64,000 bases of DNA from Lathyrus oleraceus (Eukaryota; Streptophyta; Magnoliopsida; Fabales; Fabaceae), in NCBI RefSeq assembly GCF_024323335.1, contig NC_066581.1:223329039-223393038 (forward strand), written 5' to 3'. How positions within the stretch are numbered: the first letter of the stretch is position 1; each line of letters begins with the position of its first letter. Of the stretch, positions 1 through 64,000 are shown piece by piece. The notes under the pieces were generated by a model that saw nothing but the letters and a program-made list of their open reading frames with translations, was not told the DNA's origin and made no database searches. The translations under genes were made by a program, and so were the position numbers.

Positions 1-951
1 AGTTGACCAGTTAAGTCATTTGACTAAACTGAGGATCACTGAGATACAAGTTTTGATGTGTTTTTCAAATGAATATAACCCCAAGATAAAAAATGTTCTT
101 AAGAACCATATGAACAACTTTCTTGTTCATCAAAAATCCATTTTAATCTTGGAAGGTTATCATTCATTTCAAAACATTATAGGTCATTTTGACTGAAACC
201 CTAATTTTGGGTCATCTTCCCAAGGACCTAACTTCCTTAATTTTCATGGTTTTGAGGTGAGACCAAATGAATTGGAAAGCTTGAGATTTCTAATTCAAAT
301 GTTATGTTGCACAAAATTTCGTAATCCTAAAATAAATGCATGTGATAATACAAAACATTATAGGTCACATTGGACCTAAGTCATTGAATTTGAAAAAGTA
401 CCCAATATCAAATGCCCATAACTTTATCATGGAAAATCAAAATGATGCAAAATTTGAGTCTAAATTGATCATATTGAAAAGATATAGAACTTGGATGTTG
501 GAGGTTTTTCCATTTGAAGCTTGCATCATGCAAACAGAGGGGTTTGAATAGGCTTGCTTTTGGTGAAAATTTTCAAAGGGGGCTTAAACATGTTTTGTAC
601 CTAAACTTTCACAGCCAGTTTTCATTAATTTCCAAATTCCAAATGAATTTTTGCCCAACATGACTTTTGTTCCTTATTTCAAGGGCATTCCAACCATTAC
701 TCACAATGCTATTTTGGATTTACCATGTGTGAGTTTCGAAGAGCTTCTTCTTTATGTTCATTTTGACATTTCATGTTGAAACTTAATGTGCAAGCTGATT
801 ACATCATATGTACACGTCCAATTCCATTTTAAATGAATTCAGCTTGGTTTTTCACCCATCATTGGGCCTCACATGCGCCTGTACAGGCCCATGCATCAAG
901 TTTCAAATTGCCATGCACACGAGGGAATCATGAACTCAACCACATTTCAAC

Positions 952-959
952 TATAAATA
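952..959 (+). promoter_or_regulatory. TATA box of plus-strand Ogre LTR
   Basis: TATAAATA in the same relative place as the TATA box of the minus-strand Ogre LTR (48487-48494). It separates U3 from the long transcribed part of the LTR. Confidence 0.7.
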
Positions 960-3002
960 AAGCTTCATTCTCACTCATTTGGTAACCCTTTGGAGACCTA
1001 CAGCACTGAAATCCCAACCAATACCAAAGGAATTTTCCAGATTTTTCTCTCATTTTCAAGCTTGAAATTCAACATCATTAGTTGATTTTCAAAGCTAAAT
1101 TCCTTAGCCTCTCATATCCATTACATCTCCAGAGTAAAAAGGAATCAAGATCTTGAAGAATTCGTGGCCTTAAGAGCTCCAATTCAGAGGTAGAACCTCA
1201 AACTTTTTGGATCTAAATCTTGCAATACAATGTAATATTCTCTTGTTTGTCTGGTTTTTTGAAGTCCTCACACTTGAGGCAAGCCAATGGTGGTTTCAAT
1301 TTTCCATTTCGTGCACTTTCAGTTTGAACACCATGATCTTCCACTTCACATTTCTCTCAAAATAGGAAGAGTGAGGAAGATCCATGGATACAGTGGTGAT
1401 GTACATCACATGAGCTTCAATTTGATGTCCTTGTTTTTCATTTTCGTTACAAAAAATTTCTCTGCAAGTGGTGGCCGGATTCTGGTATCTCACCGGAGAA
1501 GATGGTGGTTTCCACCACCATCACTACGTGTGCATCTTCCTAACCATTGGATTGCTTTGCCACGTTATAATCTTGTGCGTTCATTATATTTACTTCATTT
1601 TATGATTTATGTTGCGCGTTTGACTTATGTCCACCATGCGCCCTTGCATCGAGCCATCCATCCATGCCACGTCATTTAATGAATCTGATCATGTGGCGCT
1701 GGATTTTCCATCATTTCTATTTTTCATTTTATTTTCAGTTAATTCCTTTTATTTTCAAAAATTCATAAAAAATTATTTGAAGTCATAAAAATATGAGACC
1801 AATGCCCAAAAATTTCTTGAAAAATCTAGTTTCATATTTTGATGTTTAAATATTTTTGTGACTTCATTTAACATTTTTTGTGAATTATTTGGTTTTTAAT
1901 AGTTTTAATTCATTTTAAATTACTTTCTGATATTTGAAAAATCCAAAAATATTTTCCTAACACCTATGAATCATGATGAGTCAATGAAAAATAGTCTCAT
2001 CAATTTCTTATTTGATTTGAGATTTATTTGAGATTTTAGTTCATATTGTGTTATTTTTCAGTGTTTTTAATTGTTTTTAAATACTTTCTGATTTCCAAAA
2101 TTGTTGAGAAAACTAGTCAAAGTTGATTTGACCATGTTTGACCTATGAGAATTTAATTGGACTTGTTGAAGTTGATTTGAATTAAATTTGAGGTTTGACC
2201 TTATTTTGATTATTTTTATTTGCATTTTATTTTAATTCAAAAAATACTAAAAATTATGGTTGACTTGTTGACTTGTAATCTTCATTTCTTTTCTGTTTGG
2301 CATTGATTGATGTTGACTTGGTTCACATTTGATCAATTGGATTTGATACTTGTCTTCCTTTTCCCTCCCTTTCATATTCATCCCATTCTTTTCATTAATG
2401 ATTAATGAGTTAATGTCTTATGGTTGGTCTTGACAAATGAGAGGTTTAACCTTCTTTGATCCAAACCAAACTCAACTTGATCCATGATCAAATGAGTTGT
2501 TTTGTGTCCAAGATAGGTTGCTTCTTGGTCAAGCAAATAACCTAAAGTCCATACAAGGCACTTCCCCTTTTGTTTTGGCATGGCAAGTTTATGGAGCTTG
2601 GCTTACTAGTCATGATCTCTAACTTGTGTTTATTTGCCTATATTTTTATTGACCGGCCTCAGATAGGTGTGACTACTACATTAGTCCACTTACGATTGCT
2701 TAACATAGCGCTACATTGTATTATGACAAGCTAACATAACTTCACTAATTACTAACTTTAATTTGAGCATTTAATTTCTTGCCCTTTACTTTTAATGACA
2801 TTTATTTATTGCTCATTTATTCATATTGATTTTCTCTTTGCTCACTTGAGCACATATTTTATGCTTATGTCATTTGTCTTTTGCTCAATTGAGCTCATTA
2901 TTTGTATATAAATATATTGCTATCTTGTGTTTGTTTTGTGTGAACCAAATGCAAAAGGAGAAAGGACTTAGAATTAGGACTTACCTATGCTTAAAGGAAT
3001 TC

Positions 3003-3083
3003 AAGAGCAACTAGGCCTCATGCCTTTAGAATGCTAAAATTGTTGAAGAGCAACTAGGCCTCATGCCTTTAGAATGCTAAAAT
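3003..3083 (+). repeat. 38-bp direct duplication inside Ogre LTR
   Basis: Two copies of a 38-base unit (3003-3040 and 3046-3083) separated by 5 bases. The diverged minus-strand Ogre LTR has the same doublet near 9265-9350, so the duplication predates the split of the two LTR lineages. Confidence 0.85.
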
Positions 3084-4049
3084 CCAAAGTTGATCTCAAA
3101 GGACTTCCCATCTAAACTTATTCTTTGTCCATTCCCCTTATTGTGTTTATGAACTTTTTGATGTTTGCTCTTGTGTGATAGGGATTCCATCTTGAGATAG
3201 TGAAAAGAGGACCATTGTCATGAGTAGCCAAGTTAAGAGAGACAAGCCAAATGGAGACCCTAGGAGCTTGAATTCAAATTGTTTGATTGTTTGATTGTGT
3301 GCTAAGTCCAAAGGAAAGGAGCATCTTGAATCATCTCTATGACTTCAAGAAAAGGAACTCCAAGGGTTTATCTTCCCTCTCTTATCTTTGTATGCTTTAG
3401 GACTAGCCCTTCTCTTCTTCTCCCCACTCTAACCAAGCCAAAAATATTTTTTCAAACTTTGACTTTGTTTCAAATTAGAAACCTAGGCCTTATACCTTTG
3501 AATTTTCAAAACTCTTTTCATAAATACTCATTGTGAATAAATCGTAATCCAACTTTGACTTCATTTTTGTAAATAAATCTAACTTGTAAATGTAACTCAT
3601 TTCAAGTTGTTTTGTGGTTCCAATGGCCACTTTGTTAAAACCTTTTCATAAACATTAGTCATAGGTTTGAGTTATCGTAGTGGTTGATGTAAATCTCACC
3701 TCATCCTTAGTGATTGGATTATAAGTCTTCCATGCTTATTATAGGGTTAACCCCTCACTAGCATGTTGAAGCCTTCCTCACATGGTGGATTGTTGGTTTA
3801 GGTTGAGTTTTCTCCCTTTGATAACAAAAGACCTTAAGACTCTTGGTCAAATCAATTCATCAATCTTTGTGATTTTTACCCCGAACTACGAGGTTTTGAT
3901 CCTCCTTTGTGATGGTACGTAGGCAATGGGTTCATACATTCAAACAACAAAATTTGTAAATATAATCTACTCTCTTCTCATCCCCCCAATCTTTTGTATA
4001 AATCTTTTCACAAATACCAACCTATAACACATATTTGCAAAAAGGGTTC

Positions 4050-4065
4050 CCTTAGAGTATTAAGG
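4050..4065 (+). other. Conserved AGTA-loop hairpin in U5 of Ogre LTR
   Basis: Sense strand reads CCTTAG, loop AGTA, TTAAGG. All six pairs form if one G-U wobble is allowed. It ends 217 bases before the LTR end. The same hairpin with other stem sequences occurs in every Tat/Ogre LTR in the window. Confidence 0.7.
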
Positions 4066-4212
4066 ATGTCTTGGGTGCGTAAAACCATCTCATTTCATAA
4101 CCAACCCCCTTACCCAGATCTCTGACATTTTTATTAGTTTTTGATTTGAAAAACTTCTTACCTTGGCTTTTGTTCGCTTTTTATCCTTTCCTTTGGACAA
4201 ATAAAAGTGCGT

Positions 4213-4221
4213 TGGCGACTC
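4213..4221 (+). other. PBS-core copy TGGCGACTC inside U5
   Basis: Nine bases identical to the start of the Ogre/Tat primer binding site, lying 61 bases before the LTR end. The motif is conserved at a similar distance in the other Tat/Ogre LTRs here. Confidence 0.75.
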
Positions 4222-4282
4222 GAATTGTATATTTACTTTTAGTTTAGTCAATAAACCTAAAGGTAACAAAAACCGCGCCACA

Positions 4283-5338
4283 CTCCCCTTCCTTCTTCCT
4301 AGAAAATTATCCATATTTCTTTATCGAAGAATCCTCACGGGACAAACATCCTTCATGGACACCCTCTTCTAGTCTCATCCCCATATTTACCATTTCGGTA
4401 AAGTCTGAGGGAGCACTAGTAATCATGCGCTCATAGTAGAAGGAGCTCAAAGACTTCAAAAAGATCTTTGTCATCTCCTTCTCCTCCAAGGGCGGCACTA
4501 TCTGAGCTACCAATTCCCGCCACCTCTGGCCGTATTCCTTGAAGGTTTCCTTGTCTTTTTGGGACATCGCCCTCAACTGATCTCTGTCTGGAGCCATGTC
4601 CATGTTGTATTTTTAGTGTTTCACAAAAGTCTCGCCTAGATCATTGAAAGTGCGGATGCTTGCACTCTCTAGCCCCATATACCAAGGGAGCACAACACCT
4701 GTCAGGTTGTCCTGGAAATAGTGAATCAGTAGTTGATCATTGTCTGTCTGGGTCGACATCTTGCGAGCATACATCACAAGATGACTGAGTGGACACATGT
4801 TTCCCTTATACTTCTCAAAGTCAGGCACTTTGAATTTGACTGGGATTTTTAGGTTGGGCACTAAGCACAGTTCAGCAGCACTCTTTCCAAACAGATCTTT
4901 GCCTCTCAGCATCCTCAGTTCCTTGTGCAGCTCAAGGAATTAGTCCTTCATCTCATCCATCTTTTCATAAACGTTTGGGCCCTCAGGTGGCTCAGAATGA
5001 TAGATGATGTCTTCAACACGCGGAAAAGTGTGCATAACGGGAGGTGGCACAGACATGACGGGGCTATATGCCGGTATAGAAGCAAGAGTGGGAGCGAAAC
5101 CCTCTGGTACAAAATTGGGTGACATTCCCCAAGGGAACCCAGCAGGCAGATGTGGAGCGAAGTGGGCGGTGGCAACAGGCACTGTTGAGGTAACCACTTC
5201 GGAGATGACTGTCCTCGCGGGAGGAGTTGCAGGAGTTGGAGAGGCTTGACTCTGAGCGGCAAGAACTGGCTCCATCATGGCAGTCAGTCGGGCAATCTCC
5301 TCTTTCAGATCTATGTTCTCTTTTTCAAGGTGTTCCAT
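4283..5338 (-). pseudogene. gag: Ogre gag, 3'-truncated and with stops
   Basis: Structural Gag of the Ogre element, which would form the particle coat. I start it at the ATG at 5338, where a charged coiled-coil N terminus (MEHLEKENIDL) resembles the Gag start of E1. A proline-rich linker and the Tat Gag core follow, with VKFKVPDFEKYKG, a YFQDNLTG block and FKEYGQRWRELVA. Reading is broken by stops at about 4940 and 4613. The sequence ends at 4283 in a purine-rich linker, joined to the LTR end of another Ogre; the zinc-knuckle part and protease are off-window. Confidence 0.88.
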
Positions 5339-5677
5339 GATCTTTTGATGATTAGCTCTGGTATTGTACCAGTGCGTCAGCTTGTCTTTAAAGTAAATGA
5401 AGAGCAAAGAGTTAGACCACTGTATCAAGGGCTCGGAACCAAAACCTGCTTATGCATATGATGCATGCAATGCTCGTGCATATGATTTGTTTTTATATCA
5501 AAAGGAACTTTATAAAGATCTATTTGCAAATGTTTTGAAAATACTGAACTTTTTAAGACATATGTGGAATACTCATAGCAATATATTATTTGGAAACTTT
5601 TTACACCAAAGAAGTAGTACAGTCTCGGTAACCAAATACAATACAAGAGAAAAGGAGAATAAACATTCTATGGATCC

Positions 5678-7129
5678 CTAGAAACAATCGTCCAAAGCCT
5701 TCGAGATCGGAAGATATGTCGCATGGAGCCTCTTCACCTCTCTCTCATAAGTTGCTTCCATGTCGGCCTTCTCTTTGGCAAGTTGATCATATCTCTTCTT
5801 CCAAAACCTAGACAAGTGAGGTAGGAGAGAAGTAACCACATCATAGGGCTCATCAATAACCTGATTCTCTAGAAATTCTATCATTGCATCTTTATCTTTA
5901 AGCTGCTGAAGAAGCTCCTCACGCTCATGAACCCAAGCACGCGAACGGTCTTCGTCTCTCAACTCCTCTACTCCTTGATTAGGGAGGGTCGAAGGCCCAA
6001 CCATAACCATAGGGGTAGGTCTCGGATACTCGTTCGACATGCGGTACTCGAGAGCTCTCTTTCTTACCCAAGAGGTGTAAGGTTCCAAAGCAACACAATT
6101 CTTCGGACCAAGCTCAATCCTCCCTTTCCTATGAACCTTGCGCCAGGCGCGGACCATCCTATCCTTCAAGTTTTGGGGATCTTTACCCTCTTGAAAGAAT
6201 AAGCCTTCCAACAAAATGTTGTTGGGTTTATCCTTTAAGGGGAACCAAAGCTGACGGCGAGCCAAAGCAGGGTTAAAGTTAATTCGACCATATGTACCAA
6301 GAAGAGGTACATTGGAGAACTCACCACAAGAATCAATAATCTGAATGCCATCATAAACACGATTATACCAAGAGATAGCATCATTAGTGAGAGACATAAG
6401 TCTCGTGGACCACCGTAGACATCCCTTGTTCTCCTTGAAGGCAAGCGTCTGAAGCAAGTGCGAAATAAACCACTTATACAACAGAGGCAGACAGCACACA
6501 ATGGAACCACCACCCTTCGCATTCCTCATATACAAAGAGAAATAAGTGTCACCCAACAGAGTCGGAACGGGATTAAGAGAAGAGAAAATCCTAATAGCGT
6601 TCACATCCACGAAGTTGTCGATGTTGGGAAATAACACTAGCCCATAGATGACGAGTACAAATATGGCTTCAAAAGCTTCCTTACTCATGGCCTTCCCAAA
6701 CAATGTGGCTTTGGCAATCAGAAAATCAGACGGGAGACCTTGAATTCCACCCTTGGTAGTCATATTGGCAACAATGTCAGATACCTCCAAGTGAAGCATG
6801 TCAGCAATCTCTTGAGAAGATAGAATCTTCTCCAAACCATTGAACGGCAACTGGTCAAGAATAGGTATACCCACATGATAAGCATACTTCTCCAATATAG
6901 GCAAAAGTTGGAAATCTGGAAAAGTGAAGCACCGATACAGAGGATCGTAGAACTACACCAGCACACTCATCAGACCCTCATCCACCTTGGTAGAGAGAAT
7001 AGATAAAAGCTTCCCATGGCGAGCTTTGAACTCCAAGGGCTCTAATACATAAGATGTCAGACACCTTAACTCTTTCAAGTCGGGTTGTCTGAAACTGTAC
7101 TTCTTAGTATTCCTTCTTTGCTTATCCAT
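5678..7129 (-). pseudogene. Ogre ORF1 (extra ORF upstream of gag)
   Basis: Extra ORF found upstream of gag in Ogre elements; its function is unknown. I choose the ATG at 7129 (start MDKQRRNTKK). The frame then runs to 5678, about 480 codons, with one internal stop (TAG) at 6953-6955. The protein has a globular middle (LRWSTRLMSLTNDAISWYN), a segment with WFPLKDKPNNILLEG, and a charged coiled-coil C-terminal third from about residue 350 (REELLQQLKDKDAMIEFLE). The layout resembles plant-mobile-domain-like proteins, but I infer this from overall pattern only. It lies 340 bases upstream of the gag start. Confidence 0.8.
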
Positions 7130-8046
7130 GTCTTAAAATTTGCAAATGGACCCTTTAAGTTCCTTGTAAATTCTTATTGTTGATGACATGAATGCGAATG
7201 AATGCATGGATGCATTGATGCAACAAACACACTCAAGGATCAAGCAAGTCACACCATACAAAGGTCACGGGATGGCTCAAGTCATCATCAATATCAATCA
7301 TCCATTTTGGTGGATTATGGTTTACACCTTATCAACACCCAAGTTCCATTGATATTGAGGATATACGAGAACGGATCAACCGTGAATCACGGGTTTGTTG
7401 TGAGTCACGAGCATGGAGTCTCGGTTAAGAACCACCCAATGGGAGTGTACTATGGTTAAACCTGACAATCATGTTCTAAAAGGTTCCCATAGTCATCATC
7501 CCATCTTTTGGATATTATCGGATAAAACGACTACTCGTCTTCCAAAAATATTCTCAAGAGGGACTCTTATGAGTGTAGTATCGCGTAACAATCGCATCAA
7601 GTCTTACACTTGAACGACCTTCGCACTACGTCCTAAAATAGGCCAATATGGGCTAGGTATCTAAGGTCTTTGGCTTCTAGGGTTCCTATTGGAAAGAGTA
7701 ATACCTAACCATGACTACTCGTGTGACATTATTGATCCCAATAAGACCTCCACCAAGTGAATGGACTTGTAAGCTAACTTGTTAAGGAATAACTCCACAC
7801 AAGTCAACAAGACTATGCCATAATATATCAAGCAACCACCAAGCATACAAGCATACAAGTTCGGGTACATAACTCATCTCACAAGAAACCACCAAGCATA
7901 CAAGCAATTAATATATCAAGCAATTCATACATTACAAACAATACATTCATCCCAAATTTGCACAAAAATATGCCACAAATAAATATAATCATACAACACA
8001 TACAAACAAAAAGTAGGCTAAAGCCACGGGGCTTGGATTCAATATT
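7130..8046 (-). other. Ogre 5' leader, no gene
   Basis: About 0.9 kb between PBS and ORF1. It contains a stretch (7230-7860) homologous to the leaders of E2 (15750-16330) and E1 (45180-45790), including the segment around 7285-7350, so leader sequence is shared across Tat and Ogre lineages. Small ORFs (7202-7459, 7413-7613) are not supported as genes. Confidence 0.75.
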
Positions 8047-8064
8047 TCCCCAGCGGAGTCGCCA
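8047..8064 (-). promoter_or_regulatory. Ogre primer binding site
   Basis: Sense TGGCGACTCCGCTGGGGA, six bases from the LTR end at 8071. This is the Ogre/Tat PBS type, reported in the literature as matching a tRNA-Arg 3' end. It fixes the strand and the LTR boundary. Confidence 0.9.
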
Positions 8065-8070
8065 CTTTTC

Positions 8071-10749
8071 TGTAGCGGGGTTTTCGTTACTTTTAGGTTT
8101 ATTGACTAAACCAAAAGTTAACATACAATTCGAGTCGCCACCGCACTTTTATTTGTCCAAAGGAAAGGCTAAAAAGCGAACAAAAGTCAAGTAGGAAGTT
8201 TTTCAAATCAAAAACTAATAAAAATGTCAGAGATCTAGGTAAGGGGGTTGGTTATGAAATGGGAAGGTTCTACGCACCCAAAACATCCTTAGTACTCTAA
8301 GGGAACCCTTTTTGCAAATATGTGTTGTAGGTTGGTATTTGTGAAAAGATTTGTGCAAAAGATTGGAAGGATGAGAAGAGAATAGATTATATTTAAAATT
8401 TTGTTGTTTGAATGGATGAACCCATTGCCTACGTACCATCACAAAGAAGGATCAAAACCTCGTAGTTTGGGGTAAAAATCTCCAAAATTGGTGAATTGAT
8501 TTGATCAAAATCCTTAAGGTCTTTTGTTATCAAAGGGAGAAAACTCAACCTAACCCAACAATCCACCGTGTGAGGAAGGCTTCAACATGCTAGTGAGAGG
8601 TTAACCCTATAATAAGCATGGAAGACTTATAATCCAATCACTAAGGATGAGGTGAGATTTACATCAACCACTATGATAACTCAAACCTATGACTAATGTT
8701 TTGAAAAAGGTTTTAACAAGGTGGCCATTGAAACTACAAATCAACTTGAAATGAGTTATATTTACAAGTTAAAGTTATTTACAAAATGAAGTCAAAGTTG
8801 GATAAATGTTTATTTACAATGAGTATTTATGAAGGTGGTTTTGAAAAGTCAAAGGCCTAAGGCCTAGGTTTCTAATTTAAAATAAAGTCAAAGTTTTGAA
8901 AATGATTTTTGGCTTGGTTAGAATGGGGAGAAGAAGAGAAGGGCTATTCCTAAAGCATACAAAGATAAGAGGGGAAAGATAACCCTTAGAGTTCCTTTTC
9001 TTGGAGTCATATGGAGAAGACTCAATATGATCCTTTCCTTTGGACTTAGCACACAAACAAGCAATCAATAAATTGAATTCAAGCTCCTAGGATCTCCATT
9101 TGGCTTGGCTCTTAACTTGGCTACTCATGACAATGGTCCTCTTTTCACAATCTTAAGATGGGATCCCTATCACACAAAAGCAAACCTCAAAAAGTTCATA
9201 ACACAATAAAGGGAATGGACAAAGAATAAGTTTGAGGAGAAGTCCTTTGAGATTAACTTTGAGTTTTAGCCTTCTAAAGGCATGAGGCCTAGTTGCTCTT
9301 TCAACAAACTTTGCATTCTAAAGGCATGACGCCTAGTTGCTCTTGAACTCCTTTAAGCATGGGTAAGTCCTAATTCTAAGTCCTTTCTCCTTTTGCATTT
9401 GGTTCACATCAAAACAAACACAAACACAACAAAATCGCAATATATTTATATACAATAATGGGCTCAAATGAGCAAAAGAAAAATGACATAAACATAAAAT
9501 ATGTACTCAAGTGAGCAAGAAATAAATGACATTAAAAGTAAATGGCAAGAAATTAAAAGCTCAAATTAAATTTAGTAGTTAGTAAGGTTATGTTAGCTTG
9601 CCATAAGACAATGTAGCGCTATGTTAAGCAATCGTAAGTGGACTAATGTAGTAGTCACACCTATCTGAGGTCGGTCAATAAGAATATAGGAAAAGAACAC
9701 AAGTTAGAGATCATGACTAGCAAGCCAAGCTCCATAAACTTGCCATGCCAAACAAAAGGGGAAGGGCCTTGTATTGACTTTTGGTTATTTGCTTGACCAA
9801 GAAGTAACATATCTTTAACACAAAATAACTCACTTGATCATGGATCAAGTTGAGTTTGGGTTGGATCAAAGAAGGTTAAACTTCTCATTTGTCAAGACCA
9901 ACCTCAAGACTTTAACTCACTGGCCATTGATGGAAAGAAAGGGATGAAGAGGAAAGGGAGGGGAAAGAAGTCAACAAACAATCCCAACTGACCAAGGGAT
10001 AACTCATCCTTGATCAAATTCATTCATCTTTCTAAGTGATGATCCATAAGGACTTTCAAACCACAAGATTCAATGCATTTGACCAAAGTTGAATCAATTC
10101 AACCTCAATCAACACCAAACGCAAGAGAAATGAAGATAACAAGTCAAAGAGTCAATGATATTTTTTGGTATTTTTTGAATTAAAATAAAATATAAATAAA
10201 AAATAAACAAATAAGGTTAAACCTCAAATTCAATTCAAAGCAACTTCAACAAGTCCAATTAAATTCTCATAGGTTCAACATAGTCAAACAAACTTTGACT
10301 AATTTTCTCATAAATTTTTGAAATCAGAAAGTAATTAAAAACAATTAAAAACAAACAAAAATTGCATAATATGAATTAAAATCTCAAGTAATCTCAAAAC
10401 AAACAAGAAATTGTTGAGACTATTTTTCATTGACTTATCATGATCCATAGATGCTATGGAAATATTTTTATATTTTTTAAAAGTCAGAAAGTATTTTAAA
10501 ATGAATTAAAACCATTAAAAACCAAGTAATTCATAAAAAATATCAAATGAAGTCATAAAAATAATTAAAAATCATAATATGAAACTATAATTTTCAAGAA
10601 AATTTTTGAGAATTGGTCTCATATTTTTCTGACTTCAAATGAATTTTTAATGAATTATTGAAAATGAAATGAATTAACAGAAAATAAATAGTAAATGAAA
10701 ATAAGCGAAAAAGCCACAGCCATCTGATCCGCATTCATCAATTGACGTG
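8071..10749 (-). mobile_element. Ogre 5' LTR, downstream (R/U5) part
   Basis: Sense 3' part of the minus-strand Ogre LTR, from the end at 8071 to the E1 insertion point at 10750. With 47771-49981 it gives an LTR of about 4.89 kb, a normal Ogre size. It is the inverted, diverged counterpart of the plus-strand LTR (1-4282). It contains the PBS-core copy GAGTCGCCA at 8132-8140 and the TACT/AGTA hairpin at 8287-8302. No gene is present. Confidence 0.92.
8287..8302 (-). other. Conserved AGTA-loop hairpin (Ogre)
   Basis: Perfect stem CCTTAG/CTAAGG around TACT (AGTA in sense), 216 bases from the LTR end. The stem differs from the E1/E2 version (CCGTAG/CTACGG) by matched changes on both sides. Confidence 0.8.
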
Positions 10750-12125
10750 TGTCGCAACCTGAAAAATGGAATGCGAAAAAAAACAACCGGCGAAGAAAGA
10801 CAGGAGAGTCGCCACCGTGCGTTATTTATCCCAAAGGAGGGAAAGGAAACGCTCGAAGTAAACCTGGAAAAAGGAAAGGACAAGACAAGGTCCTGCAACC
10901 AAATCTTGGGTTCGGGAGTCGATTATGCGAAGGGAAGGTATTAGCACCCTTACGCATCCGTACTACTCTACGGGATCCACTTTTGTAGTTCTTGTCTAAA
11001 TGGTGTGGGTTTATCTAATGTATTATTTACTAAAAAAGGGGGTCAAAAGAAAATGACTCGCACGGATGTCGCATCCACTGCATACGTATCTCATATGAAT
11101 ATGAGAATCAAAGTCTTCGTAGCTCGGCTACCTAGGGGTTAAGGGTAATTGTGCTCGGTAAGACATCGCGTCTTATGCCTACGTATCACATATGGAATGA
11201 GAATCAGAGCAAGCCGTAGTTCGGCAAACTACGGGGTTATGGATTGGGTTTTGGACGAATGACGTTACTGCGTAATCTACCGGATGCTCGACCTTTGGAG
11301 ACTTACTCGCCTGTAGTAGAAGGAGTTAACGTGTTAGGAGAAGAAAAATAAATGAGTTGGTAAGGTTAGGGATGCTCATGCAAAAGGGAAGTCCTAGACG
11401 AAGGAACCTGCATAAAGTAAACACACAAAACATTGCCTCCTATCGAGGTCTTCCAGCTAAGAAAGCGGTAAAAATACGGGAAAATGTAAAAGTACCACAC
11501 GGATAAAGATCCGAAGTAACAGTAATTAACGGAACAAGGAACCCAGAGATCTCTCAAGCTGGCATCATCAAAGAAAGTGGGTCAGTACAGGTAATCAGAA
11601 TGAACCTCCAGGGGGTATCCCACAAATAAAGTGGGAAACCACGCAAACCATCTCTACAAGAGTAATGTGAGCCCTCACAAAAAAAAACTCAACAAACAGG
11701 TTAGAGAAAAAAAATAGGGTAATCAAGGGTTGCCCCAAAATCAAAATGTAACCACATGAATCATGCCCTTTCAATTCACAAAAAGCTCACAAAAAGCAAC
11801 CAAGGGTAGGAGGCCTAAACCTCTTGTCAAACACATGCATCAAAAGGGTATCAAATTCACCCATAATACCTCATACATTCAGAGTATTCAAATTGAAAGC
11901 ATAGAGATGATGGATATAGGGCAAACCTGATTGGAGAGATCGGTTGAAATGAAATGGCACGACTGGATTTGCAAACCAATGTTAGGGTTTGCTTGAGCTG
12001 AAAGTGTGTGAGTCATAATGAACCTTTCAGAGTTGCCTAGAGGTTGCTGCAGATTAATTCTCACTCTCTCTGTCTAGGTTTCTCTCCAGGTTTTGTCCAG
12101 GGTTTTGTTTCAATGAAAACTCTAG

Positions 12126-12133
12126 TATTTATA
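12126..12133 (-). promoter_or_regulatory. TATA box, E1 3' LTR
   Basis: Sense TATAAATA, 435 bases from the LTR start. The identical box in the 5' LTR is at 47311-47318. It lies 50-160 bases downstream of the A-rich tract. Confidence 0.75.
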
Positions 12134-12182
12134 GCTTAATATTGGTAGCTTAGTGGGCTTTTGAGAGAGGTCCAAGTCTGAG

Positions 12183-12291
12183 ATTTTTTTCTTTTATTTA
12201 TTTATTTATTTTGTTTTCTGTTTTTTTTTTCGTTTTCCATTTTTTTTTCGTTTTTTTTTTCGTTTTTCGTTTTTTTTTGTTTTTTTTTTTA
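12183..12291 (-). repeat. A-rich tract upstream of TATA in E1 LTR
   Basis: About 110 bases that in sense are runs of A broken by single CG dinucleotides (units such as AAAAAAAACG). It sits between a CACGTG box and the TATA box. The same tract is at about 47374-47486 in the 5' LTR, and E2 has related tracts at 14091-14165 and 23340-23412. Confidence 0.8.
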
Positions 12292-12567
12292 AACACGTGG
12301 GCTGCGCCTAGCGAGCATGACAGCTCATGAACAAACCTTTGCTCCTTCAAGATTAACGTTTTGACTGACGAATAGACCCCTGTTGGAAGTAACTCAAGTC
12401 TTTCCCTTGTGTTGACTGATCATCTAAATAGAACCCACAAAGTGTCCTGGATGATGTTCAAGCTTTTGGAGCTAATCCCGATTGACATGATGAAATGCAA
12501 TGTATCTAATGTTAAATGACCTAAAAATGAATGCGTGAATAAGGAGGGCAAATTTTGGGGTGTTACA

Positions 12568-12580
12568 GCTGCCCTTTTTC
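12568..12580 (-). promoter_or_regulatory. E1 polypurine tract
   Basis: Sense GAAAAAGGGCAGC immediately before the 3' LTR start. This is the expected plus-strand primer for reverse transcription. Confidence 0.8.
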
Positions 12581-12720
12581 AGTCATCAGCTAACCCGAGC
12601 AGGATGAAAGCGAACAGCTTATCACACAAATAGGGTGAGTTGTGATTGAATACCAAAGACAGACCGAAAATTTGCGCTCCGAGAACACCATAAAAATGCT
12701 GAAATACACCGCGCTGTTTA

Positions 12721-13978
12721 TTTCTCTTCCGATCCTCTGGCTGAATCTGAATCAGTCTTTTGACTTAATCTGGAGTTTCGATCCTCTGGCTGATTCTATA
12801 CTCAATTTAGTCCTCTGGTTGGATGTTAATTTTGATCCTCGGGCTGGATACGGTTTCAATCTTCTGGCTAGATCTTCTTCGATCTTCTGGCTAGATCTCC
12901 TTTGTTTCGATTCTCTGGCTGAATCTATTTTCTTTGATTCTCTGGCTGAATCTACTTCGATCTTCTGGCTAGATCTGAATTGTTTCGATTCTCTGGCTGA
13001 ATCTATTTCCGGTCTTCGAGCTAGACCTGACTTCGATCTTCTGGCTATATCTTCTTCGATCTTCTGGCTAGATCTCCTTTGTTTTGATTCTCTGGCTGAA
13101 TCTATTTTCTTTGATTCTCTGGCTGAATCTACTTCGATCTTCTGGCTAGATCTGAATTGTTTCGATTCTCTGGCTGAATCTATTTCTGGTCTTCGGGTTA
13201 GACCTGACTTCGATCTTCGATTCTCTGGTTGAATCTATTCTCGGTCTTCGGGCTAGACCTAAGTACGATCTTCGATTCTCTGGCTGAATCTATTCTCGGT
13301 CTTCGGGCTAGACCTAACTACGATCTTCGATTCTCTGGCTGAATCTATTCTCGGTCTTCGGGCTAGACCTGACTACGATCTTCTGGCTAGATCTGGATTG
13401 TTTTGGTGATAAATTCCCATCATCAGGATCTCGTATCTGGGGCTTGCGCTGGTTGACCCTCTTTCGGAATCTACAATCTTCATGTTAGATATGCAGCTTT
13501 GAGAATATCCCACTTTTAGGCTTCGTACATATTCTTCATGCTAGAACATGTTGTAACGACTCTTCGATTAGACTTTGTTTTTAAATTGCGATCCGCGGGC
13601 TGGATCCTCTTGTAGGTTGATTTTCTGTTGAGCTGTCAATCTATTCCTCCAGCTGGCTTGCTGGGGAAATAACGCTCGTAGTCGATTCTCTGGCTGAATC
13701 TTCGAAATGACCCTCAGGCTGACTCTTGGGCAAAACGATTCTCAGGCTGAATCTTCAAAAATGACCCTCAGGCTGGATCACTGGAAAACGATTCTCAGGC
13801 TGAATCTTCAAAAATGACCCTCAGGCTGGATCACTGGAAAACGATTCTCAGGCTGAATCTTCAAAAATGACCCTCAGACTGGATCACTGGAAAACGATTC
13901 TCAGGCTGAATCTTCAAAAATGACCCTCAGGCTGGATCACTGGAAAACGATTCTCAGGCTGAATCTTCAAAAATGACC
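12721..13978 (-). repeat. Hairpin array in E1 3' UTR (main block)
   Basis: Dense array of 17-base units of the form 5-base stem, 7-base loop, 5-base stem. The loop is TCTGGCT, TCAGGCT or TCGGGCT on the plus strand (AGCCAGA, AGCCTGA, AGCCCGA in sense). Perfect examples are 12881-12897 (GATCT/AGATC), 12909-12925 (GATTC/GAATC) and 13011-13027 (GGTCT/AGACC). From about 13735 the units form a 53-base higher-order repeat of two hairpins, repeated about five times up to the E2 insertion. The array continues at 24799-24901. An apparent ORF at 12642-13232 is only the repeat read through. Confidence 0.9.
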
Positions 13979-15545
13979 TATAACACCCCAAAATTTGCCC
14001 TCCTCATTCATGCATTCATTTTTAGGTCATTTAACATTTCATATTGCATTTCATCATGTCAATCAGAATCAGATCCAAGAAACTTTATTTAAAAAATGAA
14101 GAAAAAAAAAACGAAAAAAAAAATTAAAAAAAATTTAATTAATTAAATAAATAAATAAAAGAAAAAATCTTGGACTTGGACCTCTCTCATTTGAGCCCAC
14201 AAAGCCATGAAAATCAGGTTATAAAAGAGGGAGAACAGACAGAAAAAGGAAGAGAAGCAAAATACTCTAAGGTTTCCTTGGAACAAAACCCTGGACAAAA
14301 CCTGAGGAGAAACCTAGACAGAGAGAGTGAGAATTAAGCTGCAGCAACCTCCAGGCAACTCTGAAAGGTTCATTCTGACTCACACACTTTCAGCTCAAGC
14401 AAACCCTAACATTGGTTTGCAAATCCAGCCGTGCCATTTGATTTCAACTGATCTCTCCAATCAGGTTTGCCCTATATCCATCATCTCTATGCTTTCAATT
14501 TGAATACTCTGAATGTATGAGGTATTATGGGTGAATTTGATACCCTTTTGATGCTTTTTGTGAGCTTTTTGTGAATTGAAAGGGCATGATTCATGTGGTT
14601 ACATTTTGATTTGGGGGCAACCCTTGATTACCCTTTTTTTTCTCTCTAACCTGTTTGTTGAGTTTTTTTGTGAGGCCTCACATGACGTTTGCAGGGATAA
14701 CTTGCGTGGTTTCCCACTTTATTTGTGGGATATCACCGGGAGGCTTATTCCGATTACCTGTACTGACTCACTCTCTTTGATGTGTTAGCCTGGAAGGATC
14801 TCTGGTTTCCATATTCCTTTATTTTTTCCTGCTTTTACTGCTTTCTTAGCTAGAAGACCTCGATAGGAGGCAATGTTTTGTGTGTTTACTTTATGCAGGT
14901 TCCTTCGTCAAGGACTGCCCTTTTTGCATGAGCATCCCTAAACCCTAAAACCCAAAGCAACACGTTAACTCCTTCTACTACAGGCGAGTAAGTCTCCAAA
15001 GGTCGAGCATCCGGCAGATTGCGCAGTAACGTCGTTCGTCCAAAACCCAATCCATAACCCCGTAGTTAGTCGAACTACGGCTTGCTTTAATTCTCAAGCC
15101 AGATGAGATACGTAGGCATAAGACGTGATGTCTTACCGAGCACAATTACCCTTAACCCCTAGGTAGCCGAGCTACGAAGACTCTTATTCTCATATTCAGA
15201 TGAGATACGTATGCAGTGGATGCGACATCCGTGCGAGTCATTTTCTTTTGACCCCCTTTTTTTAGTAAATAACACATTAGATAAACCCACACCCTTTAGA
15301 CAAGAACTACAAAAGTGGATCCCATAGAGTACTACGGATGCGTAGAGGTGCTAATACCTTCCCTTCGCATAATCGACTCTCGAACCCAAGATTTGGTTGC
15401 GAGACCCTGTCTTGTCCTTTCCTTTTTCCAGGTTTACTTCGAGCGTTTCCTTTCCCTCCTTTGGGATAAATAACGCACGGTGGAGACTCTCCTGTCTTTC
15501 TTCGCTGGTTGTTTTTTTTCGCATTCCATTTTTCAGGTTGCGACA
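13979..15545 (+). mobile_element. E2 5' LTR
   Basis: 1567 bases ending TTGCGACA. TATA box TATAAAAG at 14220-14227, so most of the LTR is transcribed leader. It holds paired-stem modules at 15060-15080 (CCGTAGTT/AACTACGG) and 15189-15204 (CTCAT/ATGAG). The PBS-core copy is mutated (TGGAGACTC, 15481-15489). It lacks the roughly 190 bases of U3 with CACGTG and CGCCTAGCG found in E1. Confidence 0.94.
14220..14227 (+). promoter_or_regulatory. TATA box, E2 5' LTR
   Basis: TATAAAAG just downstream of an A-rich tract; identical in the 3' LTR at 23471-23478. Confidence 0.8.
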
Positions 15546-15547
15546 GC

Positions 15548-15565
15548 TGGCGACTCTACTGGGGA
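15548..15565 (+). promoter_or_regulatory. E2 primer binding site
   Basis: TGGCGACTCTACTGGGGA, two bases after the LTR end. Same type as Ogre and E1, with A in place of G at position 11. Confidence 0.92.
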
Positions 15566-16667
15566 CCCGGTTTCCCTAAGTGAGTCCCTCCTAGCCTTTG
15601 TAGGTTGTTTGTTTATTGGGTGTTTATTCTTTTGTACAGTTATTTATCTTTCAGCATTTCCCTGCTTTATCGCATTGTGTACATATGACTACCGTATCTG
15701 CTGGTTCTGTTTGTGAGATGAGTTCTATACCCGAACTCGAGTGCACTTAGGATAGGAGAATGGCATAGTCTTGTTGACTTGTGTGGATTTATTCCTTAGC
15801 AAGTTGACTTGCAAGCCCATTCACTTGGTGGAGGTCATGTTGAGATCAATAATGTCACACAAGTAAGTTGTGGTTAGACATTACTTTTTCCAATATAGAC
15901 CTTAGAAGCCAAGGACCTTAGTTTACCAAACCCATCTTGGCCTATTCGTAGGACGTAGTGCGAAAGTCGTTGAAGTGTAAGATTTAATACGATTTTTACG
16001 CGATACTATACTCATAAGAGTCTCTCTTGAGAATATTTTTGGAATACGAGTAGTCGTTCCTCCGATAATATCCGAAAGATGGGATTATGACTATGGGAAC
16101 TTTTTGTAGAACATGTTTGGCAGGTCTAAACCTTAGTACACTCCCTTTGGGTGGTTCTTAACCTAAACTCCATGCTCGTGACTTGCAACAAACCCTTGAT
16201 TCATGGTCGATCCGTTCAGGTATCCTTAATATCAATGAAACTTGGGTGTTGATAAGGTGTAAACCATATTCCACCAAAAATGGATGGTTGATATTAAGGA
16301 TAACATGATCCATCCCATGACCTTAGTTTGGTGTGCTTTGCTTGATCCTTTTAGTTTCTCTCCAGGCAGTGCAACCTGACAGATGTTCAAGCGGATCCAG
16401 CAATTCTGATTGACATGCCATTGCATTGCATAACATCATCTGCATATTTGCATCCAACATCTCATGCTTATTCATTTGCAGGGTATTCCCTTTCAAAGGG
16501 GGCGCCTTAAAATCGAATAAGAAGTGCATCGCATACCATGCATACTAACCCTTGTTTGTTTTGAAGGTGTCACCGCAGTGTCTAATATTTGTTCCCTATT
16601 TCAGGCAGTTATTGGTCCCAAGCGAGTTCATAGGTACCCGACAAAGGAAAACCGTCCACGACTAGCA
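15566..16667 (+). other. E2 5' leader, no gene
   Basis: About 1.1 kb between PBS and the gag start. It is collinear with the E1 leader (45944-44877 then 31038-31008) and partly with the Ogre leader (7230-7860). No coding feature is recognised. E1 carries a solo LTR insertion at the point equivalent to about 16634 here. Confidence 0.8.
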
Positions 16668-19600
16668 ATGGACTAGATACAGAAAGAACTGGCTGATATG
16701 CGTGAAAGGATGGATCAGTTCATGACCTTGATGACTGGTATGGCAGCAGGCCAGGAGAAGCTGAGGGAATTGGTTGAGCAACCGAGGCCCGATCCAGAGG
16801 TGGAAATACCAAGTGCTGAGGGTAACCCTGGGAACGCTGGTAACCCTGTGAACAATGGTGACACGGGTAACGCGAGTGCTGATGGAAACCCGGGTAATGT
16901 TGGCAACACGGGGAATGTTGGGAATGGTATTGGTGGAAGATACAACGTGAATCAAGGGATTCGGATTAACGGGAACCCCGTTACTGAAGATTATCAGTAT
17001 GATCAATTTTCTTTGCACGACGAAACCCTCGAGACCACTCGCCGTATGGATGAGCTTGCTGAGAAGCTCAAATCTTTGGAGTCTCAAAATTCCTTAGGTT
17101 TTGATGTCACCAATCTTGGTCTAGTTCAAGGAGTAAGGATCCCTCACAAGTTCAAACCCCCTACTTTTGAGAAATACAACGGGACTTCTTGCCCACGCAC
17201 TCATCTCCAATCTTATTTGGGAAGGTTGGGAGCTCACACTGAAGATGAAAAGCTGTGGATGTACTATTTTGAAGACAGTTTAACTGGAGCTTCTCGTGAA
17301 TGGTATTCTCATTTGTCTTGTACTACCATCAAGAGCTGGAAAGACTTGGCAGAGGCTTTTATCAAACAATACCAATACAACTTGGACATGGCTCCGAATC
17401 GGACCTTGTTGCAAGGAATGTCTCGGACTGCCAAGGAAACCTTTAGAGAATATGCTCAGCGTTGGAGACAGATTGTTGCATCCGTCCAACCCCCTATGTC
17501 TGAAAGGGAGATGGCGGACATGTTCATGAACACTCTTCAAGGAAATTATATCGAGAGATTGGCTGCTTGCCCGTCAATCAGCTTCGCAGAGATAATGATT
17601 GCTGGAGAAAGGATCGAGAGTCTGTTGAAGATGGGCCGAATTCAAGACAACAGTGCTTCCAAATCATCAGTTCCCAAGAAACCGTTTGCTGGTAACGGTC
17701 ACCGAAGAAGAGAAGGTGAGACGAGCGTTGTGTATGCCGGCAGAGGCAGGGGCAGAGGACGCCCTAATTATTATCAAGATCAAGTGGCCGCAGTCACTAT
17801 TCCAACACCTGTTCCACAACCGCAGTATCATCCGCAACACCAACCCAGGTACAACAACCAACAACAAGGAGGTAATCCGGGTCAGCAGAGACACTATCAA
17901 CAACGTCCAAGGCAGGCGGACCGGGTCATTGAGCCAATCCCAATGGCTTATTATGTACTGCTTCCCAAGCTGATTGACATGAATCTGGTTACGTTAAGAA
18001 CTCTGGCCCCACCGGTCGATCCCAACAATCTGCCTAGAGGTTATGATGTCAACGCCAGATGTGCTTTTCACTCCAATGCACCTGGCCATACTATAGATAA
18101 TTGCAAGGCTCTACAGCTAAAGGTACAAGATTTGAGAGAAGCCCAGGCTATCAACTTTTCTCCAGTGCCTAATGTTATCCAAAACCCGATGCCAGCTCAC
18201 GGCGGGCAGAGGATTAATGCTGTTGATAATGGGGAAACTTTGAATTTGATTTCTGATGTGACTAAAGTGAAGACTTCGCTATCGGTGGTCAAAGACCGAC
18301 TCTTGAAAGGACAGATTTTCCCGGGCTGTGGGGAAGAGTGCAGAAATTGTCAAGCTGCCGAGAATGGATGTGACAGTTTGAGAAAGAGTATTCAGCAACT
18401 GATAGATGAAGGTTGTCTTCAGTTCGATCAGACTCGTCCAGAGAAGAATGATGTGTCGACAGTAACGTTTTATTTCACTCCTGAAGAAATATATGTTCCC
18501 GAGAGGCCCGCTCCGATGACAATATATTTCCCATAAAGTCCAGCACCAATTTACTCTGATAACCCTCAACCGACTTTGATTGGTCCGGTCACCATCACGG
18601 TACCAGGACCTGTTCCGATGATAAAGACAATGCTCTCCCGTGGCACTATGGGGCTGATATCTACTGCCAGGGGCAGAAAGTTAACGAAGAAGACATTAAC
18701 ATTGGTAGCTCCGTTGTAGACAATGTTGGAGGAATTGGTGGCTTCACTCGCAATGGACGCCTATTTGCACCATCAACATTGCGCACGAATGTTGAAGCTG
18801 AGGCAGCTGCCAAGGCTAAAGGAAAACAGGTATCCACCGAAGAGGTTACTACCGAGGAAGCTCCTCCTAAGACCGCATTCGAGAAGGAAGTGGATGAGTT
18901 TATGAGGATTATTCAGAAAAGAGACTACAAGGTAGGCGACCAGCTAAATCAGACACCCTCAAAGATCTCCATTCTCTCACTATTGATGTGCTCTGAGGCA
19001 TACAGAGCAGCCTTGTTGAAAGTACTGAATATGGCCTATGTTCCACCAGAGATAACTGTTAACCAGCTGGAGTCGGTAGTTTCAAATGTACACACTAGCC
19101 ATGCGCTAGGTTTCACCGATTATGACCTAACATGTGAGGGCAGGAATCACAACAAAGCCTTGCATATCACAATGGAATGCAAAGGGACGGTGCTTTCCCA
19201 TGTTTTGGTTGATACAGGCTCTTCTCTGAACGTTCTTCCAAAGAAAGCCTTAACGAAGTTGGATTGCGATGACATCATCCCGAAGCCAAGTAATTTAGTT
19301 GTGAGGGCTTTTGTTGGCTCTAAGCGAGCTGTCTGTGGCGAAGTTGAGTTGCCAGTTAAGATTGGACCTCAGGTATTCAAAAGTACCTTTTATGTGATGG
19401 ATATCCAGCCTACCTACAACTGTCTGCTAGGTAGGCCCTAGATTTATGTTGCCGGTGTTGTTACTTCTACCCTCCACCAGAAGCTCAAATATGAACTAGA
19501 AGGTCAGATCGTCACTGTCTGTGGTGAAGAGGATATTTTTGTTAGCCACCTGTCTACATTTAAGTATGTGGAGATGGATGGCGAGAGGCATGAGATGCTG

Positions 19601-19985
19601 TGTCAGGGGCTTCGAAACTATAAACATCAGTGAGGTCGTGCCCGAAGTTGTGTTTTCACCTGAGTCTGAGAAGGTCGGGACTTCTATCTCTTCATACAAG
19701 CAAGTTGTTGAAGTGGTTAAGGCTGGTAATGCCCAAGGTTGGGGCAAATTTGTGGAGCCAATCATAAAAGAAGACAAGTTTGGATTGGGGTATACTCTGG
19801 GGTCTCATAAGAATGAAGTCGGTACTTTCTCCAGCGGGGTTTTGGTTTCTCCTCGTATCGTCAATGCTGCAGAGGAAGACAAGGCTAACAGCGACTGTGA
19901 CTTAGATAGCTGGATTCGCCCGTGTGTCCCAGGAGAAAAGCTCGACAATTGGTCGTCTGAAAAGTCGTCCGGTTTACTCTACTGA
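16668..19985 (+). pseudogene. gag-pro: E2 gag-protease, disrupted
   Basis: Gag coat and aspartic protease of a Tat element. By comparison with E1 the start is the ATG at 16668, with a stop two codons later (16674-16676); an open frame resumes at 16698. An N-terminal coiled coil and a low-complexity Gly/Asn/Pro region (about 16820-16930) lead into the Gag core (PHKFKPPTFEKYNG, FREYAQRWRQIV), an Arg/Gly/Gln-rich RNA-binding region and a zinc-finger-like CAFHSNAPGHTIDNC. The protease active site DTGSS is near 19211-19225. Damage: a stop at 18534-18536, a frameshift near 18620, a stop at 19439-19441 and a one-base gain near 19607. Confidence 0.9.
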
Positions 19986-20257
19986 AAGAGTAATTTTTAT
20001 TGTTTTCCTTTTATCACATGCATAATAAAGTCTTACACTTTGACCAAGGTGTAATGACTCATCTGTAGGGCCATCCATTTAGTTACATTTCGCAATTATT
20101 TTCATCATCAATAAAGGACAACTTTTGCAAACAATTTTGTGTTCTCTTTCTTTCAATTATTTTTACTTTTACAAAAACGGAAATGTTTCTTTTTCATGTT
20201 TCTTTTTCATTTTTCTTTCCAAAAACACCTTGTAAAATTGATCACCCGGATCTCACT
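19986..20257 (+). other. E2 spacer between protease and RT, possible Ogre-type intron
   Basis: AT- and T-rich stretch with no coding similarity, sitting between pro and the pre-RT region and shared with E1 (27439-27731). Ogre elements are known to carry an intron here, which is why I suggest it. I could not fix splice sites by eye. Confidence 0.5.
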
Positions 20258-20985
20258 GCTAACGACACTACTATGGCCAAGTATGACTTCGACAATCCTA
20301 TCTATCAAGCCGAAGAAGGGGCTGAGGAAGATTGTGAATTGCCTGAGGAGTTAGCCAGGTTATTGAAACAGGAGGAGCGAGTTATTACACCTTATTAGCT
20401 TGTATATGGCGTGGAAGCAGTTCTTCCGGTTGAAGTCGAAATTCCTTCTTTGCGGGTCCTGATGGATGTTAAGCTGGACGAAACAGAATGGGTCCGTTCT
20501 CGATACAATCAGCTGAGCCTAGTTGAGGAAAAGAGACTAGCAGCTATATGCCATGGCCAACTAAATCAGAGACGAATGAAGAGGGCATTTGATCAGAAAG
20601 TGCGCCCTCGGGAGTATCAAGTCGGTGAACTGGTACTCAAAAGAATTCTTCCTCCCAACACAGATCGCAGGGGAAAATGGACACCGAACTATGAGGGTCC
20701 ATATATGGTTAAAAGAGTTTTTCTCTGACGGAGCTTTGATGCTAACAACCATGGAGGGCTAAGACTTCCCATCCCCTGTCAACTCAGACGCAGCTAAAAA
20801 ATACTTCGCATAAAATAGACCCGCTGGATAGTAAAAAGAAGGAACAAAGAGGTTCGGGCAAAAATTAGGGATATAAAAATTAAAATGTACACCCGGTGAG
20901 TCCAAAACCCGAAAGGGCGGCTCAGGCAAAAAAGGGTATCCCGGTGGATTGAAAACCCAAAAGGGCGATCCACGCAAAAGTTAGG
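20258..20985 (+). pseudogene. pol: E2 pol remnant: pre-RT segment joined to integrase C terminus
   Basis: Starts with the Tat pre-RT segment (HPDLTANDTTMAKYDFDNP to ERVITPY) and jumps at about 20395 to the integrase C-terminal part (LVYGVEAVLPVEVEIPS, then KWTPNYEGPY of the GPY/F-like region). RT, both RNase H domains and the integrase catalytic core are gone. The sequence matches E1 exactly through ACACCTTAT and then diverges, consistent with a deletion at short homology. A stop sits at 20396-20398 and a one-base gain near 20725 breaks the tail. The tail encodes short Lys/Gly-rich repeats. Confidence 0.88.
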
Positions 20986-21534
20986 GAATAAGCGAATGAC
21001 TGCAACCTGAGTTCACCTGTGTTCCATCATCGTTTCATTCAATCCGGCAATCTTCGAAGGTAAAAAATCGACTAATCATCCACTTCAGAAAGCAAGATGA
21101 GCAGAGCGTCTTGAGGACATACGAGCCATAGCAGAGTCGAAACTCAGTGGGACCCCGTTTCCACATTGCCATTAGGATAATTTTCTTTTGTTCAATTTAT
21201 AGCGATCAACTCTTTCTAGGGATCAGCTTCCTGACATACTCGCCTATTCCTGGCGCAAATCTTTCAACCAATAAAAGTCGAATAATTCAGTTAAAAAGCC
21301 TCTTTATTTTTCATTTATCAGTTTGTCTGCAAAAAATGTCTGAATTCTTGATGAAGCATATTGCATCTGAATATAATGGTGGCTGTTGCAGATGACTTGC
21401 GCAGGAAAACAATCAAAATTTCTTTGAATGTGTTTAATCCTGGACGGTGAATTCAAACCGAGTAATCCCCCGGGGTATACGTGTATTTTTTTGTTACAGG
21501 TCACAGGAACTGGATGCCAAGCCGTGAATCCCCA
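20986..21534 (+). other. E2 proximal 3' UTR, no recognised feature
   Basis: Non-coding, collinear with E1 25510-26030 on the other strand. I see no repeats or genes in it. Confidence 0.7.
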
Positions 21535-22020
21535 TCCCCAAGCGGTTGACAAAGTCTATCCTCAGCAGAGCCTATCCCCAGTAGAGTTGACAGTATCCAG
21601 ACTGTATATCCCCAGCAGAATTGTCAGTACCAGACTGTATCTTCCCGGCAACAGCGGAGTAGTTGCATACCCAACAGACAAGAGGGTGGTGTTCCTAGTG
21701 TTCATCTCATTCCCCCTGCAGATTATTTTTAACAGATTTGTTTTAATCCCCAGCCTGAGGACGATTAGCAAGTTCATATCCCCAGCAAAGGTCGATTCCT
21801 ACGACATTTCCCCAGGAAGTGCTTTCTTCACAGACTCTCCTCGCAGAGCCTCTCCAAGCAAAGTTTCCATAGTTGATACTTCCCCAGCAAGGTCAACTTT
21901 TCAAAAAAGGCCGATTTATTTTCGGTGGCTCCCCGGTCCCGGCAGACAGATCGTTCCCCACAGAGCATTCAAGGATTGATACAGCGATCCGCTCCCTACC
22001 AGAGTTGCTTCCCCAAACAG
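21535..22020 (+). repeat. Array of PBS-complement-like units in E2 3' UTR
   Basis: Repeated TCCCCAGC-type cores. The best copies extend to nearly the whole complement of the PBS: 21575-21592 (TCCCCAGTAGAGTTGACA, 16 of 18 bases) and 21609-21626 (TCCCCAGCAGAATTGTCA, 15 of 18 against the E1-type PBS complement). Shorter copies start at 21559, 21779 and 21881. The sense RNA would therefore carry several segments able to pair with its own PBS. Confidence 0.75.
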
Positions 22021-22150
22021 ATTTCTTTTTTTCTTTTGCACCATGCATAACATTTGCATTTGCATTTGCATGCATATCAAACATACACATAAGCTGATAA
22101 ACAGGTTCTTCAAAGCAGACTGAAGAATTGCTTTACAACCAGAGTCCCGA

Positions 22151-23069
22151 GATCCAGCCAGAGGATCAAGTGTGAGTGATCCAGCCTGAGGGTCATTTTT
22201 GAAGATTCAGCCTGAGAATCGTTTTCCAGTGGTCCAGCCTGAGGGTCATTTTTGAAGATTCAGCCTGAGAATCGTTTTCCAGTGATCCAGCCTGAGGGTC
22301 ATTTTTGAAGATTCAGCCTGAGAATCATTTTCCAGTGATCCAGCCTGAGGGTCATTTTTGAAGATTCAGCCTGAGAATCGTTTTCCCAAGAGTCAGCCTA
22401 AGGTTCGTTTTGAAGATTCAGCCAGAGAATCGACTACGAGTGTTATTTCCCCAGCAAGCCAACTGGAGGAATATATTGATAGCTCAACAGAAAATCAACC
22501 TACAAGAGGATCCAGCCAGCGGATCGCATTTAAAAAACAAAGTCTAATCGAAGAGTCGTTATAACATGTTCTAGCCTGAAGAATATGTACGAAGGCCAAG
22601 AGTGGGATATTCTCGAAGCTGCATATCTAACATGAAGATTGGGCGCAGATTTCGAAAGAGAGTCAACCAGTGCCTGCCTCAGATGCGAGATCCTGATGAT
22701 GGGAATTTATCATCAAATCAATCCAGATCTAGCCAGAAGATCGAAGTCAGGTCTAGCCCGAAGACCGGAAATAGATTCAGCCAGAGAATCGAAAGAATTC
22801 AGATCTAGTCAGAAGATCAAAGTAGATTCAGCCAGAGAATCAAAGAAAATAGATTCAGCCAGAGAATCGAAACAAAGGAGATCTAGCCAGAAGATCGAAG
22901 AAGATCTAGCCAGAAGATCGAAGAAGATCTAGCCAGAAGATTGAAATCGTATCCAGCCCAAGAATCAAAATTAACATCCAACCAGAGGACTAAATTGAGT
23001 ATAGATTCAGCCAGAGGATCGAAACTCCAGATTAAGTCAGAAGACTGATTCAGATTCAGCCAGAGGATC
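22151..23069 (+). repeat. Hairpin array in E2 3' UTR
   Basis: About 25 units of 17 bases: 5-base stem, loop AGCC(A/T/C)GA, 5-base stem. Stems vary in pairs: GATCC/GGATC (22151), GATTC/GAATC (22204), GATCT/AGATC (22726), GGTCT/AGACC (22750). Imperfect stems such as GATCC/GGGTC (22178), GATTC/GGATC (23004), GATCT/AGATT (22926) and GTTCT/AGAAT (22568) still pair through G-U wobbles in sense RNA. From 22204 to 22379 units are arranged in a 53-base two-hairpin repeat. Confidence 0.92.
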
Positions 23070-23219
23070 GGAAGAGAAATAAACATCGCAGTGTATTTCA
23101 GCATTCTTGTGGTGTTCTCGGAGCGCAAATTTTTGGTCTGTCTTTGGTATTCAATCACAGCTCACCCTGTTTGTCTGATAAGCTGTTCGCTTTCATCCTG
23201 CTCGGGTTAGCTGATGACT

Positions 23220-23232
23220 GAATAGGGGCAGC
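23220..23232 (+). promoter_or_regulatory. E2 polypurine tract
   Basis: GAATAGGGGCAGC directly before the 3' LTR. Confidence 0.75.
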
Positions 23233-24798
23233 TGTAACACCCCAAAATTTGCACTCCTCATTCATGCATTCATTTTTAGGTCATTTAACATTTCATATTA
23301 CATTTCATCATGTCAATCAGAATCAGATCCAAGAAACTTTATTTAAAAAACGAAAAAAAATTAAAAAAAAATTAAAAAAAATATTAAATTTAATTAAATA
23401 AATAAATACAAGAAAAAATCTTGGACTTTGACCTCTCTCATTTGAGCCCACAAAGCCATGAAAATCAGGTTATAAAAGCGAGAGAACAGACAGAAAAAGG
23501 AAGAGAAGCAAAATACTCTGAGGTTTCCTTGGAACAAAATCCTGGACAAAACCTGAGGAGAAACCTAGACAGAGAGAGTGAGAATTAAGCTGCAGCAACC
23601 TCCAGGAAACTCTGAAAGTTACATTCTGACTCACACACTTTCAGCTCAAGCAAACCCTAACATTGGTTTGCAAATCCAGTCGTGCCATTTGATTTCAACC
23701 GATCTCTCCAATCAGGTTTGCCCTATATCCATCATCTCTATGCTTTCAATTTGAATACTCTGAATGTATGAGGTAATATGGGTGAATTTGATACCCTTTT
23801 GATGCTTTTTGTGAGCTTTTTGTGAATTGAAAGGGCATGATTCATGTGGTTAAATTTTGATTTGGGGGAAACCCTTGATTACCCTTTTTTTTTCTCTCTA
23901 ACTTGTTTGTTGAGTTTCTTTGTGAGGGCTCACATGACGTTTGCAGGGATAACTTGCGTGGTTTCCCACTTTATTTGTGGCATATCACCTGGAGGCTTAT
24001 TCCGATTACCTGTACTGACTCACTCTCTTTGATGGTGTTAGCCTGGAAGGATCTCTGGTTTCCTTATTCCTTTAGTTTTTCCTGCTTTTACTGCTTTCTT
24101 AGCTACAAGACCTCGATAGGAGGCAATGTTTTGTGTGTTTACTTTATGCAGGTTCCTTCGTCAAGGACTGCCCTTTTTGCATGAGCATCCCTAAACCCTA
24201 AAACCCAAAGCAACACGTTAACTCCTTCTACTACAGACGAGTAAGTCTCCAAAGGTCGAGCATCTGGCAGATTGCGCAGTAACGTCGTTCGTCCAAAACC
24301 CAATCTATAACCCCGTAGTTAGCCGAACTACGGCTTGCTCTGATTCTCAAGCCAGATGAGATACGTAGGCATAAGACGCGATGTCTTACCGAGCACAATT
24401 ACCCTTAACCCCTAGGCAGCCGAGCTACGAAGACTCTGATTCTCATATTCAGATGAGATATGTATGCAGTGGATGCGACATCCGTGCGAGTCATTTTCTT
24501 TTGACCCCCCTTTTTTAGTAAATAACACATTAGATAAACCCACACCCTTTAGACAAGAACTACAAAAGTGGATCCCGTAGAGTACTACGGATGCGTAGAG
24601 GTGCTAATACCTTCCCTTCGCATAATCCACTCCTGAACCCAAGATTTGGTTGCGAGACCCTGTCTTGTCCTTTCCTTTTTCCAGGTTTACTTCGAGCGTT
24701 TCCTTTCCCTCCTTTGGGATAATCAACGCACGGTGGCGACTCTCTTGTCTTTCTTCGCCGTTTGTTTTTTTTCGCATTCCATTTTTCAGGTTGCGACA
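23233..24798 (+). mobile_element. E2 3' LTR
   Basis: 1566 bases from TGTAACACCCC to TTGCGACA, with TSD TGACC following. TATA box at 23471-23478. It retains the intact PBS-core copy (24734-24742) and a perfect AGTA hairpin (24575-24590), both damaged in the 5' LTR. Confidence 0.95.
24575..24590 (+). other. Conserved AGTA-loop hairpin (E2)
   Basis: CCGTAG, AGTA, CTACGG; perfect 6-bp stem ending 208 bases from the LTR end. Confidence 0.8.
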
Positions 24799-24901
24799 TG
24801 ACCCTCAGGCTGGATCACTGGAAAAGGACTCTCAGGCTGAATCTTCAAAGTGACCCTCAGGCTGGACCACTCACACTTGATCCTCTGGCTGGATCTCATG
24901 A
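24799..24901 (-). repeat. Hairpin array of E1, remainder right of E2
   Basis: Continuation of the 12721-13978 array after the E2 insertion, beginning with the TSD copy TGACC. It includes TCAGGCT- and TCTGGCT-loop units. 24902-25015 has no recognised feature. Confidence 0.85.
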
Positions 24902-25015
24902 CTCTGGTTGTAAAGCAATTCTTCAGTCTGCTTTGAAGGACCTGTTTATCAGCTTATGTGTATGTCTGATATGATATGCATGCAAATGCAAATGTTATGC
25001 ATGGTGTAAAAAGAA

Positions 25016-25509
25016 ATCTGCTTGGGGAAGCAAACTCCGGTAGGGAACTGATCGCTGTATCAATCCTTGAATGCTCTGTAGGGAATGATCCGTCTGCCGG
25101 GACCGATGAGCCACCGAAAATAAATCGGCTTCTCTCAGGGAAGTTGACTTTGCTGGGAGAGTATCAACCATGAGCACTTTGCTTGGCGACTTTACTGGGG
25201 AAATGTCGCGGGAATCGACCTTTGCTGGGGATATGAACTTGCTAATCGTCCTCAGGCTGGGGATTAAAACAAATCTATTAAAAAATAATCTGCTGGGGGA
25301 AGAGATGAATACTAGGACCACCACCCTCTCATTTGTTGGGTATGCAACTACTCCGTTGTTGCCGGGAAGATACAGTCTGGCACTGTCGACTCTGTTGGGG
25401 ATATACAGTCTGGATACTGTCAACTCTACTGGGGAACCTGCTCTGCAGAGGAGAGGCTTTGTCAACCGCTTGGGGGTGAGGATTCATGACTTGGCATCCG
25501 GTTCCTGTT
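25016..25509 (-). repeat. Array of PBS-complement-like units in E1 3' UTR
   Basis: On the plus strand, which is antisense to E1, PBS-like segments recur: 25184-25201 (TGGCGACTTTACTGGGGA, 16 of 18 to the E1 PBS and 17 of 18 to the E2 PBS), 25384-25401 (TGTCGACTCTGTTGGGGA, 16 of 18 to the E1 PBS), 25418-25435 (TGTCAACTCTACTGGGGA, 15 of 18) and weaker copies at 25144 and 25214. E1 sense RNA therefore contains their complements, as in E2. Confidence 0.8.
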
Positions 25510-26027
25510 ACCTATAACCAAAAAATACACGTATGCCCCGGGGAATTACTCGGTTTGAATTCATCGTTCGGGATTAAGCACATTCAAAGCAATTTTAAAT
25601 GTTTTCCTGTGCAAATCATCTGCAAAAGCCACCATTATGTTCATATGCAATATGCTTCATCAAGAATTCAGACATTTTTTACAAACAAACTGATAACTGA
25701 AAAATAATGAGGCTTTTTAACTGAACATTCGACTTTTATTGGTCGAAAAATTTGTGCCAGGAATAGGTGAGTGCATCAGGAAGCAGATCCCTGGAAAGAG
25801 GCGATCGCTATAAATCGAACAAAAGAAAATTATCCTAATGGCAATGTGGAAACGGGGTCCCACTGAGTTTCGACTCTGCTATGGCGCGTATGTCCTCAAG
25901 ACGCTCTGCTCATCTTGCTTTCTGAAGTGGATGGTTAGACGATCTTTAACCTTCGAAGATTGCCGGATTGAATTAAACGGTGATATAACACAGGTGAACT
26001 CAGGTTGCAGTCATTCGCTTATTCCCT
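25510..26027 (-). other. E1 proximal 3' UTR, no recognised feature
   Basis: Non-coding counterpart of E2 20986-21534. Nothing else is seen. Confidence 0.7.
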
Positions 26028-26588
26028 AACTTTTGCGTGGACCGCCCTTTTGGGTTTTTGATCCACCGGGATACCCTTTTTTTCCTGAGCCGCCCTTTTG
26101 GGTTTTCGACTCACCGGGTGTACATTTTTTTTTTATATCCCTAATTTTTGCCCGAACCTCTTCATTCCTCTTTTTTTTTGTTCGCCGGGATGTCCCTTTT
26201 TTGCCTGGACCATTCTTTTTACTTGTCCAGCAGGTCAATTTATGCGAAGTGTTTTTTAACTGCGTCTGAGTTGACAGGGGACGGGAAGTCTTCGCCATTC
26301 CATGGTTGTTAGCATCAGAGCTCTGCCAGAGAAAACTCTTTTAACCACATACGGACCCTCGTAGTTCGGTGTCCATTTGCCGATGTGATCTGTGTCGGGA
26401 GGAAGAATTCTTTTGAGTACCAATTCACCGACTTGATACTCCCGAGGGCGCACTTTCTGATCAAATGCTCTCTTCATCCGTCTCCGATATAGTTGGCCAT
26501 GGCATATAGCTGCTAGTCTCTTTTCCTCAACTAGGCTCAGCTGATTGTATCGAGAACGGACCCATTCTGCTTCGTCCGGCTTCATTGT
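26028..26588 (-). pseudogene. pol: E1 integrase C-terminal remnant
   Basis: Reads EAEWVRSRYNQLSLVEEKR, then LVLKRILPPDT, GKWTPNYEGPYVVKRVFSG and a basic tail with a repeated KTQKGG pattern. This is the integrase C-terminal region (GPY/F-like) without the DDE catalytic core. It is joined at about 26588 to RNase H sequence by an internal deletion, with AAGC at the joint, and the two parts are out of frame. Confidence 0.87.
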
Positions 26589-27438
26589 TGGTGCAGGGAA
26601 AAGTTATTCTGGCACAAAATCGCATATGAACCCCCTCCGGCGTGATCAACACTGCACCAACTCCGCGACCATTGACGTTGACCGCCCCATCAAACATCAT
26701 AATCCATTTGGATTCAGGGTCAGGCCCCTCCTCCGGGAGTGGTTCCTCGCAATCTTTCGATTTGAGAAACATGATGTCCTCATCAGGAAAGTCGAACCTC
26801 ATAGGTTGGTAATCATCAATCGGTTGCTCGACAAGATAGTCTGACAAGACACTTCCTTTGATGGCTTCTTGTGAAGTGTATTGGATGTCATACTCTGTCA
26901 GCATCATTTGCCACCTAGCAACCCTTTCGGTAAATGCTGGCTTTTCAAAAATATACTTGACTTGATCTATCTTTGATATCAATAGAGTCGTGTGAGTCAA
27001 CATATACTGTCTTAGTCGGCGAGCAGCCCATGCCAAAGTGCGGCAAGTTTTCTCAAGCAGTGAGTATCTTTGTTCAAAGTCGGTAAACTTTTTGCTAAGG
27101 TAGTATATTGCATGCTCTTTTCGACCTGACTCGTCATGCTGACCGAGCACACAACCCATTGACCTTTCTAACACAGTCAAGTACATAATCAACGGTCTTT
27201 TCCTCTCGGCCTGTACACTGGCCCCGATCTTGATCTCTTTCTTGTCGTCCTCGATACCAATGTTGACGGTCTCAATCACTTCCTGATAAGGTGTAATAGC
27301 TCGGTCCTCCTGTTTCAAGAACCTGGCTAACTCCTCAGGCCATTCACAATCTTCCTCAGCCCCTTCTTCGGCTTTATAGATAGGATTGTCGAAGTCATAC
27401 TTGGCCATAGCAGTGTCATTAGCAGTGAGATCCGGGTG
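26589..27438 (-). pseudogene. pol: E1 pol remnant: pre-RT, Ty3-type RNase H and part of second RNase H
   Basis: In sense: the pre-RT segment (YDFDNPIYKAEEGAEED), then a jump near 27210 from KIGASVQ to the RNase H domain (RPLIMYLTVLERSMGCVLG, KEHAIYYLSKKF). Part of the second, additional RNase H typical of Tat elements follows (MMFDGAVNVNGRGVGAVLI). It stops at CTNNEA where the second deletion begins. All RT motifs, including YVDD, are absent. The element could move only with pol supplied by an autonomous relative. Confidence 0.87.
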
Positions 27439-27731
27439 ATCAGTTTTACGAGGTGTTTTTTGGAAAGAAAAAACGAAAAAGAAACATGAAAAAGAAACAT
27501 TGTCATTTTTGTAAAAGTAAAAATAATTGAAAGAAAGAGAACACAAAATTGTTTGCAAAAGCTGTCCTTTATTGATGATGAAAATAATTGCGAAATGTAA
27601 CTAAATGGATGGCCCTACAGATGAGTCATTACACCTTGGTCAAAGTGTAAGACTTTATTATGCATGTAATAAAAGGAAAACAATAAAAATTACTCCTTCA
27701 GTAGAGTAAACCGGACGACTTTTTCGGACGA
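27439..27731 (-). other. E1 spacer between protease and RT, possible Ogre-type intron
   Basis: AT-rich non-coding counterpart of E2 19986-20257. Splice sites not resolved. Confidence 0.5.
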
Positions 27732-30700
27732 TCAATTGTCGAGCTTTTCATCTGGGACACACGGGCGAATCCAGCTATCTAAGTCACAGTCACCGTCAGC
27801 CCTGTCTTCATCTGCAACATTGACGATGTGGGGAGAAACCAGACCCCCGTTGGAGAAAGTACTGGCTTCATTCTTCTGAGACCCCGGAGTATACCCCAAT
27901 CCAAACTTGTCTTCTTTGATGATTGGCTCCACAAATTTGCCCCAGCCTTGGGCATTACCAGCCTTAACCACTTCAACAGCCTGCTTGTATGAAGAGATAG
28001 AAGTCCCGACCTTCTCAGATTCAGGTGAAAAGACAGCTTCGGGCACGACCTCACTGATGTTTATAGCTTCGAAGCCCTGACACAGCATCTCATCCATCTC
28101 GCCATCCATCTCCACATACTTAAACGTAGACAGGTGGCTAACAAAAATATCCTCTTCACTACAGACAGTGACGATCTGATCTTCTAGTTCATATTTGAGC
28201 TTCTGGTGGAGGGTAGAAGTAACAGCACCGGCATCATGAATCCAGGGCCGACCTAGCAGACAGCTATAGGCAGGCTGGATATCCATCACATAAAAGGTAC
28301 TCTTGAATACCTGTGGTCCAATCTTAATTGGCAACTCAACTTCGCCACAGACAGCTCGCTTAGAGCCATCAAAGGCCCTCACAACCAAATTACTCGGCCT
28401 CAGGGTGGCGTCATCGCAATCCAACTTCATCAAGGCTTTCTTTGGAAGAACATTCAGAGAAGAGCCTGTATCAACCAAAACATGGGAAAGCACCGTCCCT
28501 TTGCATTCCATTGTGATATGCAAGGCTTTGTTGTGATTCCTGCCCTCAGACGTTAGGTCATAATCGGTGAAACCTAGCGCATGGCTAGCGTTTACATTTG
28601 AAACTACCAACTCCAGCTGGTTAACAGTTATCTCTGGTGGAAGATAGGCCATATCCAGTACTTTCAACAAGGCTGCTCTGTGTGCCTCAGAGCACATCAA
28701 TAGTGAGAGAATGGAGATCTTTGAGGGTGTCTGATTTAGCCGGTCGACTACCTTGTAGTCACTTTTCTTGATAATCCTCATAAACTCATCCACTTCCTTC
28801 TCGAATGCGGTCTTAGGAGGAGCTTCCTCGGTAGTAACCTCTTCGGTGGATACCTGTTTTCCTTTAGCCTTGGCAACTGCCTCAGCTTCAGCATTCGTGC
28901 GCAATGTTGATGGTGCAAATAGGCGTCCACTGTGAATGAAGCCACCAATTCCTCCAACATTGTCTACAGCGGAGCTACCAATGTCAATGTCTTCTTCGTT
29001 AACTTTTTGTCCCTGGAAGTAGATATCAGCCCCATAGTGCCACGGGATAGCACTGTCTTTCTCATACGAAACAGGTCCTGGTACCGTGATGGTGACCGGA
29101 CCAATCAAAGTCGGTTGAGGGTTGTCAGAGTAAATTGGTGCTGGACTTTCTGGGAAATATATTGTCATCGGAGCGGGTCTCTCGGGAACATATATTTCTT
29201 CAGGAGTGAAATAAAATGTTACTGTCGACACATCATTCTTCACTAGACGGGTCTGGTTGAACTTAAGACAACCTTCATCTATCAGTTGCTGAATACCCCT
29301 TCTCAAACTATCATATCTGTTCTCGGCGTCTTGACAATTTCCGCACTCTTCCCCACAGCCCGGGAAAATCTGTCCTTTCAAAAGTCGGTCTTTAACTACC
29401 GATAGTGAAGTCTTCACTTTAGCCACATCAGAAACCAAATTCAAAGTTTCCCCACTATCAACAGCATTAATCCTCTGCCCGCCGTGAGCTGGCATCGGGT
29501 TTTGGATAACATTAGGCACCGGAGAAAAATTGATGGCCTGGGCATCTCTCAAATCTTGTACCTTTAGCTAGAGAGCCTTGCAATTATCTGTAGTATGTCC
29601 AGGTGCGTTGGAGTGAAAAGCACATCTGGCGTTGACATCATAACCTCTAGGCAGATTGTTGGGATCGACCGGTGGGGCCAGAGTTCTCAACGTAATCAGA
29701 TTCATGTCAATCAGCTTGGGAAGTAATACCGAATAAGGCATTGGGATTGGCTGAATGACCCGGTCCGCCTGCCTTAGACGTTGTTGATAGTGTCTCTGCT
29801 GACCCGGATTACCTCCTTGTTGTTGATTGTTGTACCTGGGTTGCTGTTGCGGATGATACTGCGGTTGAGGAACAGGTGTTGGAATAGTGACTGCGGTCAC
29901 TTGATCTTGATAATAATTAGGGCGTCCTCTGCCCCTGCCTCTGCCGGCATATACAACGCTCGTCTCACCTTCTCTTCTTCGCTGACCGTTACCAGCAAAC
30001 GGTTTCTTGGGAACTGATGAGTTGGAAGCACTGTTGTCATGAATTCGGCCCATCTTCAACAGACTCTCGATTCTCTCTCTAGCAATTACTATCTCTGCAA
30101 AGCTGATTGACGGGCAAGCAGCCAATCTCTCGATATAATTGCCTTGAAGAGTGTTCATGAACATGTCTACCATCTCCCTTTCTGACATAGGGGGTGGGAC
30201 GGATGCAGCAATCTGTCTCCAACGCTGAGCATATTCTCTAAAGGTCTCCTTGGCATTCTGAGACATTCCTTACAACAAGGTCCGATTTTGAGCCATGTCC
30301 AAGTTGTATTGATATTGCTTGATAAAAGCCTCTGCCAAGTCTTTCCAGCTCTTGATGGTAGTACGAGACAAATGAGAATACCATTCACGAGAAGCTCCAG
30401 TTAGACTGTCTTCAAAATAGTACATCCACAACTTTTCATCTTCCGTGTGAGCTCCCAACCTTCCCAAATAAGATTGGAGATGAGTGCGTGGGCAAGAAGC
30501 CCCATTGCATTTCTTAAAAGTAGAGGGTTTGAACTTGTGAGGGATCCTTACTCCCTGAACTAGACCAAGATTGGTGACATCAAAACCTAAGGAATTCTGA
30601 GACTCCAAAGATTTGAGCTTCTCAGAAAGCTCATCCATACGGCGAGTGGTCTCGAGGGCTTCGTCGTGCAAAGAGAATTGATCGTACTGATAATCTTCAG

Positions 30701-31007
30701 TAACGGGGCGCCCGTTCATCCGAATCCCTTGATTCACATTATACCTTCCTCCAATACCATTTCTGACATTCCCCGTGTTGCCAACATCACCCGGGTTTCC
30801 ATCAGCATTTGCGTTACCCGCGTTACTAGTGTTCACAGGGTTACCAGCGTTCCCCTCAACATTTGGTATCTCCACCTCTGGATCGGGTCTCGGTTGCTCA
30901 ACCAATTCCCTCAGCTTCGCCTGGCCTTCTGCCATACCAGTCATCAATGTCATGAACTGATCCATCCTTTCACGCATATCAACTAGCTCTTTCTGTACCT
31001 GGTCCAT
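27732..31007 (-). pseudogene. gag-pro: E1 gag-protease, one frame with two internal stops
   Basis: A single frame of 1092 codons from the ATG at 31007 (MDQVQKELVDMRERMDQF) to 27732, broken only by stops at 30270-30272 and 29568-29570 and ended at 27732-27734, where E2 has a TGG. The order matches E2: N-terminal coiled coil, Gly/Asn-rich linker, Gag core (FREYAQRWRQIAAS), Arg/Gly/Gln-rich stretch, zinc-finger-like CAFHSNAPGHTTDNC, and aspartic protease with DTGSSLN. The in-frame stops correspond to Gln codons in E2 and are C-to-T changes. This is the best-preserved gag-pro of the two siblings. Confidence 0.92.
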
Positions 31008-31079
31008 TGCTAGTCGTGGACGATTTTCCTTTGTTGGGTGTCACATTACGCGAAAAACCGGCGGGAAAACAAAACAACA

Positions 31080-31088
31080 GAGCCGCCA
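31080..31088 (-). other. PBS-core copy in solo LTR
   Basis: Plus-strand GAGCCGCCA, one base off GAGTCGCCA, 41 bases from the LTR end. Confidence 0.6.
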
Positions 31089-31221
31089 CCGTGCGTTATT
31101 TATCCCAAAAGAGGGAAAGGAAACGCTCGAAGTAAACCTGGAAAAGACATGGTCTCGCGACCAAAGGGAGATGGGATCGGGAGTCGGTTATGCGAAGGGA
31201 AGGTATTAGCACCCCTAAGCA

Positions 31222-31239
31222 CCCGTCGTACTCGACGGG
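31222..31239 (-). other. Conserved AGTA-loop hairpin (solo LTR)
   Basis: CCCGTCG, TACT, CGACGGG: a perfect 7-bp stem around the same tetraloop, 183 bases from the LTR end. The stem sequence is unlike the Ogre and E1 versions but fully paired. Confidence 0.82.
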
Positions 31240-31360
31240 ATCCACGCACAAAAGGAAGGATAAAGGTTGCTAAAAACTGCTCAAACATCAAACACACTGG
31301 CTGAAAGGAGACACAGGAAAGACAAAAGAAACTAACTCGGCAGGATATCGCATCCTGGGC

Positions 31361-31780
31361 CTACGTAGTCTGTCAGGCACAGACATCAGAGTCGACGTAG
31401 TTCGGGACAGGGGGAAACGTGCTCGCTAGGATGTCGCATCCCATGCATACGTATCTTCTCGGACTAAAGAAGAATCAAAGCACCCGTAGCTCGGCTAACG
31501 CACGCCAAACAAAACCACACAGGAAATCGACTGCCAATCGCTGGACTTACATCAAACTCCGAGCCAAACAAACACACACTGGAAACCAAATTCCAATCGC
31601 TGGACTTATATCGGACTCCAAGCACACAACAATAGGATACGGAATGCCAATCGCTGGTCTTACATCCATCTCCTAACACACACAAAGGACAAAACAAAAA
31701 GGGCGCCCGGAGAGATCAGCTCATCTCCTGCCTACGTACCTCATCTGGTATGAGGATCAGGGCGACGTAGTTCCCCTACG
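31361..31780 (-). repeat. Three TACGTA-hairpin modules in solo LTR
   Basis: Each module reads (plus strand) CTACGTA or ATACGTA, then a hairpin, then ATCAGAG or similar, then a CGTAG segment. The three hairpins differ completely but pair perfectly: 31368-31384 (GTCTGT/ACAGAC), 31454-31473 (TCTTCT/AGAAGA) and 31739-31755 (CCTCAT/ATGAGG). A CGTAG/CTACG hairpin is at 31766-31780. A shorter tandem repeat with core CCAATCGCTGG occurs near 31533, 31592 and 31647. Confidence 0.78.
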
Positions 31781-32995
31781 CAGGGACAAAGGACTACCCT
31801 AACCAGATACAAAGGGAGACACAAACTACTAGGGAGACTACGACTCGAGCCTAGAAGTTGTCATGCATACGATCCCTAAGTTAAGGTTGCTATCTAACTT
31901 GCACAGGAGGCAAGCTATCCTAAACAGCACAGGAAAAGCAATCATTCACACAATTAGCACACACTATATACAAACAAAGTGGGCTCACACAAGGTTAGGC
32001 TGTGAAACACAAGCCAACTGGAATCGGGTGATGTTAGCTCTTAACCCTAACATTGAGAGTTAGGGTGAAGCAGATGAAATGGGAAATGAGGGTAAGACCT
32101 CACAGCTCTTATCCCTGGCCTGGGAGAGCTTCAGACCAATGAAAGTGTGGGAGTTCAGAAAGTTGGAACTCTTCTCCACATATGACTGACTCAACAAAGA
32201 TCTTGGGTTAATATCCACAATGCATCAACATGTAATGTGAGCAGAGGGATGACACACTGAATAGCAGGAGATGAATTGCACATCTCTTTTATCTGCCAAT
32301 TGCCTCATAGAGGTCTTTTCCTGCTTGGCACAAAGATAAACAAACACAAGCATTGCCTCTTAAGGAGGGCTTCAGACAGGTGCCTGCCCAAGTAACAGGA
32401 CAGGTCTTCCAGACTACATGAAGTCAGAGAGATTATACCTCAATGCTTAAGCAACCAAGCAAAGCAAAAGCAAGTTCAAAAGAACTTAAGCCACTAATGT
32501 ACATGAAAAAATCTAACTTAATCAGTATACAACTCAAAAAGTCAAACAGACAACCAATAGTCAACAGTCAACAGTACACAGTCAAACAAGCAATGCAACA
32601 AGATGCAAGCCACAAGCTCAACTCAAATGAGCTAAAATCCACCTTGATGAAGATGCAGAAGTGGAACAGCTTGATTCAGGCCATGAAATGCACAAACAGA
32701 TGCTCCAAAGTGTTAGTATGGATGAATAGATGGAGAATGAAGGCTTAATCGTGCTTGATCCTTGCAGAATTTGCAACTGCCATGGATGAACTTCAAGTTC
32801 CAAACAGCTTCCAACTGCACGATTTTCACTGGATCTTGGCTCAACCTTGCTCAATAATCCTTCCAGATGATGATTTGATCAAGAAAAAGGGAATGTGTTT
32901 GAAGAAAATCAAAGAAAATTGAGAGAGAAAGTTTGAAGAAAATTTTTAGATCTGAAAATGTGGTGGTGTTAATGCTGAAATCTGTTAGGGTTTGG

Positions 32996-33003
32996 CTTAT
33001 ATA
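32996..33003 (-). promoter_or_regulatory. TATA box, solo LTR
   Basis: Sense TATATAAG at the expected U3 end of the LTR. It may still drive transcription toward E1 5' leader remnants. Confidence 0.65.
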
Positions 33004-34033
33004 CTTGCTCCTAATCAAGCTGTTAATCATGTTTTAGCATTTGGCCAAGTGTATTAGGGAAAACAAGGTGTAAATGCAAATTTGACAATTCACCCTTATG
33101 CATGGAAAACCAATGGAATAGTGCATGTTTTTTGCTTGAATTTCACTTAAAAGATCATTTGGAAGCCAATGCAAGTGGTAGAATGTGAAAACAATGCTTC
33201 ATTTTCAAATTTGAATTTTCCCTCCAAAATTTAGGTGAAATTTCAAATGATTATGTGATGGAAATGCATGGCATGTGATTCATGATTTGGATAGTAGAGA
33301 TCACAAGAAAAATGTTGCAAAAAGAGCCATCTCATTTGGACATTTGGTTAAGAAGTTATGCATGTTTGAAGTTCAATGTTCACTTGACCATGATTGATCC
33401 ATATATCTTCAACCATACATGAGAAATTCATGATCTTGGACTTTTTGGAAATGAGAGAGCAAGATCTACAACTTTCATGTTGGACAAAATTTCATTTGAA
33501 GCTTGCTTGATGATGTAATATTGAGGAGAAAACCTTTCCATTTTTGGCAGTTTCAAATTACAGGTCACTTACTATTTTTGGAAAGTTTTGATCTGACCTC
33601 AAATTCTTCATTGTTGATGTTTGAAATGTCAAATGAGAATTGTATGGACATGAATGAGGACTCTCTAACCATCTCCCACCTTCAAATCCATGATTGAACT
33701 GACAGTTGACTTTGGTTGACTTTTCAGGGTTTCAGATGAATTGATCATTGACTGATGAGCTTTGAACATCCAACCTTTGGCCAAACCACTTCAAAATGAT
33801 CCTTAGGTCTGTGAGAAAATTCTTTACTTTGAATTAGTTTTGAATGATGGCAAATTGTGTGATCATCATCCAAATGTTGGCTGTGCATTACATTACATGA
33901 TACATTTGTGTTTTTATTGTGCTTTTTATCCCATTCTATTGTTGCATGACTGTACATAAAGACCTACATTGATACATCTCTTAAAATAACTCATAAAATC
34001 CATTTTGTGTCAGTATGCATCAACACATAAGCC

Positions 34034-34350
34034 TATGCATCGATCCATACAGCATGTGGTAAATCACAAAACTTTTTTGTTCAGTATGCATCGATGCATA
34101 CGAGTCATGTATCGACACATGAACAGGCAAAATGCTCTATGGATCGATCCATACGAGCCTTGCATCGATGCATGATCAGTTGAAACACCCTATGTATCAA
34201 TGCATACGTATTATGCATCGATCCATGTTAGTGGAAATGTCATATGCATCAATACACACGAATTATGCATCGATCCATGCTTAATTCAATTCACCAAAAA
34301 CTCACTTATCTTACAGTATGCATCGATGCATACTCTCATGTATCAATGCA
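34034..34350 (+). repeat. ATGCATCGATGCAT palindrome array in SIRE U3
   Basis: About a dozen palindromic units. Perfect palindromes: GTATGCATCGATGCATAC at 34084-34101 and 34316-34333, TATGGATCGATCCATA at 34138-34153, and TGCATCGATGCA at 34161-34172. Half-matched forms (TATGCATCGATCCATA) are at 34034-34049 and 34212-34226. The array ends about 40 bases before the TATA box. The same array is in the 3' LTR (43241-43557). Confidence 0.9.
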
Positions 34351-34390
34351 TAAGTCTGTTTTATGTTCTAACAGTTTCTGTTTTTCAGCA

Positions 34391-34398
34391 TATATAAG
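34391..34398 (+). promoter_or_regulatory. TATA box, SIRE 5' LTR
   Basis: TATATAAG, identical in the 3' LTR at 43598-43605. Confidence 0.8.
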
Positions 34399-35501
34399 AG
34401 ATGTTGTGACAGCAGTGCAGTTCACGAATTCTTAGAGGGAAAAACAATTGAACACAAGATCAAAGCAGTGTGTAGCAGTAATTGTTTTAGAGCATTCAGA
34501 AACCTAAAAGAGACTTCATCTTCTTTATCTTCTCAATCGCTTTTCTTCAAGAACATCAACACATAATCATTCTTGTTCTTTGGATTAAAGGATCAACGAG
34601 ATAACGTTCAGTGGAACGATCAAGGATCTAGCTGAGGTTTTCAGTGGTACGATCGAGGATCTAGCTGAGTTGAAGTTTGAAGAGGGTTTCGAGGAAAAAC
34701 CAACTGGTTTGTCCTTCAAGAAATGGAGTGTTCTTGAGGGTTTGTTAGTCACGTTTGCAGAACAGATTCAGCCGCAGCGTTGCGTTTGGAGATCGGGGGA
34801 TTTCGCAAGCAGGTCGTGGAACCGGTGAATTGTTTGCAATTTCGTGCAGGGAATTCTTGATCGTGCTCAGATCATGGAGGTTTCATACAAGAAGAAGTTC
34901 TTGGAATTTAGAATTCTGTCTTTGTATCATAACCTTGTAACAACGAATTCGGCATAATTGATAATCAAAGTTCTCAATTTCATTTGAAATTGAGAGGGAG
35001 ACGTACACACACACGAGGACGACGTGGGGAACTTCCTTACCAAATCTCTGCGTATCGTATTCTTCCCTTACTCCTCTTTACGTTTCAAGCAATTTTCGCA
35101 ATTTCAGTTAGTGTGTTGTGACTGTACCTTTTGCAAGACAGCAGTGGCAAGAAAACTTCTTTAACTAAACTCCACTGTTGTTCATCATTGATTACATACA
35201 CACCAACTGTTTGACAAAATTGTTCGCTAGGTTTTATTCATTGGAAATAGACTTTAATGATAAGTGCATTCAATTAGCTAAAATTCTGGTGTTAATAGCT
35301 TTTGTCATTCTTATTCAAATCCAGCATCAAACTCGCGTGTCCGGTTTTTTAGTAGCGGTTCAGAATAGACGGAAGTCGATTCGGGACTGATATTTTCCGC
35401 CAACTTTAAAAACTCTGATAAAACTTTAAATCCGTTCAATTTTAAAGAGGTGATCTATTCACCCCCCCCCCTCTCGATCACTAGCCACACCGTTTAACAA
35501 G

Positions 35502-35513
35502 TGGTATCAGAGC
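35502..35513 (+). promoter_or_regulatory. SIRE primer binding site (initiator Met tRNA type)
   Basis: TGGTATCAGAGC two bases after the LTR end, the usual plant Copia PBS complementary to the initiator methionine tRNA 3' end. Confidence 0.95.
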
Positions 35514-35550
35514 GCCGGTTCGCTGGTGCTCTGTGGCTGCCTGTAACAGT

Positions 35551-37329
35551 ATGGATTATGAACCAAAGGGGGCGTATAATAGAGCGCCTATTTTCAACGG
35601 TGAAAATTACGGCTACTGGAAAGACTGCATGCGAGTTCATATAAATTTTGTGGATAGGCTAGTATGGGCTGCCATTGAAAATGGTCCTTTTCAAATTACT
35701 ATGACAAATGCGGCTGGCGCCATAGTTCCTAAACCAGAAGATGATTGGAATGAGAAAGATGAGAAAAAGTGGTCGTGTGATTGGAGAGCTCGAAACATGC
35801 TAATTTCAGCACTTGGTGTTGATGAGTATTATCGGGTATCCCATTGCATGACAGCTAAAGAAATGTGGGATGCTTTAGAAGTTGCCCATGAGGGTACTAC
35901 TGAAGTAAAACAGTCCCGCATTAACACACTCAATCAAGAGTTTGAGCTCTTTCGCATGAAACAAGGAGAATCTATCTCCGACATGCAAAAGAGATTCACT
36001 CATCTCACTAACCGATTGAATGCGCTTGGAAAACCTGTTTCCAATGAAATTGCTACTAATAAAATTCTGAGGTGTCTTAACAGGGAGTGGCAACCTAAAG
36101 TAACAGCAATTAAGGAAGCCAACGATCTGACGAGACTTACGATTACAACTCTGTTTGGAAAGCTGGAAGAACATCAGCAAGCATTGGAAAGTCTTGAAAA
36201 ATATGAGAACAAAAGTAAGAAGGAAAAGGAGAAGAAAAGAGACAAAGAGGGAGAGAAGAAGCCAATAGCTCTTGTGGCCTCTAGCTCTAAGTCCTCACGA
36301 AAAGAGCAAAGTGAAAATGATTCTAGTAGTGACAAAGATTCGGATGATGAGGAAATGGGACTGTTTGTAAGGAGATATAATAGATTCATTCGAAAGAATG
36401 GAGTCAAGCATTCCGACAAAAACCTCATAAAGTTTCAAAGACAATCTACAGATGCGAAACAGGAAGAGAATAAGAAGAGTAGAGGAAGAGGATCTTGTTT
36501 TAATTGTGGTAAATCTGGACATTACAAAACAGACTGTCCTATGAAATATAAGGATCAAAGAAAAGCTTCACCAAAAGGGTACAACAAACAAAGAAGAGCT
36601 TACATTGCATGGGAAAGTGATAGTGATTCATCAAGCACACAAAACTCAAGTGATAGTGATGAAACCGCAAATTTGTGCCTTATGGCTCACACCAAAAATC
36701 TGTCCTACCACAAGAAGAAAATCAATGACAAAAAGGTAAAACAAGCCTATTATAACAATTTCTCTTCTATGTCTTTTTCCGAATTGAAAATAGCTTTTGA
36801 AAGACTGCATAACGAAGCTGTAGATGCTTTTAAAAGACTATCTTCCGATAAACAAATTTTTTCATTCTTGGAAGGTAAAGTATACAAAGATGAAAATGAT
36901 TTAGAAGCATTAAAAGCTAGTATTGCAGAAAATTCAAAAAATATTGATATTGATGGATGTAGTAAAGTTAGGTACTGTGATGCTTGTCATATTTGGCAAA
37001 AAGAGGTAAACACTCTCAAGATCAAATTAGAAAAAACGTTACAACCTAAGATTACTTATGTCGTTGACTCTAGGTTGTTTAAGAAGTCGTTAAATCCACC
37101 ATATGCAAAATACTCTTTCATTCCAAAGGATTTAATGAACAAGAATAAACAACCACATCATCATAGTTTATGTCATTACTGTTGTCGTGCTGGCCATACC
37201 ATTGAGAAATGCAAGTTTAGGAGATTTCTTGTCCCTAAAGGTATTTATCAATGGAACCCAAAAGGCAACCATGTTAGCACTTACCCACTTGGACCCAATG
37301 AAAATTGGGTACCAACTTCTCTCTTTTGA
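35551..37329 (+). CDS. gag: SIRE Gag polyprotein
   Basis: Copia Gag, 592 residues, forming the particle and binding RNA. I use the ATG at 35551 ([10 protein letters not shown]), the first after the PBS in this frame. The Gag core has [16 protein letters not shown] near residue 20 and [12 protein letters not shown], followed by a basic KEKEKK region. There are two CCHC zinc knuckles: [14 protein letters not shown] at residues 316-329 and [14 protein letters not shown] at 541-554. The second, about 210 residues further on near the C terminus, is unusual compared with one-knuckle Copia Gags. No internal stops. The last 25 bases overlap pol, which is in the -1 frame. Confidence 0.93.
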
Positions 37330-40300
37330 TATTGCAAGATGAGTGCCTTGCTTCCGCAGATAGAAGGTGGTTTCTTGACAGCGGCTGCTCAAGGCACATG
37401 ACCGGTGACATATCGCTTTTTATAGACTTCAAGGCAAAGAAGAAGGGATATGTTACTTATGGAGACAATAACAAAGGAGCTATACTCGGCAAAGGTAGTG
37501 TAGGTAATCCCTCCACCACTACTATTTCTAATGTCCATCTAGTAGAGGGACTTAAACACAATTTGTTAAGCATAAGTCAACTATGTGACATGGGCTATAA
37601 AGTTTCTTTCACAAAAACTTGCTGCATAATTGAACATGCTGAACAGAACATTGTGTTTAAGGGTGTAAGAGTAGATAATATCTATATGCTTGACCTTTTT
37701 GATGTATCTTTAACAAGTACTAAATGTCTAGTCACCTTGAATGATGATTCTTGGCTTTGGCATAGACGTTTAGCGCATGTTAATTTCGATTTGCTTAACA
37801 AGGTTGTATCTAAGGATCTAGTAGTCGGTCTACCAAAAATAAAATTTTCAAAAGACCACCTATGTGACGCGTGCCAAATGGGAAAGCAAACGAAGGTCTC
37901 TTTTAAATCTAAAAATGTAATTTCAACTTCACGACCCCTTGAGCTTCTCCATATGGATCTCTTTGGACCTTCTAGGACAAAGAGCCTAGGTGGAAATTAC
38001 TATGGTTTTGTAATCGTTGACGACTATTCTAGATTTACTTGGACTATATTCCTTCATAGCAAAGATGAAACTTTTTCTGCTTTTAAGAATTTTGCAAATC
38101 TGTCCCAAAACAAAATGAATTCCAAAATAGTTACAATTCGTAGCGATCATGGTGGTGAATTTCAAAACTATCACTTTGAGAAGTACTGTGACAAGTATGG
38201 TATTGAGCACAACTTTTCAGCTCCTCGAACTCCACAACAAAATGGCGTTGTGGAGCGTAAAAATCGTGTTTTAGAGGAGTTGGCAAGAACAATGGTAAAT
38301 GAGGGTGGATTACCAAAATACTTTTGGGCTGATGCTGTTAGCACAGCTTGTTATGTTTTAAACAGAATCTTAATTCGCCCTATTTTAAATAAAACTCCTT
38401 ATGAACTTTTAAAAGGAAGAAAGCCAAACTTGTCACATCTTCACGTATTCGGTTGTAAATGTTTTGTTTTGAATAACGGTAAGGAAAATATTGGGAAGTT
38501 TGATGCAAAAGCGGATGAAGGTATCTTTCTTGGTTACTCACTGTCAAGTAAAGCATATAGAGTGTATAATAAGCGTTTACTTACTGTCGAAGAATCTGTT
38601 CATGTTTCCTTTGATGAGTCTTATCCGAAAAATGTCGGAAAAGGTATTTCTTTTGATGACGCAGGTGTATCTACAGAAGACATACTCAAGGAAGCTGTTG
38701 AGGAAACTGATCAGTCCAAAACAGCTGCCCATGAGAAGGAGGAAGATACTAGTCATGAAGAAAATGGGGAAGAAAAGACAGCTGAAGGGAATGATCTTCC
38801 AACAGCTTGGAAATCCTCAAAAGACCATCCCATTGACAACATCTTGGGAGACATTTCAAAGGGAGTAATGACCCGTTCTAAGATAAGTAACTTTTGTTCT
38901 CACTTCGCTTTTGTTTCACAAGTAGAACCTAAAAATGCCAAAGAGGCCTTGATTGATGAATTTTGGCTAATGGCCATGCAAGAAGAGCTTAATCAATTTA
39001 AAAGAAATGACGTTTGGGAACTTGTCCCTCGTCCGCGAGATCATCATATCATAGGTACTAAGTGGGTTTTTAGAAATAAACTTGATGAAAACGGAGTGAT
39101 TACTAGGAACAAGGCACGTTTAGTAGCACAAGGGTATAACCAAGAGGAGGGCATAGACTATGAGGAAACTTATGCTCCAGTTGCTCGTCTTGAAGCTATA
39201 CGTCTCTTGCTTGCCTATGCGTGTTCTAATGATTTTAAGCTTTACCAAATGGACGTAAAGAGTGCTTTTCTTAATGGTGTCATAAATGAAGAGGTATATG
39301 TTTCACAACCTCCTGGTTTTGAGAATGCTGAAAATCCAGATCATGTTTACAAATTAAAACGAGTCTTGTATGGTCTTAAACAAGCCCCTCGGGTTTGGTA
39401 TGAAAGGCTTAGCAAATTTCTAATTGATCATGGATATTCAAGAGGTAAAGTGGATAATACTCTCTTTATTAAGCACAAAGGAAAGCACATCCTTTTAGTT
39501 CAAGTTTATGTAGACGATATAATTTTTGGTTCAACTAACATACACTTGGTCGAAGAATTTTCTAAGATTATGCAGGGTGAATTTGAGATGAGTCTCATGG
39601 GGGAGCTGAACTACTTCCTAGGACTGCAAATAAAGCAACTTGATGAGGGTACATCAGTATGTCAAACAAAATACTGCAAAGAACTACTCAAGCGTTTTGG
39701 AATGAATGACTCAAAATCGATTGACACACCTATGCCTACCAACGGAAATCTAGATAAGGATGAGCATGGTAAGTGTGTAGATGTCAAAAAGTTCAGAGGT
39801 ATGATTGGATCTCTGTTGTATCTTTCTGCTTCTAGACCTGACATCATGTTTAGTGTTTGTATGTGTGCACGCTATCAATCAAATCCTAAGGAATCACACC
39901 TAAAAGCTGTGAAGCGCATATTTAGATATCTTCACGGAACACCTAAATATGGGCTTTGGTATTCCAAAGGAAGTGATTGTAGTTTAGTAGGGTACTCCGA
40001 TTCTGATTTTGCTGGCTGCAAATCAGATAGGAAAAGCACAAGTGGCACATGTCACCTATTTTCAAATTCCTTGGTAAGTTGGCATAGCAAAAAGCAGGTT
40101 TCTGTGGCTTTGTCAACTGCAGAGGCAGAATACGTTGCAGCCGGTAGTTGTTGCGCTCAGATTTTATGGCTGAAGCAGCAACTACAAGACTTTAACATTC
40201 AACTCAAACGTATTCCTATAAAATGTGACAACACTAGTGCCATAAACCTTACTAAAAACCCTGTCTTACACTCACGCACTAAACACATAGAGATTAGACA

Positions 40301-40463
40301 TCACTTTCTTCGCGACCATGTTGAAAAAGAAGACGTTGTATTTGAGCATGTTGACTCCAAAAATCAGCTTGCTGATATATTCACTAAACCTTTGGCAACG
40401 GAACCGTTCTTCAACATTCGTTGTGAATTGGGGATCTTATATCTTTCTCATTTGATGTCTTAA
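37305..40463 (+). CDS. pol: SIRE Pol polyprotein (protease, integrase, RT, RNase H)
   Basis: Open for 1052 codons; residue numbers count from 37305, which is not a true ATG start. Protease DSGCS with Asp25. Integrase zinc site H153 and C187-C190; catalytic Asp218, Asp281 and Glu317, the last two 35 residues apart as expected. RT catalytic YVDD at 735-738. RNase H near 880-1000 with [16 protein letters not shown] and AEAEY at about 939-943. No stop or frameshift is seen, so all enzymes may be functional. The frame is -1 relative to gag, so Pol needs a frameshift or a processed RNA, unlike the in-frame stop reported for soybean SIRE1. Confidence 0.95.
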
Positions 40464-40756
40464 GTTGTTGATTCTTAATTATATTATGCCTCACCTTGGT
40501 TGATGAGATTCGTTTTAGATATCATTTATCCATCACAAGATTACGTCAACAAAGGTAATATCATTCCTTTCTACAATTCTTTTACTACTAAGTGGTTGTG
40601 TATGTTAGAACAAAAGTTCTTACTCTAATTTATGTAAATTTGGATGCCTATATTGTTTGCCTATACTGTTTGCACATTAACAATCTGACTTGTAAATTCT
40701 TCTTGTGCATAACCATCATAACATACTGCATAAAAATTCTCTAAAATCTGCTTTGG
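40464..40756 (+). other. SIRE pol-env spacer, proximal part
   Basis: AT-rich non-coding spacer directly after pol. No feature recognised. Confidence 0.7.
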
Positions 40757-40988
40757 CATCAGTATGCATCGATCTAAACATGTCGGCATCGATCCATATC
40801 TTCTGCATATTTAAATTTTTTAAAAAACAAGTTCAGGATGCATCGATCCATCCGTCGCATGCATCGATACATAGCCCTGGTACAAACAAAAATGCCTGAT
40901 ATGCATCGACCCATGGTCACTTGCATCGATCCATACTGATGCTATGTGTATTAAATGAATATTTTCTCTCTCATGCATCGACACATCA
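40757..40988 (+). repeat. Palindrome array upstream of SIRE env-like ORF
   Basis: Several ATGCATCGATCCAT-type units of the LTR array recur here (near 40763, 40790, 40838, 40858, 40901, 40922 and 40974), ending about 120 bases before the env-like ATG. This spacer is not part of the LTR, so the motif was copied or maintained independently. Confidence 0.85.
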
Positions 40989-41111
40989 GCCACCCTTATC
41001 ACTTCCTATCTCAAGACTTCATATCATCAGTACTCATAAACCCCAAAACCAGCGGCTAACCCTAATCTTCCTTATCATCACTCACTCTAAAACCCCAAAT
41101 CTCTCATCACC

Positions 41112-42635
41112 ATGCCTCCACGCACTATTCCAGCCAGAGCAAAGGGAAAAGGAAAAGGAAAGGAAACAGCCGGTACTTCTCAGCAACCACCAGATGTTCC
41201 TCCAAATGCCTTAGACTTGCTTCATCCTGAAATTGCTGCTGAATTTGAGGAATCCTTCAAGACAAGGTTAGTTATGAAACCCCATGTCTTTGATAAAACT
41301 GATTCTATTCACCTGCATCTAAATGAAGTGGTTGAACTCCTACATGCACAAAGACTTGGGTCATTTCTGTCTACAAAGGATGATTACCATGAGGATTTCA
41401 TCCGGGCCTTTTATGCTGGTTTACAAACTGGTAGAGGCTATATGTTCCGGTGTTCTATCGGTGTCAGAACATATACCATTGAAGCCTCTGATTGGGAAGC
41501 GGTGTTTCAAATTCCGCCTCCGTCGATAAATTTCAAGTCCTGGCATGACCTGCATTTTGATACTGAATTTGACATGAAGGACTTTACTCCATCTATCTTA
41601 AAGATAGACAGACCGCTGAGTGAGGATGAACACGTCACGTCCGGTATGATAAAGCAAACTCCGCGTATTCTTCATTGGATTATCACACACATTCTGCGTC
41701 CAACAAACAGTGGCCATTCTCGGTTGGACAGGGCAAGCATACACCTTCTCTACATTCTGCAAAATAAGGTTACCTTAAATTGGGCAAATTACTTTGTAAA
41801 ACGTCTATTTTTCGTGCGCAACAGCTCCAAAAATGTTGCTCTAGGTTATGCTTCTCAAATAATGAAAATTCTTAAGTTTTGGAATGTTGCAATCCCTCTA
41901 GTTCCTCTCCTCTCTCCATCTGCTACTCAAGAGTTTGACTCTTCCACTTTATCGCATATGGGATATCGGTGGGACAAGGACCGCAAATGCTTCTACTTCT
42001 TTGAAAGAAAATCCAAAACAAGAATCTACAACTTTGATGAGCCTTCTGAACGAATCTATGTCGTTGAAGATCAGCCTGATGAAGAAATGCAGGATGCGCC
42101 TGAAGAAGATGTGCCTCAAGCTGAGGCCAATGCTGGTTGGGGTGATTGGGTGCCACGAAGGTGGTCTCCAACCAACTATGTACCTGAACCTACGGCCCCT
42201 CCGTTCTCCGGTGGTACTTCATCCTCAATACCTACTGCGGACATCACTCATATGCTTCAACAGATGGAAATTGCCAACAAAGAACGTCATGAAGAGGCAC
42301 GGTATTGGAATGTACAACAAAATGAGTGGCACAAGGAGCATCGTGACTGGCATGATGAGCATACACGGATGTATCAGAATCAATACGCTTGGCACCAAGA
42401 CTTGGTTAAGTGGCACCAAGTATTCTATAATGAAATGTCTGGCTTTATGGACGACAGCCGTGAAAATCCTGGTATTATGGACAGATTTAGAAGTATTGAA
42501 GTTCAGGACCGTTTTAGGCACTACTCCTTCATGGGCCAAAATCCAGACACAATGCCTCCTCCTCCGCCTCCACCAAGCTACAGAGATCCTGATAGAGATG
42601 ATGAGGAGTCCTGTGGTGGCCACAATCCCCATTAA
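41112..42635 (+). CDS. SIRE third ORF (env-like)
   Basis: Intact 507-residue ORF between pol and the 3' LTR, the env-like position of SIRE elements. A basic Pro/Lys N terminus (RAKGKGKGKE) precedes a globular region with EDFIRAFYAGL and ASDWEAVFQIP, resembling the third ORF of the Athila element at 61066-62271. After acidic, proline-rich sequence comes a heptad series of aromatic residues (Trp 399, 406, 413, 427, 434, with Met 420) and a C-terminal run of eight prolines. I see no signal peptide and no clear membrane segment, so 'envelope' is a positional label only. The start follows a leader-like CTCTCATCACC. Confidence 0.88.
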   Translation: MPPRTIPARAKGKGKGKETAGTSQQPPDVPPNALDLLHPEIAAEFEESFKTRLVMKPHVFDKTDSIHLHLNEVVELLHAQRLGSFLSTKDDYHEDFIRAFYAGLQTGRGYMFRCSIGVRTYTIEASDWEAVFQIPPPSINFKSWHDLHFDTEFDMKDFTPSILKIDRPLSEDEHVTSGMIKQTPRILHWIITHILRPTNSGHSRLDRASIHLLYILQNKVTLNWANYFVKRLFFVRNSSKNVALGYASQIMKILKFWNVAIPLVPLLSPSATQEFDSSTLSHMGYRWDKDRKCFYFFERKSKTRIYNFDEPSERIYVVEDQPDEEMQDAPEEDVPQAEANAGWGDWVPRRWSPTNYVPEPTAPPFSGGTSSSIPTADITHMLQQMEIANKERHEEARYWNVQQNEWHKEHRDWHDEHTRMYQNQYAWHQDLVKWHQVFYNEMSGFMDDSRENPGIMDRFRSIEVQDRFRHYSFMGQNPDTMPPPPPPPSYRDPDRDDEESCGGHNPH

Positions 42636-43002
42636 CCCATCATCATTTCATTTCACTGCATTTCATCTCATATTGCTCAAGTTTTATTTGAATTGTTGCA
42701 CAATATATGGTTTAGCTTATGTAATTCTTAAACTCGCTCTATTCCTTAAATTCTTTTTACCTTCTATTTATCTCTATTGTTATTACCCTTGTTTGTCATT
42801 CTTTGTGAGTGATTCTTTACTTTGAAGCTTCCTTCTTTGTGACTGCTAGCTTTTTTATCAATCTTTTTGCCATATTCTGCTACAACATGTTGCCTTGATA
42901 AACCTAGTTCTGCCTCTTTTTGATGTTGTCAAAGGGGGAGAAATACAGATATGACAAACTCAGGGGGAGTATCACACATCTTGCCAAGAATTTGCCATCA
43001 TC
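42636..43002 (+). other. SIRE 3' UTR
   Basis: Short UTR with three G-rich purine runs (near 42930, 42962 and 43003), of which the last abuts the LTR. No gene. Confidence 0.8.
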
Positions 43003-43014
43003 AAAAAGGGGGAG
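43003..43014 (+). promoter_or_regulatory. SIRE polypurine tract
   Basis: AAAAAGGGGGAG, two bases before the 3' LTR. Confidence 0.9.
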
Positions 43015-43016
43015 TT

Positions 43017-44703
43017 TGTGAGAAAATTCTTTACTTTGAATTAATTTTGAATGATAGCAAATTGTGTGATCATCATCCAAATGTTGGCTGTGCATTACAT
43101 TACATGATACATTTGTGTTTTTATTGTGCTTTTTATCCCATTCTATTGTTGCATGACTGCACATAAAGACCTACATTGATACATCTCTTAAAATAACTCA
43201 TAAAATCCATTTTGTGTCAGTATGCATCAACACATAAGCCTATGCATCGATCCATACAGCATGTGGTAAATCACAAAACTTTTTTGTTCAGTATGCATCG
43301 ATGCATACGAGTCATGTATCGACACATGAACAGGCAAAATGCTCTATGGATCGATCCATACGAGCCTTGCATCGATGCATGATCAGTTGAAACACCCTAC
43401 GTATCAATGCATACGTATTATGCATCGATCCATGTTAGTGGAAATGTCATATGCATCAATACACACGAATTATGCATCGATCCATGCTTAATTCAATTCA
43501 CCAAAAACTCACTTATCTTACAGTATGCATCGATGCATACTCTCATGTATCAATGCATAAGTCTGTTTTATGTTCTAACAGTTTCTGTTTTTCAGCATAT
43601 ATAAGAGATGTTGTGACAGCAGTGCAGTTCACGAATTCTTAGAGGGAAAAACAATTGAACACAAGATCAAAGCAGTGTGTAGCAGTAATTATTTTAGAGC
43701 ATTTAGAAACCTGAAAGAGACTTCATCTTCTTCATCTTCTCAATCGCTTTTCTTCAAGAACATCAACACATAATCATTCTTGTTCTTTGGATTAAAGGAT
43801 CAACGAGATAACGTTCAGTGGAACGATCAAGGATCTAGCTGAGGTTTTCAGTGGTACGATCGAGGATCTAGCTGAGTTGAAGTTTGAAGGGGGTTTCGAG
43901 GAAAAACCAACTGGTTTGTCCTTCAAGAACTGGAGTGTTCTTGAGGGTTTGTTAGTCACGTTTGCAGAACAGATTCAGCCGCAGCGTTGCGTTTGGAGAT
44001 CGGGGGATTTCGCAAGCAGGTCGTGGAACCGGTGAATTGTTTGCAATTTCGTGCAGGGAATTCTTGATCGTGCTCAGATCATGGAGGTTTCATACAAGAA
44101 GAAGTTCTTGGAATTTAGAATTCTGTCTTTGTATCATAACCTTGTAACAACGAATTCGGCATAATTGATAATCAAAGTTCTCAATTTCATTTGAAATTGA
44201 GAGGGAGACGTACCCACACGCGAGGACGATGTGAGGAACTTCCTTACCAAATCTCTGCGTATCGTATTCTTCCCTTACTCCTCTTTACGTTTCAAACAAT
44301 TTTCGCAATTTCAGTTAGTGTGTTGTGACTGTACCTTTTGCAAGACAGCAGTGGCAAGAAAACTTCTTTAACTAAACTCCACTGTTGTTCATCATTGATT
44401 ACATACACACCAACTGTTTGACAAAATTGTTCGCTAGGTTTTATTCATTGGAAATAGACTTTAATGATAAGTGCATTCAATTAGCTAAAATTCTGGTGTT
44501 AATAGCTTCTGTCATTCTTATTCAAATCCAGCATCAAACTCACGTGTCCGGTTTTCTAGTAGCGGTTCAGAATAGACGGAAGTCGATTCGGGACTAATAT
44601 TTTCCGCCAACTTTAAAAACTCTGATAAAACTTTAAATTCGTTCAATTTTAAAGAGGTGATCTATTCACCCCCCCTCTCGATCACTAGCCACACCGTCTA
44701 ACA
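43017..44703 (+). mobile_element. SIRE 3' LTR
   Basis: 1687 bases, nearly identical to the 5' LTR. TATA box at 43598-43605, palindrome array 43241-43557. Followed by TSD AGGTC. Confidence 0.97.
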
Positions 44704-44876
44704 AGGTCATATGAACTCATTGAATCAACCCTAGGGCTTTGCTTCCATAGGAAATGCACTTTCTTGCTTGCACAACTGAACCTCCTGACCAGTCTTGACT
44801 GATGAACTGATGGACTATGCAATTACCTATGCAAATGTTAATGACCTAAAATGAAAATTTGAGGTGCTACATTGGG

Positions 44877-45944
44877 TACCTGTGAACTCGCTTGGGACCA
44901 ATAACTGCCTGAAACAGGGAACAAATATTAGACACTGCAGTGACACCTGCAAAATAAACAAGGGTTAGTATGCATGGTATGTGATGCACTGCTTATTCGA
45001 TTTTAAGGCCCCCCTTAAAAAGGGAATACCCTGCAAATGAATAAGCATGAGATGTTGGATGCAAATATGCAGATGATGTTATGTAATGCAATGGCATGTC
45101 AATCAGGATTGCTGGATCCGCTTGAACATCTGTCAGGTTGCACTGCCTGGAGAGAATTTAAGAGGATCAAGCAAAGCACACCAAACAAAGGTCATGGGAT
45201 GGATCATGTTATCCTTAATATCAACCACCCATTTTGGTGGATTATGGTTTACACCTTATCAACACCCAAGTTTCATTGATATTAAGGATACCTGAACGGA
45301 TCAACCATGAATCAAGGGTTTGTTGCAAGTCACGAGCATGGAGTTTAGGTTAAGAACCACCCAAAGGGAGTGTACTAAGGTTTAAACCTGCCAAACATAT
45401 TCTACAAAAGGTTCCCATAGTCATAATCCCATCTTTCGGATATTATCGGAGGAACGACTACTCGTATTCCAAAAATATTCTCAAGAGAGACTCTTATGAG
45501 TGTAGTATCGTGTAACAATCGTATCAAATCTTACACTTGAACGACTTTCGCACTACGTCCTACGAATAGGCCAAGATGGGTTTGGTAAACTAAGGTCCTT
45601 GGCTTCTAAGGTCTATATTGGAACAAGTAATGTCTAACCACAACTTACTTGTGTGACATTATTGATCCCAACATGACCTCCACCAAGTGAATGGGCTTGC
45701 AAGTCAACTTGCTAAGGAATAACTCCACACAAGTCAACAAGACTATGCCATTCTCCTATCCTAAGTGCACTCGAGTTCGGGTATAGAACTCATCTCACAA
45801 ACAGAACCAGCAGATATGGCAGTCATATGTACACAATGCAATAAAGCAAGTAATGCTGAAAGATTAATAATTGTACAAAAGAATAAACGCCCAATAAACA
45901 AACAACCTACAAAAGCTAGGAGGGACTCGCCTAAGGAAATCGTT
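44877..45944 (-). other. E1 5' leader, no gene
   Basis: Leader between PBS and the solo-LTR insertion, continued at 31008-31038. Collinear with E2 15566-16630. Confidence 0.85.
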
Positions 45945-45962
45945 TCCCCAGCAGAGTCGCCA
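45945..45962 (-). promoter_or_regulatory. E1 primer binding site
   Basis: Sense TGGCGACTCTGCTGGGGA, two bases from the LTR end at 45965. Confidence 0.93.
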
Positions 45963-45964
45963 AC

Positions 45965-47765
45965 TGTCGCAACCTGAAAAATGGAATGCGAAAAAAAACA
46001 ACCGGCGAAGAAAGACAGGAGAGTCGCCACCGTGCGTTATTTATCCCAAAGGAGGGAAAGGAAATGCTCGAAGTAAACCTGGAAAAAGGAAAGGACAAGA
46101 CAGGGTCTCGCAACCAAATCTTGGGTTCGGGAGTCGATTATGCGAAGGGAAGGTATTAGCACCCCTACGCATCCGTAGTACTCTACGGGATCCACTTTTG
46201 TAGTTCTTGTCTAAAGGGTGTGGGTTCATCTAATGTGTTATTTACTAAAAAAGGGGGTCAAAAGAAAATGATTCGCACGGATGTCGCATCCACTGCATAC
46301 GTATCTCATCTGAATATGAGAATCAGAGTCTTCGTAGCTCGGCTACCTAGGGGTTAAGGGTAATTGTGCTCGGTAAGACATCGCGTCTTATGCCTACGTA
46401 TCTCATCTGGAATGAGAATCAGAGAAAGCCGTAGTTCGGCTAACTACGGGGTTATGGATTGGGTTTTGGATGAACGACGTTACTACACAATCTACCGGAT
46501 GCTCGACCTTTGGAGACTTACTCGCCTGTAGTAGAAGGAGTTAACGTTTTAGGAGAAAAAAAATCAATGAGTTAGGGATGCTCATGAAAAAGGGAAGTCC
46601 TAGACGAAGGAACCTGCATAAAGTAAACACACAAAACATTGCCTCCTATCGAGGTCTTCCAGCTAAGAAAGCGGTAAAAATACGGGAAAATGTAAAAGTA
46701 CCACAAGGATAAAGATCCGAAGTAACAGTAATTAACGGAACAAGGAACCCAGTGATCTCTCAAGCTAACATCATCAAAGAAAGTGGGTCAGTACATGTAA
46801 TCGGAATGAACCTCCAGGGGGTATCCCACAAATAAAGTGGGAAACCACGTAAACCATCTCTGCAAGAGTCATGTGAGCCCTCACAAAAAAAAACTCAACA
46901 AACAGGTTAGAGAAAAAAAATAGGGTAATCAAGGGTTGCCCCCAAATCAAAATATAACCACATGAATCATGCCCTTTCAATTCACAAAAAGCAACCAAGG
47001 GTAGGAGGCCTAAACCTCTTGTCAAACACATGCATCAAAAGGGTATTAAATTCACCCATAATACCTCATACATTCGGAGTATTCAAATTGAAAGCATAGA
47101 GATGATGGATATAGGGCAAACCTGATTGGAGAGATCGGTTGAAATCAAATGGCACAGCTGGATTTGCAAACCAATGTTAGGGTTTGCTTGAGCTGAAAGT
47201 GTGTGAGTCAGAATGAACCTTTCAAAGTTGCCTGGAGGTTGCTGCAGATTAATTCTCACTCTCTCTGTCTAGGTTTCTCTCCAGGGTTTTTGTTTCAATG
47301 AAAACTCTAGTATTTATAGCTTAATATTGGTAGCTTAGTGGGCTTTTGAGAGAGGTCCAAGTCTGAGATTTTTTTCTTTTATTTATTTATTTATTCTTTT
47401 AGTTTTATTTTTTTTCATTTTTTCGTTTTTTTTTTTCGTTTTCTGTTTTTTTTTTCGTTTTCCTTTTTTTTCGCTTTTTTTTTTTCAATACACGTGGGCT
47501 CCGCCTAGCGAGCATGACAGCTCATGAACAAACCTTTGCTCCTTCAAGATTAACGTTTTGACTGACGAATAGACCCCTGTTGGAAGTAACTCAAGTCTTT
47601 CCCTTGTGTTGACTGATCATCTAAATAGAACCCACAAAGTGTCCTGGATGATGTTCAAGCTTCTTGGAGCTAATCCTGATTGACATGATGAAATGCAATG
47701 TATCTAATGTTAAATGACCTAAAAATGAATGCGTGAATAAGGAGGGAAAATTTTGGGGTGTTACA
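45965..47765 (-). mobile_element. E1 5' LTR
   Basis: 1801 bases flanked by TSD ACGTG (47766-47770). TATA box TATAAATA at 47311-47318. Intact AGTA hairpin at 46173-46188, PBS-core copy at 46021-46029, and TACGTA-hairpin modules at 46305-46346 (CTCAT/ATGAG then GTAGC/GCTAC) and 46402-46449 (CTCAT/ATGAG then an 8-bp CCGTAGTT/AACTACGG stem). CACGTG lies near 47490, next to a CGCCTAGCG motif. Confidence 0.95.
46173..46188 (-). other. Conserved AGTA-loop hairpin (E1)
   Basis: CCGTAG, TACT, CTACGG; perfect stem starting 208 bases from the LTR end. Confidence 0.82.
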
Positions 47766-47770
47766 ACGTG

Positions 47771-49981
47771 GCACTTGGCACAGTTCAGATCTGATGGCGC
47801 ACGATACATCCAAGTCAAACGCGACACATCAAGAATTAAAATAAGTAATTAAAATGAATGAACGAGATTAGATCGTGGCATGGAGATCCAAGGGCCCTAG
47901 CGTGCACACGTGGTGGTGGTGGTGGTGGAAACCACCATCTTCTCCGGCGAAGTAACAAATTCCGGCCACCAGTTGCAGAAAATAAATCTTAACCAAATTG
48001 AAAAACAAGGCCATGGAAATAAAGCTCTTCTGACGAAGATCATCACTGTACCAATGGATCTCCCTCACTCTTCCTATATTGAGAGAAATGTGAAGGAGAA
48101 AATCATGGTGTCCACATGGATTGCTCATGAAATGAAGAATTGAAAGCATCAATAGCTTGCCTCAAGTGTGAGGACTTCAGAAAACCACAGAAACGCAAGA
48201 ATGCTACATTGAATTAAGAGTTCTAGATCCAAAAAGTTTGAGATTATACCTCTGAAATAATGAACTTCTAGCCACGAATTCTCCAAGATCCTTGCTCCTC
48301 TTTGCTCTATGAATGTAATGGAAGTGATAGGCTAAGGAATTTGGCTTTAGAACTCAGCTAATGATGCTGAATTTCAAGCTCGAAAAATTGAAGAAAAGTG
48401 ATTAAGTCCTTTAGTGATGGCTATGGTTTCACTTCTGCAGCACTTGGGATCTCTAAAAGGTTAGCAAATGAATGAGAGGAAACCTCTATTTATAACTGAA
48501 TGCATCAGCTGATCATGCTTTGCTCATGTGCATGGAAAATGGAATTTGAATTGCATGGGCCTGTGTAGGTGTGAGGAAGGCCCAATGATGGCTGAAGCAA
48601 CTTGTTGATATCACATGAAAGTCATTTGGACGTGCACTTTCGAGGGAAACAGCTTGCATATTCAAGTTTCATCATAAAATACCAAAATGCACATAAATGG
48701 AAATGAATTCGAAACTCACCAATGGTAAACCCCATGGACTATTGTGAGTAATGGTTGGAAATCCTTTGAAATAAGAAACAAAAGTCGTGTTGGGAAAAAA
48801 ATCATTTGGCATGTGAAAATTGATGAAAACTGGTTGGGAAAATCCAAGTACAAAACATGTTCAAATCAATTTGAAAAAATTTCACCAAAAGCAAGCTTAA
48901 CCAAACCCCTCTGTTTTCATGATGCAAGCTTCAAATGAAAACATATCCAACATCAAAGTTGTATATATTTTCAACATGGTCAATCTAGACTCAACTTTTG
49001 CATAATTTGGATTTCCTATGACAAAATTATGGACATTTGAAGTTGGATACTTTTTCAAATTCAATGAATTAGGTCCAAGATGACCTATAATGTTTTGCAT
49101 TATCACATGTATTTATTTTAGGATTATGAAATTTTTTCCAACATAACATTTTAAGTGTACATCTAAATATTTCCAATGAATTTGGTCTCACCTCAAAATC
49201 ATAAAAATTAAGGAAGTTATGCCCTTGGTAAGTTGAAATTAATGATGACTTTCAAAGCTTCAAATGGATTTTTTATGAACATGAAAGGTTTTCATATGGT
49301 TCTTAGGGACATTTTTTATCTTAGGGTCATCTGGATTTGACAAACACAGCAAAAAGTATATCTCATTGATCCTCAGCTTAGTTAGATGACTTGACTGGTC
49401 AACTTTTCAAGGCCAAACTTCCAATATTGATGAATAAATGATTGAGGGGTCTGAAATAGGCTCATATATGCATAAAATGATGAATGAAAGAACTTCCCTT
49501 GATTAAATTTGATCAGAGGTTGAGATTGCTTCATGGGCAAGGCACAGTAAAAGCACAGTGAAATTAGGGTTTCCTTGGGAAATAATCTTCAAGCCCTTTG
49601 GGTTATCTTGATCAAATTGGCAAATTGAGATACTTGGGAGACATATATGATGATTAGGAACTTTTTGGACCATTGTCATGCTTTTTCTCATCTTCATCTA
49701 GCCATTTCATTGGGCTTAGGAGCCTCCTAGGAGCATTGGAGCACATGATCACTTGAGCTTCAAAACAAAAAGAGTTAGTGACATATTTTTGTGATTTTGG
49801 TTAGTAATCAAATAAGAAAAGCAATAATATACAATACAAGCATGCTTGGTGGTATCAAAACACTCAAACAAGTCCCAACCCTAGGGTTAAGGAGCCAAAC
49901 ATGATATGATCCTTGAGGCAATGCACTTGTGCAATAACATGATTCCATGAGGAATCTTAGGGCCAAAATCAGGGTCTTACA
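47771..49981 (-). mobile_element. Ogre 5' LTR, upstream (U3) part
   Basis: First 2.2 kb, in sense, of the minus-strand Ogre LTR, cut off from 8071-10749 by E1. It begins TGTAAGACCC at 49981; TATA box TATAAATA at 48487-48494. Diverged inverted copy of 1-1680. No gene. Confidence 0.92.
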
Positions 49982-50524
49982 ATCACCATCAATTTTCTCT
50001 CCAACGAAATCATCTCCAAGCTCTATAAAAAGGCATCACCTTCATCATACCAAGACATGAAGTAATTACACAAGAATTCTACAATACATCTTGAAACATA
50101 TAGCAAAGACTTGCTATTGTAAAATTCAGTAATCACACAAGTGTTACTTCTCAAAGTGTGATCATTGATCATTTGTTCTTAACTGTGCTCATACTACTTA
50201 TCTAGAAGCACCAAACACACACTTGTAATTCTCAATAGTTATTGTGATTCCTCAAGTGACTTGTGTTAACTATAGACTTGAAAGGGCTAAGAGATTGTTG
50301 AACTCTTAGACGATTATTGTAATCTTTTAAGATTATTGGATTAAGTCCTTATTGAAGGCAAAATTACCTTGGCCGGGTGGAATGGAGTAACTTTGATTTT
50401 CAAGAGAACCGGAATATAGTTTGTTGTGTTATCTGATTTTATTTTCGTGTGCATAGTCTTGCAAAAGTTTTTATTTACTGTGAAAACAATTCAAACCCCC
50501 CTTTCTTGTTTTTGTCCACCTTCA
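49982..50524 (+). mobile_element. Copia relic, 3' part of 5' LTR
   Basis: Ends TTCA at 50524 just before the PBS-like site. A TATA-like CTATAAAAAG lies near 50021. The LTR start is off-window beyond the Ogre. Confidence 0.75.
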
Positions 50525-50526
50525 AT

Positions 50527-50538
50527 TGGTATAAGAGC
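50527..50538 (+). promoter_or_regulatory. Decayed initiator-Met PBS of Copia relic
   Basis: TGGTATAAGAGC, one base from the usual TGGTATCAGAGC. Confidence 0.8.
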
Positions 50539-50615
50539 TATGGTTGTGTTATTGATTTTTGAATCAAACACTTAACCATGTAGAGAGATCCAACGTGAGA
50601 AAAACATCAAGGTTA

Positions 50616-51640
50616 ACACAAATGAAAGGGATAGCTACAACGCTAAACCTCTAGTTTTTGATGGAGAAAAATTTGATTACTAGAAGGACAAAATTTAAAG
50701 CTTCTTCTTAGGCTACGACGCTGATCTATGGGACATTGTTACTAATGGTTATGAACCACCCATCTCTTCTCCTAGTATCGCTATTCAAAGAAGCATAATG
50801 AGTGATGATTAGAAGCGTGATTTCAAGAATCACCACAAAGCCAAAACTATTATGTTAAATGCAATATCTTCAATGAGTACGAAAAGATCACCAACAGGGG
50901 AACAGTTAAAGAAATCTTTGATTCCTTGAACATGACTCACGAAGGAAATAATCAAGTCAAAGAGACTCAGGCTCTGGCCTTAATCCAAAAATATGAAGCC
51001 TTCAAAATGGAAGATGATTAAGCTGTTGAGGTAATGTTCTCTAGATTCCAAACCTTAGTTGCAGGACTCAAGGTTCTGGACAAAGGATACACTACATCAG
51101 ATCATGTTAAGAAGATAATCAGAAGTCTTCCAAAGAAAGGGAGACCTATGGTTACTACTTTGAAATTATCCAAGGATCTGAATAACATAAGCCTTGAAGA
51201 ACTCATTAGCTCCCTTAGGAGTTATGAGATAGATCTAGAGGAAGATGAACCTCAAAAGAAGAGAAAATCAGTAGCTCTAAAGTCTAGATCAGAAAGAAGA
51301 AAGCCAGAAAGAAACAGAGCCTTTCAAGCTGAAGAAGAAGATGACAAGGACTCTGAGAAGGAAGATTCTGATGATGAAGAGGAGTTATATATTCTATCTA
51401 AAAGAATCAAACAACTATGGAGAAAAATAAATAACAAATTCAGAAGACCCAGACATAAGGGAGATCGTCCAGAGTCAACCTCCAAAGGCAGACCCAACAA
51501 AGAGGTGACCTGCTATGAATGAAAAGAACCTGGACACTACAAAAATGAATGTCCAAATCTCAAAAAATACAGCTCCAGAACGGAAGGTTTCAAGAAAAGC
51601 TCCTTCAAAGAAAAGAAGAGGAACTCATGGCAACATGGGA
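50616..51640 (+). pseudogene. gag: Copia relic gag
   Basis: Gag-like reading with NAKPLVFDGEKFDY near 50637, a longer open part at 51034-51522 (KKIIRSLPKKGRPMVTTLKL, acidic EEEDDKDSEKEDSDDEEE) and a zinc knuckle in which the second Cys codon has become a stop (about 51520). At least six stops in total. Non-functional. 51641-52290 continues as decayed linker sequence. Confidence 0.8.
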
Positions 51641-52289
51641 TGACTTTGAATCTGAAGCTTCATAATCTGATTTTGAAGAGGATAAAAATCTCATCTGAAA
51701 GAGAATATGACTATAAAGACGTATTCTCTTATTTTTCTCATTCTGATCTAGAAGCCTATTTATTAGAATCTCTAAGCCCTTATCAGAAGCTTCGACAGAA
51801 ATTCAAGATCCAGAAAAAGGTTCATGAAGAGACTGTTGAAAAGTGTGATAAGCTTGAGAAATAAGTTTCTGAATTTAAAGAAAACAACTTTATATTTGAA
51901 AAATAAAACTAATTTTCAACCAAAATATGTTTAAAACTTTAAGAAACTCTTTCTAAAGATCCACCTACTTATGATACCATCATATATAAATATGAAAAAG
52001 CTTTTCAGAAATTTCTAAACAATTGACTTGAAAGAAGCAAAATGGCTTCTATGATTTATGGTGTTAGTCACAATAAGAAAAGAGAAATTGGATATGACTC
52101 TGATGAAGATGATTTAAAACCTTATACAGAAAACAAACTTAAATCTCCTTTTTCTTATCATTACATACATGCACAAACACATAAATTTACTAATGCTAGA
52201 AAACCCAGAGTTCTCAAAAACTCTGGGAAAACTAATCCTAAAGGACCCAAAACACTATGGGTACCAAAAGATAAAATAGTATATGTTGC

Positions 52290-54705
52290 AGATATCATGT
52301 GCATGAGAGTTAAAACACTAATCATGGTACCTGGACTCTGGATGCTCGTGACACATGGCGGGAAGAAATCATATGTTCCAAAACCTGGAACTTAAAGATA
52401 ATGGCTTCGTAGGCTTTTGAGGAAATCAGAAAGGAAGAATGAGAGGATTTGGAACAGTTGATAATGGATCTCTTCCCTCTATTTCTGATGTCCTTTATGT
52501 TGAAGGATTAATGTATAACTTGTTATCCATAAGTCAATTAAGTGATAACGATTATGATATAATCTATAATCAAAAAACATGCAAAGTTATTAATCAGAAA
52601 AATGGCGCGGTCTTTTTCACTGGAAAGAGGAAGAACAACATTTACAAAATTAAGCTTACAAATTTAAAAAATCAAAATGTAAAATGTTTAATGACTGCAA
52701 ATGAAGAGTAATGGGTGTGGCATAGACGCTTGGGTCACATTAGCTTGAGGAGGATTTCTCAGCTAAATAAACTTGAGTTAGTTAGAGGCCTACCTTAACT
52801 AAAGTTTTCTTCATATGCTTTTTATGAAGCATGTTAGATGTCAGAAAGGAAAATTTTCTAAAACAACCTTCAAAAACAAAAATGGTTTTTCTACCTCTAA
52901 GCCTATGGAACTTTTACACATTGACCTTTTTGGACTTGTAAAGACATCGCCACTCAATGGTAAGAAGTATGAACTTGTCATTGTTGATGATTATAGTTGT
53001 TGGACATGGTTAAAATTACCAAGACACAAGAATGTGTCAGATTATGTGTTCACTAGTTTCTGCTCAAAAGTGCAAAATGAATTTGACTCTAAACTCATCA
53101 GAGTCAGAAGTGATAATGGTGGCGAATTTGAAAACAAACTTTTTGAAGAGCTTTTTGACTCAAATGAAATATCTCGTGATTTATCCTGTTCTAGAACTCC
53201 ACAACAAAATGGAGTTGTAGAAAGGCAGAATAGGACTCTCCAAGAAATGGCCAGAACCATGATCAATGAAACAAATGTGGCTAAGCACTTTTGTGCTAAA
53301 GTTGTAAATACATCGTGTTACATTCAAAATAGAATCTCTATCAGAACTATTCTGGAGAAGACTCCTAATGAACTATGTAAGGGAAGAAAACCCAACATTT
53401 ATTATTTTCATCCTTTTGGATGTTCTTGTTTTATTCTAAATACTAAAGACAATCTGAACAAGTTTGACTCTAAAGCACAATAGTGTATTATACTGGGATA
53501 CTCAGAACTCTCTAAAGGCTATAAAGTATACAATACAGAAACACAAATTGTGAAAGAATAAATACATTTTAGATTTTATGATAAGCTTGACTCTGAAAAG
53601 TCAAAGCTAGTTGAAAATTTTGCATATTTGGAGATAACACTTGCAGGTTTTGACGAAAAGACCAAAGAATCTGAAGAAGCAGAAAAGGAAACGTCAGAAG
53701 CACATGAAGTCACAATCATTCAGAAAAGATCAAGAAATAGACGAAATGTTTCTAAAGAACTCATTTTGGGAAGCAAGAATGAACCTTCCCGAACAAGATC
53801 TACATTCAAAGTCTCTGAAGAAACACTTTTGAGACTAGTATCTCTAATAGAACCAACATCCTATGAAGAAGCTCTTCAAGACAAATAATGGATTCTGGAA
53901 ATTAAAGAAGAACTTGATCAGTTTTCCAAGAACGATGTTTGGGATCTTGTAGCACGACCCAAGGGAACCCATGTGATTGGAACCAAATGGGTATACAGAA
54001 ATAAACTTAATAAAAATGGTGAAGGTGCCAGATACAAAGCATGACTGGTGGCACAAGGTTATAGTTAATAGGAAGGTATTAGCTACAATGAAACCTTTTC
54101 TCCACTCTCCAGGTTAGAATCTATTCATCTACTTGTATCTTTAGTTGTAAATTACTCTATCAAATTATATCAAATGGACGTCAAAAGTGCGTTTCTGAAT
54201 GAATATATTCCCGAAGAGGTGTATGTTCATCAATCTCCTGGTTTTGAAAACTCAAAATGTCCAGAACATGTTTTAAACTGAAGAAATCTCTTTATGGTCT
54301 AAAACAAGCTCCCAGAGCTTGGTATGAAAGACTAAGGTCTTTTCTTCTGGAAAATGATTTTATTAGAGGCAAAGTGGAGTCCACTCTCTTATGTAAAAAC
54401 ATCATAAACGACCTTAAGATTTGTCAGATATATGTTGATGACATAATTTTTTGTTCTGCTAACCCCTCTATTTGTCAAGAATTTTCTGAGCTAATGCAGG
54501 CAAAATTTGAAATGAGTCTGATGCAAGAATTAAAGTTCTTTCTGCGGATTCAAATTAATCAAACATCAGATGCCACATATGTATATCAAAGCAAATACAT
54601 AAAATACATTATGAAGAAATTTCACATGTTAGAAAGCAAACCAGCCAAGACTCCCATGCATCCTACTTGCATTCTGGAGAAATAAGAGATAAGTCAAAAG
54701 GTGTG
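52290..54705 (+). pseudogene. pol: Copia relic pol
   Basis: Fragments in order: protease WYLDSGCS followed by a stop (near 52330), post-protease linker, integrase with WHRRLGHI (52720), LLHIDLFG, RSDNGGEF and [12 protein letters not shown] (52815-53483), then RT with ALQDK (53880), WVYRNKL, YVDDIIF near 54430 and FHMLESKPAKTPM. Multiple stops and frameshifts. It is cut at about 54705, before RNase H, by the Ogre-like LTR. Confidence 0.88.
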
Positions 54706-55976
54706 TGTAGCGGTAAATTCATGACCATCAAGCTATAGATAAACTTGACGTCAATAAAACCAGAGTCGCCACCTCACTTTTATTGTTTCCAAAGGAAAAG
54801 GGAAGAGTACGAACAAAACCCAAATATAAGAAGTTTTCAAATCAAAACTAATAAAATATCAGAGATTACATGTAAGGGTTGTGATTACACAAACGGAAAG
54901 TGTTAACACCCAAACTGTCCTAGGTACTCCTAGGGAGCCTTTTTTGTGTGCAAGTGTTTTGTTCAAAATGATGTTTGATAAAATATAGGATGGGGGGATG
55001 AGAAAAGAATCTATTGATTATATTTTTATGTTTGACAAGACCTTTGGTCTTATGCCTACATACCAACATAAAAATGAGGGATAAAAACCCTGTAGTTCGT
55101 GGTAAAAATTTCAAAGAAGTTTGTGAATTAATTTTAACAAAGAAAAAATTTAAAAGAAAAGACACAAAAGGCTAAATATGTGAATGAGGTTGTTATTTCT
55201 TTTTGTCTTTTTGAAATTAAAATCAAGATGGTTAAGTTTATTCACAAATTTGATTTAAGAAAGAGTTTAAAAATTCAATGGCATAAGGCTAAAGTTTCTA
55301 ATCATTAAAACATGTCTAAGTTTGAAATAACAAGCAAAGAAGATTTTTGAAAAGAGGGAGAGATTTTTGAAATTAAAGAAGTGGGAGGAGATGAAGAGGA
55401 TACCCTAGACAAAAATTAAAAGTTAAGAGTTAAAAAGATCTGACCAATGGAGATGCAATCCAAAAGAGAAGAATGTTAGATAGAAACCCATTTTCCTTTG
55501 AACTCTTGAGCAAGAAACCAGCATAAGAAATATCCAGGAAAACCATATGAAGACCAAGGCATCAAATAAAGATTGCCATAATATCCAAGCAAGCACTCCA
55601 ATAGCTAGCAGTCTTCTATGTCTTCCAATGTATCAGATGAAAATATTCCTTCAAAAATTCTCAGAAACAATCATCAAATACAAAAAAAATAACAACATAA
55701 CAACTAACCACAGAGACAAAATGACAAATGAACCAAGGGGCACTCAAAGGTTACACCAGATGAAAGACACTATCAAAGATATCTCAGTCTCAAAATAGTG
55801 GCATTGACCAAGTCCTTTAGCATAGGGAATGTTTCCTACTCCTAAGTCCAGAAGTTCATATCAAGTCCAACAAACCACCAAAAAGTTGTTTTAGGGTTTT
55901 TGTTGATATTAGGTGTGTTAAGGTCCTAAGACCACAAACAAAAACAAAGGCAAGCAAACAATATATACAATCACAA
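54706..55976 (-). mobile_element. Ogre-like LTR fragment, copy 1
   Basis: Sense LTR end TGTAG... begins at 54706 on the plus strand, inserted into Copia pol. It contains the PBS-core copy GAGTCGCCA (54763-54771) and a perfect CCTAGG/CCTAGG hairpin with TACT loop (54919-54934). It stops abruptly at 55976, where a second LTR end starts. The family is Ogre-related but distinct from the two Ogre LTRs on the left. Short ORFs are not supported. Confidence 0.85.
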
Positions 55977-57933
55977 TGTAGCGGTAAATTCATGACAATC
56001 AAGCTATGAATAAGCTTAACATCAATAAAACCAGAGTCGCCAACGCACTTTTATTGTTTCCAAAGGAAAAAGGGAAAAGTACGAACAAAACCCAAACATA
56101 AGATGTTTTCAAATCAAAACTAATAAAATTCCAGAGATTACAGATAAGGGGGTTTATTACACATAGGGAAACTATTAGCACCCAATGTGTTCTAGGTACT
56201 CCTAGGGAGCCTTTTTTTATGTGTGCATATGTGTTTCATATAAAAGATGTTTGAGAAAAATAGAGTGTGAAGATGAGGAAAGAATTTATTTATTATATTT
56301 TTGTGTTTGACAATACCTTCGGTCTTGTGCCTACGTACCAACATAAAAATGAGGGATCAAAACCTCGTAGTTCGTGGTAAAAATTTCAAATAAATTGTTG
56401 AATTGCTTTTAACAAAAGTTTAATAAGAAAAGGCACAAAGGGCCAAAAGTTTGAATGAAGTTGTTAGCTTTGTTTTTTCTTTTGAAATTTTAAGTCAATA
56501 TGATTAAGTTTATTTACAAGTTTGATTTAAGAAAGAGTTTGAAAATTCAATGACATAAGGTCAAAGTTTCTAAGTATTAAAACAAAGTCTAAGTTTGAAA
56601 TCACAAGCAAAAAAGTTTTTTGAAAAGAGGGAGAGATTTTGTAAATTTAAGAAGTGAGAGGGGATGAAGAGGCTATCCTAAGCAAAAATTAAAAGTTAAG
56701 AGTTGAAAAGATCTAACCAATGGGATGCAATCCAATAGACAAGAATGTCATATAGAAACCCATTTTACTTTGGACTTTAATCAAGAAATAATCAATAGCA
56801 ATGAGCAATATCTAGACATCATGAAGATCAAGGCATCAAATAAAGATAGCCACATCCAAGCAATCCATCCCAAAAGCTAGCAGACTTCTTTGCCTTCTCA
56901 TGTATCAGATGAAATATTCCTTGATCAACTCAGAGCAAAACATCAGACATAAGATCAAAATAACAACTAAGCACAAAGGCAAAGTAGCATATGAATTCAA
57001 AAAAAATCCAAGGCTTGCACCAAATGAGGGGTTAGATCACAATAGCTTGGTCTCAAAATGTTGGCATTGGCCAAGTCCTTTTTGCACAGGGAATGTTGCA
57101 TAATCCTAAGTCCAAGAGTTCAAATCAAGATCAACAGTCCACCAGATGTTTTTTAGGTTTTTTATTATTATTAGGTATTTTAATATCCTAATACCACAAA
57201 CAAAATCAAAACACACAAACAATATATATACAGTCACAAGATATGGCTCAAATGAGCAATGTGAAAATGACATAAACATAAACAAGTTAAATGAAATGTA
57301 AATGGCAATGAATGATAAATGACTGAAATTTAAATTGCATAAAGTAAATGACTTGAAAGTAAAGCAATATTAACAAGAATTAGTCAAATGTTAGTCAAAA
57401 GTTAGTCAAGTATTAAGGGTGTTTTTTAATTGATTAAGTCATTCTTTGGAGAACACTCAACCATCCATTCACAAGTATGAATCCTTAAACCAAGACATCT
57501 TCCATGAGAAGGGCTCCAACTTGGATAATTCAACAAGTATGCCACTAGCTCTCATTAAAGGAAAAAAGGTCAAGTCTCCATAAAATGCCATGAAGAATGG
57601 GAGAATTACAATCTCACTTACTATAATACTATGCCTTGAGGGTCAAATTTATCTCTATGTTAGTCAATCGTAATTGGACTTATGTAGAAGTCACAAATAT
57701 CTGAGATCGGGCAATAAAACTTTAGGTGTTAACGCATGTTGTAGATTTGGTATGAAGAACCAAACTCCTAAAACATACCACACACTAAAATAAAAGATCA
57801 AGAGGGAGGGACATATCTCAATCATACTTGTATTGGTTCATCTGACACAAGGTCATTGATGAACCAATTAGCCTTTAGACATTAGAGATTTCATTGGTCA
57901 AATGAGGGAATGGGAAAGAATATGGATGAAGAT
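55977..57933 (-). mobile_element. Ogre-like LTR fragment, copy 2
   Basis: Second copy in the same orientation, aligning over its first ~1.26 kb with copy 1 and continuing further. PBS-core copy at 56034-56042. The hairpin at 56191-56206 has lost its outer pair. It is interrupted at 57934 by another LTR start. Either copy 2 inserted into copy 1, or the region was tandemly duplicated. Confidence 0.82.
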
Positions 57934-58026
57934 TGTAGCACCTCAAATTTGCACCTATCATTGTACATACCATTTCATATTAGGTCATAGCATATCATGA
58001 TACATTGCATAGCATTGCATTGTCCC
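57934..58026 (+). mobile_element. Start of a plus-strand Tat-type LTR
   Basis: Begins TGTAGCACCTC, the same start as the solo LTR at 44871, and runs only 93 bases before the Athila element cuts it. The remainder should lie beyond the Athila element, off-window. Predicted TSD AAGAT (57929-57933). Confidence 0.75.
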
Positions 58027-58901
58027 TGTTGGAAAGGACAGTTTTTAGGTGTCGGGTTTTTGTTATCGTATCCACAGAGATTGTAAGATATCGCTGCCGT
58101 TCAATGGTTGAATTAATCTTAACTTAAAGTAACACTGGGGTTTTGGGTTTTAATCAAGTTATATTACATACAAAGTAATTAATTGCGGTAAAAGTTACGT
58201 TTTGATTAATATGAGAAATATTGTCAGAGTTAGGTTTCAATGATTACATTTGCTTTGCATGTTTTTGCACGGTCAACAATATTATAAACTCCTTTAGATG
58301 ATAAATAATTTCACAAAGTCCTCTCAATGCGTTTCTCTCGAACACCCATTGTGAGTTTTGTCATTTTGATCCATTGTTTCTCTCGAACACAATCTATCAA
58401 AAAGACAACGTTTTGGTTCAACCTTATGGTGAACAAAATCATTCGTTACTATCTCTAGCTAACAAACAAGTTTGGATGAAAACCTAGGTCAAGAATCGGT
58501 AAACATCTCTCGATCAAATACCAACACAAAGAGTTTTAAATAGAAACAAAGTTTTCATCATATATTTACCGTTAAAGAGTTTACATATGAGGATCCTTAC
58601 ATTTACACACAAAGCTTGGAAATCACCTACATCTAACCTTGACAAATGGAGACTTAGCTACTCATTTTCATGGTAGCTTGGTCGGCAAGTAAGAAAAGAG
58701 GGTTGATCAACATCCAAGTCGAATGATCGAAGTTGGATGGGAATCCACCTTCTTTTTGTGGAAGATGGTTGCTAGATGAAGAGAAATGAAATTAGGGCAT
58801 AAAATCCCCCACAAAGCAATGCTGTAAAATATCTAAGAGAAAGTACAAAAAATGAAAAAGTTGGTAAAAAGTGGTGTATAGTGGTCTTTGGTGGCACCTG
58901 C

Positions 58902-58909
58902 TACTTATA
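58902..58909 (-). promoter_or_regulatory. TATA box, Athila LTR
   Basis: Sense TATAAGTA, 45 bases downstream of the nearest CGCCTAGCGA unit. Confidence 0.65.
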
Positions 58910-58953
58910 GACAAGTGCAGAACTGTCACGTTCGCTAAGCGAGCAGAATGGCT

Positions 58954-59300
58954 CGCCTAGCGAAGGCCAAAAATGGGCACAAAATGCCCCTGCGCCCAGA
59001 GAAAACTGGGCCTGTGGAACTGTCATGTTCGCCTAGCGAACAGACCTTCGCCTAGCGAAGAACTCGCTTCAACCTTCGCCCCAGCGAGGTTGAGAGGTTT
59101 TGCTACTGGAATGCTCGCTGGGGACTCGCTAGAGCCTCGCCTAGCGAGCTAGTGCTGGCTGCTCATTTCACCAAAACAGACTGAATTCGCTGCCACTTCG
59201 CCTTCAGTTCGCCTAGCGAATTAATTAACCAATTTACTGGAGCCTTTCGCCAGGAGCTCGCCTAGCGAAGGTTTTGCTTCGCCACATCCTCGCCTAGCGA
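58954..59300 (-). repeat. CGCCTAGCGA palindrome array in Athila U3
   Basis: Exact CGCCTAGCGA starts at 58954, 59030, 59049, 59138, 59210, 59259 and 59291, with weaker forms between. Flanks often extend the inverted repeat, as in GTTCGC/GCGAAC (59028-59041) and CTTCGC/GCGAAG (59047-59060), around a CTA centre. Confidence 0.9.
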
Positions 59301-59536
59301 GCTGGCAGATAGAATGCTTGTTTGCTTTGGTTCCTTTGCCAATTTTGTTGTGTCTTCATTATCAATTAATTCATGCCTTTCCTGCACAATAACACACACA
59401 TCAAAGGCACCAAGCTTGTTTATCAATGTCATGCATTCCATGTAAAATGAATGTGGTTTTGACAATTTTAGCAAGGCAAAAGAGTGAAAGATGCCCACAT
59501 ATGATAGCTCAAATAAGCACTTTTGGGCATCTAACA

Positions 59537-59550
59537 ACTCTCCCCAACTA
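59537..59550 (-). promoter_or_regulatory. Athila polypurine tract
   Basis: Sense TAGTTGGGGAGAGT directly before the LTR start, preceded by the CTTGAGGACAAGCAA-like stretch usual for this lineage. Confidence 0.8.
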
Positions 59551-61065
59551 GATTCTTGCTTGTCCTCAAGCAAAGTATGCCTCTTTGAAGAACAAGAGGA
59601 TTTGCTTTAAAGAAAACGGTTTCTCCGAAGTTGGATAAACGGCTCAAACACAAGCGAAATCCGCAAATACACGTTTCCAACGGTTTTGAATAAAATAATA
59701 CATAAGAACTAAAACTTAAGTAGCAATGCAAAATATTTATCTATCTGCAACAATGCTATTCTGAATGAATCATCCTATCTCTCCTCTTCGAATAAGGAAT
59801 GAAGATTTAACGCGTTTGCAACCGCGGGACTAATCTCACTCTCTAACAAATAATGAAGAAATCAAACAGATTCATACAATGTCTAATCAATCATAAATGG
59901 TACTGTGGAAGCATAAAGATCACTAAGGGCTTTTCGGTAGAAGCTTGGTCGGGTTAACAAACAAGGGTCATTTCTAAGGCCATTGAAACGAAAGTGCCGA
60001 TGCAAAAGAGACATTCACAGTAATATTCACACTACTCGACTTTGTTTCCTTTGTTTCTTATTTGTAACCTTCACAACACATATTCCACAACTCAACTCTT
60101 ATTTTTCACTATTTTTCTTCCAAGCAAGCATTCATTTTCATTTTTTTATATTTTTTGTTCTTTTCTTTCACATCAAATGTACAAAATAGATGTTTATTTT
60201 CTACATTTTCTATACATATATTTTTCTATGCTTGCTCGGTTTTCTTTTCTTTTTCAAGAGTTGTGGAATTTACCGATTCTTTTTCGTTCTCCCCAACTTA
60301 TTTCTTCCACACCCTAAGTGAATGCTCTTAACTTTTTACGGCAAAAGAACAATAATCAAGATTTTTCGGGTTGTTAAAAAAAACATTTTTGAGATCTCGC
60401 TTTATTTCAAGCCGAGATTCAACTGTTCAGGCTCAAAGGGGTTAACAAATACTCTCTCTGCTCACAGGTAAGTTGTTTTTGGATGTAGTTGTGCTCGAAA
60501 GAAAACAAGTGCCTTGATCATTTCTAATTGCTTCCACAATTTCACAATAATAACAGACAAATAATGAATCAAATGAATCAACAAAACTTATTAGACTCCA
60601 GCATTTAAGTGTACAATGGAGGTTTCCTCACACTTTGTGGTTTTAGGTTCTAGATGAAACATTCATTCAATTATGTTGCAAAAAGACAATATTCTATTTA
60701 CCAAAAAGAGTAAAGTTCCTAATGCATTCTAAAATTCTAGCCGACGGTAACCATGTACCTTAGCTTCATTCACTTGTTATTCTTATCATTGCCATCCAAG
60801 CTCGGATGCACCTTCATTGGGTACTTCTTGAGGAGCAACCAATCTAGAAGGGTTTGCCACTCATTCAACCAAAAATTTATTAAACACACAAAATTAACAA
60901 CAAACATAAATAATATTAACTGAAAAATAAAATTTTGTTCGTGGGGGACAAAACACCCCAATAGTACAACCCATTGGTCAAAATACAAAATTCAAAAGTA
61001 CAAATAAAAATGCCATAATAAAAAAAACTGAAATACAAAAAACAAAAACTTAACCCACAAAGGGC
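59551..61065 (-). other. Athila 3' UTR, no gene
   Basis: 1.5 kb of AT-rich sequence between the env-like ORF and the PPT. Small ORFs on either strand (59983-60317, 60770-60988) lack recognisable features. Confidence 0.75.
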
Positions 61066-62271
61066 TCAAGACTCCTCCTCACTACCGGCCTCAGAACCGG
61101 TCGCCTCATCATCATCCTCATCATCATCATCAGCTCCCACCCCCTCAGAATAGACTGGCACGTCCACGGGCCAATTTGCATTCGTCAGAAACTGCTCCCG
61201 TGTCATCAAAGCATGTGCACCACTACCCTGCAGCTGCAAACGCTGCATGGAGTCGTGCATGTCAATCATAGCCCTCTGCGATGCTGCCATCCACTGGAAA
61301 TTGTATTCACATGCAGCCCGCAGGTATGGATCGACCCTGGGAGTAGAAGCACTAGGACCATCAGAAACCCCAGTGCTACCTGAGGCTGCACTGCTGCCGG
61401 TGGCCTTAGCTCTGCAGTATTTTGCCACATACCGGTCATCAATAGGAGCCGGGATCCTAACCTGACCCCGAGACGGAAGTCGCACTCGTGCCTTAATGCA
61501 CAGGCTCATAATCAAACAAGGGAATGCAAGGGGGCAATTCACCCGAGCTCCCGACTTCAGTCCGCTCTCTATTACCGTCTTCAACTCATTGGCAATGATC
61601 CTCGCCACATCAATCTCAACATTGGCGAGGATGGAATGTACTAAGTGTGCCACTGGGATCGGCACAGTAGATGTGTGGGATTTGGGTTGTATGTTGGTCA
61701 AAACCAGAAGAAGAATCAGCTGAGCCATGGGAGTCATGTCCTCCCGATGATATCTCATAGGAACCCCAGATGGGTTCGGCTCAACTGATTTCCCTGGTAG
61801 AAGCAGGGCGGCTGTAATTGCTGGAATATCCTTGTGCAGCCGGAGGTCAATATGGTACTGGTCTCTTTCATCAGCACCCAGCTGAAGCGGCTCCCCGAGG
61901 ATTTGGTTGATCGTATCCCTGTCAAAAGGAACTGGCCGACCGGCCACTCTAGAGACCCAAGTGAAGGGCTCATCATCATCTGGCAATGCGTTAGCGTAGA
62001 ACTCCCGCACCGTAGCGATGTCATAGTGTTCCAAGGGATTTATCAACCTATCCCATTTCTTAGTATCAATCAACCCGGCAAAACTCCGATACGTGCCCTG
62101 TGGGTTAATCAGAAAACGCTTCTCAGGCAAAATGTTTCGCTTCTCCAAAGCGATGTACCGTGCCGCTTGTTTCGGGCCCACAAACTTGTCGTGGTCGAAT
62201 TGGATCGGCACGGTTCGTGAAGTAGTTGCCGCTCCCTTTCTTTTCTTGCCAGCACTTGATCTTGACTCCAT
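61066..62271 (-). CDS. Athila third ORF (env-like)
   Basis: Intact 401-residue ORF from the ATG at 62271 (MESRSSAGKKRKG) in the env-like position of Athila elements. A basic N terminus with a KKRKG nuclear-signal-like stretch leads to a globular region with KKWDRLINP, VREFYANAL, RVAGRPVPFDRD and INQILGEPL, typical of the putative plant transposon-protein family. It ends in a strongly acidic tail (GADDDDEDDDEATGSE). The frame is open upstream to 62337 and would add a hydrophobic leader, but that stretch reads better as a polypyrimidine tract and AG acceptor (62273). No stops. Function unknown. Confidence 0.85.
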   Translation of the reverse strand: MESRSSAGKKRKGAATTSRTVPIQFDHDKFVGPKQAARYIALEKRNILPEKRFLINPQGTYRSFAGLIDTKKWDRLINPLEHYDIATVREFYANALPDDDEPFTWVSRVAGRPVPFDRDTINQILGEPLQLGADERDQYHIDLRLHKDIPAITAALLLPGKSVEPNPSGVPMRYHREDMTPMAQLILLLVLTNIQPKSHTSTVPIPVAHLVHSILANVEIDVARIIANELKTVIESGLKSGARVNCPLAFPCLIMSLCIKARVRLPSRGQVRIPAPIDDRYVAKYCRAKATGSSAASGSTGVSDGPSASTPRVDPYLRAACEYNFQWMAASQRAMIDMHDSMQRLQLQGSGAHALMTREQFLTNANWPVDVPVYSEGVGADDDDEDDDEATGSEAGSEEES

Positions 62272-62272
62272 T

Positions 62273-62721
62273 CTGCAAAACAAGAGATAAAGCAACAAAC
62301 ACGAAACAAACAGATTAGAAATTAAAACATAAATCAAAATTCTGCCATGTTCGCTGCTGCTTCGCCTAGCGAAGTTGCAGCGAACTCTCGCCCCAGGTCG
62401 CCTAGCGAGCTGCTAGCGAACCTTACGGGTTTTGGGGTTTTCTGCATTTTCAAAATTGTTTCCCCAAAACCTGTACATACAAGGTTTCCACAGCAAAACC
62501 CAATGATTCCTCATGACAATGAATTGTTCTATGCTATTGGGGATACCTAATTTTATGGAAAACCTAAGTAAGAGTAAATCCCCAATTTAAAAACCTAAAT
62601 GCACAACATTGCAAACTCCCAAAATTGTATGCAACCTCAAGGTTCCTATCACACCTATCCTATTTACCATTCAAATTTGGAAATAAATAATGCAACAAAA
62701 GAAACATGCAATAGGGCAAAC
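62273..62721 (-). other. Candidate intron in leader of Athila env-like ORF
   Basis: Sense donor CTCAAG|GTTTGC at 62721 and acceptor TTTTGCAG at 62273, with a T-rich tract before it, one base upstream of the ATG. This is inference from splice-site-like sequence only. Confidence 0.4.
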
Positions 62722-62979
62722 CTTGAGGTAAACGGATTTGGAAAGGAGAAGTGGGAAGTGTTTGCAATTGACCGACACACAAATGTTGTTGATATGGATG
62801 CACGGTAGAGAATTTGAGAAGGGAAATCGCACACTTCAGCAGAGCAGTTCAGAAGAATTTTTAGGGTAAAGGCAATACTGCCCTGCTGAACTGTTTAAAT
62901 ATAACAGTACTGGTGCGCTCGCTACTGCCTCGCCTAGCGAGCAGGTAGCGAGCGCGCTCACTGCAGACTCGCCTAGCGA
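62363..62979 (-). repeat. CGCCTAGCGA copies upstream of Athila env-like ORF
   Basis: Exact copies at 62363, 62399, 62931 and 62970, outside the LTR. A TATA-like sense GTTATATTTAAA lies at 62894-62905, just downstream of the distal pair, resembling the array-TATA layout of the LTR. GCGAGCATGACAGC at 62987-63000 is shared exactly with the E1 LTRs. Confidence 0.8.
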
Positions 62980-63139
62980 GCTGCAAGCGAGCATGACAGC
63001 AAGTGCATTTGCAAATGCAGCACTTGCATGTCATCCAATACTCATACAACATCAAACATAAAACAGGAAATACTTACAATGTTGGGGTGCCTCCCAACTA
63101 GCGCTTGTTTAACGTCGGCTAAGCTCGACGGTGCGATGC

Positions 63140-64000
63140 TCACAGAGGAGCATCGAGCGGCTGAGCACAACTCTCGCGATCCACATGACCGCCGAGATAC
63201 ACTTTCAATCGTTGGCCGTTCACGGTCCAACTGTCTTTCTCGTCCATGTCTTCAATGATAACGGCCCCGTACTCTTTTACTTCTTTCACCCGAAATGGCC
63301 CGGACCATTTCGATTTCAACTTCCCGGGAAACAACTTCAACCGGGAGTTGAACAATAAGACCAATTATCCAGGCACGAATTCTTTGGTTCGGATCTTTTT
63401 GTCATGATACTTCTTGGCTTTTTCCTTGTACAACCAACTTGAGTGGTATGCGGCATTGCGCATCTCCTCCAACTCAAGTAGTTGTACTTTCCTTTTTTCA
63501 CCGGCCGACTCATTCTCAAAATTTAAAAATTTGAGGGCCCACAAGGCCTTGTGCTCCAATTCAACCGGCAAATGGCAAGTTTTACCAAATACCAATTGAA
63601 AGGGAGTTAGGCCAATTGGAGCTTTAAAGGCCGTACGGTAGGCCCATAATGCTTCGTCCAATTTTTGGGACCACTCCTTTTTCGAGTTAGACACGGTTTT
63701 CTCGAGGATTCTCTTAATCTCACGATTAGAGACCTCGGCTTGCCCGTTAGCCTGAGGGTGGTACGGAGTTGTCACCCTATGCGACACACCATAATGTTTT
63801 AGAATTGTTTCCAAAGGTGCATTGCAAAAGTGTGACCCTCCGTCACTTATCAACACTCGGGGTGTTCCAAAACGAGAAAAGATGTTTTTCTTTAAAAATT
63901 TTATCACCGTTTTGGCATCCGCCCGAGGTGAGGCAATCGCCTCAACCCATTTAGAGACATAATCAACAGCTACAAGCATGTACTCATTCCCGTAAGAGGG
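63140..64000 (-). pseudogene. pol: Athila integrase (C-terminal half of pol), one stop
   Basis: Ty3-type integrase that joins cDNA to the host genome. Catalytic Asp in VDYVSKWVEA, second Asp in LISDGGSHF, and Glu in NGQAEVSNREIK exactly 35 residues after it. The Athila signature FGKTCHLPVELEHKALWALK follows, then the C-terminal GPY/F-like LFPGKLKSKWSGPF. Reading is continuous except for one stop (TAA) at 63362-63364 and ends at TGA 63140-63142. The N-terminal part lies beyond the window. 62722-63139 is non-coding. Confidence 0.93.

Follow-up and report, generated by a model that had tools for sequence, protein, structure and literature searches.

Tandem hairpin units in the 3' UTR of two related LTR retrotransposons: covarying stems, a constrained loop, and a possible role as an RNA recognition platform

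The window, by which we mean the whole stretch of 64,000 nucleotides of Lathyrus oleraceus DNA that was analyzed, has the appearance of plant DNA with nested LTR retrotransposons. The hairpin array described here lies in the 3' UTR of one of these, E2 (boundaries set by eye), which is inserted in the homologous array of a related minus-strand element, E1. The main features of the two elements are as follows.

13979..24798, plus strand: E2, the array-bearing element
13974-13978 and 24799-24803: 5-bp target duplication of E2, TGACC
13979-15545, plus strand: E2 5' LTR
15548..15565, plus strand: E2 primer binding site (PBS), TGGCGACTCTACTGGGGA
16677..18536, plus strand: E2 gag open frame (Pfam Retrotrans_gag, 4.9e-12)
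18563-19441, plus strand: E2 protease-like frame following gag (Asp_protease_2, 1.2e-4, under the Pfam cutoff)
23233-24798, plus strand: E2 3' LTR
~12567, minus strand: start of the E1 3' LTR

Two LTRs, a target duplication, and a PBS identify E2 as an LTR retrotransposon. The open-frame list contains no pol frame of at least 150 aa for E2, and the element is probably Ty3/gypsy-like and non-autonomous, with gag and protease kept but without an intact pol. The LTRs of E2 are 96.2% identical (K2P, 0.0387), and those of E1, whose ends are approximate, have a K2P of 0.0393. Between E1 and E2, gag has a K2P of 0.062; if LTR divergence is used as a clock, this suggests that ~0.039 of the 0.062 arose after insertion. 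The 3' UTR directly upstream of the array is more divergent between the two elements than gag is (K2P, 0.109). The E2 insertion point (13974-13978/24799-24803) is the end of a hairpin unit in the E1 array; going by the title of one study, LTR retrotransposons reportedly often target palindromes.

In E1, the frame at 26527-27600 has an RT_RNaseH match (1.5e-21) and no second RNase H match at an E value of ≤1, the stretch behind RT_RNaseH being short. According to PMC6317226, the Tat lineage is marked by a further RNase H domain (aRH), which lies between RH and INT. A Tat-lineage trait that is present, and that is common in the lineage but not universal, is tandem repeats between the coding region and the 3' LTR. 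The PBS of Ogre elements is of the tRNA-Arg type. In one published account, tRNA-Arg is among the primer tRNAs of non-chromoviruses.

Several other features lie elsewhere in the window. Inverted repeats of 94% identity (arms at 3565-3955 and 8396-8786) delimit a stretch at 3565-8786, which contains a minus-strand open frame between the arms (5678-6952; DUF7745, 7e-119) and a PBS-complement-like site at 8047. At 33807-43313, near-identical 300-base repeats (at 33807 and 43014) enclose long open frames; the frames at 35485-37329 and 37302-40463 look copia-like by eye, and a 514-aa frame at 41091-42635 has no Pfam match. A 448-aa minus-strand frame at 61066-62412 matches Pfam Transposase_32, a putative plant transposon protein.

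A preliminary description made from the letters of the sequence placed the E2 array at 22151-23069 on the plus strand and gave it a 17-base unit with a 5+7+5 layout and the loop AGCC(A/T/C)GA. We reproduced all of these, and we found the four perfect stems that it had listed (GATTC/GAATC, GATCC/GGATC, GATCT/AGATC, and GGTCT/AGACC) as well as its five wobble stems (GATCC/GGGTC, GATTC/GGATC, GGTCC/GGGTC, GATCT/AGATT, and GTTCT/AGAAT). The parts of the arrays in the two elements are as follows.

22151..22431, plus strand: E2 sub-array 1, 11 units, mostly GATCC..GGGTC alternating with GATTC..GAATC, in a 53-base higher-order repeat
22432..22725, plus strand: E2, mostly unique stretch with two isolated units (22509, GATCC/GGATC; 22568, GTTCT/AGAAT)
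22726..23069, plus strand: E2 sub-array 2, 14 units of the GATCT, GATTC, and GGTCT types
24799..24895, minus strand: E1 array, 5' part in the sense direction, severed by the E2 insertion
12731..13978, minus strand: E1 array, remainder in the sense direction

In both elements, the array ends 163 bases before the 3' LTR. We selected units by allowing at most one mismatch to the loop AGCC(A/T/C)GA and at most two mismatches between each arm and any known arm; because the arms were judged singly, pairing had no say in membership. This gives 69 loop-defined 17-base units, 27 in E2 and 42 in E1, among which there are 27 distinct 17-mers and 18 distinct stems. In the rest of the window (43 kb on each of two strands), the same detector finds 8 units. 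Its background per 43-kb strand is 77 and 43 at two or fewer loop mismatches, 3 and 5 at one or fewer, and 0 at none. Because the background at two loop mismatches is high, 6 of 75 units were left out of the main set of 69 on this account; they were put back in a sensitivity run.

The last 6 units of E2 sub-array 2 are imperfect, 3 of them by G-U only and 3 with A-C or other mismatches. The arrays contain higher-order repeats of 53, 55, and 177 bases. We rejected the array as a coding sequence, since the 53- and 55-base repeats break frame. E1 sub-array 2 is open both ways (160 aa sense and 197 aa antisense), its sense frame having no Pfam match, and no frame of at least 150 aa is found for the E2 array in the open-frame list. 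A comparison of both strands of 12500-25500 with Rfam (4,227 families) gave no matches at an E value of ≤1.

Outside the window, two protein searches returned 13 array-derived proteins (5 plus 8) from JGI/ENA contigs of 603 to 1,931 bases, which we used for unit order only. As judged by eye, and as far as each one reaches, they preserve the succession of unit types seen at the array's 3' end, and this extends to the mismatched units of the edge. Exact-pattern scans matched 10, 2, and 0 stretches in viral contigs and 3 in genome contigs; by our unit pattern, none of these 15 loci has more than one unit, and we read the matches as chance. With the E1 gag-protease frame as the query, no relative was found among the viral contigs.

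Nearly all units can pair. Of the 69 units, 61 are fully paired (24 of 27 in E2 and 37 of 42 in E1), and 42 are paired by Watson-Crick pairs throughout (15 in E2 and 27 in E1); E2 has a further 9 that are fully paired with G-U and 3 that have A-C and/or noncanonical pairs. The 345 pairs of the 69 units are 307 Watson-Crick, 26 G-U, 4 A-C, and 8 other, and the 135 pairs of the distinct 17-mers are 110 Watson-Crick, 15 G-U, 3 A-C, and 7 other. When arms were swapped among the 27 distinct 17-mers, there were 109.2 ± 2.3 standard pairs, compared with 125 observed; for the 18 distinct stems, the values were 71.3 and 80, and in neither case did any of 2,000 swaps reach the observed count.

We also aligned 32 units, picked for variant coverage, over 25 columns; 31 belong to the set of 69, and the other has a loop with two mismatches. 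In this alignment, 92.5% of cells are paired versus 81.3% after shuffling, and 22 cells are double changed versus 7.6 (0 of 500 shuffles for each). Double changes are present at 4 of the 5 stem pairs, pairing drops to 21 to 57% when the register is slid, and RNAalifold predicts the same 5-pair stem. Coarser measures give 4 pairs with a double change versus 2.7 (22 of 500) and 9 further pair types versus 7.8 (48 of 500).

The preliminary description also held that the imperfect units are all rescued by G-U pairs. This is false for 3 of the 27 E2 units, TATCC/GAATC (22950), CATCC/GGACT (22975), and GATTA/AGACT (23030); the E1 units not rescued in this way are GAGTC/GGGTC, GATAT/AGATC, TATCC/GGATC, CATCC/GGACT, and GAATC/GGATC. 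Mismatched units at the 3' edge are common to E1 and E2, so perfect pairing is not demanded of every unit. On the main tree of units, a Watson-Crick pair turns into G-U in 8 stem events and into A-C in 3; a further 3 are double changes made directly, 3 lead from G-U back to Watson-Crick, and the remainder involve other mismatches. Pair 4 follows the path U-A to U-G to C-G at two places in this tree, in keeping with a stem that stays paired as it changes. The ratio of G-U to A-C events is 8-9 to 3 over 200 tie-breaks, and 8 to 3 corresponds to a P value of 0.11. The G-U share of cells on this tree, 15 of 18, is attained by 68 of the 994 runs of the null. When the same units are placed on a second tree, the ratio is 7 to 3 (P = 0.17), and when the stem columns are left out of tree building, it is 11 to 3 (P = 0.03). 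Bootstrapping of three unit sets yields medians of 8-12 to 3. The G-U excess had been put forward as a sign of selection on the sense RNA. Its direction is as claimed, while on the main tree it falls short of significance, so that the wobble argument is a tilt toward sense RNA and does not establish it. In one array-derived protein, P0003, two units have C facing A at pair 5 (read by eye); this counts against A-C avoidance, and it is biased evidence because that position had to be free of a stop codon.

The loop behaves differently from the stem and the flanks. The six fixed positions of the loop carry 2 changes common to E1 and E2 and 8 private to one element copy. The flanks have 45 shared and 18 private changes (loop versus flank, P = 0.003), the shared ones partly reflecting differing linkers, and the stems have ~22 shared and ~9 private (rounded means; loop versus stem, P = 0.008); these counts come from two arrays and a weakly supported unit tree, and the events are not fully independent. 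By a second tree method, there are 3 shared and 9 private loop changes, and looser unit sets give 5 and 9 and 5 and 14. For the three unit sets, the P values are 0.002, 0.010, and 0.004 for loop versus flank and 0.035, 0.008, and 0.031 for loop versus stem, and loop versus flank is below 0.05 in 57, 47, and 50 of 60 bootstrap trees. Among the private changes in the loop, 7 of 8 are C-to-T or G-to-A transitions, which matches the decay expected in silent DNA. The units in this comparison were chosen by their loop, and a search by arms only recovers nearly the same set: the spacer is 7 bases long at 64 sites, and 62 of these bear an AGCC-type loop. At other spacers, this search found no sites at 3, 5, 6, or 8 to 11 bases, 3 sites at 4, and 5 sites at 12, and those at 4 and 12 join arms to linker sequence. 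The constraint on the loop and the nearly fixed seven-base spacer provide a new argument alongside covariation. The sequence and length of the loop are kept while the stem is free yet paired, and this is the pattern of a recognized stem-loop.

Conservation of stems between E1 and E2 (4 of 255 sites in stems and 7 of 180 in loops versus 30 of 480 in linkers; stems versus linkers, P = 0.003) was dropped as a sign of selection. The signal vanishes against dense-array linkers (8 of 192, P = 0.14), and the LTR divergence (0.039 each) suggests that much of the E1-E2 difference in gag arose after insertion.

A mutational process rather than selection might also produce paired, covarying arms. The main rival explanation is of this kind: when template switching occurs inside a short inverted repeat, during either reverse transcription or DNA replication, one arm is rewritten from its partner, and stems would stay matched even if the hairpin had no function. 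This process is known for RNA hairpins, where it produces multibase compensatory changes, and stable loop motifs are enriched, 7-base loops slightly (9.57% versus 7.56%; PMC8794818), so that some preference as to the loop is compatible with it. G-U intermediates fit it too, as do the weak support from folding (see below) and the three tree events in which one Watson-Crick pair is replaced directly by another. The three direct replacements are all on branches common to E1 and E2; their absence from private branches counts against template switching, although stem changes on such branches are few. Three loop complements were compared with the sense strand of E2 and gave 0 matches, so that no inverted loop is present there; this speaks weakly against template switching, as only ~2 would be expected by a rough estimate. 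The main difficulty is the loop, since template switching would not be expected to leave it nearly constant on shared branches and changing on private ones. The hairpins described in PMC8794818, which are in rRNA genes, resemble the present units in their compensatory stem changes and differ from them in that a loop constraint in active copies would not be predicted there. Overall, we consider a purely mutational origin rather unlikely.

A second alternative calls for hardly any selection: each of a few stem types would have had one or two origins and then spread by duplication, and the apparent covariation would go back to a few old events, with everything else inherited. The small number of distinct stems and units among the 69 fits this, as do the higher-order repeats. 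We compared the units with a self-made, R-scape-like null in which relatedness and branch lengths are kept and the substitutions of each branch of the unit tree are redistributed over columns, either uniformly or by column rates. Extra Watson-Crick pair types are unremarkable under this null (216 and 81 of 500 runs), as duplication would have it. In contrast, the observed percentage of paired cells is reached in 0 of 500 runs under both schemes, the summed covariation is reached in 1 (uniform) and 0 (column rates), and the number of fully paired distinct stems is reached in 1 and 0. Taken singly, pair 5 is the only one that exceeds every run; for pairs 2 and 4 the counts are 31 to 65 of 500, and pairs 1 and 3 are unremarkable. 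Furthermore, 11 double changes are required on the tree built without stem columns. The covariation noted in the preliminary description also stands out against a phylogeny-aware null, mainly through pair 5, and these results support the conclusion that it exceeds what relatedness accounts for. We regard duplication of a few old stems as quite unlikely to be the whole explanation.

Folding energy gives little support and alone would not pick out the array or the sense strand. Single-unit hairpins have mean energies of -2.5 (E1) and -1.9 (E2) kcal/mol in the sense direction and are slightly more stable in the antisense direction (-2.9 and -2.4 kcal/mol). Against 30 shuffles each, the whole-array fold has z scores of -0.19 (E2) and -1.97 (E1) in the sense direction and -1.10 and -1.24 in the antisense direction. 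When pairing is restricted to a span of ≤60 bases, the mean probability of unit stems is 0.46 (E2) and 0.50 (E1) for the sense strand, with 13 of 27 and 21 of 42 units above 0.5; for the antisense strand, the means are 0.16 and 0.14, with 3 of 27 and 5 of 42 units above 0.5. In the global ensemble, the mean pair probability exceeds 0.5 in 8 of 27 (E2) and 21 of 42 (E1) units. It is improbable that the nearly self-complementary units instead zip together pairs of genomic RNAs, or remote segments of a single molecule, as a dimerization or compaction element: several units in the E2 minimum-energy fold do pair with other units (via both arms and inner pairs), and Ty1 Gag promotes dimerization and cyclization of Ty1 RNA (PMC8396678), but arm-to-arm pairing needs neither a fixed 7-base spacer nor a constrained loop, and differing unit types would be expected to pair badly. 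Kissing of the loop with another part of E2 was rejected, as there is no match to the three loop complements.

Upstream of the array, both elements carry recurrent motifs of a different kind.

20876..22150, plus strand: E2 3' UTR with tRNA-3'-end-like (PBS-complementary) motifs in the sense direction, 9 matches (one pair overlaps)
24896..26134, minus strand: the same region of E1, with tRNA-3'-end-like motifs in the sense direction, 14 matches (some overlap)

The motif is the complement of the element's own PBS, TCCCCAG(T/C)AGAGTCGCCA, with matches counted at seven or fewer mismatches and the best having 2. In 200 shuffles, the mean number of matches was 2.1 (maximum, 8) for E2 and 2.2 (maximum, 7) for E1. 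In the opposite orientation, the motif is not found in either region. Within one RNA, the motif could base-pair with the PBS, or it could act as a competitor of the primer. Local alignments between this motif and the hairpin unit (P = 0.017 to 0.35 in nine comparisons) are only suggestive of a derivation of the unit from the motif.

Tandem repeats are already known from the 3' UTRs of Tat/Ogre elements, as is their expansion into satellites (PMC7004042 and PMC11963269; Macas 2009, as cited there). In PMC7004042, illegitimate recombination or strand transfer is given as the source of such repeats, which are regarded as raw material for satellites. The present arrays resemble the 3' UTR repeats of the Tat-lineage elements Ogre and Retand in lying between the coding region and the 3' LTR as tandem arrays of varying length (PMC7004042 and PMC11963269). 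They differ from those descriptions in their structure: the main texts of the two papers contain "hairpin" and "secondary structure" 0 times, and "palindrom" occurs 0 times in the main text of PMC7004042 and 2 times in that of PMC11963269, both in a cited title. In a literature search that covered few subscription papers, no title or abstract opening reports an array of covarying hairpins at a comparable position. The packaging and dimerization signals of Ty1 and retroviruses are, in the accounts sampled, structured RNAs preferred by Gag, which is the job proposed below for the array. These signals consist of few stem-loops, mostly near the 5' end. Unlike them, the present arrays repeat a single small stem-loop dozens of times close to the 3' end, and their binding by Gag is a proposal.

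Based on the covariation, the loop constraint, and the spacer, we favor the interpretation that the array is a series of 27 (E2) to 42 (E1) copies of a protein-recognized RNA stem-loop and forms a multivalent platform, with Gag the first candidate to bind it; we put its probability at roughly 0.47, a little under even. The 5-pair stem would be needed as a structure and be free in sequence, and the 7-nucleotide loop, AGCC(N)GA, would be the sequence-specific part. Repeated in the 3' UTR of the genomic RNA, the unit would make a multivalent landing site for a protein, whose binding may mark or cluster the RNA for particle assembly. Copy number would shift through duplication of the higher-order units. 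We infer that RNA rather than DNA is recognized and that a protein does the binding; a DNA-level reader of the same dyad could also be at work. The element's own Gag is the natural first candidate because E2 appears to keep a gag frame without an intact pol, and a host RNA-binding protein would be the second. The preliminary description had likewise suggested a platform for Gag or a host protein, or a packaging signal, as putative roles.

A wider version of the platform interpretation is that the hypervariable 3' UTR is a polymer of one protein-recognized stem-loop, that satellite-seeding repeats began as selected RNA-binding platforms, and that the neighboring primer-tRNA-like stretch can pair with the element's own PBS; taken together, these propositions are doubtful. 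If the unit is a selected RNA stem-loop, the 3' UTR repeats of Tat/Ogre elements would gain a function, and this would explain why the array has been retained in a copy that lacks an intact pol.
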